Part shown: in pieces, positions 1 to 64,000 of the stretch | Layout: every line of letters starts with the position of its first letter | Numbering within the stretch: position 1 is the first letter of the stretch | Assembly (NCBI GenBank): GCA_945863875.1 | Contig: CAMBBS010000013.1 | Coordinates: forward strand, 1-64,000 | Length of the DNA stretch: 64,000 nucleotides | Direction of reading: 5' to 3' | DNA from: Desulfopila aestuarii DSM 18488 | Lineage (GTDB): Bacteria > Desulfobacterota > Desulfobulbia > Desulfobulbales > Desulfocapsaceae | The notes under the pieces: model-generated | What the model was told of the DNA's origin: nothing | Database searches by the model: none | The model's input: the letters and a program-made list of their open reading frames with translations, nothing else | Program-made: the position numbers and the translations under genes

Positions 1-275
1 GTGAGTCGTTACAAAGGGCGCATCAAGGAATGGGATGTGGTCAACGAAGGTGTTTATCTCGAAAACGGTCACCCCAACGGATTGCGAACCAGTTATTGGC
101 AACAGATTATTGGCGACGATTACATCGATTCGGCTTTTGTGTGGGCACATAGAGCCGACCCAAGTGCTTATTTGTATTACAATGAGTTTGGTGCCGAAGG
201 AGCCATTTCGTCGGAATATGCAAAGCGCGATACAGTTTATAATTTAATGAAACGATTGTTAGCTCGGGGAATTCC
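1..275 (+). CDS. Fragment of a GH10 endo-1,4-beta-xylanase, joined in frame to an unrelated ABC ATPase
   Basis: The frame is open from the first base, so the 5' end is missing. The translation matches the middle of glycoside hydrolase family 10. It contains RYKGRIKEWDVVNE, where the final Glu is the family's acid/base catalyst, then YWQQIIGDDYIDSAF and a LYYNEF segment, and it stops at LLARGIP just where GH10 proteins continue with a conserved HGVG-like stretch. Past about base 275 the protein abruptly becomes an ABC-transporter ATPase. This piece is richer in A+T and in TTA/TTG leucine codons than the following genes and looks Bacteroidetes-like, which is a codon-use impression only. A GH10-ABC fusion makes no biochemical sense. 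An assembly or cloning chimera is the most likely explanation, with rearrangement a distant second. Confidence 0.75.
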
Positions 276-873
276 CGCCCTGGTTCTCGAGCCCTCGGTA
301 TTACTCCTTGACGAACCACTGAGTAATCTCGACGCGGAGCTTCGCCGGCAGATGCGGGAACTGATCCGCAGCGTGCAAGGCCAGACCGGAACGACCATGC
401 TCTTTGTCACCCACGACCAGAGTGAGGCCTTTGCCATCAGTGACCGGATCTGCCTCCTGCTCGACGGCAGCCTGCGCCAGACCGGCACGCCGATGGAGCT
501 CTTCTATCAACCGGCCGATATTGATGTCGCCCGGTTTTTTGGCTGTACGAATTTCATGCATGGCAAAATCCGCAACGGCCTCTTCGCCAGTGACCTGGGC
601 AGCTGCCCGACATCCCTTGGCGATTGTCCAGAGGCTACAGCGATGATCAGGCCGGAGGATATCATGCTTTCTTGCCAAAAAAAAGACAACACCACCGCCG
701 GCAAGATAAGCGCGCTGCAATTTGAGGGCTCGACAACCCGCCTCTATGTCGAGACTGCCGGCATAACTTTTACCGTGGTCAGCCTCCGCGCCGATTTTCG
801 CCCGGAACAAGTCGTCTGGCTGCATTTCCCCCCGGAGCGACTGCATATTTTTGCCAAGGCCGAGGCATCATGA
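276..873 (+). CDS. ABC transporter ATP-binding protein, N-terminus missing
   Basis: This is the C-terminal two thirds of an importer ATPase of the PotA/FbpC/MalK type. Visible are the Walker B and D-loop (VLLLDEPLSNLD), the H-loop (FVTHDQSEA), a typical GTPMELFYQPAD segment and a C-terminal TOBE-like domain (about the last 120 residues, with AMIRPEDI). Walker A, the Q-loop and the LSGGQ signature are absent because the upstream part has been replaced by the GH10 fragment. The true gene probably resumes within a segment equivalent to ARALVLEPS. Its stop overlaps the start of the next gene by 4 bases, so it was the last transporter gene of an operon that continues with the kinase and transferases. 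The substrate cannot be read from what remains. Confidence 0.8.
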
Positions 874-1907
874 AGCGACCCCGCGACCCTTTTGCTCACT
901 ACCTTGTCAGGGTACAGCATTACCTGCGGGAGCAGTGCTGGGATGACGTGCCGACGATGGCCGGACAGCAATTCACCGTCGCCCCGCTGGCCAAGGGCGA
1001 ATATAACCTCAACTACCTTTTGCAATCGGCACAGACCCACCTGGTCTTTCGCGTCAATATGGCCAGCCAGATCAACCGGCAGGACCAGATTATCTATGAA
1101 TACAAGGCACTGCAGCTTTTGCAGCACTCAGGAGTTACCCCGATCCCCTGTTTTGTCGACGACGGTCGCCGCCTCATCGACCGGGGCATCTCGATCCTAC
1201 AGTATCTACCGGGGGCTCCGCTCGACTACCAGCTCGATCTGGCCGGAGCGGCAAAAACCCTGGCAACTGTCCACCAGGTGGAGGTTGCCAACTCGGACAA
1301 TCATCTGATTGTTGAACGAGAACCCCTGTCGCTGATCTATGACGAATGCGTCGGCCTGCTGCAGACCTACTTGAGCTCGGAGCTGGCCGATCCGGATATT
1401 TGTCGCTTTCTCCGCGAGGTGACCGCCTGGGCGGCAGCGGCAAAGGCAAAAGAGCAGTATTTTCTTGACGATCCGTTGTGGTGCATTGTCAACACCGAGG
1501 TCAATTCCAGGAATTTTATTGTCAACCGCGCCAGTCAGACAATCCACCTCATCGACTGGGAGATGCCGCGCTGGGGAGACCCTTCAACCGATCTCTGCCA
1601 TTTCTGCTCGCCGCTCACCACACTGTGGAAAACCAGCTTTTGTTTTGTCCCCAAATCCATTGCTCTTTTTCTCGACGCCTACGCGCACTCTATTCGCTCG
1701 GCCCACCTGCGCAACACCCTGGAAGACCGCATGCGACTCAAATTCCCCTTTATTCTGCTGCGCGGCATCTCCTGGTCAGCCATGGCCTGGATCGCTTACC
1801 AGACCGGCTACAACGGCATCCACAACGAGGACACCCGACGAAAACTGCAAGAGTATATGGATCTTGCCTTCATTCGCTCTCTCTTTGAACCGTTCATGAA
1901 AAGCTGA
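870..1907 (+). CDS. APH/choline-kinase-like phosphotransferase
   Basis: A 345-residue protein of the aminoglycoside/choline phosphotransferase fold. The N-terminal lobe has the nucleotide-contact pattern LAKGEYNLNYLL and VFRVN. The catalytic-loop equivalent is VNTEVNSRNFIV near residue 210, in place of the usual HGDxxxxN, and the metal-binding motif is LIDWEMPRWGDPSTDL. The canonical catalytic HGD is therefore altered, although the Asn and the downstream D are kept. It overlaps the ABC ATPase by 4 bases and is followed after 15 bases by a TIGR04282-type transferase, so it belongs to the same operon. A small-molecule kinase acting on the imported substrate is plausible, but the substrate is unknown. 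There is nothing to suggest antibiotic resistance. Confidence 0.75.
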   Translation: MKRPRDPFAHYLVRVQHYLREQCWDDVPTMAGQQFTVAPLAKGEYNLNYLLQSAQTHLVFRVNMASQINRQDQIIYEYKALQLLQHSGVTPIPCFVDDGRRLIDRGISILQYLPGAPLDYQLDLAGAAKTLATVHQVEVANSDNHLIVEREPLSLIYDECVGLLQTYLSSELADPDICRFLREVTAWAAAAKAKEQYFLDDPLWCIVNTEVNSRNFIVNRASQTIHLIDWEMPRWGDPSTDLCHFCSPLTTLWKTSFCFVPKSIALFLDAYAHSIRSAHLRNTLEDRMRLKFPFILLRGISWSAMAWIAYQTGYNGIHNEDTRRKLQEYMDLAFIRSLFEPFMKS

Positions 1908-1922
1908 AACGACTCCAAAATT

Positions 1923-2558
1923 ATGTACACCAACAGCCGACTGCTGCTTTTTACCAGATATCCCGAAGCGGGAAAAACCAAGACCAGGCTTATACCACAA
2001 CTCGGCGCCGACGGTGCCGCCCTGCTGCAAAAGCGCCTTACCGAGAGAGTGGTCGTGCAAACACAGCTGCTTGCCAAGCGATGCGGTACGCAAACTATCG
2101 TGCACTATAGCGGCGGCACCAGGGAAGAAATGATTTCCTGGCTGGGACCGGTGCGCTGCGTTGCCCAGACGACGGGGGATCTCGGCCAACGCATGCGTGC
2201 TGCCTTTGCCCACAGCTTTATAGAAGGGGTGGAAACGGCCGTGCTTGTCGGCAGCGATATTCCGGATATCAGTGCGGACCTTCTGCATCAGGCCTTTCAC
2301 TACCTGCTCGGCGGCAAAGAGGTGGTCATAGGTCCGAGTCAAGACGGCGGCTATTATCTCGTTGGCCTCGTCGCCCGGTGCGCAGCACAGCTCCTGCCTC
2401 TTCTTTTTGACCAAATGCCCTGGTCGAGCACGAACCTTTTTACTGTTACCAAGGCTCGTCTGCGCCAGGCAGGCTATGATGCCGCCACCCTGCCTGTTCT
2501 GCGCGACATCGACCTGCCCGCCGACCTGTCCTTGGCGCAACACCATGGTTTGCTATGA
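1923..2558 (+). CDS. TIGR04282-like (DUF2064) sugar/nucleotidyl transferase
   Basis: A 211-residue GT-A-like protein. Its N-terminus (LLLFTRYPEAGKTKTRLIP) has the KTRL signature of nucleotidyl-transferase-like enzymes, followed by VLVGSDIPDI (the DxD-like acidic site) and GPSQDGGYYLVGL. These are hallmarks of the TIGR04282 family, called rSAM/selenodomain-associated transferase 1 or the arsenosugar-type transferase family. It overlaps the next gene by 4 bases. In many genomes TIGR04282 and TIGR04283 members sit side by side, as here. The acceptor and donor are not known for this pair. Confidence 0.82.
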   Translation: MYTNSRLLLFTRYPEAGKTKTRLIPQLGADGAALLQKRLTERVVVQTQLLAKRCGTQTIVHYSGGTREEMISWLGPVRCVAQTTGDLGQRMRAAFAHSFIEGVETAVLVGSDIPDISADLLHQAFHYLLGGKEVVIGPSQDGGYYLVGLVARCAAQLLPLLFDQMPWSSTNLFTVTKARLRQAGYDAATLPVLRDIDLPADLSLAQHHGLL

Positions 2559-3298
2559 GTTTCGCTCTTTCGATCATCATCCCCACCCTGAACGAAGAAC
2601 AAGTTCTCGGCCAAACCCTTGCCCGGCTCGAAGACCCAAAAAACTCCAAGGTGATCGAGGTGATTGTCGCCGACGGGGGCAGCAGCGACACAACGCTGGC
2701 CTTGGCTGAGAAATTCGGCTGCAGAACCATTATCAGCGCAAAAGGGCGGGGCAGACAGATGAATGCGGGAGCTGCGACGGCAGAAGGCGAGGTGTTGCTT
2801 TTCCTGCACGCGGACACCCTGCTGCCGGATAACTTTTCACGACGCATCCTTGACACCGTCCGCCTGCCATCCTTTGCCGCCGGCGCCTTTTCCCTGGCCA
2901 TCGACAGTCCTGCAAGAAGCCTTGCGACCATTGCCTGGTTCGCCAATCTGCGCTCTCGCTTGCTGCAGCTGCCCTATGGTGATCAGGCGCTTTTTGTCAG
3001 CAAAAAGATGTTTGACGCCATAGGTGGATTTCCCGAGATGGCCATAATGGAGGATTTCGTTTTTATACGGAATCTAAAAAAAGCGGGCAAGATCATCATC
3101 CTGTCGGAGCGGGCCACAACCTCGGCCCGTCGCTGGGAAAATATCGGTATCGTGCGCACAACCCTCATCAACCAGGCCATCGTTTGCGGCCATAGCCTCG
3201 GCGTCCCTGCAACCACCCTTGCCGGATGGTATCGTCGCATGCGCGGGGTCGGCAGACAGCCCCAAGGTAGAGAAGAAAGCAGGAAAGAAAAACCATAG
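2555..3298 (+). CDS. TIGR04283-like family 2 glycosyltransferase
   Basis: A 247-residue GT2 protein. It starts with LSIIIPTLNEEQVLGQTLARL. The nucleotide-sugar site is VADGGSSDTT, and the divalent metal DxD equivalent is LLFLHADTLLP, followed by the AMNAGA-like segment GRGRQMNAGA. A C-terminal acceptor region (GDQALFVSKKMFDAIGGFPEMAIMEDFVF) completes the family pattern of TIGR04283 (rSAM/selenodomain-associated transferase 2). It is translationally coupled to the TIGR04282-like gene by an ATGA overlap. It is the last gene of the ABC/kinase/transferase operon, followed by about 165 bases of AT-rich intergenic DNA. The product is unknown. Confidence 0.82.
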   Translation: MSFALSIIIPTLNEEQVLGQTLARLEDPKNSKVIEVIVADGGSSDTTLALAEKFGCRTIISAKGRGRQMNAGAATAEGEVLLFLHADTLLPDNFSRRILDTVRLPSFAAGAFSLAIDSPARSLATIAWFANLRSRLLQLPYGDQALFVSKKMFDAIGGFPEMAIMEDFVFIRNLKKAGKIIILSERATTSARRWENIGIVRTTLINQAIVCGHSLGVPATTLAGWYRRMRGVGRQPQGREESRKEKP

Positions 3299-3463
3299 CG
3301 GACATGCTCATTTCGCGCCGTTGATATTCAATAATTTCAGGGCGCTAAAAAACAAATATTTTCATTCCCGCGCTAACACTTTTTTTTTTCAGAGGATATA
3401 CTACCTCGTACCATTAATTTTGCGGTTTTGAATCCATTCCCATGACTTAATAAGGAAAAAAAG

Positions 3464-5518
3464 ATGTTCAACAAGCTGAAAAATATGCAATTCACCACCA
3501 AACTCTTTGTAGCCGTGGTGTGTATCTCCGCCGTCTCCATCCTGATAACCTCGGGCAACGCCATCAGGATGGCCAACAACGGCCTTTTTACCCTGGGAGA
3601 AGATGCAATCAAGGATATCCATCAAAGTGCCTATAACTCCCTGCTCATGTACGATAAAAACATGCGGTTGAAACTCGATGGCGACCTGCTCCTCCTGGAA
3701 CAGCAACTGAAATCAAAAGGGGCCATCTTTCTCGACGAAGGGAAAATGCGCCAGGAAACACTGGTCAACCAGATTACCGGGGACACAACAACCAGGGAAA
3801 TCCCCCACCTGCAGGTGGGCGTCCTTTATATTAACGGTTATTACGATATCGTCGACAACATTGAAGCCATCTCCGGCTCTTCAGCGACTATTTTTCAATT
3901 GGTCGACGATAAACTCCTGCGCATCTCCACCACCGTAAAAAAACTGGACGGCCAGCGAGCGATCGGCACCTATATTCCTTCCGACAGCCCGGTGTACAAG
4001 GCCATCATGCAGGGAGAAACCTTCCGAGGCAAGGCTTACGTCGTCAACAACTGGTACCTGACCGCCTATACCCCCCTGCGCGATATGGACGATGAGATAG
4101 TCGGGGCAATCTATGTCGGACAGGTGATGCTCAACTCGCAGGTGAAAGACTTCATCTCCAAGACCCAAATAGGCCCAGGCTATTTCTTCGTGTATGAGGA
4201 CTCAGGAAAAATCCTCATTCACCCAACGCTGGATGAGAAAACAAACCTGTATGAACTGCTGCCCCAATTTAAAGATTTCAAGGAAGGTTTCATCAGATAC
4301 GACTGGAAGGGAGACGAGAAAGCCACCTACGTCAAAAACCTCGAGGCCTGGGGGGTCTATCTGGCCGTCGGACTAAACAGAGATGATATTCTTAAAGGCC
4401 TGGATGTGACCATGCTGCGTAACAACCTGCTGGTTGGACTGCTTGTCATTGCCGCGGGCATTCTAGTCACCATTTTCCTGGTCCGCTCCATCAACAAACC
4501 CCTGAAGGAACTGGCGACAAAAAGTGTCCGCGTGGGCGATGGCGATTACACTATCAATTTTGCCTCGGAGAACAAGGATGCCATCGGCCAGCTGACCAAT
4601 TCCCTTGGCATCATGGTCGCCAAATCGAAAGATATGCTGCAGGATATCATCATCTCCTCCCAGGCACTGGCCGCGGCGTCACAACAACTGGCCGACATTT
4701 CCGAGCATATGGTCACCAATGCCGACGCAACTACGGCCATTGCCGACCAGGCTGCGGTGAATGCCGGGGAGGTATCGGACAACATGGACTCGGTCTCCGC
4801 GGCGATGGAGGAATCAACGGTCAATCTGGATATGATCGCCTCGGCTTCGGAAGAGATGGGCAATACCATCAGGGAGATCGCCGAAAACAGTTCGCGGGCA
4901 CGCCTTACCACCGAACAGGCGGTGATCAGTGCCAAAAAATCTCATGAGGGTGTCCAGGAACTTGGTGAAGCTGCCCGGTCAATCGGCACGGTGACCGAGA
5001 CAATCACCGAGATTTCCGAACAGACCAACCTGCTGGCCCTGAACGCCACCATCGAGGCGGCAAGGGCGGGAGAAGCCGGCAAAGGTTTCGCGGTCGTTGC
5101 CAATGAAATAAAAGAACTGGCCAAGGAAACCGCCGCCGCAACCAGTAAAATTAAAGCAGCCATCGACGAAATCCAGAAACAGACCGGTACCACCGTCAAG
5201 GATATTGAAACCATTACGACGGTCATCAGCGACGTCAATGACATCGTCACCACCATCGTTACCGCGGTGGAGGAACAGTCGATCACCACCAATGAGATTG
5301 TCAGCAACGTGACCCAGGCCTCGACCGGCATCATGGAGATCAACCACAACGTCGCCAACAGCAGCCAGATGACCACGATGATGTCGGAAAATGTCGGACA
5401 AGTCAAAGCACGGTCCATTGAGGTAAAGGAGAACAGCCAGCAGATCCGCGCCTCGGCCGATGAACTGTCCACGCTGTCGGACAAACTCACCCGGCTAGTG
5501 GCAAAATTTAAAATTTGA
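3464..5518 (+). CDS. Methyl-accepting chemotaxis protein with Cache sensor, HAMP and signalling domain
   Basis: A 684-residue transmembrane chemoreceptor. An N-terminal membrane segment covers about residues 10-32. A periplasmic Cache-type sensor (Cache_3/Cache_2-like, with [22 protein letters not shown] and [18 protein letters not shown]) runs to about residue 310. A second membrane helix lies near 322-345, then HAMP (about 345-400) and the MCP signalling domain, whose conserved hairpin tip reads [21 protein letters not shown]. No CheW or CheR tether is seen at the C-terminus. The start is supported by AAGGAAAAAAAG upstream of the ATG. Cache receptors of this type often sense small carboxylates or amino acids; the ligand here is unknown. 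Confidence 0.95.
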
Positions 5519-5545
5519 TGGCGTCATAAAAACGCTGATCCTCCC

Positions 5546-6961
5546 ATGCAAACATTTCACTATGATTTCATAATCATCGGCACCGGCCCCGCCGGGCTGG
5601 CCGCAGCAATGACTGCCTGCAATTCAGGGAAAAAGGTTCTCATTCTGGAAAAGGAGGACTCCCTCGGCGGCGTGTGCGTCAATACCGGCACCTTTCCCAG
5701 CAAGACCCTGCGGGAAGCGGTTCTGCATCTCACCGGCCATTTGAAGCGCAAGGTATTTGCCGAGGATTACTGCTCCACCCATGATGGGGAAATTTCCATG
5801 GAACGGCTGCAGCAGAGACTGCATCACGTGCGCATCGAGGAACAGGCGATTATCTCCGGGCAACTTGAACGTAACGGCATCGATATTCTCCGCGGAAATG
5901 GCCGTTTTGCCGATCCCCGGACTATTCTTGTCGAGCAGCTAAACAAGAAAGAAGAAATTCGCATAGAGGGTGACCGGATTCTCATTGCCACCGGGTCGCA
6001 GCCACGCAATCCGCCATCCGTGCCCTTCGACCATAAAGTCATCGTCGATTCGACTTCCATTCTGAAGATCAACCAGATTCCCAGGAGTCTGATCATTCTC
6101 GGCGGTGGGGTGATCGGTTCCGAATACGCCACCATCTTTGCCGCGCTTGGCGTCAAGGTGACCCTGCTTGACAGGGGTGACCGGCTGCTGAAATTTCTCG
6201 ACCATGAAATCTCCGCCGAGCTGCAGAAAAATTTTCCCCAAGGCAATGTCGAGTATATCCCGAAATGCGGCGACTTCAAGATCGAAAAAAATAGTCAGGG
6301 AGCCCAGGTAACCCTGGCTGACGATCGGGTTATCAGCGCCGACTGCCTCTTTTTCGCCCTCGGCCGCGAGGCGAACACGGCGAGCCTGTCCCTTGAAAAT
6401 GCAGGAATCCGCCTCAACGAACATCATTATATTGAGGTGAACGAATTATACCAGACCTCAACTCCCGATATTTATGCGGTGGGTGATGTGATCGGCTGGC
6501 CGAGCCTGGCCGCCACCTCCATCGTTCAAGGGCGGCTGGCGGCTCTGAACGCGTTGAAACTGCGGGTCGAATCATTTCCGAAGATCTTTCCATTCGGCAT
6601 ATACACCATCCCGGAAATCTCCTATGTCGGCATCACTGAAGAGGAGGCAAACGCCAGAGGCTACAAGATAGTTATCGGCAGGTGCAGATACGCCGAGCTG
6701 CCCCGGGGCCAGATCTCCGGGGAATGTGAAGGCATGCTGAAGATGATTGTCCATGCGGACACCCGTGAAATTCTCGGGGTGCATATCCTCGGCGGCGGGG
6801 CAACCGAGGTAATCCACATCGCCCAGATTGCTCTCATCCATAATGCCAAAATCGATATCTTTCTTGATAACATCTTTAATTATCCGACCTACTCTGAGGC
6901 CTTGAAAATCGCTGCCTTTTCCGCATCCAACAAGATCAGCAACACGCATATCGAGCTGTAA
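5546..6961 (+). CDS. sthA: Soluble pyridine nucleotide transhydrogenase-like flavoprotein
   Basis: A 471-residue class I flavin disulfide reductase-fold enzyme. The FAD motif is GTGPAG (12-17) and the NAD(P) motif is GGGVIGSEYA near residue 190. A second FAD-contact motif is STPDIYAVGDVIG, and a C-terminal dimerisation domain follows. The redox loop reads GGVCVNTGTFPSK. It has only the first Cys (C44) of the CxxxxC pair, the second position being Thr. That is characteristic of SthA-type transhydrogenases and argues against dihydrolipoamide dehydrogenase or mercuric reductase. It would transfer hydride between NADPH and NAD+. The gene starts 27 bases after the chemoreceptor, so the two may be cotranscribed. 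It is followed by an IS605 relic. Confidence 0.87.
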   Translation: MQTFHYDFIIIGTGPAGLAAAMTACNSGKKVLILEKEDSLGGVCVNTGTFPSKTLREAVLHLTGHLKRKVFAEDYCSTHDGEISMERLQQRLHHVRIEEQAIISGQLERNGIDILRGNGRFADPRTILVEQLNKKEEIRIEGDRILIATGSQPRNPPSVPFDHKVIVDSTSILKINQIPRSLIILGGGVIGSEYATIFAALGVKVTLLDRGDRLLKFLDHEISAELQKNFPQGNVEYIPKCGDFKIEKNSQGAQVTLADDRVISADCLFFALGREANTASLSLENAGIRLNEHHYIEVNELYQTSTPDIYAVGDVIGWPSLAATSIVQGRLAALNALKLRVESFPKIFPFGIYTIPEISYVGITEEEANARGYKIVIGRCRYAELPRGQISGECEGMLKMIVHADTREILGVHILGGGATEVIHIAQIALIHNAKIDIFLDNIFNYPTYSEALKIAAFSASNKISNTHIEL

Positions 6962-7056
6962 CAAAAAGATATCCATGCACGACACCAGTTGCTGCCGGCA
7001 CAAAAGCGCCTCCTGCCCCCTGACTTCCCTAAATTGCAGTCCGACAGAAACTGTAC

Positions 7057-7130
7057 CCAAAACGCGCCGTAAAGCCAGGTCCTTCAGGTCGGCGCTACAA
7101 GGCCTAAGCTGGTACTCCGGTATCTGGTCA
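7057..7130 (-). repeat. IS605-type element end, copy 1
   Basis: Read on the minus strand, this ~70-base segment carries an imperfect stem around GACCTGAAGGACC and finishes with GGCGCGTTTTGG. A very similar segment occurs at 40283-40352. The pattern (hairpin then GCGCGTTTTGG) is typical of an IS200/IS605-family terminus, here attached directly to the tnpA remnant. Confidence 0.55.
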
Positions 7131-7199
7131 CAAAGACCAGATGGACGTGCATATTGAAAATGCAATGTCTTCGGTTCGAATCTCGTTGTTTTTCTCCAT
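7084..7199 (-). pseudogene. tnpA (Y1 HUH transposase) N-terminal remnant
   Basis: The minus strand starts at the ATG at 7199 and encodes MEKNNEIRTED. After a frame slip near 7155 it continues as RHCIFNMHVHLVFVTRYR, which is the conserved N-terminus of IS200/IS605 TnpA transposases. The catalytic Tyr and HUH regions are missing: the reading jumps straight into the element-end repeat. The remnant is divergent from the tnpB remnant to its right, the arrangement of IS605. Confidence 0.7.
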
Positions 7200-7256
7200 A
7201 GACCAATGTATAATTAAACCTACAAAGACACGCAAGGCATATAAATAGAGACTGAA

Positions 7257-7765
7257 GGTCAAACAAGATCAAAAGAATCCGCAGCGGTTTCCCCGGTTCA
7301 AGAAAAAAGGCCAGGGCGTCGATTCCTTTCGATACCCGCAAGGTTTCAAGCTGGATGGGGATCGGGTTTTCCTGCCCAGGAGAGGATGGGTTCGGTTTAT
7401 CAACAGCCGGGAGATCGAGGGAACACCGGGAAATGTCACCGTGTCCAGGCGGGGGGATCACTGGTCTGTCTCGATTCAGACCGAGCGGCAAGCTGCGAAC
7501 CAAGACATCCATCCGCCTCTTCCGTCGGGATCGAGTTTCGCAGGCAACTTGAGTACACGCTCGCCTGGCATGCGGTTTCGAGGAACACGCCGATCTGGTT
7601 GGCGCCATACATATCAAAAGGGCAGGACATGCCCGTTTCGCCTGTGAAGTGCGTGATGCCGTCATGCCGCCAGCAGCAGGAATCCACCAAAGCAACTGCT
7701 CTGAAGCCTATGCTCATGGGTCGGTGCTGGTGCAATCCTCGGTCTTCAGGCCGGGGAGAATGTCA
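7257..7765 (+). pseudogene. Degenerate TnpB (RNA-guided nuclease) remnant and right-end stem
   Basis: Several frames together give a decayed TnpB. FPRFKKKGQGVDSFRYPQG and GTPGNVTVSRRGDHWSVSIQ are the mid-N-terminal wedge/REC part. In another frame near 7600, ADLVGAIHIKRAGHARFACE is the extreme C-terminus after RuvC-III. The catalytic centre is deleted. The segment ends with CCTCGGTCTTCAGGCCGGGG and AGAATGTCAA, the classic right-end stem that also forms the 3' scaffold of TnpB omega (re)RNA. No intact reading frame remains. About 100 bases follow before aroC. Confidence 0.75.
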
Positions 7766-7875
7766 AAGACATTGATTTCATAGACACTGCAGCAAACCAA
7801 AACGCATTCATCGGTTGCAGGAACCTTTTTGTAACTTTAGGGTAACATCAGCCATTATTGAGAGGAGAATTCTTC

Positions 7876-8970
7876 ATGTCGAGCAGTTTCGGTACACTCT
7901 TTCGTATAAGTACTTTTGGTGAGTCCCATTGTAAAGCAGTCGGGGTCGTCATTGATGGCTGCCCGCCGGGGCTTTCGCTCGCGGCAGAAGACATTCAGCC
8001 GCAACTCAACCGGCGGCGCCCCGGCCAGAGTGCCCTGTCGACGGACAGGCAGGAGGCCGACCAGGTCATTATCCTGTCCGGCACGGAGAACGGTAAAACC
8101 TTGGGCACACCCATTGCCCTGCAGGTGGCCAACAAGGATCAGCGGCCGCAGGATTATGGTACGATGCGCGACATCCCCCGTCCCTCCCATGCCGACTATA
8201 CCTACCAGATGAAATATGGCATCAGGGCATCTTCCGGCGGCGGGAGGTCAAGCGCCAGGGAGACCATCGGTACAGTTGCCTCGGGGGCGGTCGCCGACAA
8301 AATTCTGCGGGAAAAATTCCATATCGAGATCGTCGCCTGGGTCAGCAGTGTTGGGGAAATCGATGCCGGCCCGATAGACAGCAAGGCCATTACCCGACCC
8401 GACGTCGATGCCACGGTCATCCGCTGTCCGGATCATGCCGCCGCCGCAAAAATGGCGAAAGTGGTCGCGGAACTGAAAGAAAAGGGTGACTCGGTGGGTG
8501 GTATTGTCTCCTGCGTTATCCGCAATGTACCAGTTGGCCTGGGCGAGCCAACCTATGAGAAACTTGAGGCAAAACTGGCTCAGGCCATGCTGGCCATCCC
8601 GGCGACGAAAGGTTTTGAAATCGGTTCAGGCTTTGCGGGCACACGAATGCGCGGCTCCGAACACAACGACCCTTTTACCCAGAAAGGTGGACGGCTGGGG
8701 ACAACCACCAATAATTCGGGAGGGGTGCAGGGCGGGATCAGCAATGGCGAGCCGATAGAGCTGCGCATCGCCTTCAAACCACCAGCAACCATCTCCCTGC
8801 CCCAGAATACCGTGGATTTTGCAGGGGAAGCGGCGATACTTGAGGCAAAAGGACGCCACGATCCATGCGTCGTCGCCAGAGCCGTACCCATTGTCGAGGG
8901 GATGGCCGCCCTGGTCATTCTTGATATGCTTCTTCGTCAGGAGGCGCGCAAGGCCGTGCAATTTCGTTAG
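7876..8970 (+). CDS. aroC: Chorismate synthase
   Basis: A 364-residue enzyme that converts 5-enolpyruvylshikimate-3-phosphate to chorismate, using reduced FMN as cofactor. Family signatures are all present: [18 protein letters not shown] near the start (first His of the pair), the long [17 protein letters not shown] loop, [10 protein letters not shown], and the C-terminal [16 protein letters not shown] with the second conserved His. The start at 7876 is preferred over the in-frame TTG at 7858 because GAGAGGAG lies just upstream of the ATG. It is a stand-alone gene between the IS605 relic and a chloride channel gene, with no other shikimate-pathway gene nearby. Confidence 0.96.
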
Positions 8971-9239
8971 GAGGTTGGCCAGAGAAAAGGCCGACGAAAA
9001 TTTCCTCCTGAGCCAAATTCGCCTGTTTGGGCATATGCTCAATAAAAACTTATTGAATCTCTTGGCGGAAAGCAGTATTAATTCCTGGTTCAGGGCTGAA
9101 GATACGTGTGCCTTTTTATAGGTATACCGCCCCATCGTATCCCCCTACACCCTTTTATTACGGCGGTTGAGCTGTCGGTTGTCGGCATCACATCATAGAG
9201 CAGACGCAACGGCACTGTTTTTCCCTGACGGAACCCTAA

Positions 9240-11333
9240 ATGACCCCTAAACGTTCGATCCTCAGCTGGTATCTCGACCGCTTTTCTCCTCCCGAAGGAC
9301 TTCTTCTTCTCATCCTCTCGGTTATTGTCGGGGCAAGTACCGGTCTGGCTTCTGTTTTCTTTGTCAAACTGATCTTTGCCATCCAGGATCTTTCCTACGG
9401 CTCATTCTCCGATCTCCTTCCTTTTCTCGGGAAATGGATCTATCTGATAGTGCCGATGCTCGGTGGTCTGCTCGTTGGTCCTCTTATCCTCATGGCGCAG
9501 GAGGCAAAAGGACATGGGGTCCCGGAAGTTATGCAGGCCCTTATCCTGCGGGGCGGCCGTATCCGGGCCCGGGTGGCCGCCGCCAAAATCGCGGCATCGG
9601 CACTGTGTATCGGCACCGGCGGATCCGCCGGTCGTGAAGGCCCGATCATTCAGGTCGGGGCGGCGCTCGGTTCCTCCATCGGCCAGGTCCTGCGACTCTC
9701 CGACGAACGTATCCGGAATCTCGTCGCCTGCGGTGCGGCGGCAGGAATTGCCGCAACCTTCAATGCACCCATAGCCGGTGTGGCCTTTGCTATCGAGGTT
9801 CTCATGTGCGGCCTGCAGATGCGCGCCTTCGGCAATGTTGTCATCGCCGCGGTTTCCGCCTCGGTGGTCAGCCGAAGCATCATCGGCGACCGGTTTGCCT
9901 TCCAGGTTCCGAGCTACAGCATCAACAGCTCTCTAGAGATTATTCTGTATCTCATTCTCGGCCTTGTCGCTGCCCTTGTCGGCATCATGTTTATGCGCAT
10001 GCTCAATTTTTCGGAGAACGTTTTTGACCGCTGGAAATTCCCCCAGCTTTTCAAACCGGCGGTCGGCGGCCTGCTCCTCGGGGTCCTCGGTCTGCTCTAT
10101 ATGCATCTGCCCAATCTTACCTTTCCGGTCGCTTCCGCCGCGCACGGATCCGGACTGGATACCCCGATTCCCCATATGTACGGCTCCGGTTTTCCCTTTA
10201 TTGAGGCGGCAATTCAAGGCAATGCCCCTCTGTGGATTTTAATACTGCTCATTTTTCTCAAACCGCTCGCCACCTCCTTCACCCTCGGTTCGGGAAATTC
10301 CGGCGGTGTGTTTGCGCCATCACTTTTTACCGGTGCCATGCTCGGCGGTGCCATGGGCCACCTTTTCAGTTATTGGTTTCCCTCTATCGGTAATAATACC
10401 GGGGCCTTTGCCCTGGTCGGCATGGCAGCGCTCTTTTCGGCCACCGCCCGGGCGCCACTCACCGCCATGCTGATCGTTTTTGAAATGAGTAACGACTATT
10501 TCATGATCCTGCCGCTGATGGTCGCCGGAGTTACCGCCAGTTACTTCTCCCAGTGGCTGCATCCGGAATCCATTTACACCATGAAACTTGCCAAGCGCGG
10601 CGTCCGTTTCTCCGAGGGCCGGGATATGGATATCATGCAGGGCGTCAAGGTGAGCGAGGTAATGAAGAACAAACCGGTAACCGTGCACAAGGACGCCTCT
10701 TTTTCCGAGGCAATGGCCCTGTTCCAGGAGACCAACATCCTCGGTTTTCCGGTCCTTGCCGACGACAACAAACTCTGCGGCATCATAACGCTGCAGGATG
10801 TGCACCGGGCACAATCACAGGAAAATTTCAGTTCAAGGGGCTTGAAGGTGTCGGACCTGGCCGTGGAAGATCCGATTACCGTCTTCCCCGACGAACCTAT
10901 CTGGGTCGCTATCCAAAAAATGTCTCCCCGGGATCTGGCAAGGCTGCCGGTTATCTCACGCGACGGCTCCGGCCGACTCTGCGGCATCATCAGCAGAAGC
11001 GATATCCTTCGTGCCTACGATGTCGGTATTGTCCGGAAACAGCGAGGACAGATTGTTGAGCATCAGGTTGAACTGAGAAAGCAGAAAGAAAACGGCTATG
11101 TTGAGTTTGTCCTGCAAGAAGAGGACACCTGCAGTAATGCGACGATCAAGGATCTGTCCCTGCCCGAGACCATCAATATGGTTTCCATCAAACGAGGCGG
11201 CCAGATCCTCATCCCCCGTGGCCATACGCAGCTGCATGTCGGCGATGTGATCACCGTCTACGGTCGTCTCAAGGATATCGACGGCATTAAAAATTTTCTC
11301 AACACCTGTACGCTGCCCCCGCCGACATCCTGA
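9240..11333 (+). CDS. ClC-family chloride channel/antiporter with CBS pair and TrkA-C domain
   Basis: A 697-residue membrane protein. Residues about 15-440 form the ClC core with GSAGREGP, where the Glu is the gating/proton-coupling residue of the CLC exchangers, and GNSGGVFAPSLFTGA, the chloride-filter GxFxP motif. A CBS-domain pair follows (about 470-600, with VSEVMKNKPVTVH and VSDLAVEDPITVF). A TrkA-C/RCK-C-like domain ends the protein (KRGGQILIPRGHTQLHVGDVITVYGR). Keeping the gating Glu suggests 2Cl-/H+ exchange. The cytosolic modules suggest nucleotide regulation. The gene converges with the MFS gene, only 2 bases separating the two stops. Confidence 0.92.
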   Translation: MTPKRSILSWYLDRFSPPEGLLLLILSVIVGASTGLASVFFVKLIFAIQDLSYGSFSDLLPFLGKWIYLIVPMLGGLLVGPLILMAQEAKGHGVPEVMQALILRGGRIRARVAAAKIAASALCIGTGGSAGREGPIIQVGAALGSSIGQVLRLSDERIRNLVACGAAAGIAATFNAPIAGVAFAIEVLMCGLQMRAFGNVVIAAVSASVVSRSIIGDRFAFQVPSYSINSSLEIILYLILGLVAALVGIMFMRMLNFSENVFDRWKFPQLFKPAVGGLLLGVLGLLYMHLPNLTFPVASAAHGSGLDTPIPHMYGSGFPFIEAAIQGNAPLWILILLIFLKPLATSFTLGSGNSGGVFAPSLFTGAMLGGAMGHLFSYWFPSIGNNTGAFALVGMAALFSATARAPLTAMLIVFEMSNDYFMILPLMVAGVTASYFSQWLHPESIYTMKLAKRGVRFSEGRDMDIMQGVKVSEVMKNKPVTVHKDASFSEAMALFQETNILGFPVLADDNKLCGIITLQDVHRAQSQENFSSRGLKVSDLAVEDPITVFPDEPIWVAIQKMSPRDLARLPVISRDGSGRLCGIISRSDILRAYDVGIVRKQRGQIVEHQVELRKQKENGYVEFVLQEEDTCSNATIKDLSLPETINMVSIKRGGQILIPRGHTQLHVGDVITVYGRLKDIDGIKNFLNTCTLPPPTS

Positions 11334-11335
11334 GC

Positions 11336-12628
11336 CTACTCGGCGGAGTCCTTCACGCCGCCGAGGAGAACACTGCCGACGACAAACAGCAGGAGAACAC
11401 TCAGAATTCCCCAGCGTGTCTCTCCGGTCAGACGGCCGACCAGGCCCATCAAGAGAGGCCCGCTTATCGCCGCGAATTTGCCGAACACATTATAAAATCC
11501 AAAATATTCGGCACTCTTTTCCGCCGGAATCAGTTTACCGTAGTAGCTTCTGCTGAGTGCCTGAATGCCGCCCATGGAAGAGGCGACGAGAAAAGCGATG
11601 CACCAGAAAGTTATGGTTTTAGGCAATGGATCACCGATGACCGGCAGCAAAAAAGCCATAAAGGTCGCCACACAGTAGACGCCGATCCCGGCAAAGAGCA
11701 TCCGCCTGGTTGAAAAAACCTCCGCCAGCCGGCCAAACAGCAGGGCAAAGGGAAAGGCGACAAGCTGGATAAAAAGTAGCATAACGATCAACATGGTCAC
11801 GCCGAAGCCAAGATCCCGGCCGTAGGCCGTTGACATGGTGATTATCGTCCCGACCCCGTCTATATAAAAAAAGTAGGCCGCCAAAAAAACAAATACCTGC
11901 TTATGCTGCCGGATCTCTTTCACCGTACGCCAGAGCCTTGTCAGACTGCCAATAATTGGGCTGGCGTCGGCTGGGAGATAATATCTCTGGCGCAGAGTTT
12001 TGATTGCCGGCAGCGAAAACAGCAACCACCAGCAAACAACGATGACAAAAGAAGCCCGGATGGGGCCGACCGGCAAGCCGTCCTGCATACCTTCACCGAG
12101 GATGAGGCCGATGATGAGCAGAAAAGGCACGACACTGCCGACATAACCATACCCGTAGCCCCGGGTGGAGACGATATCCATCCGTTCTTTACTGGTGACG
12201 TCCACCAGAAAGGCATCATAAAAAATATTCGCGCCGGCCCACCCCACCCGGGCGAAAACAAACAAGACAAGACACAGCAGCCATTGCCCTGGCCCGACAA
12301 AGAGCAGCAGGAGGGTAAAAATCATGCCAAGAAAGATGAAGAAGAGGAAAAACCGTTTCTTCATACCTTTATAATCAGCCAGGGCGCCAAGAATCGGCGA
12401 GAGGACGGCGAGAATAAAAGAGGCGGCAGAATTGGCAAAGCCCCAGTTCGCCGTTGATTCCGCGCCACTCATCCCGGCCGCCGCGACATCCTTGAAAAAG
12501 ATCGGCATCAGTGCCGTGACCATGATCAAGACAAAGGCGGAATTCCCCACATCATAGAGAATCCAGCTGATTTCTTCCTTTTTCGATTTTCTGTCCACCC
12601 GCCATCCTCTCTCAATTTTTTTAACCAT
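11336..12628 (-). CDS. MFS transporter of the Umf1/Atg22-like family
   Basis: A 430-residue protein with about 12 predicted membrane helices. The N-terminal signature SWILYDVGNSAFVLIMVTAL, then GALADYKGMKKRFF and ANIFYDAFLVDV, are characteristic of the UMF1 subgroup of the major facilitator superfamily. The C-terminal half has GGIQALSRSYYGKLIP. The chosen start at 12628 has AAGGGG 5 bases upstream; an in-frame start 6 codons further upstream is less well placed. Substrates of bacterial Umf1 proteins are largely unknown. The gene faces the ClC gene tail to tail and is divergent from the DMT transporter. Confidence 0.85.
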   Translation of the reverse strand: MVKKIERGWRVDRKSKKEEISWILYDVGNSAFVLIMVTALMPIFFKDVAAAGMSGAESTANWGFANSAASFILAVLSPILGALADYKGMKKRFFLFFIFLGMIFTLLLLFVGPGQWLLCLVLFVFARVGWAGANIFYDAFLVDVTSKERMDIVSTRGYGYGYVGSVVPFLLIIGLILGEGMQDGLPVGPIRASFVIVVCWWLLFSLPAIKTLRQRYYLPADASPIIGSLTRLWRTVKEIRQHKQVFVFLAAYFFYIDGVGTIITMSTAYGRDLGFGVTMLIVMLLFIQLVAFPFALLFGRLAEVFSTRRMLFAGIGVYCVATFMAFLLPVIGDPLPKTITFWCIAFLVASSMGGIQALSRSYYGKLIPAEKSAEYFGFYNVFGKFAAISGPLLMGLVGRLTGETRWGILSVLLLFVVGSVLLGGVKDSAE

Positions 12629-12758
12629 CCTGCCCCTTGGTACCATGCCGTGCCAACCGGATCAAACGAAAAAGTTGACAGCCTAGGCAGTGGAAAGTAT
12701 ATCCATCTCTGATAGAAATCGGAAACTATGAACATACCACCTTTAAAGAACCCCGTTT

Positions 12759-13664
12759 ATGCCTTTTTTTACCTATTTTTCTCTGGTCCTCACCATGCTC
12801 CTGTGGGGCGGCACCTTCATTGCAGGAAGACTGCTGGCCGATTCGGTGGCACCGGCCAGTGCCGCTTTTTTACGATTTGTCATCGCCTCCGCGGCAATGC
12901 TTGTCGTGACACTGCTTGTCGAGAAAAAACTCCTCTGGCCGCCGAAAAAGCAGTGGCTGTCGCTTGTCCTGCTGGGGATGACCGGTGTCTTCGCCTACAA
13001 TGTCTTTTTCTTTAACGGCCTGCACCATATCAGTGGTGGTCGCGCCTCACTCATAATTTCCTGCACCCCCCTGGTCATTACCATTTTCGCGACCTTTTTC
13101 CTGCGCGAACGGCTCACCACCCTGAAATCCTGTGGGGTTCTCCTCTCTCTTTGCGGAGCCATCACAGTTATCAGCAATGGTCATCCCGGTTCACTCTTTA
13201 CCGGTGGTTTCGGCCCCGGCGAACAGGCCCTGCTTGGCTGCGTCCTCAGCTGGTCCGCCTACTCGATTATTGGCCGATCCGTTCTCCGGACGCTTTCCCC
13301 GCTCTGCGCCGTCTGCTACTCATCGATGATCGGAACTGTGCTCCTTGCCGTGCCTGCCGCCGGTGAAGGGTTGTTCAGCCGACTGTCAACCATAACTTCC
13401 GTCGACTGGACCAGTCTGGCATACCTGGGTTTTTTCGGCACCGCCATCGGTTTTTCTCTGTATTATCAAGCTATAAAGAAAATAGGTGCGACAAGGGCCG
13501 GTATCTTTATCAATCTCGTGCCCTTGTTCTCCATCCTGCTCTCCTGGCTCATTCTCGGGGAATCGGTAAAACCGGTCGTTCTCGCCGGGGGCCTTCTCAT
13601 CCTTAGTGGAGTGAGTCTCACCAATATTCAGGCACCCGGAAAGATATCGTCAAGCAACAGCTGA
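12759..13664 (+). CDS. EamA/DMT-family transporter
   Basis: A 301-residue integral membrane protein with ten hydrophobic segments arranged as two EamA repeats (the first begins at LVLTMLLWGGTFIAGRLLAD, the second at ALLGCVLSWSAYSIIGR). The C-terminal repeat has GTAIGFSLYYQAIKKIGATRAGIFINLVPLF, the usual fifth-helix pattern of the RhaT/YdcZ-like exporters. Such proteins commonly export amino acids or metabolites; the substrate is not predictable here. It is monocistronic and divergent from the MFS gene. Confidence 0.85.
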   Translation: MPFFTYFSLVLTMLLWGGTFIAGRLLADSVAPASAAFLRFVIASAAMLVVTLLVEKKLLWPPKKQWLSLVLLGMTGVFAYNVFFFNGLHHISGGRASLIISCTPLVITIFATFFLRERLTTLKSCGVLLSLCGAITVISNGHPGSLFTGGFGPGEQALLGCVLSWSAYSIIGRSVLRTLSPLCAVCYSSMIGTVLLAVPAAGEGLFSRLSTITSVDWTSLAYLGFFGTAIGFSLYYQAIKKIGATRAGIFINLVPLFSILLSWLILGESVKPVVLAGGLLILSGVSLTNIQAPGKISSSNS

Positions 13665-13915
13665 GAGGTATTCCTTCTTTTCACTATGCCACTTTTTGCT
13701 AACCCGCCATTCATTTTTCCTTCAAACGACAAAGGGACGAGACGTGCATCGACATTTTTATGGCAAAGAATTTTCATCCCCTTGACCCGGTCCCCCTTTC
13801 GGATTAATCTTTTTTTGCAAAAACGCGTCGCAATCCCCTCCCTTCCGGCAGGGGGTCAGGACGCACCTTTGGGCATTCATTCAACAAGATATCGAAAAGC
13901 AGAAACGGGAAAGAT

Positions 13916-14395
13916 ATGATACCAGGTCAGCTCAAGCTCAAACTGACTAAAAAGCAGCAAACCGCTATCATCGAGTGGCTTCCATTGCCCACGCCTCTGT
14001 GGAATTGGGCAATCCGAAAAAAAGAGCTGGATGCCAAGGGAGGGACTTATTACACCCCGAAGGGATTACAGAATCTCGCTTTCAGTAAAGATACTGGCCG
14101 TGGCCAGTTCAGCGCTGGCCACGGCCAGTCCGCTGCCGCAGCAGTCCACGGACATCCTCGATCAATGTTTTCCTGGAAGAGCCGTCTCGGCGGTATGCAG
14201 TACGTCGAGGTTGCCAGCAAAGGTTCCACCAGGATCTGTTCTTCTTGCGCCAGTACCGGACCGCAAGGAAGGGCAGGACTGTCGGTAAGGCAAGGGACGT
14301 GTTCGGCGTGTGGAGCGCACCATGACCGCGACGTAAACGCCGCGGTCATGGTGCGCATTGCTGCGGTTGGAATAACCGGCGAGAGGGTTGCTTGA
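13916..14395 (+). CDS. Internally deleted TnpB-like protein (N-terminus joined in frame to the zinc ribbon)
   Basis: A 159-codon open frame. Residues 1-60 match the start of TnpB proteins (LKLKLTKKQQTAIIEWL, WNWAIRKKELDAKGG, YYTPKGLQNL). After a junction around residues 61-75, the protein continues with the TnpB C-terminus: MFSWKSRLGGMQYVEVASKG, the zinc ribbon CSSC...CSAC, and HDRDVNAAVMV with the RuvC-III Asp. RuvC-I and II, with the catalytic Asp and Glu, are gone, so nuclease activity is not expected. The reading frame has nevertheless survived the deletion. A perfect inverted repeat lies at the junction. A right-end stem follows at 14410-14430, overlapping the Fur-like gene. No tnpA is seen, so this is an IS1341-type arrangement. 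Confidence 0.72.
   Translation: MIPGQLKLKLTKKQQTAIIEWLPLPTPLWNWAIRKKELDAKGGTYYTPKGLQNLAFSKDTGRGQFSAGHGQSAAAAVHGHPRSMFSWKSRLGGMQYVEVASKGSTRICSSCASTGPQGRAGLSVRQGTCSACGAHHDRDVNAAVMVRIAAVGITGERVA
14096..14126. repeat. Perfect 12-bp inverted repeat at the TnpB deletion junction
   Basis: GGCCGTGGCCAG, a 7-base spacer, then CTGGCCACGGCC. It lies inside the shortened tnpB frame exactly where N-terminal homology ends, so it may have templated the internal deletion. Confidence 0.8.
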
Positions 14396-14934
14396 GGTCC
14401 GTCAGGAATCCCCCGGATTCATCCAGGGGGAGGTTCAACTTAAGCCCTGCTGTAACCACAACCGAGGACGATCGACTCCGGAAAATTGTCAATCATTTAC
14501 AGGAAAGCGGCCACCGTATCACCCCGCAGCGATACAGTATTTTAAAGGTTCTTGTAGAGAGCCGGGAGCACCCATCAGCTGAAGCCATCTACAGGGAACT
14601 CGGCACTATTTTTCCTACCATGAGCCTCGCCACAGTCTATAAGACCCTGGCGCTGCTTAAACAGGAAGGGGAAGTGCTCGAACTTGGCTTCAGCGACCTT
14701 GGTAACCGCTACGATGGCAATAAACCCTACCCCCATCCCCATGTTATCTGCACCGACTGCGGTGCGGTCGTTGATCCGCCGCAGTTTGATTTGGAAAAAA
14801 TTACCCGGGAAATCATTCGTGCAACCGGATTCACCATTATGACACATCGTCTCGATTTTTACGGCCTCTGCCCCGCATGCCAGGAAAAATCCCAGCATTT
14901 TGCACCCACCACAGATAAACAGGGAAGCACATGA
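14392..14934 (+). CDS. Fur/PerR-family metalloregulator with its 5' end inside an IS element end
   Basis: The conserved protein begins at about TEDDRLRKIVNHLQESGHRITPQRYSILKVL, the winged-helix DNA-binding domain. It continues through YRELGTIFPTMSLATVYKTL to the metal-binding dimerisation domain, with HPHVICTDCG (CxxC) and GLCPACQ (CxxC), the structural zinc site of PerR/Fur types. There is no ATG or GTG in frame before the conserved part. The only usual start is the TTG at 14392, which would add about 25 codons translated from the TnpB element end. Either that TTG is used or the gene has lost its start. Length from the conserved start (~155 residues) fits the family. Targets could include katG in this window (Fur/PerR-like box at 42912). 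Confidence 0.85.
   Translation: MRSVRNPPDSSRGRFNLSPAVTTTEDDRLRKIVNHLQESGHRITPQRYSILKVLVESREHPSAEAIYRELGTIFPTMSLATVYKTLALLKQEGEVLELGFSDLGNRYDGNKPYPHPHVICTDCGAVVDPPQFDLEKITREIIRATGFTIMTHRLDFYGLCPACQEKSQHFAPTTDKQGST
14410..14430 (+). repeat. Right-end stem of the TnpB element
   Basis: CCCCCGG...CCAGGGGG forms a short stem followed by AGGTTCAAC, matching the style of IS200/IS605 right ends (stem then TCAA) and the 3' end of TnpB guide RNA. It is translated as part of the extended Fur-like frame. Confidence 0.5.
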
Positions 14935-14956
14935 ACATCCAGGGTCCCAGGCTTTT

Positions 14957-15595
14957 TCACAGGGCCTCCGCCACGCAAATAACACCCGCATCGGCAAGCT
15001 CTGCCAAAACCTGGACCTGCGATGCGGGATCGACAGGGCGGCTGCCCTGAAGCAGAACGCGAGTTTGAAAACCAAGGGATGCCGCATCGAGCGCGGTATA
15101 TTTGACACAATAGTCCAGGGCCAGACCAACAATGTCCACCTCTTTAATGTTCTGATCCAGAAGGATGGTGCGTAAGCCGGTATCATGTCGCCGCGCATTG
15201 TCGAAAAAGGCCGAATAGGAATCGACGTTGCGGTCCATGCCTTTTTTGACCCGGTGGATCCGGCGTCCTGCGGCCGCCTCTTTTGTTAAAAGTTCTTCAA
15301 TTTCCTCGGCCAGACCTGCTCCTCTCGTCACCGCGACACAATGGTCCGGCCAGAGCATCTGCGGCTGACCGGCAAGCTCACCCAGGGTAAACGGTTCAGC
15401 TCCAGCATGGGTCGAGGCAAAGGACCCATGTCCAGGCGGGTGCCAGTCCTGGGTAACAACCAGAAGATCATAGTCATGCCCGCTGCGCACGAGATCGACG
15501 ACAAAGGGCAGGATTGCATCGCCATCGGGTACCGCCAATGGCCCGCCGGGAAGAAAATCATGCTGTATATCTACCAGCACAAGTGCCCTCTTCAC
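14957..15595 (-). CDS. pncA: Nicotinamidase/pyrazinamidase
   Basis: A 212-residue isochorismatase-fold hydrolase that converts nicotinamide to nicotinate for NAD salvage. The catalytic triad is visible: Asp9 in LVLVDIQHDF, a Lys in VKKGMDRNVDSYSAF near residue 115, and Cys near 158 in GLALDYCVKYTA. The metal site DWHPPGHGSFAS gives the DxHxxxxH ligands. Length and motif spacing fit PncA rather than isochorismatase. It converges with the Fur-like gene (about 22 bases apart). Upstream lies a decayed MscS-like gene on the same strand. Confidence 0.93.
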   Translation of the reverse strand: MKRALVLVDIQHDFLPGGPLAVPDGDAILPFVVDLVRSGHDYDLLVVTQDWHPPGHGSFASTHAGAEPFTLGELAGQPQMLWPDHCVAVTRGAGLAEEIEELLTKEAAAGRRIHRVKKGMDRNVDSYSAFFDNARRHDTGLRTILLDQNIKEVDIVGLALDYCVKYTALDAASLGFQTRVLLQGSRPVDPASQVQVLAELADAGVICVAEAL

Positions 15596-15623
15596 GTTAT
15601 CCTCCTTATCTTATGGAACGTGC

Positions 15624-16440
15624 TTATGGAACGAGCGGCTGCATCTCCTGCCGCCCGCTGTCCTCGAACATCTCCTCCACGGCTATCCTGTCTCCTGCCG
15701 GCCAGTGAAAGGTACGTTGCGGAAAGGATATTTACCAATTGTCCAAGGTTGCCGCATCGACACACCGGCTCATGACTGAGGCTGAGTACTCTGGTTCCGG
15801 GCCGATCTCCCGCCACCCAGTCTCCCTTTTTGCCGGGAAACCAGGGTTTCCCCCGGCGCATACGGCCTGGAAACCATGCCGACAATCTGCTCTATCGGCA
15901 GCCGCAGGTGCATTCCCAGGGTCGGGTTAAACAGACGGCAGAAGAGATGAATGTTTTCAACCTTCCAGGGGACACCTGCAGCAGCAATCTTTCTCCCTCG
16001 CGGACCGAACCAATGTTGAGCATCAGCCGCCCCTGCTGCCAGAGCCTCGGCACAGTCTGGCGTACGGTCCCAAAAAGGCCGAGAAAAAAGATGATGGCCA
16101 TACTGAACAGGAACCAGTCTTCCGCCTCATACAGCACAAAAAAAGACGCCGATAACGCCTGCAACCAAGGTGTGCGCATGCAGGGCCATCAGAAGACACA
16201 AGCCGCGAACACGAAAAAAATCACGAATGGACTTACGGAACCCCTCGACAATACTGCCTTCTCTGTCCTGCATCTGGCGCAGTTCAAGCTAAGTGAGCTC
16301 CAGTTTGTTGCGGATCCTGTTTTCAGTATTGCGCCATTCCGGCAGCAGTTCCTTGATCTGTTTTTTGATGTCCGGATCCTTGGTAACCTCATGCAATCGC
16401 TCTAGCTGAGTGACGGCGTTGGTGGCAACGGGCGTCAAAT
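15624..16440 (-). pseudogene. Remains of a mechanosensitive-channel (MscS-like) membrane protein
   Basis: Minus-strand pieces in different frames line up in one order. They are NAVTQLERLHEVTKDPDIKK (N-terminal soluble part, near 16400), YEAEDWFLFSMAIIFFLGLF (membrane), PRLWQQGRLMLNIGSVREGE, then GVPWKVENIHLFCRLFNP (beta domain), GDWVAGDRPGT and RTFHWPAGDRIAVEEMFEDS, ending at the TAA at 15624. RLMLNIGSVREGE followed by GVPWKVENI is the MscS beta-domain pattern. At least three frame changes separate the parts. The gene ends upstream against the IS605 relic, which may have disrupted it. The frame shifts could partly be sequence errors. Confidence 0.6.
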
Positions 16441-16532
16441 TTGACAAGAACACGCACTAACAATCGACTAAAAAGCAGCATTTCTAGCACTCGGCAGGCA
16501 AAGAATGAGGAAATTTTTGGGCAATTTACCAA

Positions 16533-16576
16533 AAACGCGATGTCTTCCTGTTCGAATCTCGTTCTTTTTCTCCATA
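16533..16576 (-). pseudogene. tnpA remnant, copy 2
   Basis: The minus strand encodes MEKKNEIRTGRHRVF, the TnpA N-terminus of IS200/IS605 elements, and then runs directly into GCGTTTTTGG, the element end. Everything between has been deleted. The ~80 bases around it match 7155-7250 closely, showing that both relics derive from the same IS family. Confidence 0.65.
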
Positions 16577-16950
16577 GACCAAAGTATAATTTACCTTATA
16601 AAGATACGCAAGGCATATAAATAGCGACTGGTTCTCTTTGTCAACAGCCCCGAGATCCATGGAACACCAGGAAATGTCACCGTGTCCAGGCGGGGGGATC
16701 CTTGGCATGTCTCGATTCTCAGACCGAGCGGGAGGCTGTCGAACCAATACATCCATCCGCCTCTTCCGTGGGGATCGACCTGGGCATCGCCAGGTTCGCC
16801 ACCCTCGGTGGTGTGTATCGAGGATGCAAAGATAAGGGATATGTCCAGACGGCATCGGCGACAAGCGAGGCACCAGGTAAGAAACTCCGGGCCAGGTCCC
16901 GTTTGAACCTCTCCCTCCTCGGCCAGGGAGAATGTCGAACAAGCGCGAAA
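16577..16950 (+). pseudogene. Degenerate TnpB remnant, copy 2, with RuvC-I and right-end stem
   Basis: Reading across frames gives GTPGNVTVSRRGDPWHVSI and then VGIDLGIARFATL, the RuvC-I motif of TnpB with its catalytic Asp. The latter part is lost. The segment ends in CCTCCTCGGCCAGGGAGAAT followed by GTCGAA, the right-end stem. Compared with copy 1 (7257-7765), this copy keeps RuvC-I but lacks the C-terminal tail. It abuts the 3' end of the penicillin-binding protein gene at 16992. Confidence 0.68.
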
Positions 16951-16991
16951 AAGCTGCAACCATGGTCGATGTTGCCAAGAGGAACGAGCTG

Positions 16992-19900
16992 TCAGCCTCC
17001 GTCAGGGCTTCTCGTCGCCCCAGCGATCGCCGAAATTTTTTGATTCTCGGTATTGATATATGGTTGTATGACCGGAACCATTCCCTTCAGCACCTGAAGA
17101 GGCAGCGCAGAGGTAAAACTAAAAGCGTTGGCGGATCGACCGCTGACAAAAGCGATCAATGTACCAAAATGATTATCGCCAAGATAAAAAACGAAGGTTG
17201 CGGTCCGGTTCAAGGTCCTTGATGAGCTTTTGTGCCCGGACGAGGATGAATTTATTATCCGGTTATCTCCAGTGCCGGTTTTACCGCCAATGGCCAGCGG
17301 CAGGCCATCCCCTTGCTGAAAGCTCTGCGCCAGACGCTTGGCTGTCCCCTCACTGACGACTTTGCCCAGGGTTTCCTTGAGAACCTGGGCGATTTCCGGG
17401 CGAAGCACCTGGACTGGTTTGGGCGTTGGGCGCAGGGCAATAGTCTCGTAGGGAGTATCCCTGGCAAAGGCGACCTCGGTAAACCTGTGCGTCGGGATGC
17501 GTTTCCCATCATTGAGAATAATACCCATCAATTCAGCCAGTGCCGCCGGTCGATCTCCCGAACTGCCGAGGGCAGTGGCCAGTGACGGCACCAGATGACC
17601 AAAGGGATATCCCATATTTTTCCAGCGGCGGTGGATATCCGAAAAGGCGTCTATTTCGAGCACGATCCTCACCCGGGAATCTCTGGCATTTTTCGCTTTG
17701 GTGCGCATCAGCCAACCGTAAACCTCACGCCGCACCTCCGTGCTTTTCATTATTGCATCCTGGAGAGTCAGATCACCTGGTCGCCGCAGGTAGTCAAGCA
17801 GCCACAATTCCAGGGGATGGACCGCAGCGAGATACCCCATATCCTGCAAGTTGTAGGAGCCTGGCTGGTATTTTTCATACATCGCCGCCAGTTGTCTGTT
17901 CGTCAAGGTACTCGTCGGCAGGTGGCCGCGAATAAACCGGATGTAGGCATCCTGATCGGCCTCCGGCAGGAGATGGCGATGGACGATAGTCAACCTCAGG
18001 GCTCGCGGATTCATGCCTGCCAGGAGAGTTTCCAGCCGTTGGTCAGCGTTCATGTTGCGGTACTTGTTCCAGAAACGTGTAAGGAAGACTTTACTTTCCC
18101 GATCAATAAATTTATCGAGCATCTCCTTGCGCCTGGGGTCATTGTCGTCGATGACGATCTGCCGGTTGTTCTCCCATTGGCTGGCCTGGGTGTACCGGAC
18201 GATATCCTGCATGATCCGGACAAAGGGGAGGTTGAGTGAATACTGCAGCGCTTCGGTGACGGTGGCTATTCGGTTATTGTCTTCATTTCTAAAATTACCG
18301 AAGGTGTGCAGACCGCCACCGGTAAAAAAACGCTCGCCCGGGTGTGCAGAATATGGTCGGAGCATGGCGGCTTCAAGCAACGCTTTCAGCTGCAGGCTCG
18401 GATTCTGCAGCAGCTGAAAGCCGACCCAGCGGGAAAGAGTATCCCGTGTCTGCTCCATCAGGTTTTTGAGCTCGTCCTGCGGCCGCGCGGCCAGATCCGC
18501 ATGCAGCTCGGCTATAATTTCGAGATAGGTGGCCAGCGTGCGCAGCTTGGCCGTCGAACCCAATTCAAGTTTACTTCCCTCGTTGATATCAAAGGGCAGT
18601 GGCGTGGTATCGGTCTGCACCCGCACCATGTTGCCCATTGGCGTGCGCTCGAACAAGGTAAAGCTATAGCTGAGTTCATCGGCTTGGTCCGGGGTCAGCA
18701 GATACTTGCCGACCAGCCCATACTCGTCGGCGACATCGCTCTTTTCCAGATTTTTCAGATAGAGATTGACCTGCTCCTGTAACCGGCTGTTCAAGGTGGA
18801 GGTGACAGTGACGTCCATCCGGTCAAGCGAATAGAGAGAGGTGGCAAAAAGAGGGCCGAGGCGGTTCCGAACGACATTTACCCCCTTATTGTTGACGATC
18901 TGCCGCGCCGCTCCATTGTTACTGAAATTACGGAAGAAAAGCGGCTGCGCCTGGGCCGCTTCACTGAGGGCCTCGGAGATGCTGCCATTCTGGGCCAGCA
19001 GCCTGACATAACTGTTCGACAGTATCGCCAGCTCCTTGCGTCCCTCGACAAGATAGAAAGATGGCCGCCGATGGGCAATCATCAGGCTGACAACCTGCTT
19101 TATAAGCAGAGCCTGTCTCTCGAGATCCGCCCCCGTCGGGTCCTTCAGATTCAACAGCCGGTTCATTTCGTCAAACTCCGTCCCATACCAGACGAACAAA
19201 CCATCCCCAAGACCATTGACTTCCCCGAACCCTGGAGCTGCGGAAAGAGGGACGGAGTTGACATAGTCAAGCACCAGCTGTCTGCGGAACAGAGAGGTAT
19301 CCTCCCCATCCTGATAGGCTCGCACACTCGCCGAAACCATCTGGATAAGTTTTTCCTTGGCCGAGACGGTCATACCGTTATCCGAATGACGGAATTTTTC
19401 CATCTGGGTGGCCAGGGTGCTCCCGCCCATTGCCGGCATGTCGAGACTTACCAGTTCGCCCGCCTGAACAACCAGTGCCTTGGCAAAACGTCCCCAGTCA
19501 ACGGCCGGATTTGTTTTCGGAAACTGATCTGAAAGTAACGTCCTGTTTTCGATAAAGAGCAATGTCTGTACAATCTTGTAGGGGATGTCAAAAAAATCAT
19601 TGTACACCCGTTTCGGATTGATCATCCGGTACATCGACTCTCCTGTGGCGTCGAGAATATGCAGGCCTGCCTGGCTTTTTTCGCTATAGGGTATATGAAA
19701 ACCTTTTTCCGCATAATTTTGCAGAGGCTCACTAAACCGGGCCTGCCTGCTGATGACCATGCCGTTTTGCTGCAATTTGTCGAGAAAAGCCGGCAGCTGG
19801 ACATAGCCAAGACGAATATCGTAGGGGCCTTTTTTGGGAAAGATTATTTTGTCACTTGCTCCATCGGCTACCCGGTAGCGCAGGTTGGCTGCATAGCCAC

Positions 19901-20042
19901 TGATGAATTTTGCCTGCATGGTGGAAGTTTTAATCTCATAATATCCAACGGCAAGACATGCGGCAGTGATGATCAGCACAAAGGGCCACCAACTTAAGCG
20001 ATGCCGACGTGAAAGGCGCCTTGTTGATTTTTTTTCAATCAT
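16992..20042 (-). CDS. Bifunctional class A penicillin-binding protein-like enzyme
   Basis: A 1016-residue protein. A short cytoplasmic Lys/Arg-rich N-terminus precedes one membrane helix (WWPFVLIITAACLAVGYYEI). The GT51 glycosyltransferase domain shows LLFIENRTLLSD (catalytic Glu) and GGSTLATQMEKF. The transpeptidase domain shows GSTAKLRT (SxxK), YSLN (SxN) and GGKTGTGD (KTG). It would polymerise and cross-link peptidoglycan in the periplasm. The start at 20042 is chosen because the membrane anchor follows at once; the frame stays open 107 codons further upstream to 20366, without any recognisable homology. The C-terminus ends against the IS605 relic, so the last few residues may be altered. 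Confidence 0.88.
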   Translation of the reverse strand: MIEKKSTRRLSRRHRLSWWPFVLIITAACLAVGYYEIKTSTMQAKFISGYAANLRYRVADGASDKIIFPKKGPYDIRLGYVQLPAFLDKLQQNGMVISRQARFSEPLQNYAEKGFHIPYSEKSQAGLHILDATGESMYRMINPKRVYNDFFDIPYKIVQTLLFIENRTLLSDQFPKTNPAVDWGRFAKALVVQAGELVSLDMPAMGGSTLATQMEKFRHSDNGMTVSAKEKLIQMVSASVRAYQDGEDTSLFRRQLVLDYVNSVPLSAAPGFGEVNGLGDGLFVWYGTEFDEMNRLLNLKDPTGADLERQALLIKQVVSLMIAHRRPSFYLVEGRKELAILSNSYVRLLAQNGSISEALSEAAQAQPLFFRNFSNNGAARQIVNNKGVNVVRNRLGPLFATSLYSLDRMDVTVTSTLNSRLQEQVNLYLKNLEKSDVADEYGLVGKYLLTPDQADELSYSFTLFERTPMGNMVRVQTDTTPLPFDINEGSKLELGSTAKLRTLATYLEIIAELHADLAARPQDELKNLMEQTRDTLSRWVGFQLLQNPSLQLKALLEAAMLRPYSAHPGERFFTGGGLHTFGNFRNEDNNRIATVTEALQYSLNLPFVRIMQDIVRYTQASQWENNRQIVIDDNDPRRKEMLDKFIDRESKVFLTRFWNKYRNMNADQRLETLLAGMNPRALRLTIVHRHLLPEADQDAYIRFIRGHLPTSTLTNRQLAAMYEKYQPGSYNLQDMGYLAAVHPLELWLLDYLRRPGDLTLQDAIMKSTEVRREVYGWLMRTKAKNARDSRVRIVLEIDAFSDIHRRWKNMGYPFGHLVPSLATALGSSGDRPAALAELMGIILNDGKRIPTHRFTEVAFARDTPYETIALRPTPKPVQVLRPEIAQVLKETLGKVVSEGTAKRLAQSFQQGDGLPLAIGGKTGTGDNRIINSSSSGHKSSSRTLNRTATFVFYLGDNHFGTLIAFVSGRSANAFSFTSALPLQVLKGMVPVIQPYINTENQKISAIAGATRSPDGG

Positions 20043-20409
20043 CTTGACTTCTGCCGGAGCAAGGCGGGGTGGAAAATTCTTGGTGGATTCGCAATTGACA
20101 TGGAGAGGAATTTTCTCGAAATGTGTCGACAGGTCGTAAGTAAGTTGTGCATTATAACTGTTACCGGGACTGGACCCGATGGTTGGAACGTCCAGGAGTT
20201 CAACCGACACGATTACGTTCTTCTTGCTTATTCTTTCGGCGTGAAATAAATCGACAAGATGAGGAATTTTCATCCGTGCTGGACAAGCTGGAATAATTAC
20301 GGCAAGCATATCCGATCCGCCCTGTTTCGTCAAGATTTGCGGCAAACTACCCAGCGACCATTGCATGTCAGGAAAAGCCTCGCCCCTCTTCTTGTATCAA
20401 ATTTATTTA
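20043..20409. other. Divergent intergenic region between PBP-like and ASKHA genes
   Basis: About 430 bases separate the two start codons. Apart from the promoter-like hexamers at 20410-20437, no gene, repeat or RNA is recognised. Both strands carry open frames running into it, but these lack family similarity and are best regarded as chance extensions. Confidence 0.5.
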
Positions 20410-20437
20410 TTGACTCGATCATCTACATTGTTATGAT
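20410..20437 (+). promoter_or_regulatory. Sigma-70-type promoter for the ASKHA gene
   Basis: TTGACT, a 16-base spacer, then TATGAT. The possible ATG at 20433 lies inside this -10 box, which supports initiation of translation at the later ATG at 20472. Confidence 0.5.
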
Positions 20438-20471
20438 AAAAGAAAACAAGCAACCAACACCCACAAGGCCT

Positions 20472-22388
20472 ATGGAACATACCGTCTCTTTCCTGCCGGA
20501 CAACATTACCGTTCGTGTTTCTCCCGGGGAAAACCTCCTGACCGCGGCTGCCTTGGCCGGGGTCTATATCCCGGCCTCGTGCGGGGGAGACGGCGTGTGC
20601 CGGAAGTGCAAGATCGAACTTGTGCAGGGCGAACTGCACGCGCAGAATACCAGCAGCCTCAGCCAGGGTGAGATCAGCAGGGGCACTCGACTGGCCTGTA
20701 TTTCAACGGTTTTTTCCGATGTGACCATACGTATTCCGGAAATCGTACGGTCAGACGGGACGTCACTCAAAGCAAAACCGAAAACCACCAGGACAATTTC
20801 CACCAGATCGCAGGAAAACCTTGTCGGTACCTGGCAGATAGCCCCCCCGGTTCGTAAACTGTACCTTACACTGCCACCACCGACGCTCGATGACAACATT
20901 CCGGATATGCAGCGTCTGATCAGAGGAATCAGCCGAACCGGGCCGGCGATGCACGAGCCGGATTATGACCATCCGGAGCTTATCCACGACCTGTCGGTTA
21001 CCCTTCGCGAAAGTGACTGGCGGGTGACCGTCATCCTGTTGCAGGGCAAGCTGGCCAATGAACCGGAGCGAATTATTGCCGTTGAACCCGGCGACACCAC
21101 CGACCAGCTGTATGGCCTGGCCCTCGACCTCGGTACGACAACGATCGGCGGTGTGCTCATTGACCTGAACAGTGGCCGGATTATTGCCGAAGCCTCCGCC
21201 TACAACTCGCAGATCGGTTATGGCGAGGATATCATTTCACGGATCATCTACTCGCAACGCACCGGCGGTTTGCGCGCCCTGCAGGAAAAGGCCGTACACA
21301 CAATCAATAACATCATCGAGGAGGTGTGTCGCACCGTCATCATCAGCCCCAGTGATATCAGCTACATTATGGCCGCAGGCAACACGGTGATGGCCCATCT
21401 GCTGCTCGGCATTAACCCAAAATTCATCCGGGAAGCGCCCTACGTCCCAGGCGTCAGTCAATTCCCGCTCACCAAGGCTGCCGCGCTGGGGATCATGGCC
21501 CATCCTTCCGTCCGGCTCTTTCTCTACCCATGCATCGCCTCCTTTGTCGGCGGCGATATTGTTGCCGGGGTTCACGCCTGCAACATGCACAGGAGCGAGA
21601 AGATCAGTCTTTTTATCGATATCGGCACCAACGGAGAGATCGTCGTCGGTAATCGCGACTGGATGGTCTGCGCCGCCTGTTCGGCCGGACCCGCCTTTGA
21701 GGGAAGCGGCATCAAATACGGCATGCGGGCGAGCAGCGGGGCTATCGAAAACGTTCATATCCATCCGGACACCCTGGACCCGATGATCATCACCATCGGC
21801 AACACCAACCCCAGAGGGATCTGCGGTTCCGGAGTGATCGCCATTGTTCCGGAGCTGCTCGAGGCGGGAATCATCGACCGGCGAGGCAAGTTTAACGATC
21901 GTAAAAAACACCACAGGATCAGAAAGGGTGCCGATGGCTGGGAATACGTTATCGCCTGGGCACACGACACGATGATCGGAGAAGATATCGTCATCACCGA
22001 GATCGACCTGGATAACCTGATCCGGGCGAAAGGGGCCATGTTCGCCGGCTGCCAAACCCTGCTCGAATCTGTCGGCATCGGCTTTGCCGAGGTAGAACAG
22101 ATCATTCTGGCCGGTAATTTCGGCGCCCATATAGACCTCGAACGGGCCATCGCCATCGGGTTGCTGCCGGACATCGACAGGGATCGATTCTATTACCTCG
22201 GCAATGCGTCCATGCTCGGCTGCCAGATCAGTCTGACCGATCACATCCGGTTCAGAGAACGAACAGAGGTGCGCAGGATCATGACTAATCTTGAGCTGTC
22301 CGATAACCTCAACTTCATGAACTACTACGTGGCAGCGCTGTTTCTGCCGCACACCGACAGCCGTCTCTTTCCTTCATTATCTTACTGA
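20472..22388 (+). CDS. 2Fe-2S ferredoxin/ASKHA-domain protein (RACo-like corrinoid reactivator)
   Basis: A 638-residue protein. Residues ~1-85 form a plant-type [2Fe-2S] ferredoxin domain with CGGDGVCRKC and a fourth Cys in RLACIS. A linker and the DUF4445/ASKHA ATPase region follow, with ALDLGTTTIGGVLIDL (phosphate-1), LFIDIGTNGEIVVG and GSGVIAIVPELLEAG. This architecture is that of RACo/RamA-type reductive activators, which use ATP to reduce Co(II) corrinoids back to Co(I) on methyltransferases or the corrinoid Fe-S protein. No corrinoid protein or methyltransferase lies in this window, so its partner must be elsewhere. An in-frame upstream ATG at 20433 is less likely. Confidence 0.87.
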   Translation: MEHTVSFLPDNITVRVSPGENLLTAAALAGVYIPASCGGDGVCRKCKIELVQGELHAQNTSSLSQGEISRGTRLACISTVFSDVTIRIPEIVRSDGTSLKAKPKTTRTISTRSQENLVGTWQIAPPVRKLYLTLPPPTLDDNIPDMQRLIRGISRTGPAMHEPDYDHPELIHDLSVTLRESDWRVTVILLQGKLANEPERIIAVEPGDTTDQLYGLALDLGTTTIGGVLIDLNSGRIIAEASAYNSQIGYGEDIISRIIYSQRTGGLRALQEKAVHTINNIIEEVCRTVIISPSDISYIMAAGNTVMAHLLLGINPKFIREAPYVPGVSQFPLTKAAALGIMAHPSVRLFLYPCIASFVGGDIVAGVHACNMHRSEKISLFIDIGTNGEIVVGNRDWMVCAACSAGPAFEGSGIKYGMRASSGAIENVHIHPDTLDPMIITIGNTNPRGICGSGVIAIVPELLEAGIIDRRGKFNDRKKHHRIRKGADGWEYVIAWAHDTMIGEDIVITEIDLDNLIRAKGAMFAGCQTLLESVGIGFAEVEQIILAGNFGAHIDLERAIAIGLLPDIDRDRFYYLGNASMLGCQISLTDHIRFRERTEVRRIMTNLELSDNLNFMNYYVAALFLPHTDSRLFPSLSY

Positions 22389-22534
22389 TCCCCGCCCGCT
22401 CGTCCCGTTTTTACACCAGGCTGCGGCCCTGCAGCCGTCATATCCCTCCGCATGCCAACATTTTTTTCGCGGGGACGAGAGGAAAATCTTCAGTACATAT
22501 TTCGTCATTCGATGTACCCTGTTATCTGCTTTTC

Positions 22535-22550
22535 TGGACCAAGTATTGCA
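22535..22550 (+). promoter_or_regulatory. Putative sigma-54 promoter of the kinase/regulator operon
   Basis: TGGACCAAGTATTGCA has the invariant GG and GC separated by ten bases, as in -24/-12 elements. It lies about 72 bases upstream of the histidine kinase start, which would allow autoregulation by the NtrC-type partner. Confidence 0.42.
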
Positions 22551-22621
22551 AAGCAATCAACCAGGCCGCAGATAAAAAACTGTTAATTCTCAAAACCCTC
22601 AGCTCGACGCCCCGGTAGGTC

Positions 22622-24751
22622 ATGATCCCAAGGACAAAAAAACACATTATCACCCTGGCCGTCCTGACAGCGGTTATTTTCGTCGTTGCCGGCATCAATT
22701 ATCGAATCACCCAGCATATAGTTGAAAGAACCATCGCCGCCCAGCAGGAAGATCTGGCAATCAAGGCGGCGGATACGGTGGAAATGTGGCTCGAGCAGCA
22801 GATGAAAATTCTCACCGCCACCGCCGACTCGGTCGTGCTCGGTTCCCTCGGGCAGAACGAAGAGACGATGAAACCACTCAAAATGGCCATGAAAGCCGGT
22901 CATTTCACCGATGTGTATATCGGCAGAAAAGACGGCGTGCTGCTCGACGGTGCGGACTGGCTGCCGCCCAACGGCTATGATCCCCGCAACCGTCCATGGT
23001 ACCGACGGGCCGTTGCGGTTGGGGATATGAGTTTTACCACGCCGTATATTGACTTGGTGACCAACAAGATGGTCATTGCCCTGGTGAAACCTCTGATCGC
23101 CGATGGGCAAATCGTCGGCGTCATGGGCGCGGATACGGTCCTCGACAGCCTGGTGCGGAACGTTTTAAACCTCAAGGTCGGCGAGTCCGGTTACGGATTT
23201 ATTGTCGAAAGAAACGGCACCATCCTCGTCCATCCCAGCGAGGAGTATGTCATGCGCGAAAAAATACAGAATATTGAACTTGATCTGGCGGACAAACTGG
23301 ACCGCTTCATCAGCGGCGATATCGGCACGGTCACCTACCTCGGCAAAGACCGGCAGAAACATGTGCTGTCCTTTAGCCTCATTGCCAATTCCGACTGGTT
23401 CATGTGCGTGACCGCCCCCCGCGACGAGGCCTATTCCCTCACCCGCAAGACGACGATGATCTTTGCCACGGAAATAGCCCTCAGGGTTTTAGGCATCCTG
23501 GCGCTTATTGCCCTGGTGGTGGTCAGCGGCAGCGGCCTGGTGCTGTTTTTTTTCAGCAAGAGATACAGTTCGGCCATCCAGCAGCACCAGGAAGAGCTGA
23601 CCGGCATAAACAAGGATCTCGAATGGAACATTATTAAAAGAAAGGAGGTCGAGACCTATTACCAGACCTTATTTAATGTGGCAAATGACGCCATTCTCAT
23701 CAGCAAGGGGAGCCGCATCAGTGAATGCAACCAGAAGACCATGGAGGTCTTCGGCCTTGCCAAAGAAGTGATGCTCGGCAAGAGCATGCTCGACCTCTCC
23801 CCCGTATATCAGCCGGATGGCGAGCTGAGCAGAGAGAAGCTGCAGGACATCCTGCACGCCTCCCATAAAGGGGAGCAGCAGATCTTCAGATGGTCGTTCA
23901 TCAGGGCTGACGGCGTGGAATTTCCCGCCTCGATCAGTCTGAAGATCTTCCGGCTCAACGATGAGGAGCTCACCCTGTCAAGCATCAGGGATATCTCCAA
24001 ACGGGTCGATGCCGAAGGACAGCTGATGCAGGCGCAGAAGATGGCCGCGGTCGGCGAAATGCTGGCGATCATCGCCCACCAGTGGCGCCAGCCCTTAAAT
24101 ACCCTTTCGACCTATATTTCCAGCCTACAGGCGGCGCAATATAATGATATGCTCAACAAGGCGTTTGTCGAAAAACTGGTGTCCGGCGCCAATGGCCAGA
24201 TTCATTTCATGTCGAAAACGATTGACGACTTCAGGAATTTTTTTAAGCCGTCCAAGGCGAAAGGACCCGTCGATGTGCTGGAAGTGGTGATCAGTGCGGT
24301 CAAGCTTATGGAGGCGCAGATGAAACATGGCGGCATCTCGCTGACCGTCAACAATAAGAGCGGATCGAGCTCCCTGCTGGTCTTTGGCTATCGGGGCGAA
24401 TTTGTCCACGTCCTGGTGAATATTATCGCCAACGCCAAGGATGCGATCAGCCAGCATGCCGCCGAAGCCGATGAGCAGCCGGCAGCCAAAAAAATTGCCA
24501 TCACCGTCAGCACCGACGAACAGACGGTTTTGCTCCACATCAGTGACAGCGGCGGCGGCATTCCCGAGCACCTGCTGCTGCAGATATTCAATCCGTACTT
24601 CACCACCAAAGGTGCATCGTCCGGCACCGGCATGGGGCTGTATATGGCCAAAATGATCGTGGAAAAAGAAATGAACGGCGAACTGCTGGCGGAAAATACC
24701 GAGACGGGCGCGAAATTCACCATCAAACTGAAAAAAATGATAACGGACTAG
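22622..24751 (+). CDS. Membrane sensor histidine kinase with dCache and PAS domains
   Basis: A 709-residue protein. The first membrane helix is at residues 8-28. A periplasmic double-Cache sensor (~30-275, with NRPWYRRAVAVGDMSFTTPY and GESGYGFIVERNGTILVHP) is followed by a second membrane segment (~280-312), a PAS domain (~345-455), a HisKA segment with phospho-acceptor His in AIIAHQWRQPLN (near 485) and a HATPase domain ending in GTGMGLYMAKMIVEKEM. It lies 5 bases from the NtrC-type response regulator, forming a two-component pair. NRPWYRRA matches the dCache_1 pattern often found in receptors of amino acids, including branched-chain ones. This fits control of the downstream Liv operon, as an inference. 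Confidence 0.93.
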   Translation: MIPRTKKHIITLAVLTAVIFVVAGINYRITQHIVERTIAAQQEDLAIKAADTVEMWLEQQMKILTATADSVVLGSLGQNEETMKPLKMAMKAGHFTDVYIGRKDGVLLDGADWLPPNGYDPRNRPWYRRAVAVGDMSFTTPYIDLVTNKMVIALVKPLIADGQIVGVMGADTVLDSLVRNVLNLKVGESGYGFIVERNGTILVHPSEEYVMREKIQNIELDLADKLDRFISGDIGTVTYLGKDRQKHVLSFSLIANSDWFMCVTAPRDEAYSLTRKTTMIFATEIALRVLGILALIALVVVSGSGLVLFFFSKRYSSAIQQHQEELTGINKDLEWNIIKRKEVETYYQTLFNVANDAILISKGSRISECNQKTMEVFGLAKEVMLGKSMLDLSPVYQPDGELSREKLQDILHASHKGEQQIFRWSFIRADGVEFPASISLKIFRLNDEELTLSSIRDISKRVDAEGQLMQAQKMAAVGEMLAIIAHQWRQPLNTLSTYISSLQAAQYNDMLNKAFVEKLVSGANGQIHFMSKTIDDFRNFFKPSKAKGPVDVLEVVISAVKLMEAQMKHGGISLTVNNKSGSSSLLVFGYRGEFVHVLVNIIANAKDAISQHAAEADEQPAAKKIAITVSTDEQTVLLHISDSGGGIPEHLLLQIFNPYFTTKGASSGTGMGLYMAKMIVEKEMNGELLAENTETGAKFTIKLKKMITD

Positions 24752-24756
24752 AAGGC

Positions 24757-26187
24757 ATGATTACCTCGAAAATGAAAAACTGTCAGATTCTGCTAGTCGA
24801 CGATGAACCTGCGGAACTTGAAGCATACAGCCTGCTGCTCACCTCCCTCGGCATGAAGAATGTCCGGACCCTCAGCGACAGCCGCCATGTCCTGGCCACG
24901 CTGGAAAGCATGCAGTCGCCGGTGCTGTTTCTCGATCTGAATATGCCGCACATGAGCGGTCAGGAGGTTTTGCGGCAGCTGAAAATACACAGGCCGCAGA
25001 TCCCGGTCATCATCGTCACCGCCGACTCGGAGATCGAAACAGCCGTCGAGTGTTTGAAGCTCGGTGCACAAGACTATCTGGTGAAACCGATCGATTTAAA
25101 AATGTTCAGCTCGGCCCTGCGCAACGCCCTGGAGATCGGTCTGCTGCGCAATGAAGTGATGTCGCTGAAGGGGATTTCTTTCAGCAGCAGGGAGTACAGC
25201 AACAAGGCCTTTGACCGCATCGTCACCAAGAGTCCCCTGATGTTCGGCCTCTTCCAGTACATTGAGTCGATTGCCACTAGCGGCCTGCCGACGCTGATCC
25301 TTGGAGAGACCGGATCGGGCAAGGAACTCATCGCCAAGGCCATTCACGAGGTAAGCGGCCTGGCGGGTGAGTTTGTCGCGGTCGACATCTCCGGCCTCGA
25401 CGACACCCTGTTCTCCGACACCCTGTTCGGTCATGCCAGAGGGGCCTATACCGGTGCCGAGACGGTACGCGCCGGAATGATCGAAAAGGCCGCCGACGGG
25501 ACCATTTTTCTCGATGAAATCGGCGATCTCAGTGAGGTCTCCCAGGTAAAACTTTTGCGCCTGCTCCAGGAAAAGATCTATTATCCCCTGGGCTCGGATC
25601 AACCGAAACAATGCCATGCACGCATCATTACCGCCGCCAATAAGGATCTCACCAGGCTCGCCGGCCAGGATGGCGAGTTCAGGATGGATCTGTACTATCG
25701 ACTCAGTACCCACCTGCTCAAGGTACCGCCGCTGCGTGACCGGCGGGAAGACATTCCTCTCCTCGTCGAGCATCTGATAGCCGATGGCGCTGCGACAATG
25801 CATAAAGACATCCCGACAATCAGCCAGCAGGCCATGAACCTGCTGCTGCGTCACCCATTCTGGGGGAATATCCGGGAATTGAAGGCGTATATCTCCGATG
25901 CCGTGGCCCGCTGTACCCATGGCCACATCCAGGAACATCTTATCGCCGAGCGACTCGCCGGGGTGACCCCAATAACCTCCAGTGTACTCGGAAAGACCAA
26001 TCCCCTGGAGGCTTTGTTCGGCCACTTCCCTACCCTGGACGAACTGGCCGACTATGCGGTTGAAATGGCTTTGAATGTCTCGGAAAACAACCAGAGTCAG
26101 GCCTCGCGCCTGCTGGGGGTTTCCCGGCAGGCCCTGAACAAGAGAGTAAAAAAGAAAACGGCAACCTCTATTGACGATGGTCTCTGA
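24757..26187 (+). CDS. Sigma-54-dependent response regulator (NtrC/DctD type)
   Basis: A 476-residue protein. An N-terminal receiver domain has the phospho-acceptor Asp in LFLDLNMPHMSG (about residue 60) and the Lys in YLVKPID. The AAA+ domain has Walker A GETGSGKE (~183), the sigma-54 contact loop GAYTGA, Walker B GTIFLDEIGDL and the Arg finger region YRLSTHLLKVPPLRDR. A Fis-like HTH ends the protein (NNQSQASRLLGVSRQALNKR). The Phe of the canonical GAFTGA is Tyr, a tolerated variant. It is cotranscribed with the kinase and placed upstream of a sigma-54 promoter with four GTCAAC/GTTGAC half-sites, so it is the obvious candidate activator of the following ABC operon. Confidence 0.94.
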   Translation: MITSKMKNCQILLVDDEPAELEAYSLLLTSLGMKNVRTLSDSRHVLATLESMQSPVLFLDLNMPHMSGQEVLRQLKIHRPQIPVIIVTADSEIETAVECLKLGAQDYLVKPIDLKMFSSALRNALEIGLLRNEVMSLKGISFSSREYSNKAFDRIVTKSPLMFGLFQYIESIATSGLPTLILGETGSGKELIAKAIHEVSGLAGEFVAVDISGLDDTLFSDTLFGHARGAYTGAETVRAGMIEKAADGTIFLDEIGDLSEVSQVKLLRLLQEKIYYPLGSDQPKQCHARIITAANKDLTRLAGQDGEFRMDLYYRLSTHLLKVPPLRDRREDIPLLVEHLIADGAATMHKDIPTISQQAMNLLLRHPFWGNIRELKAYISDAVARCTHGHIQEHLIAERLAGVTPITSSVLGKTNPLEALFGHFPTLDELADYAVEMALNVSENNQSQASRLLGVSRQALNKRVKKKTATSIDDGL

Positions 26188-26234
26188 TGGGCATTCTTTC
26201 CATGCGCCATTGTTGTCGCCTTATCGAACAAATT

Positions 26235-26282
26235 GTCAACGCTGGTTTACAGCGTCAACCAGGGTTGACGCCATGGGTTGAC
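26235..26282. promoter_or_regulatory. Candidate enhancer sites for the NtrC-type regulator
   Basis: Four half-sites occur within 48 bases: GTCAAC at 26235 and 26254, GTTGAC at 26264 and 26277. The middle two form a perfect 9-bp inverted repeat, GCGTCAACC AG GGTTGACGC. The cluster is about 80-130 bases upstream of the sigma-54 promoter, the usual distance for an enhancer. Confidence 0.6.
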
Positions 26283-26363
26283 AGCCCCTGTGTCAAGGGC
26301 GGCCAGAGTGCTGATTTCCCCCTGCAGTTCCCGAAAAACTCTCGCCCAGGTAAATAGGAACCG

Positions 26364-26379
26364 TGGCACACAAATTGCG
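26364..26379 (+). promoter_or_regulatory. Sigma-54 promoter of the branched-chain amino-acid-type ABC operon
   Basis: TGGCACACAAATTGCG, with GG and GC ten bases apart, is close to the TGGCACG-N4-TTGC consensus. Transcription would begin near 26390, giving a leader of about 125 bases before the substrate-binding protein start. Confidence 0.75.
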
Positions 26380-26516
26380 TTAATGTCCGACTAGAAGAGT
26401 CTGCACCAAGGAAAAGTCTGCATCGTTTTCCCGGTGCGGCAAACTCCAATTCATCAACAGTGCCTGGTGAATGTATCCACGCCTATCAGGGCGGAAAATC
26501 AAACCGAGAGGAACCT

Positions 26517-27752
26517 ATGCACATCTTACGCACACTTGCTATCCCAGCCCTGGCAATGTCTTTACTTGCCGGCTCGTATGCCACCGGTCATGCCGAAAAC
26601 GTCAAGATCGGCAATATCATTCCCCTTTCCGGCCCGTCGGCGACTCTCGGCCAACAGGGCAAGGCGGCACGTGAAATGGCCGTGGAAGAGATCAACGCCG
26701 CCGGCGGTATCCAGTCGCTCGGGGGCGCGAAATTCGAACTAGTCTTTGCCGACTCCGAGTCCAAACCGGAAAAGGGCGTTGCCGAGGCCGAGCGTCTTAT
26801 AAACACCGAAAAGGTGCATGTCCTCACCGGCTGCTGGAACAGCGCCGTGACCTATCCGACCACGGCGGTTGCCGAGCGTTATGGCATTCCCTTTGTCGTG
26901 CCGGTCTCCGTCTCTGATAAAATTACCGAACAGGGCTTTAAAACCGTCTTCAGAATCGCCGCCAAGGACAGCTGGTGGACCCGCGATCAGTTCTCTTTCT
27001 TAAAAGATATGGAAGCAGAATTCGGTACAAAGGTAGAACGTATCGCCTTTGTCTACGAGAATGGCGACTGGGGTAAAGGCTTTGCCGGACAGTGGAAAGA
27101 CCTGGCCGAAAAGGGCGGTTATAAAGTTGTCCTGGATGAACCATACCCATCAACAGCAACCGATTTGAGCCCGGTGGTTCAGAAAATCCGCCGCTCAAAA
27201 GCCGATGTGCTGATGCTCGTTTCCAATGCCGCCGATGCCATTCTGCTGACCAATACCCTCGCCGATTATAAAGTCAATTTGAAGGCAATTATCGCCAGCG
27301 GCGGCGGCCATGCCGACCCTTCCTTTCTCAAAACCACCGGCAAGAATGCACAGTATCTCTTTGATATCGTTGAGTGGGAAACCGACGTCAACAAGCCCGG
27401 GGCAAAAGAGACCAATGACAAATACAAGGCCAAATACGGCCAGAATCTGACCGGGGAAGCGGTTGACGCCTATGTTGCCATGTATGTGTTGAAAGACGCC
27501 CTGGAGCGTGCCGCATCCCTTGAGCCGGAAAAGATCAGAGAAGCACTGGCCGCCACCAATCTCTCCTCCGGTCCCGGCATGATTGTCGGCTACGATGCGG
27601 TCAAATTTGACAAGACCGGCCAGAATGAAAACGCCTCACTGGTCATGGTCCAGGTTAATGATGTCGGCAATGGCCTGGAGCGGGTCACCATCTGGCCGAA
27701 ATCAGCACGCCGGGCCGGGTACACCCCGGTATTCCCGATGCCGAACAAGTAG
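26517..27752 (+). CDS. Branched-chain amino-acid-type ABC transporter substrate-binding protein
   Basis: A 411-residue periplasmic type I binding protein (LivJ/LivK-like, Peripla_BP_6). The signal peptide is MHILRTLAIPALAMSLLAGS, followed by a likely cleavage after GHA. The mature part starts NVKIGNIIPLSGPSATLGQQ, the usual opening of the family, and contains LTGCWNSAVTYPTTAVAERY in the ligand cleft. The start at 26517 has GAGAGG upstream. It is the first gene of the operon and is followed by a strong terminator-like hairpin before livH. Ligands of this large family range from Leu/Ile/Val to urea, amides and aromatic acids, so the exact substrate is open. Confidence 0.92.
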   Translation: MHILRTLAIPALAMSLLAGSYATGHAENVKIGNIIPLSGPSATLGQQGKAAREMAVEEINAAGGIQSLGGAKFELVFADSESKPEKGVAEAERLINTEKVHVLTGCWNSAVTYPTTAVAERYGIPFVVPVSVSDKITEQGFKTVFRIAAKDSWWTRDQFSFLKDMEAEFGTKVERIAFVYENGDWGKGFAGQWKDLAEKGGYKVVLDEPYPSTATDLSPVVQKIRRSKADVLMLVSNAADAILLTNTLADYKVNLKAIIASGGGHADPSFLKTTGKNAQYLFDIVEWETDVNKPGAKETNDKYKAKYGQNLTGEAVDAYVAMYVLKDALERAASLEPEKIREALAATNLSSGPGMIVGYDAVKFDKTGQNENASLVMVQVNDVGNGLERVTIWPKSARRAGYTPVFPMPNK

Positions 27753-27782
27753 ACACTGCAGCATACTTTCGTTTTGTTCATA

Positions 27783-27829
27783 CCGGAGTAGAGGGGATCA
27801 GCCTCTGCTCCGGATGCTTCCTTTTTTTG
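27783..27829 (+). terminator. Hairpin plus T-tract between the binding protein and livH
   Basis: CCGGAGTAGAGG pairs with CCTCTGCTCCGG across a short loop (one G-U pair), and seven Ts follow 8 bases later. As an intrinsic terminator inside the operon it would give partial read-through, so that more binding protein than permease is made. Confidence 0.75.
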
Positions 27830-27848
27830 TTTTTCCAGGGAGACAATC

Positions 27849-28736
27849 ATGCTCTATATCATTGAGGACTCGATCAACGGCATCCTGATGGGATCTATCT
27901 ATGGCCTGACGGCCATGGGGCTGACAATCATCTTCGGCGTGCTGAAAGTGGTCAACTTTGCCCATGGGTCGATGTTAATGGTGGGAATGTACCTGGCCTA
28001 CTGGACGGTGACCCTTTCCGGCATTCACCCCTATCTGGCAATTGTCCTCGTTGCCCCGGCAATGTTTTTCTTCGGCTATTACCTGCAGAATATTGTTATA
28101 AAGCCAATTTTCATTGCTGAAAAGAATGTTCGCGAACCCCTCACCGTCATCATTGTCACGACGGGGATCTGGTATATTCTCGACAATATGACCCTGCTGA
28201 TTTTCGGGCCGCAGTATCGTTCCCTGTCCGACAATCCGCTAAGCGGTCAAATGCTGGAAATCGGGCAGATGTTTATCTCCGTACCCAAGCTGTATGGCTG
28301 TATTACCGCTCTGATCACCGCGCTGGGCATTTACTGGTTCTTTCAGAAAACCGACATGGGCCGGGCGATCCGAGCGACAAGCATGGACCGGGAAGCGGCC
28401 AGTCTCATGGGGATAAACCAGTACAAGATTTATAATGTGGCCTTCGGTATCGGGGCGGCGACGGCAGGCATTGCCGCGGTCACCCTCGTCCCGTTTTACA
28501 ATATCTTTCCGACGGTAGGTGTCCTGTTCGATATAAAAGGCTTTATCATCGTCGTCCTCGGTGGGCTCGGCTCCATTGGCGGGGCCCTGGTCGGCGGCAT
28601 TATTATCGGCCTGATCGAATCCGTCGGGCCGCAATTTATGACAGCCACCTGGACCGAGGCAATTGTCTACGGACTGTTTCTTGTCGTGCTGTTCGTCAAG
28701 CCTTCAGGGTTATTTGGCCAGAAACATGACTGGTAA
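27849..28736 (+). CDS. livH: Branched-chain amino-acid-type ABC permease LivH
   Basis: A 295-residue inner-membrane permease with about eight hydrophobic helices. The N-terminus ends in GLTAMGLTIIFGVLKVVNFAHG, the LivH hallmark. The C-terminal half has VVLGGLGSIGGALVGGIIIGLIE, the EAA-like loop and following helix. CAGGGAGACAATC precedes the ATG. It pairs with LivM to form the transmembrane pore and is 26 bases from livM. Confidence 0.94.
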   Translation: MLYIIEDSINGILMGSIYGLTAMGLTIIFGVLKVVNFAHGSMLMVGMYLAYWTVTLSGIHPYLAIVLVAPAMFFFGYYLQNIVIKPIFIAEKNVREPLTVIIVTTGIWYILDNMTLLIFGPQYRSLSDNPLSGQMLEIGQMFISVPKLYGCITALITALGIYWFFQKTDMGRAIRATSMDREAASLMGINQYKIYNVAFGIGAATAGIAAVTLVPFYNIFPTVGVLFDIKGFIIVVLGGLGSIGGALVGGIIIGLIESVGPQFMTATWTEAIVYGLFLVVLFVKPSGLFGQKHDW

Positions 28737-28761
28737 CCGATAAATCAAGGACAACTATCCA

Positions 28762-29766
28762 ATGAATCCAAAACAAATCAATAAAATAGCCCTGATAGCT
28801 ATCCTGCTTATCGCCTTTGGCCTGCCGCTGGTTATACGGAGTGCGACCTATCTGCACATACTGGTACTGCTGTTCTTCTATGCCTATCTGACGACCAGCT
28901 GGAATCTTGTCGGCGGCTTTGCCGGCGTGCTGCCGCTCGGTCATGCCGCCTTTGTCGGCATCGGCGCCTACTCCTCGACCATTCTCTTTCTGCAATACGG
29001 CATCAGTCCCTGGATCGGCATGCTGGTCGGCGGGGTGCTGGCAACCTTTGCCGGGGTGTTGATCGGTCTGCCGACCTTTAAGATGCGGGGGGCATACTTC
29101 GCCCTGGCCACCATTGCCTTTGCCGAAGGGTTTCGGGTCATCGTCGAAAATGTCGACTATCTCGGCCCATTCAAGATAAACGGTCCGCGGGGCCTGCAGA
29201 TCCCGCCCCTGGATACCGGGCTGGCAAATTTCCTGTTCACGACCAAAGAGCCCTACTATTACATCATTCTTATCATGCTCATTGCCGTACTGATTCTCAC
29301 CTATGTTATTTCCCGGTCAAAACTGGGTTACTATCTCAATGCCGGCGGGGAGGAACCGGAGGCGGCCATGGCGCTCGGAGTCAACGTGGCCAGAGCCAAA
29401 CTGATCGCCATGGCGATGAGTTCCTTTCTGACCGCCCTGGCCGGGACCTTTTATGCCCAGTTCACCCTCTACATCCACCCGAAGAGTATCATCTCCCTCG
29501 ACCTGTCGTTTGAAATCGCCTTTATCGCTCTGATCGGCGGACGCGGTTCGATCGCCGGGCCGATTCTTGGCGCACTCCTGCTCAGGCCAGTCGGCGATTT
29601 CTCGCGTATCTATTTCGGCGATACCCTGCCGGGCATGCACCTGGTCATCTTCGGCCTGGTCCTGATTCTGGTGATGCATTACCAGCCTCGCGGCCTGCAG
29701 GAGCCGCTCACCCGGTTATATGCAAATCTGGTGCAGCGCATAACCCAAAAAACGACTGGGAGATAA
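28762..29766 (+). CDS. livM: Branched-chain amino-acid-type ABC permease LivM
   Basis: A 334-residue permease. The typical pattern TTSWNLVGGFAGVLPLGHAAFVG near residue 50 and the C-terminal ALIGGRGSIAGPILGALLL are diagnostic of LivM. It is predicted to have about ten membrane helices. The gene is followed after 5 bases by livG, so translation is probably coupled. Confidence 0.94.
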   Translation: MNPKQINKIALIAILLIAFGLPLVIRSATYLHILVLLFFYAYLTTSWNLVGGFAGVLPLGHAAFVGIGAYSSTILFLQYGISPWIGMLVGGVLATFAGVLIGLPTFKMRGAYFALATIAFAEGFRVIVENVDYLGPFKINGPRGLQIPPLDTGLANFLFTTKEPYYYIILIMLIAVLILTYVISRSKLGYYLNAGGEEPEAAMALGVNVARAKLIAMAMSSFLTALAGTFYAQFTLYIHPKSIISLDLSFEIAFIALIGGRGSIAGPILGALLLRPVGDFSRIYFGDTLPGMHLVIFGLVLILVMHYQPRGLQEPLTRLYANLVQRITQKTTGR

Positions 29767-29771
29767 GAGAC

Positions 29772-30497
29772 ATGATTCTTCTTGAAGTAAGCGGTATGAC
29801 AAAACAGTTTGGCGGCCTAAGGGCGGTCGATTCTTTGGATCTAAGCATAGAAAAGGGCCAGATTTTTGGTCTGATCGGACCAAACGGCGCGGGAAAATCA
29901 ACTGCCTTCAATTGTATCGCCGGGGCCTTTGCCCCGACGGCCGGCGTCATTACCTTCAACAATGAAAAGATAAACGGTCAGAAGCCTTGGGATCTGTGCA
30001 AGAAAGGATTGGCCCGTACCTTCCAGATCGTCAAGCCATTTGCTTCCAAAAGCGTGTTATACAACGTTATGGTCGCAAGTTTTGTGACGACCAACAGCCG
30101 TTCGGTGGCCGAGGAAAAAGCCATCAAGGTTCTCGAATCTCTCAGTTTCTCCGACAAGAAAGATATCCTGTCCGGCAACCTGACTATCGCCGACCGGAAA
30201 AGACTGGAAATTGCCCGAGCCCTGGCCACGGAACCGAAACTCCTGCTGCTCGACGAGGTTATGGCCGGTCTGCGCCCCGCCGAAGTAGACGACATGGTCC
30301 AGGTTTTGAAAACCATTCGCGATCAGGGCACGACTATTTTTGTCATCGAACACATCATGCGGGCCATCATGGCCCTGTCCGATCGAATAGTCGTCATCCA
30401 GTTCGGCAAAAAAATTGCCGAAGGGACACCGAAAGAAATCGCCAACAACGAAAATGTTATCAAAGCCTACCTGGGAGAAGATTATGCCGTTGCTTGA
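29772..30497 (+). CDS. livG: Branched-chain amino-acid-type ABC ATPase LivG
   Basis: A 241-residue ATPase. Walker A is GPNGAGKST (~37-45). The signature region reads LSGNLTIADRKRLEIARALA; the usual LSYGQQ is replaced by NLTIADRKRLE, a degenerate signature motif. Walker B is LLLLDEVMAGL and the switch His is FVIEHIM. It overlaps livF by 14 bases. The weakened signature is worth noting, but many Liv-type ATPase pairs tolerate asymmetry. Confidence 0.93.
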   Translation: MILLEVSGMTKQFGGLRAVDSLDLSIEKGQIFGLIGPNGAGKSTAFNCIAGAFAPTAGVITFNNEKINGQKPWDLCKKGLARTFQIVKPFASKSVLYNVMVASFVTTNSRSVAEEKAIKVLESLSFSDKKDILSGNLTIADRKRLEIARALATEPKLLLLDEVMAGLRPAEVDDMVQVLKTIRDQGTTIFVIEHIMRAIMALSDRIVVIQFGKKIAEGTPKEIANNENVIKAYLGEDYAVA

Positions 30498-31194
30498 AGT
30501 GAACAACATTGACGTTTCCTATGGCGATGTCCAGGTTATCTTCGATCTTTCACTCAAAGTCGAAAAAGGGGAAGTCGTCAGTATTATCGGCGGCAATGGT
30601 GCAGGAAAATCGACCCTCTTACGAACGATTTCCGGTCTGATGTCGACCTCGACAGGGAGCATCAGCTTTGCTGATCAGCCGATCCACAACCATACCCCCG
30701 AGGACATAGTCACCTGCGGCATTATCCACGTTCCAGAAGGACGTCGCCTGTTTCCGCTGATGAGTGTCAAGGATAACCTGATTGTCGGGGCCTATAACAA
30801 ACGCGCTAAAAAGGATACCCTGCTCACCCTGAAAAAAGTCTACGAACTACTGCCTCGCCTGCAAGAACGGGAAAGTCAGATTGCCATGACCCTCTCCGGA
30901 GGGGAACAACAAATGGTGGCGATCGGCCGCGGCCTTATGGCCCAGCCGCATCTGCTCATGCTCGATGAACCGTCCCTGGGTCTGGCACCGATTCTGATCA
31001 AGGACATTTTCGAGACAGTGCGCAAGATCGCCGATCAGGGCACCACCGTGCTCATGGTCGAGCAGGATGTGAAACATTCTCTTAGTTTAAGTGACCGTGG
31101 CTACGTACTGGAACATGGCCGGGTGGTCATGGAGGGCAAAGCCGTCGACCTGATAGACGATCCGCACGTGAAAGAAGCGTATCTGGGCATTTAG
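30484..31194 (+). CDS. livF: Branched-chain amino-acid-type ABC ATPase LivF
   Basis: A 236-residue ATPase with Walker A GGNGAGKST, the intact signature LSGGEQQMVAIGRGLM, Walker B LLMLDEPSLGLAP and the switch His region VLMVEQDVKHSL. The start at 30484 is chosen because GGGAGAAG lies immediately upstream and the protein then aligns with LivF; the frame itself is open 23 codons earlier inside livG. It is the last gene of the operon, and the next sequence on the opposite strand is a broken symporter gene. Confidence 0.94.
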   Translation: MPLLEVNNIDVSYGDVQVIFDLSLKVEKGEVVSIIGGNGAGKSTLLRTISGLMSTSTGSISFADQPIHNHTPEDIVTCGIIHVPEGRRLFPLMSVKDNLIVGAYNKRAKKDTLLTLKKVYELLPRLQERESQIAMTLSGGEQQMVAIGRGLMAQPHLLMLDEPSLGLAPILIKDIFETVRKIADQGTTVLMVEQDVKHSLSLSDRGYVLEHGRVVMEGKAVDLIDDPHVKEAYLGI

Positions 31195-31211
31195 CCGGGT
31201 GGCGTTTTTTG

Positions 31212-32468
31212 CTAGAGAATCTGCAGCAAAAGGTAGATGACCGGGATGAGATAGAGCAGGGCTAGGATGAATGTGGAGTGCGCGTATTTCTTTAAGAAAA
31301 CGAGAATAAAAAGGCCGACAAAGACTGCCGAGCCGCGCAGGCCCATGGACATGTAACTCCACTTGAGAATTGTTGAATCAAGACCGGTGAAGACCAGCAT
31401 CGAGGCGGGCAACAGGACGACCATTGCACAGATTCTCAGCAGTTTGACCGGCGGGATCACGCCGAGAAAGCCCTTGTGCGCAGAGAGAAAATCACTGTAA
31501 ATATTCGTCGTTACCCCGAGGACCAGATCGGCCCCCGTACCGAGTACAATCAGCAGAATCCCCGCAGCAAAGAGTGCGGCAATCACTGGGGGAAAAGTGT
31601 GGTAGAAAAAAAAGGCCCCGCTTGGGCCGGGTTATGCGCCAGCTCCGGGAAATGAGCCCGGAGATACAGGCCGACAATTATCCCTAACACCCCGGCAGGG
31701 GGAATGACTGCCGCACGCAAGAAAGCGCCGTTTCGCGCCTCCCGGCCATTTTTTAGCCAAGAAAATTGCCTGCAGATAGATTTGCGTAGAAAGAACGCCG
31801 ACGAGCATGGAAAACATATCGATAGCCGCCGGCTTGATACCATAATCGACAAAGCTCAGCATGTTGACATCCTGGGGAAGATGATTGACGATATTTAGCC
31901 ATCCTCCACCTTTATAGAGCGACATTGCCGCACTCAGCACCATGATGATGTGGAGCATGAAAAATTTAATTTTTCCGATCAGTACCATGCTGATCAGTAC
32001 GGAAAGACTATCGGCGAAGCCGAAAACCGACGACAGAATAGCAATCGAAGCGAGGAACTGGCCAACGACGTGGATAAACATGCCGGTGGAATTGAGAGCA
32101 CTGCTGTAATACCTGAAGCGCTATCCAAAGAACTTTCCGAGGTATTCGGAAACAGTGACCACGCCCTCTTCTCTCAGGGCTTTGGCAAAAAAACAGCCGA
32201 GAATAAAGCACGAGACACCGCTGCCAAAGGTGAAAATACCCGCGGAAATACCATCGCTATATGCCGCCTGGACCGTTCCGATCGTCGAAACCCCGGCAAC
32301 CAGGGTACCAATGATTACCCAGGACACGCCGGTGCAGGACAGCGAGCGGTTGGCGACAGAGAAAACAGCCGCCGAATGAGCTCCTGTCGACCGCCTGACG
32401 GTTGCCAGGGTGATAAGGGTAAAGGTAATGAGGAAGGTTATTTTATACAGCATGTCTTTCCCTATCAT
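31212..32468 (-). pseudogene. Sodium:solute symporter (SSS family), interrupted by about three frame shifts
   Basis: Minus-strand pieces read in order: N-terminus MIGKDMLYKITFLITFTLIT, then TGVSWVIIGTLVAGVSTIGTVQAAYSDG, the SSS substrate/Na+ site region. After a shift near 32100 come GQFLASIAILSSVFGFADSL and NMLSFVDYGIKPAAIDMFSM. After another near 31745 comes GAFLRAAVIPPAGVLGIIVG. After a third near 31590 comes VIAALFAAGILLIVLGTGAD up to the C-terminus. Together they give a complete ~415-residue SSS transporter. Two of the breaks sit at or near homopolymers (eight A at ~31607, six T at ~31750), so sequencing error is possible. It is adjacent to the AOR-gabT operon, so an amino-acid or GABA substrate would make sense (inference). 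Confidence 0.7.
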
Positions 32469-32568
32469 TCCAGCAAGTCAGTTGCTGCTCCTGCCCTGCT
32501 GGAGTGTAATTCAGTGATCCAGTCCGTGAAGCCCTGCCCTGGTGATGAGGGAAAACTTGGCCTGGAGA

Positions 32569-34335
32569 CTATTCAACAGGAATTCCCGCCTCATTCCATC
32601 CCCGCAAACGGTAGTAATCCTGAAGCATGTATTCCATTTCCTCTGCAGTCAGCGATTTACCCGAAGGCAGCGCCTCTTTGTGAAGCCGTTTGGGTAATCG
32701 ATCGTCCTCTATGTGCAGCCCTTCGCGCAGATTGAAGGACCTGGTCATGTTGACGATGTTGCGAGCGACCTTGCGCAAATCTTCTTTGCTGCTCGGCTGT
32801 CCGGTAACACGGGCCAGAACTGTCTCAAGCTCCTCCCAGGGATACAGATCCCGGTAAAATCGGCAGAGAACCAGGGTGTCGAAAATATTCAACCGGTCTT
32901 CATAGTCGATGAGCATCTCCGCCTTGTTTTCTATCTGATCCGGGGGAATAAGGCCGGAGAGCTCTGGTTTATAAAAGGTGGTCCGCAGGTGGCAGGCGCC
33001 CCTTGGCGAGGTGGCAAAGGTCAATCCCATACCTTTTAGCGCGCGGGGGTCGTAGCCTGCCGGCTCAAGGCCTTTGACATGGACGGCAAGATTTTCCATG
33101 CCCCACGCCCGGGATGCGGGGATGATGCCGTCGGCAAGAAGGTCGCCGATCCCGTCACGCGCAGATATCATTTCGATAAGCCCGGCTATCTGGTCAACGT
33201 TGCCGTACTCGATGGAAAAATCGATCTTACCCCGGGCCCTGGCCTCTATCGCCAGCCCACAAAGATTACCGGCGGAAATCGTGTCCATGCCCAATCTGTC
33301 GCAAAGGTCATTGAGATGGGCAATTTCCGCCATGTCATCAACCATGCACAGACCGCCGAAAGAGTAGATCGTCTCGTACTCAGGTCCCTCAATATGCAGG
33401 CCGGTATGTCGCCCCTTGCTGATCTTTGCCATGCGGCCGCAGGCCATGAAACACTTGGCGCAGGCATGCGGTTTAATTTCATGGTCCTTATGATACTGTT
33501 CGCCGCTGATTTTTTCCCAGTGTACGCAGGATCCCTGGCTCCAGTATTTGGCTGGAAAGGCGCCGGCGGTATTCATCAGGGCCACCATCATCGTCGTGCC
33601 CATCGCCTTATAAGCCTTTACGCCGGGATTTTGACTGTTTTTAGCAGAAAACTCCCTGGCATACTGCGCAACCCCGGCAGTATCAAAATATTCCCGTTTC
33701 CGGTCTCCCTGAAAAACAATGGCTTTGACCAGTTTGGACCCCATAACCGCCCCAGCTCCGGTCCTGCCGGCACAGCGCCATTTATCGTTGGCGATCAGAG
33801 CAAATTTAACCATGTTCTCACCGGCTGGTCCGATGGTCACCGCGCCTGGCTTGCGATAGCCTTCGGCGTTAGGCGCAAATTTTGCGACAGCCTCGGCCTC
33901 GGCGGTAATCGAATCGGTCCCCCACAAAGCTTCGGCACCATGGAACTCGACACCGTCGGGGGTGATGGCAAGAACAACCGGGCTCGAAGACCTGCCGGTA
34001 AGAAGAATTGCATCAAAGCCGACAGAATCGATGGCCTCCGGCACTCTGCCGCCTGAATACGATTCCGCGTAAAAACCGGTGAGCGGGGATTTGGTATACA
34101 CCCCATAGCGGCTGCCGCCCCAGAGCCTGCCGCCACAGAAAGAGCCGGTCGAAAAAATCAGGTGATTGCCGGGGGAAAGGGGATCTACGCCCGGTTCGTT
34201 TCGTTCTAGCAACAGATGCGTCGCCAAACCTTTGCCGCCATAACATTCAGCAATAACCGCATCCGCGACGGGTTCAATGGTTGTCGTCCTGGTTGTCAGA
34301 TCAATTGTCAAAATCCGGTTATAATAGCCAAACAT
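32569..34335 (-). CDS. Tungsten-type aldehyde:ferredoxin oxidoreductase (with GabT)
   Basis: A 588-residue AOR-family protein. It would oxidise an aldehyde to the carboxylate and reduce ferredoxin, using a W (or Mo) bis-pterin cofactor and one [4Fe-4S] cluster. The N-terminal AOR domain has YGGKGLATHLLLERNEPGVDPLSPGNHLIFSTG-like motifs (e.g. SRYGVYTKSPLTGFYAESYS). Cluster ligands appear as HACAKCFMACG (CxxCxxxC, around residues 292-300), with the fourth Cys in FDTLVLCRFYRDL. The start has GAGG upstream. It lies 106 bases downstream of gabT on the same strand, with a stem-loop between. The context suggests succinate semialdehyde as substrate. It differs clearly from the second AOR at 49043. 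Confidence 0.9.
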   Translation of the reverse strand: MFGYYNRILTIDLTTRTTTIEPVADAVIAECYGGKGLATHLLLERNEPGVDPLSPGNHLIFSTGSFCGGRLWGGSRYGVYTKSPLTGFYAESYSGGRVPEAIDSVGFDAILLTGRSSSPVVLAITPDGVEFHGAEALWGTDSITAEAEAVAKFAPNAEGYRKPGAVTIGPAGENMVKFALIANDKWRCAGRTGAGAVMGSKLVKAIVFQGDRKREYFDTAGVAQYAREFSAKNSQNPGVKAYKAMGTTMMVALMNTAGAFPAKYWSQGSCVHWEKISGEQYHKDHEIKPHACAKCFMACGRMAKISKGRHTGLHIEGPEYETIYSFGGLCMVDDMAEIAHLNDLCDRLGMDTISAGNLCGLAIEARARGKIDFSIEYGNVDQIAGLIEMISARDGIGDLLADGIIPASRAWGMENLAVHVKGLEPAGYDPRALKGMGLTFATSPRGACHLRTTFYKPELSGLIPPDQIENKAEMLIDYEDRLNIFDTLVLCRFYRDLYPWEELETVLARVTGQPSSKEDLRKVARNIVNMTRSFNLREGLHIEDDRLPKRLHKEALPSGKSLTAEEMEYMLQDYYRLRGWNEAGIPVE

Positions 34336-34380
34336 CTGTTTACCTCGCTGGTGTCTATGGTCCTGCTGTTATGCATTAAA

Positions 34381-34426
34381 CAACCAACTCGCCCCTCGAA
34401 AAGAGGATTTCCGAGCGAGCTGGTTG
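34381..34426 (-). repeat. Stem-loop between gabT and its AOR gene
   Basis: CAACCAACTCGC and GCGAGCTGGTTG form a 12-bp inverted repeat with one mismatch, separated by 22 bases. There is no T-tract, so an mRNA-processing or stability element is more likely than a full terminator. Confidence 0.55.
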
Positions 34427-34441
34427 AACGGAAACGATCTC

Positions 34442-35749
34442 TTATCTGATGGCGGTCAGGCCATTGTCGACAATCTGCATGCCCTGATCGAGTTGTGCAT
34501 CGGTAATCACCAGGGGCATCAAGAAACGAATGACATTGCCATAGGTACCGCAGGCAAGAAGGATAAGGTTTTTGTCAAGACAGTATTTAACCAGCTCTTT
34601 TGCTTTGTCCGCGGCGGGTGTTTTAGCCTGCCGGTCGTGAACGAGTTCCATGGCGATCATAGGCCCGAGGCCACGCACGTCACCGATCAGAGCATGTTTT
34701 CCCTTGAAGCCGCAGAGAATGGTCTGCAGTTTTTCGCCCAGTCGCTTCGCCCGCCCCAGGAGGTCTTCCGTCTCGAAAATATCAAATACGGCCAGTGCCG
34801 CTTCACAGGCGAGTGGGTTGGCGTTATAGGTGCCGCCGATGCCCGAAGGATGCACGGAATCCATGATCTCTTTTTTGCCGACCACCGCACTGAGGGGCAT
34901 TCCCGCGGCGAGACTCTTGGCGACGGTGGTGATGTCCGCCTCAACACCATAATACTCCATGGCAAACATATGTCCTGTTCGCCCCATGCCGGACTGAATT
35001 TCGTCGGCAATCATCAGCACGCCGTTTTTCTCACAGATCGCTTTTAACTTTTGATAATATTCTTTTGGAGGAGCGATAAAACCTCCTTCCCCCTGAACCG
35101 GCTCAACGATGAGGGCCGCTGTCTGCTCGGCGGCGACATGACTGAGAAAAAAGTCCTCCAGGTGATCGGCACAGGCAACGTTACAATCCGGGTAATTCTT
35201 ACCAAAGGGACAGCGATAACAGTTCGCGTAGGGCATACGGTAAACCTCGGGAGCAAACGGACCGAGGCCATACTTATATGGTTTCACTTTTGAGGTAAGC
35301 GTCATACCCATCAATGTACGGCCGTGAAAGGCACTTTCAAAGGCAATAATGCCCGTTTTCTGAGTGTAGTACCGTGCTATTTTAACAGCATTTTCAACGG
35401 CTTCCGCGCCACTGTTGGCAAACATTACCGCTTTCGGAGAATCCCCGGGAACGGCGTCGCAGAGTTTTTGCGCCAGTTTCACCGGCGATGCATACGGCGT
35501 CACCATAAAACAGGTGTGAGTGAACTTTTCCGCCTGATCCCTGATCGCCTGTACAACCTTCGGGTGGGAGTGGCCAACGTTCATAACGGCAATTCCGCCG
35601 CCGAAGTCGATATAGTCCTGACCTTCCACATCGGTAATGATCGCCCCGCGAGCGTGATCGATATACCTGTCCGTGCCGCTGGCATTGCCTTTAGCGATAA
35701 CCTTGCCGCGAAGATCATGCAGTGCCTTGTTTGACTGTAACTTGTCCAT
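34442..35749 (-). CDS. gabT: 4-Aminobutyrate aminotransferase-like class III PLP transaminase
   Basis: A 435-residue fold-type I PLP enzyme. ANSGAEAVENAVKIAR (phosphate site), SAFHGRTLMGMTLT, IVEPVQGEGGF, MIADEIQSGMGRTG (Asp contacting the PLP nitrogen) and ITTVAKSLAAGMPLS (Schiff-base Lys) are all intact and match GabT proteins closely. It would move the amino group of GABA to 2-oxoglutarate, giving succinate semialdehyde and glutamate. AGGGGACG precedes the ATG. The first gene of an operon with the AOR, it is preceded by a sigma-54 promoter and GATTCA/TGAATC clusters. A 5-aminovalerate or other omega-amino acid substrate is possible. Confidence 0.92.
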   Translation of the reverse strand: MDKLQSNKALHDLRGKVIAKGNASGTDRYIDHARGAIITDVEGQDYIDFGGGIAVMNVGHSHPKVVQAIRDQAEKFTHTCFMVTPYASPVKLAQKLCDAVPGDSPKAVMFANSGAEAVENAVKIARYYTQKTGIIAFESAFHGRTLMGMTLTSKVKPYKYGLGPFAPEVYRMPYANCYRCPFGKNYPDCNVACADHLEDFFLSHVAAEQTAALIVEPVQGEGGFIAPPKEYYQKLKAICEKNGVLMIADEIQSGMGRTGHMFAMEYYGVEADITTVAKSLAAGMPLSAVVGKKEIMDSVHPSGIGGTYNANPLACEAALAVFDIFETEDLLGRAKRLGEKLQTILCGFKGKHALIGDVRGLGPMIAMELVHDRQAKTPAADKAKELVKYCLDKNLILLACGTYGNVIRFLMPLVITDAQLDQGMQIVDNGLTAIR

Positions 35750-35803
35750 TATTCGTCCCCTTGCTTAAAAGTTAATTGAAATGAGTGGCATATAGTGGTA
35801 GTC

Positions 35804-35820
35804 AAGCAAAAGCAGTACCA
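35804..35820 (-). promoter_or_regulatory. Putative sigma-54 promoter of gabT-AOR
   Basis: On the minus strand, TGGTACTGCTTTTGCTT has GG and GC ten bases apart. The predicted transcription start is about 45 bases before the gabT ATG. Confidence 0.62.
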
Positions 35821-35895
35821 TATTTCTGAATTTCAATATAGCGGGTAGAAACAGTGAGATAGACAGAAAAACACAGGCCTGCCCCTTTAAAAATT

Positions 35896-36147
35896 GATTC
35901 AATAACAAATCAGTTTTCGCTAACTAACGAGAATGTAACACAATAAAACGATTCATAAGTGAATCATGTTCTTTTCGGTGAAGATATCTCTTCATATCCT
36001 GAGAGGAATTAAACGCATTTTATCTTATACTTACAATCCGTTACTGTCTTTTTGCGTGGAGTTTAACCATTGATTTTTAAAAAGGCGATGGGTATCCACC
36101 GATGGTGGGTAGGCCTTAAGAACAATATTTTGAATCAAAATTGAATC
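35896..36147. promoter_or_regulatory. Cluster of GATTCA/TGAATC hexamers upstream of gabT
   Basis: Five copies occur: GATTCA at 35896 and 35950, TGAATC at 35960, 36131 and 36142. The copies at 35950 and 35960 form a palindrome (GATTCA-taag-TGAATC), and those at 36131 and 36142 are 11 bases apart, one helical turn. Their distance upstream of the sigma-54 promoter suits an enhancer-binding protein, for which the activator at 43375 is the nearest candidate. Confidence 0.42.
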
Positions 36148-36149
36148 AA

Positions 36150-36690
36150 AATTAGCTGCCTTGATCACCGGCCTGGGGCTTTTCTACCTCCAGCAGTCCA
36201 GCAATATACTATGGCAGATGACATATTGACTGAGAATTAAATTCTCATTTCACGGTTGTACGTTTCCAGGCAATCCGGTTTATTAACTTTCAGAAGCTAA
36301 AGTTACGGATAAGTTGAAAAGGGGATGTCCTTAAAGGAGATTTGATTTTTTTTCCATCTGTCAATAGAAATACCTTCGAGTCCCTCAGGGTGGGCGTTTG
36401 TCGGTTGCCAGGATTGTTCGGAAGTTATTGGCAACCCGCAGGAGATTAAAATTATTGCGCGAGGTAATCCGCCCCGGTGCACCGCATCGGCACTCCCCTC
36501 CACGTGGGTACTCCCTTTGGAGTTCGCCCTGGGTCTCATAACGGCAGGTTGACACGTTCCACAGGAAAGCCTCGATCATGTTTCCGCCGCCTTAATGCCG
36601 GTCGCTGCCCGGACAGTCAACAGGTTTCTCCCGAACTTGCCCTAGGGTAGCGCCCCGCCTTGCAGTGGCGGCCTATTCCCCTGTCATCCC
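36150..36690. other. Gene-free region upstream of gabT and downstream of the exported protein gene
   Basis: About 540 bases. The left part is AT-rich. From about 36380 to 36690 the DNA turns GC-richer, with short open frames on the minus strand (for example one with EAFLWNVSTCRYETQGEL at 36385-36579) that match nothing I recognise. The change in composition suggests a fragment of a lost gene or mobile element. Confidence 0.35.
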
Positions 36691-36693
36691 CTG

Positions 36694-36717
36694 CCTGTGA
36701 TGTTATTTCATCACAGG
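36694..36717 (-). terminator. Hairpin over the stop codon of the exported protein gene
   Basis: CCTGTGATG and CATCACAGG flank six bases that include the TAA stop on the minus strand. No clear T-run follows, so it may act as a weak terminator or as an mRNA 3'-end stabiliser. Confidence 0.45.
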
Positions 36718-38568
36718 GGCAGGCCCAGGCGGAAGATCTTGCTCTAATATCGGAGGGGGCAGCTGAAATGAAGAGCCCGGCAGATTGCCTTCAGTGTTGA
36801 TTTTGGTGACACCGTCATCGTTCCACCCAAAAGTCTCCCCGTTCAGGATAATTTTTTCTTTATTGAACCAAACTGTCAAATCGTCTGAATCCTGCTCCAT
36901 TTCTTCAGCTTCGATGTTTGGTGTGTCAACCTTGAAGAGATCGTTGGTATACTTTATCGTTTTGGATAATTGCTCGTCGGATCGAATGATTTGGGATGTG
37001 AAGACCATTTCTATATCGTAGCCTTCTTTTTCGGTTTTGTCCGCCGCAAGCTTTTCGCGAATAAGAGCGATGGAAATCTCCGCAGCACGTTTTTTCTTTA
37101 TAAAAGATTTGATCGGTAACACATCTTTAAAGGTCAACACCGTCATTTCAGGAAAGTCGGGCATCACGGCCGCATCGGCAGGATAGAAATCTTTCTCCCC
37201 GGCCTCATCCTTTAAACGCAACGTCACCAGGGAATTTTCAGCCATCCAGCGCGTAGGCAAAAAAAGTGTAATATTGTCACCCTTAAAAACATTGAGGGGG
37301 TTGAGAAGGGACTTATCCGCAACCTGCAGCAACACGCGGTCAAATTCAGGTTGTATTTTTTTTAAGATATCACTGTTGCGAATTTGCCCGTAGAGCCACA
37401 GCAGATCGTAATTTTTCACCTTATCGTTTTGCAGCACCATATCCATGATGCGATTGAACACATCGGGCCGAGCATTCAGCAGCAAAGCCGGACCAACCGC
37501 CCGGATCATATCAGGAGAGTCGATAAATGCGATATGGCCGTTATCCAGATTTCGCAGAATCAGCTTGCCCGCCGCGTCAGAATCCCCCATACGTCCATAC
37601 TGAAGGGCAGCAAAAAGGATATTCCCCCAATCGGCATCATCTGAATTGGCTAAAATCAGATCCAAATCGCTTTTAAGCATGCCAGGAACTGCCTGTTCCA
37701 TGTGCAACATGGTTTTGCACATGGCAACGGAGGCCGCATAGGGATCCTTTCTCAAGATCCTCTGGTTGATTTGCTGAAATTGATTGAAGCAATCAATCGC
37801 CTCCTCATTTTTACCAATTTCCTGGGCCGCTTGACCGCGGTAGTACCAGTAGGGCGGGAATTTCAGGAAACTGTTTTCAATCCGCTCCAGTTTGCGATAC
37901 CGACGGTCAAGGTCCGGTTCCTTTAAAATATCAGTATAATCCCTGAGCTGTTTTTCATTCAATCTCCATTCGTCAGGCAAATCATATCGCCGCATCAACT
38001 CCCAGGAATATTTCAGCAGCTTTTTGTAAAAGCTGTTGAGCCCCTGCATGGTCTTGGCTTCAATTGCCCATTTCCCTTCCACTTTCTCTTTATCGTAGGC
38101 ATCCATTTGGGATCGATAATTAAAATAAAAGGACCCTGTGGAAAGTACCGCACTTAAAATGCCCGCATAAGGGTTGAGCACCATATCCGTATCGAAAATA
38201 CGCGATCTCACTCTATTCTTAAGCTCAGTTTGGACATTTTTATCAAAGCGAGTCAAGATGTAATCCCTTTCATGATCTTGAATTTTCGAGCTTGTGAGCA
38301 GGTCCATGAGTTCCTGAAGCAATGTGATGATGTCAGCGTCCGGAATATTGCTCAAATTTAAGTTATTGATGATGGTATTGTATTCCTGGTCAAGAACCAC
38401 CTTGTCATTATAAGTCATGATGTGGGTCAAAGAGACCGCAATCAGGTTTAAGGATTGCAATACCTGGAGCTGGGCCTGGTCCTTATTGAAGTCCGCCCGA
38501 ATTTCCCTGGGATGAAACGCCCCAGACAGCAGAAAGCAAATAAGAACTATAACCGACGGTAAACTCAT
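36703..38568 (-). CDS. Exported helical-repeat (TPR-like) protein of unknown function
   Basis: A 621-residue protein from the ATG at 38568, whose N-terminus (MSLPSVIVLICFLLSGAFHP) is a Sec signal peptide. The frame is open 11 codons further, to 38601. The middle (about residues 200-420) is rich in helices with TPR-like spacing (YWYYRGQAAQEIGKNEEAIDCFNQFQQINQ). The C-terminal part is beta-rich and ends in a Pro-rich tail (LPPPILEQDLPPGPAPVMK). I recognise no family. The right end of the IscB relic lies within about 40 bases upstream of the start, so the native promoter has probably been separated or replaced. Confidence 0.75.
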   Translation of the reverse strand: MSLPSVIVLICFLLSGAFHPREIRADFNKDQAQLQVLQSLNLIAVSLTHIMTYNDKVVLDQEYNTIINNLNLSNIPDADIITLLQELMDLLTSSKIQDHERDYILTRFDKNVQTELKNRVRSRIFDTDMVLNPYAGILSAVLSTGSFYFNYRSQMDAYDKEKVEGKWAIEAKTMQGLNSFYKKLLKYSWELMRRYDLPDEWRLNEKQLRDYTDILKEPDLDRRYRKLERIENSFLKFPPYWYYRGQAAQEIGKNEEAIDCFNQFQQINQRILRKDPYAASVAMCKTMLHMEQAVPGMLKSDLDLILANSDDADWGNILFAALQYGRMGDSDAAGKLILRNLDNGHIAFIDSPDMIRAVGPALLLNARPDVFNRIMDMVLQNDKVKNYDLLWLYGQIRNSDILKKIQPEFDRVLLQVADKSLLNPLNVFKGDNITLFLPTRWMAENSLVTLRLKDEAGEKDFYPADAAVMPDFPEMTVLTFKDVLPIKSFIKKKRAAEISIALIREKLAADKTEKEGYDIEMVFTSQIIRSDEQLSKTIKYTNDLFKVDTPNIEAEEMEQDSDDLTVWFNKEKIILNGETFGWNDDGVTKINTEGNLPGSSFQLPPPILEQDLPPGPAPVMK

Positions 38569-38630
38569 GATATATTTTCTTTGAATGATCCACATTTTCA
38601 TCTAAAATTACAGCGTGGATACCTCTTCCT

Positions 38631-39653
38631 TCAGGTGGAGGAGGCAACGCCGTCTCCTCTGTAGTAGTTGTAACCATCGGCACGCTGCAAAAGAGAGCAA
38701 TGTTTCCATGAAATCCCCTGTATTGTACCCGCTTCTGTCTTGATATTGCAACTGCCGGACTTTCGGACAGACACCCTGCTAACATACGTCCCGAGCTTTT
38801 TGCCTTTGTTGACCGGTGCTTTGACCAGATCCCAGGTTTTACATCCCTTGACAACTGTTATTGCTTTCGCCGACGTTCGAGGAAAGCCACAGTTATCCAC
38901 CCGGCACATCTGCCGTGATCCTCTGCCCGTAACAGAAACAAGAGGTTGCAGTCCCGGCGAAATATGGACAGGCCGGCCTGTTGCACCGACCCAAACGGCG
39001 TCACGCCAATGGGATTTGCCGTAGCTTTGGTTCGTCCGGTTATACGTGGTTCCTCCTCCGGCCCAGAAGAAAACCGGCAGGCCGAATGCCTGCAACCTGC
39101 CGCCGGTGGCATAGCGAATCGAATCGATTGCGGCACCATCCTTTAACGGTGCTCTGGCACGGGCAAGAATTGCGATGAACCGTTCAAAAAGATATTCTCT
39201 GGCTTCGTATCCGGCCAATTCCCCCTGCTGATATTCAACACCTGAAATTTCAGGATGCTGCGTGAGCTGCGTATCAAAACGCACTGTTGCAACCACTATC
39301 CCGGATACTGGAGCAAAGTTGATGGGACGCATTGCCCAGGTAAAAACATTGTCCACCCTGGAGAGCAGAGTATTTCTCATGGCCTGTCCACGGTGAGTAG
39401 GCTCTCCGGCCCAAACAACCTTTCTGCCCTGCTGACACTCTGCCACCAGGGCAATGGTTGTCGTCTTGCGCCCTGGATCGAGCTTTAACTCGAGATCTTG
39501 AACATCACTGCCGCTCTTTTCTTTTAAGATGATAGTAAAAGGAAATCTTTTATAGACAGCAGCTTTTCCCCTTCGCAAAAGCCCCCTCGCCCTTGCCGGA
39601 TGACAAGGATTCAAGAACATTTTGTTTTTGTCTATGACCAACACATGCTGCAT
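38631..39653 (-). CDS. iscB: IscB-like RRXRR/RuvC protein lacking HNH domain and Arg-rich segment
   Basis: A 340-residue protein. The N-terminal PLMP/RRXRR domain is clear (NPCHPARARGLLRRGKAAVY). RuvC-I follows with D59 (LELKLDPGRKTTTIAL), then RuvC-II with E140 (SGVEYQQGELAGYEAREYL) and RuvC-III with H215/D218 (YGKSHWRDAVWVGA). Compared with IscB proteins, two blocks are missing. One is the Arg-rich bridge-helix and linker stretch expected between HRGQAMRNTLLSR and VDNVFTWAMR (about residues 88-101). The other is the complete HNH domain, expected between REYLFERF and ARARAPLKD (about 158-165). Both deletions kept the frame. All four RuvC residues remain. IsrB is a natural HNH-less relative, but loss of the bridge helix argues for a decayed IscB. 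Confidence 0.83.
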   Translation of the reverse strand: MQHVLVIDKNKMFLNPCHPARARGLLRRGKAAVYKRFPFTIILKEKSGSDVQDLELKLDPGRKTTTIALVAECQQGRKVVWAGEPTHRGQAMRNTLLSRVDNVFTWAMRPINFAPVSGIVVATVRFDTQLTQHPEISGVEYQQGELAGYEAREYLFERFIAILARARAPLKDGAAIDSIRYATGGRLQAFGLPVFFWAGGGTTYNRTNQSYGKSHWRDAVWVGATGRPVHISPGLQPLVSVTGRGSRQMCRVDNCGFPRTSAKAITVVKGCKTWDLVKAPVNKGKKLGTYVSRVSVRKSGSCNIKTEAGTIQGISWKHCSLLQRADGYNYYRGDGVASST

Positions 39654-39659
39654 TGAAGG

Positions 39660-39940
39660 TTACCTTTAAAATTCTTCACTTTCGCGAGTAAAAACCACCC
39701 CGGCAATGGTAACGAAAGGTTTTGTCCCAGCACCACCGGCTTAACCCCTTCAACCTGTTTAGCCACTTGTCGCAGAGCCTGGAACTGGTGGAGCATTGCA
39801 GAGTGCCTCTCTCTTCTCTCTTAACGCAGCCCGTTAGCTCTGCGGCCCTGGCTGTGCCTGGTCAACAGAGGAACTTGCTTGCACAAGCTCCGCCCTTCTG
39901 GGCGGGGTAGTCGACAAATCGGCTTTTGCTTCAGCCGTTA
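39660..39940 (-). ncRNA. Omega RNA (HEARO RNA) of the IscB element
   Basis: The region immediately 5' of iscB on the minus strand is rich in stems. One is CGGCT/AGCCG at 39920-39937, another CCGCCC-agaa-GGGCGG at 39890-39908, then a long GC-rich body, and near the iscB start a segment with TTAAGCCGGTGGTGCTGGGAC and AAAACCTTTCGTTACC. This placement (upstream, sense, ending at the ORF) and the terminal motif are those of the HEARO RNAs that guide IscB. The guide would be copied from DNA flanking the left end, around 39940-39960. Confidence 0.62.
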
Positions 39941-40051
39941 AAAAATTCAAGCCATATTCTATATGACTGGAATACGCTTTTTGTCAAGTTAATCTGAAAG
40001 TATCACCTGGCTAGCGGATGCTTCCAGGGCCTTCTACCGGGTTTAGAATAG

Positions 40052-40249
40052 CATAAAAAAGGACAAATAGTTGGTGAGACCTACCTGTACATTAGCAGAA
40101 ATGGCCGGGGGTTCATCGTAATTCCCAGCACGAGGGCCACGAAACATTATTTAAAGGGTGGAGATCAAAAGTTGCTGGATCCATTCGAAGCAGATGAATT
40201 TGAATCTGGTTTAACAGAAGAACTGCGAAAACACAACATCCCGAACTAA
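40052..40249 (+). pseudogene. C-terminal fragment of an unidentified small protein
   Basis: A 65-codon frame without a start codon encodes ETYLYISRNGRGFIVIPSTR and then a charged tail ending TEELRKHNIPN. Codon use and the sharp stop look like real protein coding sequence, but the N-terminus is missing, perhaps through element insertion at either side (IscB relic to the left, IS end to the right). No family recognised. Confidence 0.4.
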
Positions 40250-40282
40250 CCTTCGAAGAGCTTTTCAGGGTTGCTGAAATTA

Positions 40283-40352
40283 CCAAAACGCGCGGTAAAA
40301 GCCCGGTCCTTCATGCCGGGGCCACAAGGCGTAAGCCGTTACTCCGGTGTCT
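40283..40352 (-). repeat. IS605-type element end, copy 2
   Basis: On the minus strand this matches 7057-7130: ACCGGAGTA...GCTTACGCCTTGTGG, a GGCATGAAGGACC stem region and GCGCGTTTTGG. Here no tnpA or tnpB remains, so only the end survives between the small fragment and katG. Confidence 0.55.
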
Positions 40353-40425
40353 GTTGCTGTTCGACAGAGTGCCGGATAATGGAGATCGGCGCACCGCCGC
40401 AGGAAGCCGCGAAGCAGCCAGGAAA

Positions 40426-40466
40426 ATGAGCGCAGCGTTGCTGATTTTACTAAAACGCCGCGCTCA
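40426..40466. repeat. 14-bp inverted repeat downstream of katG
   Basis: ATGAGCGCAGCGTT and AACGCCGCGCTCAT pair with a single mismatch around a 14-base loop. It lies about 85 bases past the katG stop and could end katG transcripts, but it lacks a T-run. Confidence 0.5.
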
Positions 40467-40550
40467 TATGTTGTCGTCAGTTGCCAAAAGCGTTCAGAGC
40501 AGCTACCGACTTCTGATACCGTTGAAAAGGTTGTCCCTCGAAAACTTTAA

Positions 40551-42860
<2,310 letters not shown>

Positions 42861-42911
42861 TTATCACGTACGCCGCCGGTGCAAGGCGATGTTTGGAGTT
42901 AAGTTGTCTAC

Positions 42912-42926
42912 TGATAATCATTTTCC
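42912..42926. promoter_or_regulatory. Fur/PerR-like box upstream of katG
   Basis: TGATAATCATTTTCC matches 12 of 15 positions of the 7-1-7 Fur/PerR consensus TGATAATnATTATCA. The Fur-family gene at 14392 is a candidate binder. Confidence 0.4.
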
Positions 42927-42972
42927 GATATGGGTAAAAAAACCGCCCTGTCAATGCGGCTACATTCCATAA

Positions 42973-43030
42973 ATAAGGAGCAGTAACGCAATTGGTGAAA
43001 ATGGCTCGGTTATTTCGTAACCGCTCTTGA
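42973..43030 (+). repeat. Dispersed ~58-bp repeat, copy 1
   Basis: Begins ATAAGGAGCAGTAACG, contains GGTGAAAATGGCTCGG and ends in a hairpin, CGGTTA-TTTCG-TAACCG. A clear relative lies at 51371-51427 in the same orientation. The rest of the 42729-43374 intergenic space holds no gene that I recognise. Confidence 0.6.
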
Positions 43031-43374
43031 GACCTCGTTCAAGTATCTTTCCTCTTCACGTTTCCGATGAATTATAATCCTGCATACCGTTGCCAAACAG
43101 ATCCAAGGCTGAGGATTAAACAGCATCTGTCTCAAGGTACTTGACCCGGTTCCTTCTCGCTTTCCCCGATCAGACACTTTCTCTTTAATAGGAATTATTA
43201 TTGACAGTCTGCCAAGAAATGTCAACTGAATTAATTTAAGGAGGTGGTTTCAGGTGTGATAAGGAAAATTTGCCATACAGGCCGTATCTCCGGCCTGAAC
43301 TCAGCCTCCTCATATGAAATCGCCACGGCCAAAAGCTCATCATTTTCAGAAGATCCTGCCCTTGAGTGGTGGTC

Positions 43375-45126
43375 CTAAAGGCCATGTTTTTTCAGCTTGC
43401 GCACCACCGAAGGCTGACTGATATTTAAAAAACGGGCCATTTCCCGGGTGGTTCGGCACTGCTGTCTGGATGCTGTGAGCAGCTCTTTTTCCAACTGGTT
43501 CATGGTGGCGGTGTAGTCAGCGGGAGCGGTAAAAGTGATAGAGATTGCCGTCGAGAGAAGCGGTCCGCTGCTTTTCCTGATACTTGCCGAGAGGAAGGCA
43601 TCTATGTGGGTCTCGTCGCTCAGGACGACCGCGCTCTCGATGATATTTTTTAATTCACGGGTGTTACCTGGAAAAGAATACTTTTGCAGGGTAGCAATCA
43701 TCGCCGAGCTGATGTGCATCGATTTGTGATATTGCCGGTTGTACTTCTCCAGGTAAAAGCGAATCAGCCCGGGTATATCATCCTTGCGCTGACAAAGTGC
43801 CGGGATTTCCAGGGTAAAGCTGCTGAGCCGATAAAACAGATCTTCGCGGAACTGGTTGTTTTTGGTCAGCTCCTGCAGGTTTCTGTTGGTGGCGGAGATT
43901 GTCGCACACTCGACGTTGATTGCCTTGGTGCCGCCAAGGCGCCGGAACTGCTTGTTATCGAGATACTTGAGGAGTTTGGTCTGGAGATTGAGCGGCATAT
44001 CGCCGATTTCATCAAGAAAAAGAGTTCCTCCCTGGGCCAGCTCAAACAAGCCGACCTTGCCGGTTGCCGAGGCACCGGTAAATGCCCCTTTTTCATAGCC
44101 GAACAATTCCGCCTCGAGGAGATTTTCCGGCAGCGCCGCGCAGTTTATTTCAATAAACGGATGCTCCCGTCTATTACTGTTTTTATGAATCGACTTGGCG
44201 AGCAGCCCTTTGCCGGTGCCGGAATCCCCGAGGATCAAGATATTCGATGCACCGATATTGGCCAGCTTCAGAGATTTCTGGAGAATATTTTTCATGATAT
44301 TGCTGTCGGCAATAATCGTATTTTGCCCCAGTTCCCGCAGGGTCAGCTCGGAAAGCTCCTCCTTGAGCTTCTCGGTCAGTTTCTGGTTTTCCTCATATTT
44401 ACTGTGCAGGGTTTCAAGCTCAGTCATATCCCGTTCGTTGACGACAATGAGCGCAATATTCCCGTCTTCATCTCGCGCCGGAGTACCTGTGCACAGGAGG
44501 AGCCGGTTGGTCTTTTCAATGTGCTGCACGATGGTTTCCTGCCGCCCGCTGGCGAGGACCTTGGTGGTGACGGATTGATCAAATATATTGTTATCTAAGA
44601 GCTGGGTGATATTCCGGCCGATGACGTCTTTGCCCCGGATGCCGTTCAGTGCTTCGGAGGCGGCATTGATGGTGACGATGACCCCCTTGCCGTCACAGAC
44701 CCAGATGCCATCGGAAGAGGCGGAAATGATGGTCTCGAGCTGGCGATTCAATTCCTGATAGGACTCGGATTTGCGCACCGATAATTCGAAGGTGTGAGGT
44801 TCCTGAAAAGTGCACACCGTGCCGATAATTTCACCACTCCGGCATATCGGTCGGATGTCAATCACCAGGGAGCCCGGCCTGAGGTCGATTTGCTGTCCAA
44901 GAACAGCTTTGCCGCTGTTAAAACATTCCATGACGCAAGGGTGCAGCAGAGGAAGCGCTACGGCAATATCCCTGCCGAGATACTCTCCTGCCGAAACCGC
45001 CAGTTTTATTTCACTCTGCGGATTGAGATGGGTGATCCGTCCAAGCCTGTCGGTGGCGATGATGCCGCTGCTCATTCCGGCAAGGACATCCTGATCATAA
45101 ATGGTTCTGTTCACTGCTGTTTTCAT
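43375..45126 (-). CDS. Sigma-54-dependent activator with two PAS domains and TyrR-like HTH
   Basis: A 583-residue regulator without a receiver domain. PAS domains lie at about residues 10-115 (AGMSSGIIATDRLGRITHLN) and 130-240 (ISASSDGIWVCDGKGVIVTIN). A short coiled coil follows, then the AAA+ domain with Walker A GDSGTGKG, a canonical GAFTGA loop, GTLFLDEIGDM and FREDLFYRLSSF. The C-terminal HTH (TTREMARFLNISQPSVVRKL) is of the TyrR/PrdR type common in activators of amino-acid catabolic operons. A ligand or redox state would be sensed by the PAS domains. It sits between the two transaminase-AOR pairs. The sigma-54 promoters before gabT (35804) and potA (51252) are its obvious candidate targets. 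Confidence 0.93.
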   Translation of the reverse strand: MKTAVNRTIYDQDVLAGMSSGIIATDRLGRITHLNPQSEIKLAVSAGEYLGRDIAVALPLLHPCVMECFNSGKAVLGQQIDLRPGSLVIDIRPICRSGEIIGTVCTFQEPHTFELSVRKSESYQELNRQLETIISASSDGIWVCDGKGVIVTINAASEALNGIRGKDVIGRNITQLLDNNIFDQSVTTKVLASGRQETIVQHIEKTNRLLLCTGTPARDEDGNIALIVVNERDMTELETLHSKYEENQKLTEKLKEELSELTLRELGQNTIIADSNIMKNILQKSLKLANIGASNILILGDSGTGKGLLAKSIHKNSNRREHPFIEINCAALPENLLEAELFGYEKGAFTGASATGKVGLFELAQGGTLFLDEIGDMPLNLQTKLLKYLDNKQFRRLGGTKAINVECATISATNRNLQELTKNNQFREDLFYRLSSFTLEIPALCQRKDDIPGLIRFYLEKYNRQYHKSMHISSAMIATLQKYSFPGNTRELKNIIESAVVLSDETHIDAFLSASIRKSSGPLLSTAISITFTAPADYTATMNQLEKELLTASRQQCRTTREMARFLNISQPSVVRKLKKHGL

Positions 45127-45290
45127 CTGCTGCTCAAGTCCTGATTATTTTTCATAAGGCGGGCAACAAAAGTACCGCGCGTCACTCTGTCTCTGCATAC
45201 ACGAGCTGATTAGAGTTTGCACTATCGTCTTGTCTGGCAAAGAGAGTGTCCTGAAACAGAGAAAAATGAGCGGGATGACGGGTATTGCGT

Positions 45291-46292
45291 CTACTTCGTA
45301 GTGATTTCTTCCCTTTTGACGCGCAGGGAAACCTTGTCGATGGAGATCTCCATGGTATTGAGAATTATGCCGGTATATTGTTGTAATTTTGTAAGAATAT
45401 ACTCGCGCAGGTCGTGCAGTTGCACCCCCAGGCTTTTTCCGTAGGGAACGTCGATATACATGTTGATACCATATCCGGCGCGACTGGACTTCACTTTGAT
45501 TTTTCGTACCTGAATGTCACAGTCATATTCATCGACACAGTGGAGAATCATCTGCAGCAGGGCCGCCTCGGAAATGGAGACGGTACCGGGAACGCCTTTT
45601 TTATCGCTGAAATTCGATTGTACAACCGATTTATCCTGAAAAACAGGACGAACCAAGGATTTTTCGAAAAACCTCGCCTTTTTTCTGCCATCGGGATTAT
45701 TTCCGCCTTGGAAAAAAATCCGCACACTATCCAACAGAATCAGAGAATAGTCCCTTTTTACCTCTATGGCAGGCACAGGAATGACGTGTTTTCCTTCCTC
45801 TTTTCTTGACTTGATGGCATTTTCGATATCCTGTTTGCTGGCGATTTCTTCAATATTGATTATTTCACTGATGGGCGGCAGTTCCAACTGTTCGGCAATC
45901 TTTATCACCATCTTGTTGGAAGTTCCCAACAGAAGAATTTTCTTTATTTTTTTTCCCTGAATCACATCAACAACCTGCTGTCGATGATCAGGATTGGCAA
46001 ACAAAGCGGTTTTGATGGCGCTGATATAATTTTTTTCATGTTTTGCAGACCTGCCGGCCAGAATAACGGACTCATAGATCAACAACCCGTCATCGACGAT
46101 GTATGGCACTCCGATCTTTTCCGCAAGCAGCTTGGCACGAAAGCTCTTCCCGGTCCCACTCTTTCCCACCAGGGCGTAGACTTGAATTCCCTGGAGTCGT
46201 CCTTTCACCTTATGAAAAAACTGATAAATCTCTTTACCGGTTAGATAGATCCATTGCTGATCTTTTGTTTTTTCAAGGGATTTACTACTCAT
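45291..46292 (-). CDS. P-loop ATP-binding protein fused to an Asp23/Gls24-like domain
   Basis: A 333-residue protein. The N-terminal half is a P-loop NTPase-like domain with Walker A VGKSGTGKSFRAKLLAEKIG (about 43-58) and a DDGLLIYESV segment resembling the lid/acceptor side of small kinases. The middle (SAIKTALFANPDHRQQVVDV) is helical. The last ~110 residues (SISEAALLQMILHCVDEYDC, then YGINMYIDVPYGKSLGVQLH) have the Asp23/Gls24 (DUF322) alkaline-shock-protein pattern. The combination is not one to which I can give a function. It lies upstream of the sigma-54 activator on the same strand, but 160 bases apart, so cotranscription is possible rather than certain. Confidence 0.72.
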   Translation of the reverse strand: MSSKSLEKTKDQQWIYLTGKEIYQFFHKVKGRLQGIQVYALVGKSGTGKSFRAKLLAEKIGVPYIVDDGLLIYESVILAGRSAKHEKNYISAIKTALFANPDHRQQVVDVIQGKKIKKILLLGTSNKMVIKIAEQLELPPISEIINIEEIASKQDIENAIKSRKEEGKHVIPVPAIEVKRDYSLILLDSVRIFFQGGNNPDGRKKARFFEKSLVRPVFQDKSVVQSNFSDKKGVPGTVSISEAALLQMILHCVDEYDCDIQVRKIKVKSSRAGYGINMYIDVPYGKSLGVQLHDLREYILTKLQQYTGIILNTMEISIDKVSLRVKREEITTK

Positions 46293-46452
46293 AGGGCCTC
46301 TGAAGAAAAGGGGTCGAAAAGAGGGTCATTTTTTCGTTTGACCTTCCATTACATAATTTTTCACGGACAGTACCGACTTTACAATAAACTGTTGCAGAGA
46401 TAAAAGCACTGGGATTTTCCCAGGAGTCAACCGTTGCCACCGGGGAGATTGC

Positions 46453-46659
46453 CGTCTAAAGGCTGACGGCGATTTTTCAGACATCGGCCCCTTCACCCGG
46501 CAACTTGAGATGCGTGTCTACCCACCCAAAAAGAATGAGGTCAAGGAGGCATTTAACATTCGCCATCGCCTGGCAGAATTGTATGTATTTATTCTGTTTA
46601 AAAACAAATCCATACAGGAAGATGTACGCTCTGAACATTATTATATGGTCGGTGAATAA
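46453..46659 (+). pseudogene. C-terminal fragment of an unidentified protein
   Basis: A 68-codon frame without a start codon encodes GDFSDIGPFTRQLEMRVYPP, KKNEVKEAFNIRHRLAEL and a tail ending SEHYYMVGE before the TAA. The sequence looks like a genuine charged, cytosolic C-terminus. No start codon or ribosome site is present and upstream reading fails, so this is best seen as the end of a deleted gene. Identity unknown. Confidence 0.4.
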
Positions 46660-46677
46660 GTTACATCAACATTGTTG

Positions 46678-46706
46678 ACAATTAAAATTGAACAGGGTAA
46701 TTGACA
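46678..46706. promoter_or_regulatory. Possible TetR-family operator before the tetR gene
   Basis: ATTAAAATTGAACAGG (reverse: CCTGTTCAATTTTAAT) shares the core TRTTCA...AATT with sites before patA (47471) and potA (51201). It lies about 60 bases upstream of the regulator, as expected for autoregulation. Confidence 0.35.
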
Positions 46707-46755
46707 AAATATAACATCATCGAATTGCACCCTTTACATTTTTTCCAGGATCTTT

Positions 46756-47364
46756 ATGGCTCGTCGGAAAAACCAAAACGCTGAACTGAGAAGACCCGAG
46801 ATTCTTGAGGCATATTATCGTGTTCTCGTTGAAGAGGGACTGGAAGGGACGTCAATTGGTAAGATCGCCAGACATCTGGGAATCCATCCGAGCCTTATAC
46901 TGCATTATTTCAATAATAAAGAGACGTTGCGACTCGCGCTCATCGAGCTGATGATCGACAAGTTCAAATCGCAGCATTTGCTCAAGTTTGACCACATCGA
47001 AGATGACGCCGAACGCTTTTACGCACTTATCGATACGATCTTTAGTTATAAATGGTCACGCACCGTTGATCCGGGTGTCCACTTTGGCTTTTATTACCAA
47101 AGCTTCAGGGACGCCAATGTCGCCACGTTATTTCGAGAAATGTTCCAGTGGCTGCGAAATTATCTGCACGACCAATTCATGATTTTCAACAAAAAGGGCA
47201 TTATCCAGGTCGACGATGCACGGAAAGCTGCCGATTTTGTCGTGACCCTGATGGAAGGACTGGAGTTTCATGCACAATTTTTAGGGCATGACCAGCCATT
47301 TGAGGCGTTTGCCGAAACGGCCAGGCAGACCGCCCTCGCCGTGCTGAACAAGCGTCTTTTATAA
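46756..47364 (+). CDS. TetR-family transcriptional regulator
   Basis: A 202-residue regulator. The N-terminal HTH is typical: ILEAYYRVLVEEGLEGTSIG followed by KIARHLGIHPSLILHYFNNK. The C-terminal ligand domain has a TetR_C/BetI-like pattern (FYALIDTIFSYKWSRTVDPG). It stands directly upstream of patA-AOR-moaD on the same strand, with 180-240 bases between, so it is the likely repressor of that operon, with the amine, aldehyde or polyamine as candidate inducer (inference). Confidence 0.9.
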   Translation: MARRKNQNAELRRPEILEAYYRVLVEEGLEGTSIGKIARHLGIHPSLILHYFNNKETLRLALIELMIDKFKSQHLLKFDHIEDDAERFYALIDTIFSYKWSRTVDPGVHFGFYYQSFRDANVATLFREMFQWLRNYLHDQFMIFNKKGIIQVDDARKAADFVVTLMEGLEFHAQFLGHDQPFEAFAETARQTALAVLNKRLL

Positions 47365-47470
47365 AAGCATTACCGACAACCAACATATTCTCCCCGGGCA
47401 GCATAGGTACAAAAGGGACAGGACAAGGGATAAAAAAGTTTTTCGCATGGCTCTTGCACCACTAAATTAA

Positions 47471-47490
47471 CCAACTATTCAATTAAATAT
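47471..47490. promoter_or_regulatory. Possible TetR-family operator before patA
   Basis: CCAACTATTCAATTAAATAT resembles the sites before tetR and potA (core TRTTCA followed by AATT-like sequence). It lies about 115 bases upstream of the patA start. Confidence 0.3.
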
Positions 47491-47602
47491 CAGCAACATT
47501 TTACATTACATAACCGCTATTGATACTGAACCGTTCTCCAGCGCAATGACGCCTGGAAACGTTTACAAAGCGGATAAAAGAAACAAAAAGGAGGTTTCTA
47601 AA

Positions 47603-49003
47603 GTGACGAAGTCAGTGGATACAAACAGAGGTATGACCGAGGCGCCTTCCCACCGGAATATCGATGACGCTTTCCATGAAGCCCAAAAGATGGTCAAGCT
47701 TATCCAGACCCCCGAGGCTGAGGTGACGGATGAGGAACGACTGTGGGTTGCGACATCGACATATCAAAACTTTGCCGACCATATCAACAAGGGATTCCTG
47801 GAATATCGCAAATCGGTCACCGAGACGAACGATTTCGCGCTCACTGACTGGCAGGGCGAAGGATCCATACTCCGCGATGTCATGGGACGGGAATATATTG
47901 ATATGCTCGGTGGCTTCGGACTGTATTCTCCCGGTATTCGTCACCCGAAAATAGTCGCCGCCGCCAAGGCCCAGCTCGATCGCAGCCCGCAATACAGCCA
48001 GGAAATGCTCGACCCTTTACGGGCGCATCTGGCCAAGGTGATTGCCAAATTGACCCCTGGCGACATCCAGTATGGCTTTTTTGCCAACAGCGGCACCGAG
48101 GCTGTCGACGGAGCAATGAAACTGGCCAAGCTCTATACCGGGAAAAGCGGCTTTATCTCAACCCTGAGAGGATTCCATGGAAAATCTCTTGGCGCACTCT
48201 CCCTCCTCGGCAAAGCGGTGTACCGCCAGCCATTATTACCCCTGCTGAGCGGCGTGCGACATGTCCCCTTCGGCGACGCGGATGCCGTTGAGCAGGAATT
48301 GCGAAGAGCCAAGGAGGTTGGCGACGGCATCGCCGGTGTCGTCGTTGAACCTATCCAGGGTGAAGCCGGCGCGATCGAGCCGCCGGATGATTACTGGCCA
48401 AGACTGCGGCGGATCTGTGATCAGTATGACGTGCTGCTGATCGCAGACGAGGTGCAGACGGGATTTGGCCGTACCGGAAAAATTTTTGGTGTTGATCACT
48501 GGGGGGTCACTCCGGACATCATGTGTTTCGGCAAAGCCCTCGGTGGCGGGGTTATCGCCATGTCTGCTTTCTTCTCAACGGCAAAAATCTGGAAATGCAT
48601 GGAACCAAATCCCTTCATGCACACCACCACCACCGGCGGCAACCCGGTGGCATGTGCCGCGGCACTCGCGCAGATCACCGTTCTTCTCGAAGAAGATCTG
48701 GCCGGACAGGCCGCAGAGAAAGGTGAATATATAAAGAAAAAAGTGTTGGCACTTCAGGAAAAATATCCCATGATTCTGAGCGGCATACAGGGACGTGGCC
48801 TGCTTCTTGGCATGGTCTTTCCCAGTGATGAAATTGGTTACCAGGTTGCATCCGGTCTTTTCAGCCGTGGCGTGCTGACCGCAGGCACCCTCAATAACGC
48901 CAAAACAATCCGGCTTGAACCGGCGTTGAATATTCCCTACGCGTTAATTGATAAAATGCTGCAACGGCTCGAAGAAACGTTTGCCGATTTGCAGACCGCC
49001 TAG
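47603..49003 (+). CDS. patA: Putrescine aminotransferase-like class III transaminase
   Basis: A 466-residue PLP transaminase. It follows E. coli PatA motif by motif: NKGFLEYRKSVTETNDFALT near the N-terminus, then YIDMLGGFGLYSPGIRHP, NSGTEAVDGAMKLAKLYTG, GFHGKSLGALSLLGKAVYRQ, LLIADEVQTGFGRTGKIFGV, CFGKALGGGVIAMSAFF (Schiff-base Lys) and GVLTAGTLNNAKTIRLEPAL. It should convert putrescine plus 2-oxoglutarate to 4-aminobutanal and glutamate. The GTG start at 47603 is chosen because a perfect AAGGAGG lies 8 bases upstream; the frame is open 19 codons earlier. It is 39 bases ahead of the AOR gene, in an operon with AOR and a MoaD-like gene. Cadaverine could be an alternative substrate. Confidence 0.9.
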   Translation: MTKSVDTNRGMTEAPSHRNIDDAFHEAQKMVKLIQTPEAEVTDEERLWVATSTYQNFADHINKGFLEYRKSVTETNDFALTDWQGEGSILRDVMGREYIDMLGGFGLYSPGIRHPKIVAAAKAQLDRSPQYSQEMLDPLRAHLAKVIAKLTPGDIQYGFFANSGTEAVDGAMKLAKLYTGKSGFISTLRGFHGKSLGALSLLGKAVYRQPLLPLLSGVRHVPFGDADAVEQELRRAKEVGDGIAGVVVEPIQGEAGAIEPPDDYWPRLRRICDQYDVLLIADEVQTGFGRTGKIFGVDHWGVTPDIMCFGKALGGGVIAMSAFFSTAKIWKCMEPNPFMHTTTTGGNPVACAAALAQITVLLEEDLAGQAAEKGEYIKKKVLALQEKYPMILSGIQGRGLLLGMVFPSDEIGYQVASGLFSRGVLTAGTLNNAKTIRLEPALNIPYALIDKMLQRLEETFADLQTA

Positions 49004-49042
49004 ATCAGAGCTATTAACAACTACCCGATAACGGAGGATAAT

Positions 49043-50785
49043 ATGAGCTTTCTCAGAGTCAATATGACCACGGAAACTGTCCAGTGGGAAGATATACCGG
49101 AAGAATATTCGCTGTTGGGCGGCAGGGCACTGACCTCCATTATGATCAACAACGAGATGTCGGCCACGGTTGCACCACTGGGAGTGGAGAATAAACTGAT
49201 CTTTGCCCCAGGTTATTTCACCGGCACCCCGCTCATCAACACCGGGCGGCTGTCGGTCGGGGCGAAAAGTCCCCTTACCGGCGGCATCAAAGAGAGTAAT
49301 GTCGGCGGCACGGTGGCCTACTCTCTGGCCAGGCTTGGCATCAAAGCGGTTATTATCGAGGGCAAGGCGGTTGGTGACAAATACTTTCTCCTGAACATCG
49401 AGGCTAAAAACACAGCAAGTCTGGTCAGCGCCGACAACCTGAAGGGCATGCGCACCTATGCGCTCGCCAAAAAACTGCACGAAGAGTACGGCGAGAAAAA
49501 GAGCATAACCTGCATCGGTCCGGCCGGCGATTTCCAGCTGCATTCCGCGTCAATTCAATCCACCGATCTTGACGGACGCCCATGCCGTGCAGCTGGCCGT
49601 GGCGGGCTGGGCGCAGTTATGGGGGCCAAGGGTTTGAAGGCGATAATCGTCGATCGTCAGGGCAAGATACCCTCTGAAATCACCGACGCGGTTGGTTTCC
49701 AGAAAGCCGCCAGAGCCTACGCCAAAGATGTGCAAAACGATGAGTTCAGCGGCCAGGTTCTGCCGGAATTCGGCACTGCTGTTCTGGTCGAACCGATTAA
49801 CGCCGCCGGCGCCTTCCCGACAAACAATGCCCGATTCGGCCAGTTCAAAGGCATCGGCAAGATCAGCGGTGAAACCATGGCCAGGGTCATCAAGGAACGC
49901 GGTGGCAAAACACAGCATAAAGGCTGTTCGCAGTGCATTATCGACTGCTCCAATGAATTCGTCACCGAAAAAGGCGAGTATGTGACCTCGTCCCTTGAAT
50001 ACGAAACCATCTGGGCGATGGGCGGCATGATCGGCAACGACAATCTGGATGCCATCGCCAGACTCGATTTCCTCTGCGATGATATCGGAATTGACACCAT
50101 GAACACCGGCGCGGCATTGGCGGTAGCCTTTGATGCCGGTTACCGTGAGTTCGGCGATGCGGATGCGGCCATCAGTCTGGTTGAAGAGGTGGCAGCCGGA
50201 ACCGAGATGGGCCGACTTATCGGCAATGGCCCCAATGCCGTCGGCAAACACTTTAACCACAGCCGGGTGCCGACGGTTAAAGGTCAGGGGATGGCCGCCT
50301 ATGACCCGCGTGCCATTCAGGGAATGGCCGTGACCTATGCGACAACCGCCATGGGGGCGGACCACACCGCCGGCTGGGTTGTCGACAAGAACCTGGAAGC
50401 CTTTGGCGGAACCGTCGATGCCATGGAGGCCACGGGCCAGGTAGAAATTTCCCGTAACGCCCAGATTCATATGGCCGCCGTGGACAGCGCCGGCATCTGT
50501 GATTTTGCCCAGTCGGGGCTGGCGACAGAAGCGGGGATCAATAACGTCTTTACCATGATGGCTGCCAAATCAGGCCAGGTTTTCGGCCGGGAAGAGTGGA
50601 CGGAACTCGGCCGACGCGTCATAAAAGCGGAGCTGGAATTTAACCGAAAGGCCGGTTTCACCAAAGATGACGATCGCTTGCCGCCAATGTTCTACAACGA
50701 GCCCCTGCCTCCACATAATGTGGTCGTCAAGGTGAGCGATGAACAAATGGATTCCACCTTTGATTTTTTAAGGAACACTCCATGA
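49043..50785 (+). CDS. Tungsten-type aldehyde:ferredoxin oxidoreductase (with PatA)
   Basis: A 580-residue AOR-family enzyme. The N-terminal domain has YSLLGGRALTSIMINNEM and TGRLSVGAKSPLTGGIKESN, the pterin-binding region of AORs. The [4Fe-4S] ligands appear as HKGCSQCIIDCSN (CxxCxxxC, near 293-300) and DSAGICDFAQSG (fourth Cys, near 484). ATTAMGADHTAGW is a second pterin contact region. GGAGG precedes the ATG. The coupled MoaD-like gene overlaps by 4 bases (ATGA). Beside a putrescine transaminase, its substrate is most likely 4-aminobutanal, giving GABA plus reduced ferredoxin. The other AOR here (32569) is only distantly similar. Confidence 0.92.
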   Translation: MSFLRVNMTTETVQWEDIPEEYSLLGGRALTSIMINNEMSATVAPLGVENKLIFAPGYFTGTPLINTGRLSVGAKSPLTGGIKESNVGGTVAYSLARLGIKAVIIEGKAVGDKYFLLNIEAKNTASLVSADNLKGMRTYALAKKLHEEYGEKKSITCIGPAGDFQLHSASIQSTDLDGRPCRAAGRGGLGAVMGAKGLKAIIVDRQGKIPSEITDAVGFQKAARAYAKDVQNDEFSGQVLPEFGTAVLVEPINAAGAFPTNNARFGQFKGIGKISGETMARVIKERGGKTQHKGCSQCIIDCSNEFVTEKGEYVTSSLEYETIWAMGGMIGNDNLDAIARLDFLCDDIGIDTMNTGAALAVAFDAGYREFGDADAAISLVEEVAAGTEMGRLIGNGPNAVGKHFNHSRVPTVKGQGMAAYDPRAIQGMAVTYATTAMGADHTAGWVVDKNLEAFGGTVDAMEATGQVEISRNAQIHMAAVDSAGICDFAQSGLATEAGINNVFTMMAAKSGQVFGREEWTELGRRVIKAELEFNRKAGFTKDDDRLPPMFYNEPLPPHNVVVKVSDEQMDSTFDFLRNTP

Positions 50786-51021
50786 AGGTCTGTGTCAAAC
50801 TTTTTGGCACCCTGCCCGCCTACTACCCCGGCTGCTATCCGGACATGGGCCTTGATGTGGAGATTCCGGCCAAGACATCGGTTGCCGAACTGGTTGATCT
50901 GGTCAGAATACCACCGGAACAGGTGGCCATCGTCGCCATTAACGGCATGCTGGCGAAGGGGAATCAATTGGTGCCGGAAGGCGCCGAGGTGAAACTGTTT
51001 CAACCTCTGAACGGCGGTTGA
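50782..51021 (+). CDS. MoaD/ThiS-like small beta-grasp protein
   Basis: A 79-residue ubiquitin-fold protein (VKLFGTLPAYYPGCYPDMGL at the start) that ends in EVKLFQPLNGG. The C-terminal Gly-Gly is the thiocarboxylate-forming tail of MoaD and ThiS. It overlaps the AOR stop codon (ATGA). In many AOR operons a dedicated MoaD homologue supplies sulfur for the tungsto- or molybdopterin dithiolene. That role is inferred from family and position. It is the last gene of the patA operon; the next 468 bases carry control elements of potABCD. Confidence 0.88.
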   Translation: MKVCVKLFGTLPAYYPGCYPDMGLDVEIPAKTSVAELVDLVRIPPEQVAIVAINGMLAKGNQLVPEGAEVKLFQPLNGG

Positions 51022-51200
51022 AAAATCGACCCGCGGCACTCCCGACCATCTCATGGGTCTCGCGGACCTGCTGCACCAGCTTTCCCAGGGACTCTCTACC
51101 GGAAAAGTGCACGGAAAACGGTGGACGCAATATTACATTTTTGCAACACTTCTCACATTTAAACGACAATTATGGGCATTCCCATCATGCTGTAAAATTA

Positions 51201-51225
51201 TTAACTGTTCAGTCAATTGATATTC
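51201..51225. promoter_or_regulatory. Possible TetR-family operator upstream of potABCD
   Basis: TTAACTGTTCAGTCAATTGA shares the TGTTCA...CAATT core with the site upstream of tetR. It lies about 30 bases upstream of the sigma-54 promoter. Confidence 0.3.
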
Positions 51226-51251
51226 AAGGGGAAAACGGAAACTGCCGGGGA

Positions 51252-51268
51252 TGGCACTGGATTTGCTA
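51252..51268 (+). promoter_or_regulatory. Sigma-54 promoter upstream of potABCD
   Basis: TGGCACTGGATTTGCTA carries GG and GC ten bases apart and matches the -24/-12 consensus well. Transcription would start near 51280, about 210 bases ahead of potA, leaving a long leader that contains the dispersed repeat at 51371. Confidence 0.65.
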
Positions 51269-51370
51269 CACGAAGCCATCGACATTTGTTTTTCTCGTAC
51301 CCGGTCGGATCGCTGGGTACCGTAAGCGGTTATCAAAAAACAACATAGCCAAAGATAGACCCGGAACGGC

Positions 51371-51427
51371 ATAAGGAGCCGTAGCGAAATGGGTGAAAAC
51401 AGCCGGGTTATTTCATAACGGGTCCTA
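51371..51427 (+). repeat. Dispersed ~58-bp repeat, copy 2
   Basis: ATAAGGAGCCGTAGCG, then GGGTGAAAACAGCCGG and a short GTTA/TAAC hairpin match 42973-43030. It lies in the potA leader, so it would be transcribed from the sigma-54 promoter. Confidence 0.6.
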
Positions 51428-51489
51428 AATAAAACAATGCAGAGAAACCAGTGGTCTCTCTGCACCGTGTGCATCAAGAAAGGAACAAA

Positions 51490-52530
51490 ATGGCCAATGA
51501 GATTGAAAAAAATTTACACCTGAAAAATATATGCAAAAGCTTTGGTGATGTGCGGGCGGTCGACAATATCTCCCTCACCGTCCCGGCCGGCTCGTTTTTC
51601 ACTTTGCTTGGTCCTTCCGGTTGCGGCAAAACCACGCTGCTGCGCATCATTGCCGGCCTGGAGTTGCAGGACTCCGGCCAGGTGATCCTCGGCAGTGAGG
51701 ACATATCTTCCTTGCCGGCAACGAAACGACACATCAATACCGTTTTCCAGAGCTACGCTCTGTTCCCCCACCTCTCAATATTCGAAAATGTCGCCTTTGG
51801 TCTGCGCGCGAGAAAATTTGCCGAAAATGATATCAAGAAAAGGGTAACCCCGCGCCTGGAGATGCTCGGCATCGAGAGCATGTGTAACAGGCTGCCCCAT
51901 CAGCTTTCCGGTGGCCAGAAACAGCGAGTGGCACTGGCCCGGGCCTTAGTCAACGAGCCGGATGTCCTTCTCCTTGACGAACCAATGTCCGCCCTTGACG
52001 CCAAGCTGCGCGCCCAGGTGCAGGTAGAGCTGCGCAGCCTGCAGCAAAAGCTCGGCCAGACCTTCATTCTCGTAACCCACGACCAGGAAGAAGCCCTGGT
52101 CGTCTCTGATACGATCGCGGTGATCAGAAACGGCGTGATAGAACAGGCAGGCACGCCGGAAGAGGTCTATGATCATCCCACATCGAAATTTGTCGCCGAG
52201 TTTCTCGGCGCCGCCAATCTGATCGAGGGGGAGTTTGTCGAGAACCGGTTTCATTCCACTCTGGGGTCATTCCAGTTGTCGACAACACCGACCTGGCGCT
52301 CCGGTACGGTTGCCTTCAGACCGGAATGGACTCGCATCCACGAGAGTGATCCAGGGGGGAATAGCTTTCGGGCAAAGATACGGGAGATCATCTACCGGGG
52401 CACCGACTTCGATATCTGGTTCGAGCCCGGACCTATCCGCGTCAGATCAAATACCTATAAACATTTCAAGGTAGGGGACCAAGTGTGGCTCGACATCGCC
52501 CCGACGGATCTGGTGGTGCTCGATGCATAA
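51490..52530 (+). CDS. potA: Spermidine/putrescine ABC transporter ATPase PotA
   Basis: A 346-residue ATPase. Walker A is GPSGCGKTT, the Q-loop is VFQSYALFPHLS, the signature LSGGQKQRVALARAL, Walker B VLLLDEPMSALDAKLR, the switch His FILVTHDQEEAL, and a TOBE domain occupies the last ~100 residues. The whole matches PotA. The start at 51490 follows AAAGGA; the frame is open 13 codons upstream. It overlaps potB by 8 bases. It is the first gene of potABCD, 468 bases after the MoaD-like gene. Confidence 0.94.
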   Translation: MANEIEKNLHLKNICKSFGDVRAVDNISLTVPAGSFFTLLGPSGCGKTTLLRIIAGLELQDSGQVILGSEDISSLPATKRHINTVFQSYALFPHLSIFENVAFGLRARKFAENDIKKRVTPRLEMLGIESMCNRLPHQLSGGQKQRVALARALVNEPDVLLLDEPMSALDAKLRAQVQVELRSLQQKLGQTFILVTHDQEEALVVSDTIAVIRNGVIEQAGTPEEVYDHPTSKFVAEFLGAANLIEGEFVENRFHSTLGSFQLSTTPTWRSGTVAFRPEWTRIHESDPGGNSFRAKIREIIYRGTDFDIWFEPGPIRVRSNTYKHFKVGDQVWLDIAPTDLVVLDA

Positions 52531-53428
52531 TATTATTATCTGGTATGGGGAGTTGACCTCGGTTCGCTCCCTGCTCAAACGCGGCTTACTCTTTCTTTCG
52601 CCGGGCATTGCCTGGCTTCTGGTCTTTCTCGTCCTTCCCGGGCTGGTCCTGGTGGCAGTCAGCTTTGCCAGTCGCGGGTCCTATGGAGAACTGATCTGGA
52701 GCTTTAGTTTTGAAAACTATTCGCGCCTGGCCGGGTTCGGCATGTTCGGCTGGACGGCGGACTACCTGACCATTGTCTGGCGATCGATCGTCGTCGCTTT
52801 TTTCACCTCGTTGATTTCCGTGCTGCTCAGTTACCCGCTCTGTTTTTTTATCGCCGCAAGGCCTGAACGGACACGCTTTCTCTGGTTGACCATGCTGATC
52901 ATCCCCTTCTGGACCAATATGGTTATTCGCAGCTACTCCTGGTTTCTCATTCTGGCGCCGGAACTGCCGTTTGCACAAGTTGCCGCCAGGCTCGGCATCA
53001 TCCCTGAAGGATCACCGCTCTATCCAAGCGTTCTTGCCGTCTATCTCGGCATGGTGTCGCTCTACCTGCCCTTTGTTGCCCTGCCGCTGTATTCCAGTAT
53101 CGAAAAACTCGACTGGTCCTTGGTGGAGGCGGCCCAGGATCTCTATGCGTCGCGGAGCAGAATTTTTTTACACGCTATCCTGCCGCAGACCTTACCGGGA
53201 CTCTCGGTGGGCATCATCCTGACCTTTGTTCCGGCCATGGGCATGTTCGTCGTGCCGGACCTGCTCGGAGGAGCAAAATACATGCTCATCGGCAACCTTA
53301 TTCAGCAACAGTTCAGCACCAGCCGCGACTGGCCGTTTGGCGCCGCCATCTCGATGGGCTTAATGGTGCTGACCATGGGCAGCCTCTATTTTTACCGCAA
53401 AAAAAGCCGAGGGGGGACAATACTTTGA
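52523..53428 (+). CDS. potB: Spermidine/putrescine ABC permease PotB
   Basis: A 301-residue permease with six or so membrane helices. The cytoplasmic EAA loop is seen as LVEAAQDLYASRSRIFLHAI. The ATG at 52523 overlaps potA; a TTG at 52553 with GGGGAG upstream is an alternative and would remove ten residues. Its stop overlaps the TTG start of potC. It forms the pore with PotC. Confidence 0.93.
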   Translation: MHNIIIWYGELTSVRSLLKRGLLFLSPGIAWLLVFLVLPGLVLVAVSFASRGSYGELIWSFSFENYSRLAGFGMFGWTADYLTIVWRSIVVAFFTSLISVLLSYPLCFFIAARPERTRFLWLTMLIIPFWTNMVIRSYSWFLILAPELPFAQVAARLGIIPEGSPLYPSVLAVYLGMVSLYLPFVALPLYSSIEKLDWSLVEAAQDLYASRSRIFLHAILPQTLPGLSVGIILTFVPAMGMFVVPDLLGGAKYMLIGNLIQQQFSTSRDWPFGAAISMGLMVLTMGSLYFYRKKSRGGTIL

Positions 53429-54225
53429 AACGATCCGGCGTAGTGATCAGTTGTCTGGCGCTCATGACTATGGCTTTTCTCTATCTGCCCCTTCTGGCGG
53501 TGGCTTTTTTTTCGGTGAACGCGACAAAATACGGCCTCGTCTGGAAGGGCTTCACTCTCGACTGGTATGTTAAACTCTTTTCTAACGAGGTGATCCTCGG
53601 TGCAGCAGTCAACACGCTGGAACTGGCGGTTATTTCCACCGTCATTTCAACCGTGCTCGGCACAATCCTCGCTATAGGCATTGACCGTTTCCCCTGGTCA
53701 AAGAGATCGGCGACCAGTCTTGACATGATTCTGCATCTGCCGGTAGTCATTCCCGACATCATCCTTGCCGCTGCCCTGGTTGTCGCTTTTGGCATGTTAC
53801 GCCTGGTCTCCTCCTGGTTTGAGCCCGGCATGCTGAATATGGTCATCGGCCACGTCACCTTCCAGATTGCCTTTGTCGCTTTGGTCGTACGAAGCAGACT
53901 CGACGCTGTCGGAAAAGACATCGAAGAGGCGGCCCGTGATCTCTTTGCCTCGAACACCTATCTGCTCCGTCACGTGACTCTGCCCCTTATTCTGCCGGGC
54001 ATTGTCGCCGGGGCAATGCTCGCTTTCACCCTGTCGCTCGATGATTTTGTCATCAGTTTTTTCACCGCCGGTACTGATTCGGTGACGTTGCCGATTTATA
54101 TATACGCTGCTGTCCGCCGGGTTGTGACGCCGGAGATTCATGCTCTTTCCACCCTCGTTCTTCTGGCAACCGTATTGCTGGTGATTGGTACGGAACGAGT
54201 GTCTCGAAGGTTTCAACAGAGATAA
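53425..54225 (+). CDS. potC: Spermidine/putrescine ABC permease PotC
   Basis: A 266-residue permease. The start is TTG at 53425, supported by GAGGGGGGAC just upstream and by the overlap with the potB stop. The EAA loop reads IEEAARDLFASNTYLLRHVT, followed by ALSLDDFVISFF-like residues (LSLDDFVISFFTAG), a conserved PotC segment. It is followed by 95 bases before potD. Confidence 0.93.
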   Translation: MKRSGVVISCLALMTMAFLYLPLLAVAFFSVNATKYGLVWKGFTLDWYVKLFSNEVILGAAVNTLELAVISTVISTVLGTILAIGIDRFPWSKRSATSLDMILHLPVVIPDIILAAALVVAFGMLRLVSSWFEPGMLNMVIGHVTFQIAFVALVVRSRLDAVGKDIEEAARDLFASNTYLLRHVTLPLILPGIVAGAMLAFTLSLDDFVISFFTAGTDSVTLPIYIYAAVRRVVTPEIHALSTLVLLATVLLVIGTERVSRRFQQR

Positions 54226-54320
54226 GTCGCCGGTGGCCGGCTGGAAGCGAAACAAAGAACTGTAGTCGTGGTGATGGTTAGGTTATCTTGCCAATCTCAA
54301 CAAAACATGGAGAAACACTA

Positions 54321-55373
54321 ATGAAAAAAATGACATCCCTGCTCGCCGCTTTACTGATCTTGCTCGGCGCCACATTTACATTCGCCCAGGAGGAACTGCA
54401 TGTCTTCAGCTGGTCGGAATATATGGATGAAGCCCAGATGGCCAAAGACTTTGAGGCTGCAACCGGCATCAAGGTGAAAATTGACCTGTATGAGTCAAAC
54501 GAGGATATGATCGCCAAGCTGCAAGCTGGAGGCGTCCGGCAGTACGATATTATTATTCCTTCTGATTTTGTCATTCCGAGCCTGGTCAATCTGAATCTCA
54601 TCCAGAAACTCGATCACAGCAAGATCCCCAATATCAACAACCTCTCGGAAAAATTTAGAACGGCGGAGTTTGATCCGGGCAACGTGTACACGGTCGGCTG
54701 GCAGTGGGGCACCGTCGGCCTCATGTATAACCGCGACAAAGTATCCGACAGTGATGTGTCCTCCTGGTCGATCCTCTTTGATCCAAACAAAAACCCCGGC
54801 TCTTTTTATCTCATTGATTCAGTAAGGGAAATGCTCGGGATTGCTCTCGTTTCCCTTGGCTATGACTTCAACACGACCGAACCTGGCGAGTTGAAAGCCG
54901 CGGTAGATTTACTTGTTGCCACGAAAAAGAAACCGACCTGTCTCGGCTTTAAAGGCGGTGTCGGCGGGAAAAACGACATCATCGCCGGCGTGGCCAATGC
55001 GGCCATCGTCTATAACGGCGATGCTATTCAGACCGTCTCCGAGGAACCGGATAAATATGCCTTCATCGTCCCGAAAGAGGGCACCGTCATCTGGATCGAT
55101 TCAATGTGCATTCCTGCCGAGGCGCCCAACGTTTCGGCCGCCCATAAATGGATTAACTGGATCCTGGAGCCGAAAGTGGGTGCCGCTTTATCGAACTACA
55201 ACCACTATGCCACACCAAATGAAGCCGCCAAACCATTTCTGGCCAAAGAAGATCTCAACAACCCAGGGGTCTGGCCACCGGCTGAGACGATGAAGACGCT
55301 CAGTTTCGCCAAAGACCTTGGCGACAAAATGAAGATGATCGACCAGGCCTGGACAATGGTAAAATCCAACTGA
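54321..55373 (+). CDS. potD: Spermidine/putrescine ABC substrate-binding protein PotD
   Basis: A 350-residue periplasmic binding protein. The signal peptide MKKMTSLLAALLILLGATF is cleaved after FA. The mature part starts EELHVFSWSEYMDEAQ, matching PotD/PotF (usually xxYxWSxYI). Ligand-region aromatic and acidic residues (TVGWQWGTVGLMYN, DSVREMLG) fit the family. The start at 54321 follows ATGGAG. Polyamine preference (putrescine versus spermidine) cannot be settled by eye. It ends the operon before a strong inverted repeat. Confidence 0.93.
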   Translation: MKKMTSLLAALLILLGATFTFAQEELHVFSWSEYMDEAQMAKDFEAATGIKVKIDLYESNEDMIAKLQAGGVRQYDIIIPSDFVIPSLVNLNLIQKLDHSKIPNINNLSEKFRTAEFDPGNVYTVGWQWGTVGLMYNRDKVSDSDVSSWSILFDPNKNPGSFYLIDSVREMLGIALVSLGYDFNTTEPGELKAAVDLLVATKKKPTCLGFKGGVGGKNDIIAGVANAAIVYNGDAIQTVSEEPDKYAFIVPKEGTVIWIDSMCIPAEAPNVSAAHKWINWILEPKVGAALSNYNHYATPNEAAKPFLAKEDLNNPGVWPPAETMKTLSFAKDLGDKMKMIDQAWTMVKSN

Positions 55374-55389
55374 TCCACAACCATACAAC

Positions 55390-55423
55390 CTGTCAGGACA
55401 GAGCACGGCATCCGTCCTGACAG
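55390..55423 (+). terminator. Hairpin after potD
   Basis: CTGTCAGGAC and GTCCTGACAG are perfect 10-bp arms around a 14-base loop, 17 bases past the potD stop and ahead of the converging DUF945 gene. No long T-run follows on either strand, so termination may be weak or bidirectional. Confidence 0.6.
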
Positions 55424-55437
55424 ATGATACAGTGTAC

Positions 55438-56760
55438 CTAAAATACCACCACCTGCCCGTTCAGGTACAGCTTGCCATCTCTGGTCTCGGCCTTGTGACT
55501 GAGATTGCCGCCGTCCTGAACAAACAAACCGGTTGGCATGCCCGAATAGAGGGGCGACAAAAGCATGGGATTGTCACCGACAAGTCCTGCCGGAAGGCGC
55601 ACATTGGATTGCAGAGAAAAAATGTCCACCACCAGCTCCGGTTGCTGCAAAAGAGGGACAAACTGCGCAAAGGTCATGTCTTTATTCAAGCTTAGTGCCG
55701 CATCACCAGTCACCTCTCCCGCCGACAATTTGGCGTACAGATCCGAGATTTGCAGTTCCAACCCTTTTTTCATTAATTTTTCATATGCCGCCAAAAACTG
55801 AAATTGTGTCCGCGACATCTGCTCCTGCAGGATCGTTTTCATTATTTCAGGATCATCTTCTGCATCGTGCATATCCTGCAAGACACCGTGCGCCATCTCG
55901 GTATACAACTTCATGAATTCTTCAAAACCCTGGATATCCATATTGATGACGCCAAGTCGGACAAACCCCTTATCGACCTTTTCTGACCCGGCCAGCAGTT
56001 GATCCGCGCCAAAGGTCGTGACGACGGATATGGTGTTCTCTTCACTATCCGCATCGATAGAATAGTCGCCTTTAAAATTGACCAGTTCAAACCGTTCGAG
56101 TTCCCCTCCAATTTTACATTTTTCCACCGCCAGGGAGAGCGTAGCATCCCAAAGATAGGTGGAGATCTTTTCCAGCGTCGAGGTAATGGCGATACCGTCC
56201 ACCTGTGCTTTTTGCGCAACGGAAAAACCTTCCCAGGAGGCCTCGGACGAGAAGTTTTTCAAGGTATCATCGCAGAAAAGTACGACTTTTCCTGCTTTAA
56301 TGTCAACAACATCATCTTCGATCGGCACAGAAAAAGCATCGAGGGTGATTGCTGCATTAATCTGTCCGGAAAATGAATATTCGGTGGTGATGGTCAAGGG
56401 GTTTTTACCGGCAAGTTTATTACCGACAAAATCTGCGAACCATTTGTTTTTATCAAGACTGGTCGTCGAGACAACGCCGGTCAATCCATGCCTCGCATGG
56501 TCGACAAAAAGTATCTCATCAACGCCGTATACCGCCTGTAAGCTGCCCAGTTTCATTTTCCACTCAATTTGTGTCGAGGAAAAGCCCCTGTCATAGCGCA
56601 CCATCTCGATGGAGGCATCGGAACCATTCTCCGCATACAAGGTATTGAGATTGTTAAATGACCGTTTGATTACTCTCTCCATGACCAAGCCGCTGAAAAA
56701 GGGAGCACTTATTCCTGCAACTGCAATGAGTACGACAATACCGCCGACAATTTTTTTCAT
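55438..56760 (-). CDS. YdgA/DUF945-family exported protein
   Basis: A 440-residue protein with an N-terminal membrane segment (KKIVGGIVVLIAVAGISAPF). The rest is beta-rich, with YDRGFSSTQIEWKMKLGS near residue 65 and LSAGEVTGDAALSLNKDM later, the pattern of the DUF945/YdgA family. It is probably attached to the inner membrane and faces the periplasm. The start at 56760 follows AGGAG. Function is unknown in the family. It is convergent with potD and downstream of gltD on the same strand, with 69 bases between. Confidence 0.8.
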   Translation of the reverse strand: MKKIVGGIVVLIAVAGISAPFFSGLVMERVIKRSFNNLNTLYAENGSDASIEMVRYDRGFSSTQIEWKMKLGSLQAVYGVDEILFVDHARHGLTGVVSTTSLDKNKWFADFVGNKLAGKNPLTITTEYSFSGQINAAITLDAFSVPIEDDVVDIKAGKVVLFCDDTLKNFSSEASWEGFSVAQKAQVDGIAITSTLEKISTYLWDATLSLAVEKCKIGGELERFELVNFKGDYSIDADSEENTISVVTTFGADQLLAGSEKVDKGFVRLGVINMDIQGFEEFMKLYTEMAHGVLQDMHDAEDDPEIMKTILQEQMSRTQFQFLAAYEKLMKKGLELQISDLYAKLSAGEVTGDAALSLNKDMTFAQFVPLLQQPELVVDIFSLQSNVRLPAGLVGDNPMLLSPLYSGMPTGLFVQDGGNLSHKAETRDGKLYLNGQVVVF

Positions 56761-56829
56761 TCCTGCTCCTTGGCAGCTGAGAAATTCTTTTTTTGGTGTT
56801 CCGATGAACAATTACTGGTTGTAAAAATG

Positions 56830-62722
<5,893 letters not shown>

Positions 62723-62835
62723 ACTGTCCTCTTAAAACTCAGGAGAAATTCAATGTTTTATCCACCTGCGGTAGTACATTTTTATCTGTGGTAAATCAAC
62801 CATATTGACCGGCACAAGTCATCATTCTTTTTAAC

Positions 62836-62862
62836 AATGGTTCTCATTATGATTCTCATTAG
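62836..62862. promoter_or_regulatory. Fur-box-like tandem upstream of gltB
   Basis: On the minus strand, AATGAGAATCATAATGAGAA resembles overlapping Fur boxes (12 of 15 matches to the 7-1-7 form at TGAGAATCATAATGA). It lies about 115 bases upstream of gltB. Confidence 0.38.
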
Positions 62863-62894
62863 GACAATTGAGATACCCGGTGCGAGCTGGCTTT

Positions 62895-64000
62895 TCAAAT
62901 AAACCGCTTCATCAATTCATCGACAGCCGCATCGACGTTCTCCGGGGTGATGCCGGCACGCCGGCAGGCATTTTCCACATGCTGCCGCTTCGTTGCAGAA
63001 CGCATATCATCCAGGCCTCGAAACAGTCCCATCCTCCGGCCGACCTGATAAAGCATCCTTTCTCTCGGGTCGAGGTGGAGAAACTCTTGCACGATGCCAA
63101 CCATATTTCCCTTGTCCTTGGGGTATTGTCCTTCAAGGTTCTCAAAAAGATTGAGGATGTGATCGCTCTTCAGGGTGCTGGTAATACCATTAAGGGCCTG
63201 CAGAAAGATAAGGAGTTCCCGGGCCGTCTCGGCATCACCCAACTTCTGAAATTCACCCCTGCTGTACTCCGCATACAGCTCGACATGTTTAGGGATGGCC
63301 AGCGTCCGCAGGCGGATGAAGTCCGGGTTGATCTGATTCAGGGCATCGGCACTCTCCAGGGCATGTTCCTCGGAAAGATCCTTGCCGCCCAATCCCGGCA
63401 TAATGTATTCAGAGAGTTCCATCCCGGCCTGTTTTACTTTTTGTCCCGCGGCAATATGGGTCTTTTTATCCACCCCTTTCTTAATCCGGGCGAGCACCTT
63501 GTCCGAACCACTCTCCATGCCGATATGGATACGCGACAGGCCCGATTCGGCCATCAGCTGGAGATTATGTGCACTTATCCTGGCGATGGTGTGCGACCGT
63601 CCATAGGAGGTTATCCTCTCGACCCAAGGGAAGCACCGCTGCAGATGCTGCAGAATGGTAATGAGGCGCTCCGGTTTGATAACCAGACTGTTGGCATCCT
63701 GGAGAAAGATCGAGCGCATGCCGGAAGCGGCCCACTGCAATGCGGCATTACGTGCAGCCCGGTCGCCCACCCCATCGAGGGCGCGAAGCCGCTCGATATC
63801 GACCGGGTAGACCTTGCCGCTTTTGCCGGCATATTTCCTGAGCTCAAGCACATAGCCATGGACACGATTAATATCCTCCAACACGTCTTCCATGGACCGC
63901 AGGGAGAAATTCTGGCGCTTATATACCGGACAGAAGGTGCATCGATTCCACGGACAATTGCGGCTGATGCGAAGAAGCAGACTCCCCGCCTCGCTTGGCG
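62895..64000 (-). CDS. Radical SAM protein, 5' end outside the window
   Basis: The frame runs from the right edge of the window to 62895. Near its start, NCPWNRCTFCPVYK holds the iron-sulfur cysteines, spaced CX4CX2C rather than the usual CX3CX2C. After the cluster come IFLQDANSLVIKPERL (the beta-strand that follows), RIHIGMESGSDKVLARIKKG (SAM-contact pattern shared with Elp3/HemN-like enzymes) and EYIMPGLGGKDLSEEHA. The C-terminal ~100 residues are helical. The specific reaction cannot be named. It is on the same strand as gltBD with 172 bases between. Confidence 0.85.
   Translation of the reverse strand, partial: PSEAGSLLLRISRNCPWNRCTFCPVYKRQNFSLRSMEDVLEDINRVHGYVLELRKYAGKSGKVYPVDIERLRALDGVGDRAARNAALQWAASGMRSIFLQDANSLVIKPERLITILQHLQRCFPWVERITSYGRSHTIARISAHNLQLMAESGLSRIHIGMESGSDKVLARIKKGVDKKTHIAAGQKVKQAGMELSEYIMPGLGGKDLSEEHALESADALNQINPDFIRLRTLAIPKHVELYAEYSRGEFQKLGDAETARELLIFLQALNGITSTLKSDHILNLFENLEGQYPKDKGNMVGIVQEFLHLDPRERMLYQVGRRMGLFRGLDDMRSATKRQHVENACRRAGITPENVDAAVDELMKRFI

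Follow-up and report, generated by a model that had tools for sequence, protein, structure and literature searches.

In Desulfopila aestuarii DSM 18488, genes for a sensor histidine kinase and an NtrC-type response regulator lie directly upstream of an operon for an ABC importer, which raises the question of whether the pair controls the operon and, if so, in response to which compound. We analyzed a window of 64,000 nucleotides (positions 1 to 64,000 of contig CAMBBS010000013.1), for which an earlier note, made from the sequence alone, had proposed a complete sigma-54 circuit. What the note described was confirmed, well beyond chance expectation except for a second promoter-like site, and the predicted circuit, running from the sensor through the regulator, an operator array and a sigma-54 promoter to the import operon, is very likely real. 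The locus appears to be best explained as a sigma-54 two-component switch dedicated to a single import operon, with a probability of about 0.85 that applies to the circuit and not to its ligand.

Table 1. Features of the locus, in window coordinates
Feature	Position	Strand	Basis
Candidate second -24/-12 element TGGACCAAGTATTGC	22535..22549	+	2 mismatches; chance-level in window
Sensor histidine kinase	22622..24751	+	Periplasmic dCache_1, PAS, HisKA, HATPase_c (Pfam); fold match to amino-acid dCache domains
NtrC-type response regulator	24757..26187	+	Response_reg, Sigma54_activat (GAYTGA), HTH_8 (Fis-type) by Pfam
Upstream activating array GTCAAC-N13-GTCAAC-N4-GTTGAC-N7-GTTGAC	26235..26282	.	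Co-occurrence with regulator; unique in own genome; half-sites start at 26235, 26254 (GTCAAC), 26264 and 26277 (GTTGAC)
Perfect 9-bp inverted repeat GCGTCAACC-AG-GGTTGACGC, core operator (predicted)	26252..26271	.	Arms 26252-26260/26263-26271
-24/-12 sigma-54 promoter TGGCACACAAATTGC	26364..26378	+	Exact TGGCAC-N5-TTGC; predicted start near 26390
Periplasmic substrate-binding protein, Peripla_BP_6 (HAAT type)	26517..27752	+	Pfam, NCBIfam scores
LivH/UrtB-like permease	27849..28736	+	Pfam, NCBIfam scores
LivM-like permease	28762..29766	+	Pfam, NCBIfam scores
LivG-like ATPase	29772..30497	+	Pfam, NCBIfam scores
LivF-like ATPase	30484..31194	+	Pfam, NCBIfam scores
Aldehyde:ferredoxin oxidoreductase beside GabT	32569..34335	-	AFOR_N, AFOR_C (Pfam)
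4-Aminobutyrate (GABA) transaminase GabT, likely functional partner	34442..35749	-	TIGR00700; not behind array here
PAS-type sigma-54 activator	43375..45126	-	Several relatives have it divergent from the kinase or ahead of GabT

Domain composition of the two-component system and the importer

Pfam domains bore out the earlier assignment of a kinase and an NtrC-type regulator upstream of an ABC operon (26517-31194). The regulator gene starts 5 nt after the kinase gene. The HisKA match of the kinase (24.8 bits) is slightly below the Pfam cut-off of 26.9; its phospho-acceptor His486, in the motif HQWRQPLN, is conserved in all 20 orthologs. The GAYTGA/GAFTGA loop and the receiver Asp are kept in 19/19 aligned regulator orthologs, one C1 paralogue row having been excluded from the regulator and half-site comparison. 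The genome contains one Sigma54_AID match.

Judged by its domains, upstream sites and promoter, the system very probably belongs to the DctBD/AauSR-type sigma-54 two-component systems. The kinase has a periplasmic Cache sensor and a HisKA/HATPase core, the regulator joins a receiver to a sigma-54 AAA+ domain with a GAFTGA-type loop (here GAYTGA) and a Fis-type HTH, and palindromic upstream sites and a -24/-12 promoter lie ahead of the transporter operon.

The importer is of the HAAT type, with a Peripla_BP_6 protein, two BPD_transp_2 permeases and two ABC ATPases by Pfam. None of the five proteins reached the cut-off of any listed NCBIfam model: the best model for the binding protein was a branched-chain one (111 of 477 bits), and that for the first permease was urea-type UrtB (165 of 250). 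The LivJ/LivK branched-chain models NF011933, NF008011, NF008450, NF008449 and NF008626 were not reached (111/477, 123/379, 114/366, 223/362 and 249/441 bits, respectively). The structure model of the binding protein was poor (mean pLDDT 66.4) and was discarded as an indicator of the ligand.

A predicted operator array that tracks the regulator

All four GTCAAC/GTTGAC half-sites described by the earlier note, including the perfect 9-bp inverted repeat, were recovered; the array consists of a perfect palindrome, a weaker palindrome 19 bp upstream and an extra half-site downstream. The window contains 48 copies of the hexamer, compared with about 31 expected; the array is the sole cluster of four within 42 bp (start to start), the next-tightest four spanning 585 bp. 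In the genome search that the earlier note had suggested, the 20-bp palindrome had one other match at ≤3 mismatches (C1:250191, 2 mismatches), located within a 567-codon open frame that is acetolactate-synthase-like by eye. The palindrome was rejected as a genome-wide regulon site, the array being unique in its own genome. It was also rejected as an RNA element (0 Rfam matches in 20000-36000) and as a terminator (no plus-strand hit there in a terminator scan).

Among 242 genomes of the order, the array (≤1 mismatch) was present in 13/13 regulator-positive genomes and in 2/229 others (Fisher 9e-20, a p-value that is too small because related genomes are not independent), and the matches in those two look chance-like. 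The binding protein was found at E ≤ 1e-120 in 12/242 genomes, all regulator-positive. The first eight orthologs, which came from a protein search among 57 genomes (own genome counted in both numbers), had four exact hexamers in identical order and spacing in 8/8 cases. These orthologs and the genome co-occurrence are the unbiased comparisons. The loci used for half-site and -24/-12 counts were partly found via the array pattern itself, and the counts for the first three half-sites are biased for that reason. The fourth half-site, which lies outside the palindromes and is absent from the collection-scan pattern, was exact in 21 of the 22 loci counted. Loci L068 and L083, whose arrays agree more poorly with the spacing or with the orientation towards GabT, were omitted from this count for that reason; L083 does have the fourth half-site, and L068 does not have it at this spacing. 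From the 43 collection matches, 23 without an orthologous kinase or regulator were left out, three of which had only 33-37% hits to a regulator or activator.

A search of 14 regulator-positive genomes at ≤3 mismatches, palindromes counting on both strands, gave 66 matches. Known arrays accounted for 33, including second arrays located away from the regulator, before chemoreceptor genes, in G003 and G004; the other 33 compare with 47 for a reversed-pattern control. One array per genome was present in 12 of the 14. Across 24 loci, the gene next behind the array encodes this ABC importer (16), a TRAP importer (2), GabT (3), a chemoreceptor (2) or a membrane protein without family (1). An SSS symporter read by eye behind the G011 array was dropped, as Pfam found no family in the 78 residues before the contig end. 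In word counts of main texts, PMC4641369 contained neither GTCAAC nor GTTGAC, and PMC3333781 did not contain GTCAAC.

Predicted sigma-54 promoter elements

The -24/-12 element at 26364, called near-consensus in the earlier note, matches exactly at all 10 specified bases. Two exact matches are present in the window, with 0.14 expected; the other, at 51252, lies ahead of a potABCD-like operon. The element also keeps its distance from the array, which, together with the co-occurrence above, supports the circuit as first proposed: in 19 of 25 placements, a -24/-12 site with 0-1 mismatches follows the start of the array at a distance of 101-166 bp. These 25 placements, at 24 array loci, have 0 (7), 1 (12), 2 (3), 3 (2) or 4 (1) mismatches, and the mean at array loci is 1.12, versus 3.49 in shuffles. 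The best site has 2 mismatches in G169, at the G003 chemoreceptor locus and in L083, and G003 has both array and promoter. Behind the arrays of G230 and G011, no -24/-12 candidate was convincing (best site 3 mismatches each). In L068, the array spacing fits solely on the strand away from GabT, and the -24/-12 fits solely towards GabT.

A second -24/-12-like site had been noted before the kinase gene. It is present at 22535 with 2 mismatches, but it is one of 77 window matches at this level, compared with 72 expected, and taken alone this candidate appears indistinguishable from chance. The nearest relative (G005) has a 1-mismatch site at the aligned place. Across the 20 orthologs, neither the position nor the quality of the best such site within 200 bp of the kinase is constant; against single-base shuffles, the site reaches P ≤ 0.05 over that distance in 8 (own genome included). 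Those eight sites lie 36-177 bp from the kinase, and two of them are identical.

Probable ligand of the sensor and alternative explanations

The dCache_1AA motif is given in part of PMC10104139 as Y121, R126, W128, Y129, Y144 and D173 (PctA numbering). The window kinase has all six residues (Y119, R124, W126, Y127, Y142 and D171). Five of the six positions are invariant in 20/20 orthologs, and position Y129 has Y in 17 of them and F in the other three. The earlier view of the kinase as an amino-acid-type dCache sensor is supported by this conservation.

We narrowed the predicted ligand to GABA or a closely related omega-amino acid (5-aminovalerate or beta-alanine, for example), an assignment towards which we lean modestly, because genomes with the regulator tend to carry GabT as well and because the GabT gene directly follows the array in some relatives. 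GabT is found in 12/13 regulator-positive and 12/229 other genomes (within the family, 10/11 and 11/67). G208 is the one regulator-positive genome without a GabT match, and the regulator is missing from 12 genomes that have GabT. The window GabT exceeds the TIGR00700 equivalog cut-off (541.8 vs 506.65 bits) and does not reach that of a second GABA model, NF005376 (553 vs 676). In three relatives (L066, L068 and L083), the array is directly followed by GabT, and in L083 the gene after GabT encodes a glutamate dehydrogenase, which would recycle the transaminase product. In D. aestuarii, GabT has no array and has its own candidate promoter, TGGTACTGCTTTTGC at 35806, which may answer to the PAS-type activator. 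GabT and the aldehyde:ferredoxin oxidoreductase (AOR) are adjacent in most relatives read.

A less likely alternative is that the circuit is real but that the ligand shared by sensor and importer is one of the ordinary alpha-amino acids (a branched-chain one, alanine or a broad range), in keeping with the liv-like names. By sequence and by fold, the sensor is matched best by PctA- and Mlp24/Mlp37-type domains whose structures were solved with alpha-amino acids, and it is nearer to broad PctA than to GABA-specific PctC; the two best solved relatives of the binding protein are named Leu/Ile/Val-binding proteins. Against this stand the association of GabT with the regulator and the array, the liv-type NCBIfam scores far below cut-off, and the fact that GABA binders are known in both folds, namely PctC and Atu2422, a HAAT-type protein that binds GABA.

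It is improbable that the kinase responds to transport activity or to the binding protein in its ligand-loaded state instead of binding the amino acid itself. The sensor and binding-protein genes do lie together, and PMC11113362 speaks of activation of this kind as known from other kinases; however, the kinase keeps all six direct-binding motif positions, and D. marinum (G150) retains the sensor, with a TRAP operon following its array and without a match to the window binding protein. For AgtS of P. aeruginosa, which is arranged comparably, that paper found no interaction of this sort. Only a very slim chance is left for the repeat being a terminator or an unrelated factor's operator beside a coincidental -24/-12 match: it does sit just behind the regulator stop codon and overlaps a minus-strand terminator-like hit (26259-26235), but the plus strand has no T-run after it, the loop is just 2 nt, and the array tracks the regulator across the 242 genomes, keeps its fourth half-site outside the palindromes and recurs before the G003 and G004 chemoreceptor genes.

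Comparison with known systems

Among the known systems closest to the predicted circuit is AauS/AauR-AatJQMP of Pseudomonas. There, according to PMC7962211, the binding-protein gene is preceded at 131-144 bp by a -24/-12 element, and a palindromic site with a 4-bp spacer lies upstream of that element. Both systems have a sensor kinase, an NtrC-type regulator with a Fis-type HTH, RpoN and an amino-acid ABC importer, and here, too, a palindrome with a 4-bp spacer precedes a -24 element, which starts 153 bp before the binding-protein gene. In contrast, the operator here is GTCAAC-N4-GTTGAC (TTCGG-N4-CCGAA in AauSR), the importer is of HAAT type, glutamate/aspartate is not indicated, and the hosts are sulfate reducers and relatives.

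DctB/DctD, for C4-dicarboxylates, likewise pairs a periplasmic-sensing kinase with an NtrC-type regulator. According to PMC7962211, a single DctBD of P. aeruginosa switches on a symporter as well as a TRAP transporter; the transporter type also varies behind the present array, although between species, and the ligand class differs.

AgtS/AgtR of P. aeruginosa lies beside AgtABCD, an ABC importer for GABA and 5-aminovalerate that is induced by beta-alanine, GABA and 5-aminovalerate, as described in part of PMC11113362. The placement of a two-component system beside an ABC importer is shared, whereas in that part AgtS is annotated as SBP_bac_3 and bound no small ligand tested, and the Agt binding proteins are SBP_bac_8; the present sensor has dCache_1 with the amino-acid motif.

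PctC, a chemoreceptor, has a GABA-binding dCache domain, as described in part of PMC6974571, in which an Arg contacts the carboxylate and two Asp the amine. The sensor has the same fold (VIA Z 21.5, 2.5 Å over 209 residues) and counterparts of these residues (R124, D144 and D171), which are invariant in 15 aligned sensors. Identity is about 25%, and PctA matches the sensor better.

Proposed circuit and its distribution

In the proposed mechanism, the periplasmic dCache domain would bind the amino acid directly, as its motif suggests, and the kinase, by analogy with its family, would autophosphorylate His486 and pass the phosphate to the receiver domain of the regulator. The active regulator would then assemble on the conserved array, loop over about 100 bp and drive sigma-54 RNA polymerase at the predicted promoter (26364-26378), from which the binding protein and livHMGF would be transcribed. 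The importer may feed GabT and the AOR, taking GABA to succinate.

We tentatively suggest that the sensor-operator module is a conserved unit with an exchangeable transporter, that is, an omega-amino-acid (GABA) regulon kept across Desulfobulbales, Desulfobacterales and Desulfuromonadales-type bacteria, whose target is swapped between HAAT ABC importer, TRAP importer and perhaps symporter, and which in some lineages extends to GabT and chemoreceptors. On this reading, sulfate reducers would have a dedicated GABA-sensing and GABA-oxidizing system, fed by putrescine and using aldehyde:ferredoxin oxidoreductases. The window also contains a putrescine-to-GABA gene set, which adds to the case for GABA; it encodes a putrescine aminotransferase, another AOR and a PotABCD-like transporter. 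The locus provides a testable regulator, operator, promoter and probable ligand for a nutrient circuit in sulfate-reducing bacteria, and the conserved array could serve as a marker for the regulon in new genomes and give clues to transporters that share a substrate. Should GABA be the ligand, amine and GABA oxidation would be indicated as a regulated energy source for these anaerobes.

Locus layout

The sigma-54 activator-interacting domain is matched once in the genome hosting the window (4.69 Mb, 93 contigs, 98.5% complete). The regulator-to-importer gap in the locus is 329 bp. None of the importer proteins attains an NCBIfam cut-off among the models listed, and the first importer permease scores highest with urea-type UrtB; both count against the proposed GABA circuit. 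The operon is of the HAAT type (Peripla_BP_6 binding protein with livHMGF-like genes). A RACo/AcsV-like corrinoid activator is encoded immediately upstream of the kinase (20259-22388, +), and has no match beside any of the seven orthologous loci whose surroundings were read. Between livF and an aldehyde:ferredoxin oxidoreductase (AOR) gene lie three open frames (31212-32468, -); the first (32121-32468) matches Pfam SSF, which points to a sodium:solute symporter gene that is apparently disrupted.

Coordinates of the annotated genes in the window
Feature	Position	Remark
Sensor kinase, dCache_1-PAS-HisKA-HATPase	22622-24751	
NtrC-type regulator	24757-26187	starts 5 nt after kinase
Peripla_BP_6 binding protein	26517-27752	first of five importer genes
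LivH/UrtB-like importer component	27849-28736	
LivM-like importer component	28762-29766	
LivG-like importer component	29772-30497	
LivF-like importer component	30484-31194	
GABA transaminase (GabT)	34442-35749	TIGR00700 above cut-off, NF005376 below
Putrescine aminotransferase	47546-49003	NF008570 above cut-off, TIGR03372 below

Predicted promoter and half-site array

The -24/-12 element at 26364, called near-consensus in the earlier note, is an exact fit to TGGCAC-N5-TTGC, which occurs twice in the window, both strands counted (0.14 expected). The four GTCAAC/GTTGAC half-sites noted with it were also confirmed: the hexamer occurs 48 times in the window versus about 31 expected, and the cluster at 26235-26282 (hereafter the array) contains the only four within 42 bp. 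A second -24/-12-like site, proposed before the kinase gene, is weak in this genome. Checked genome-wide, the palindrome GCGTCAACC-AG-GGTTGACGC has one further match at up to 3 mismatches, within a 567-codon open frame. Apart from its own reverse complement, the 35-bp array core matches nowhere else in the genome below 3 mismatches; at 3 mismatches there are two matches. The array in this genome is a single-target site.

Occurrence of the array and regulator

Regulator matches at E<=1e-100 were found in 23 of 57 genomes searched, own included. Eight of these, again with its own, have at least 57% identity to the regulator, and all eight contain GTCAAC-N13-GTCAAC-N4-GTTGAC-N6/7-GTTGAC, either behind the regulator gene or at its end. 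Two sampled relatives, G005 and G011, are assigned to the same genus as the window genome. In an order-wide test of 242 genomes (regulator threshold E<=1e-140, array at up to 1 mismatch), the regulator was present in 13 and the array in 15, including 13/13 regulator-positive genomes; the sampled genomes share ancestry, and co-occurrence p-values overstate independence. The array matches without a regulator, in G118 and G235, look like chance, because they lack the palindrome and their 3-kb stretches encode no module protein. The regulator HTH is strongly kept in 19 orthologs.

A scan of the genome_contigs collection using the first three half-sites as its pattern returned 43 stretches (L-numbers below). 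The kinase and/or regulator is present on 18, two more belong to genomes with the module on a different contig (BRH_c16a, Malonomonas), and 23 carry no ortholog of either. Carriers include Desulfogranum marinum, Desulfopila aestuarii, Desulfosediminicola flagellatus, Desulfocicer vacuolatum, Desulfamplus, and Geobacteraceae, Desulfuromonadales and Malonomonas rubra MAGs. The fourth half-site, outside the scan pattern, is exact at 21 of 22 loci (L068 and L083 omitted), 6 or 7 bp after the third.

Genes behind the array

For 24 array loci, counted as 25 placements, the best-fitting -24/-12 element between 60 and 230 bp downstream was taken: 7 had 0 mismatches, 12 had 1, 3 had 2, 2 had 3 and 1 had 4 (mean 1.12, versus 3.49 in shuffles). 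Measured from the array start, the 19 elements with at most 1 mismatch are 101-166 bp away. No convincing element came up at the G230 and G011 loci. The 4-mismatch placement comes from L068 read on the strand away from GabT; the strand facing GabT has 1 mismatch there.

The next gene is that of the HAAT importer at 16 of the 24 loci, a TRAP transporter at two (D. marinum, D. flagellatus), GabT at three (L066, L068, L083, with an exact, a 1-mismatch and a 2-mismatch element facing it, respectively) and a chemoreceptor at two (G003, G004). At the remaining locus, in G011, taken to be Desulforhopalus singaporensis, it is a membrane protein, SSS-like by eye, with no Pfam match in 78 residues; the HAAT copy there is on a separate contig without an array. 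Joining two contig ends that are nearly identical places the Malonomonas array with a TRAP operon (L089) on one side and GabT (L083) on the other; a glutamate dehydrogenase gene follows GabT. That the transporter changes while the array stays constant makes the circuit more interesting.

In two relatives, second array copies (L036 19554, -; L074 1053, +) lie upstream of methyl-accepting chemotaxis proteins, which suggests a link between chemotaxis and the same signal. In G004, the gene directly after livF (L036 15494-16741) encodes a dCache_1 and HAMP protein with no recognised output domain.

Comparison with known systems

The circuit has the layout, and probably the mechanism, of AauSR-AatJQMP and DctBD (PMC7962211). 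AgtSR, a two-component system for GABA/5-aminovalerate adjoining an importer, differs in its sensor and binding proteins (PMC11113362). No description of the operator or circuit was found in the open literature consulted, two Desulfovibrio regulome papers included.

Sensor domain and ligand

The kinase has Y119, R124, W126, Y127, Y142 and D171 at the positions of the amino-acid-sensing dCache_1AA motif, corresponding to PctA Y121, R126, W128, Y129, Y144 and D173 (PMC10104139). Across 20 orthologs five positions are invariant; at the sixth, that of Y129, 17 have Y and 3 have F. R126 bonds the ligand carboxylate and is not conserved in amine sensors (PMC10104139); because its counterpart is kept, the expected ligand would be an amino acid, not a bare amine such as putrescine.

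An AlphaFold2 model of the sensor (mean pLDDT 88.5) matched the folds of PctA, PctB, CtaA, Mlp24 and Mlp37. PctC, a dCache that binds GABA (PMC6974571), scored Z 21.5 in its structure with GABA, and PctA up to 24.4. The sensor is nearer PctA than PctC, which counts against GABA; ligand choice cannot come from the modelled fold alone. Ordinary alpha-amino acids seem a less likely alternative, and we put the probability that the ligand is GABA or a near analogue at roughly 0.55. The kinase and importer would then serve external GABA.

GABA and putrescine genes

GabT matches are present in 12/13 regulator-positive versus 12/229 other genomes, and within the family in 10/11 versus 11/67. Counting against a link, G208 has the module and no GabT match, twelve GabT-carrying genomes lack the module, and the array is absent from GabT in the window genome. 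GabT adjoins AOR at 12 of 15 loci with a readable flank (three further loci with cut flanks left out), once with an only 36%-identical AOR; adjacency is absent in L068, L083 and L160. A gene for a PAS-type sigma-54 activator frequently precedes GabT or lies divergently to the kinase gene. In the window, a -24/-12 element with 1 mismatch (TGGTACTGCTTTTGC, 35806-35820, -) lies just upstream of GabT, and is perhaps served by the PAS-type activator at 43375-45126, not the array-linked regulator.

Putrescine can be converted via GABA to succinate. The co-occurrence and adjacency of GabT, together with the putrescine gene set, suggest that this route is encoded here. The region 46756-55373 contains a TetR-type regulator, the putrescine aminotransferase, a second AOR, a ThiS-like small protein and a PotABCD-like transporter. 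The transporter has PotA and PotD as its best NCBIfam models, below cut-off, and two BPD_transp_1 permeases; an exact -24/-12 element, TGGCACTGGATTTGC, lies at 51252, before potA.
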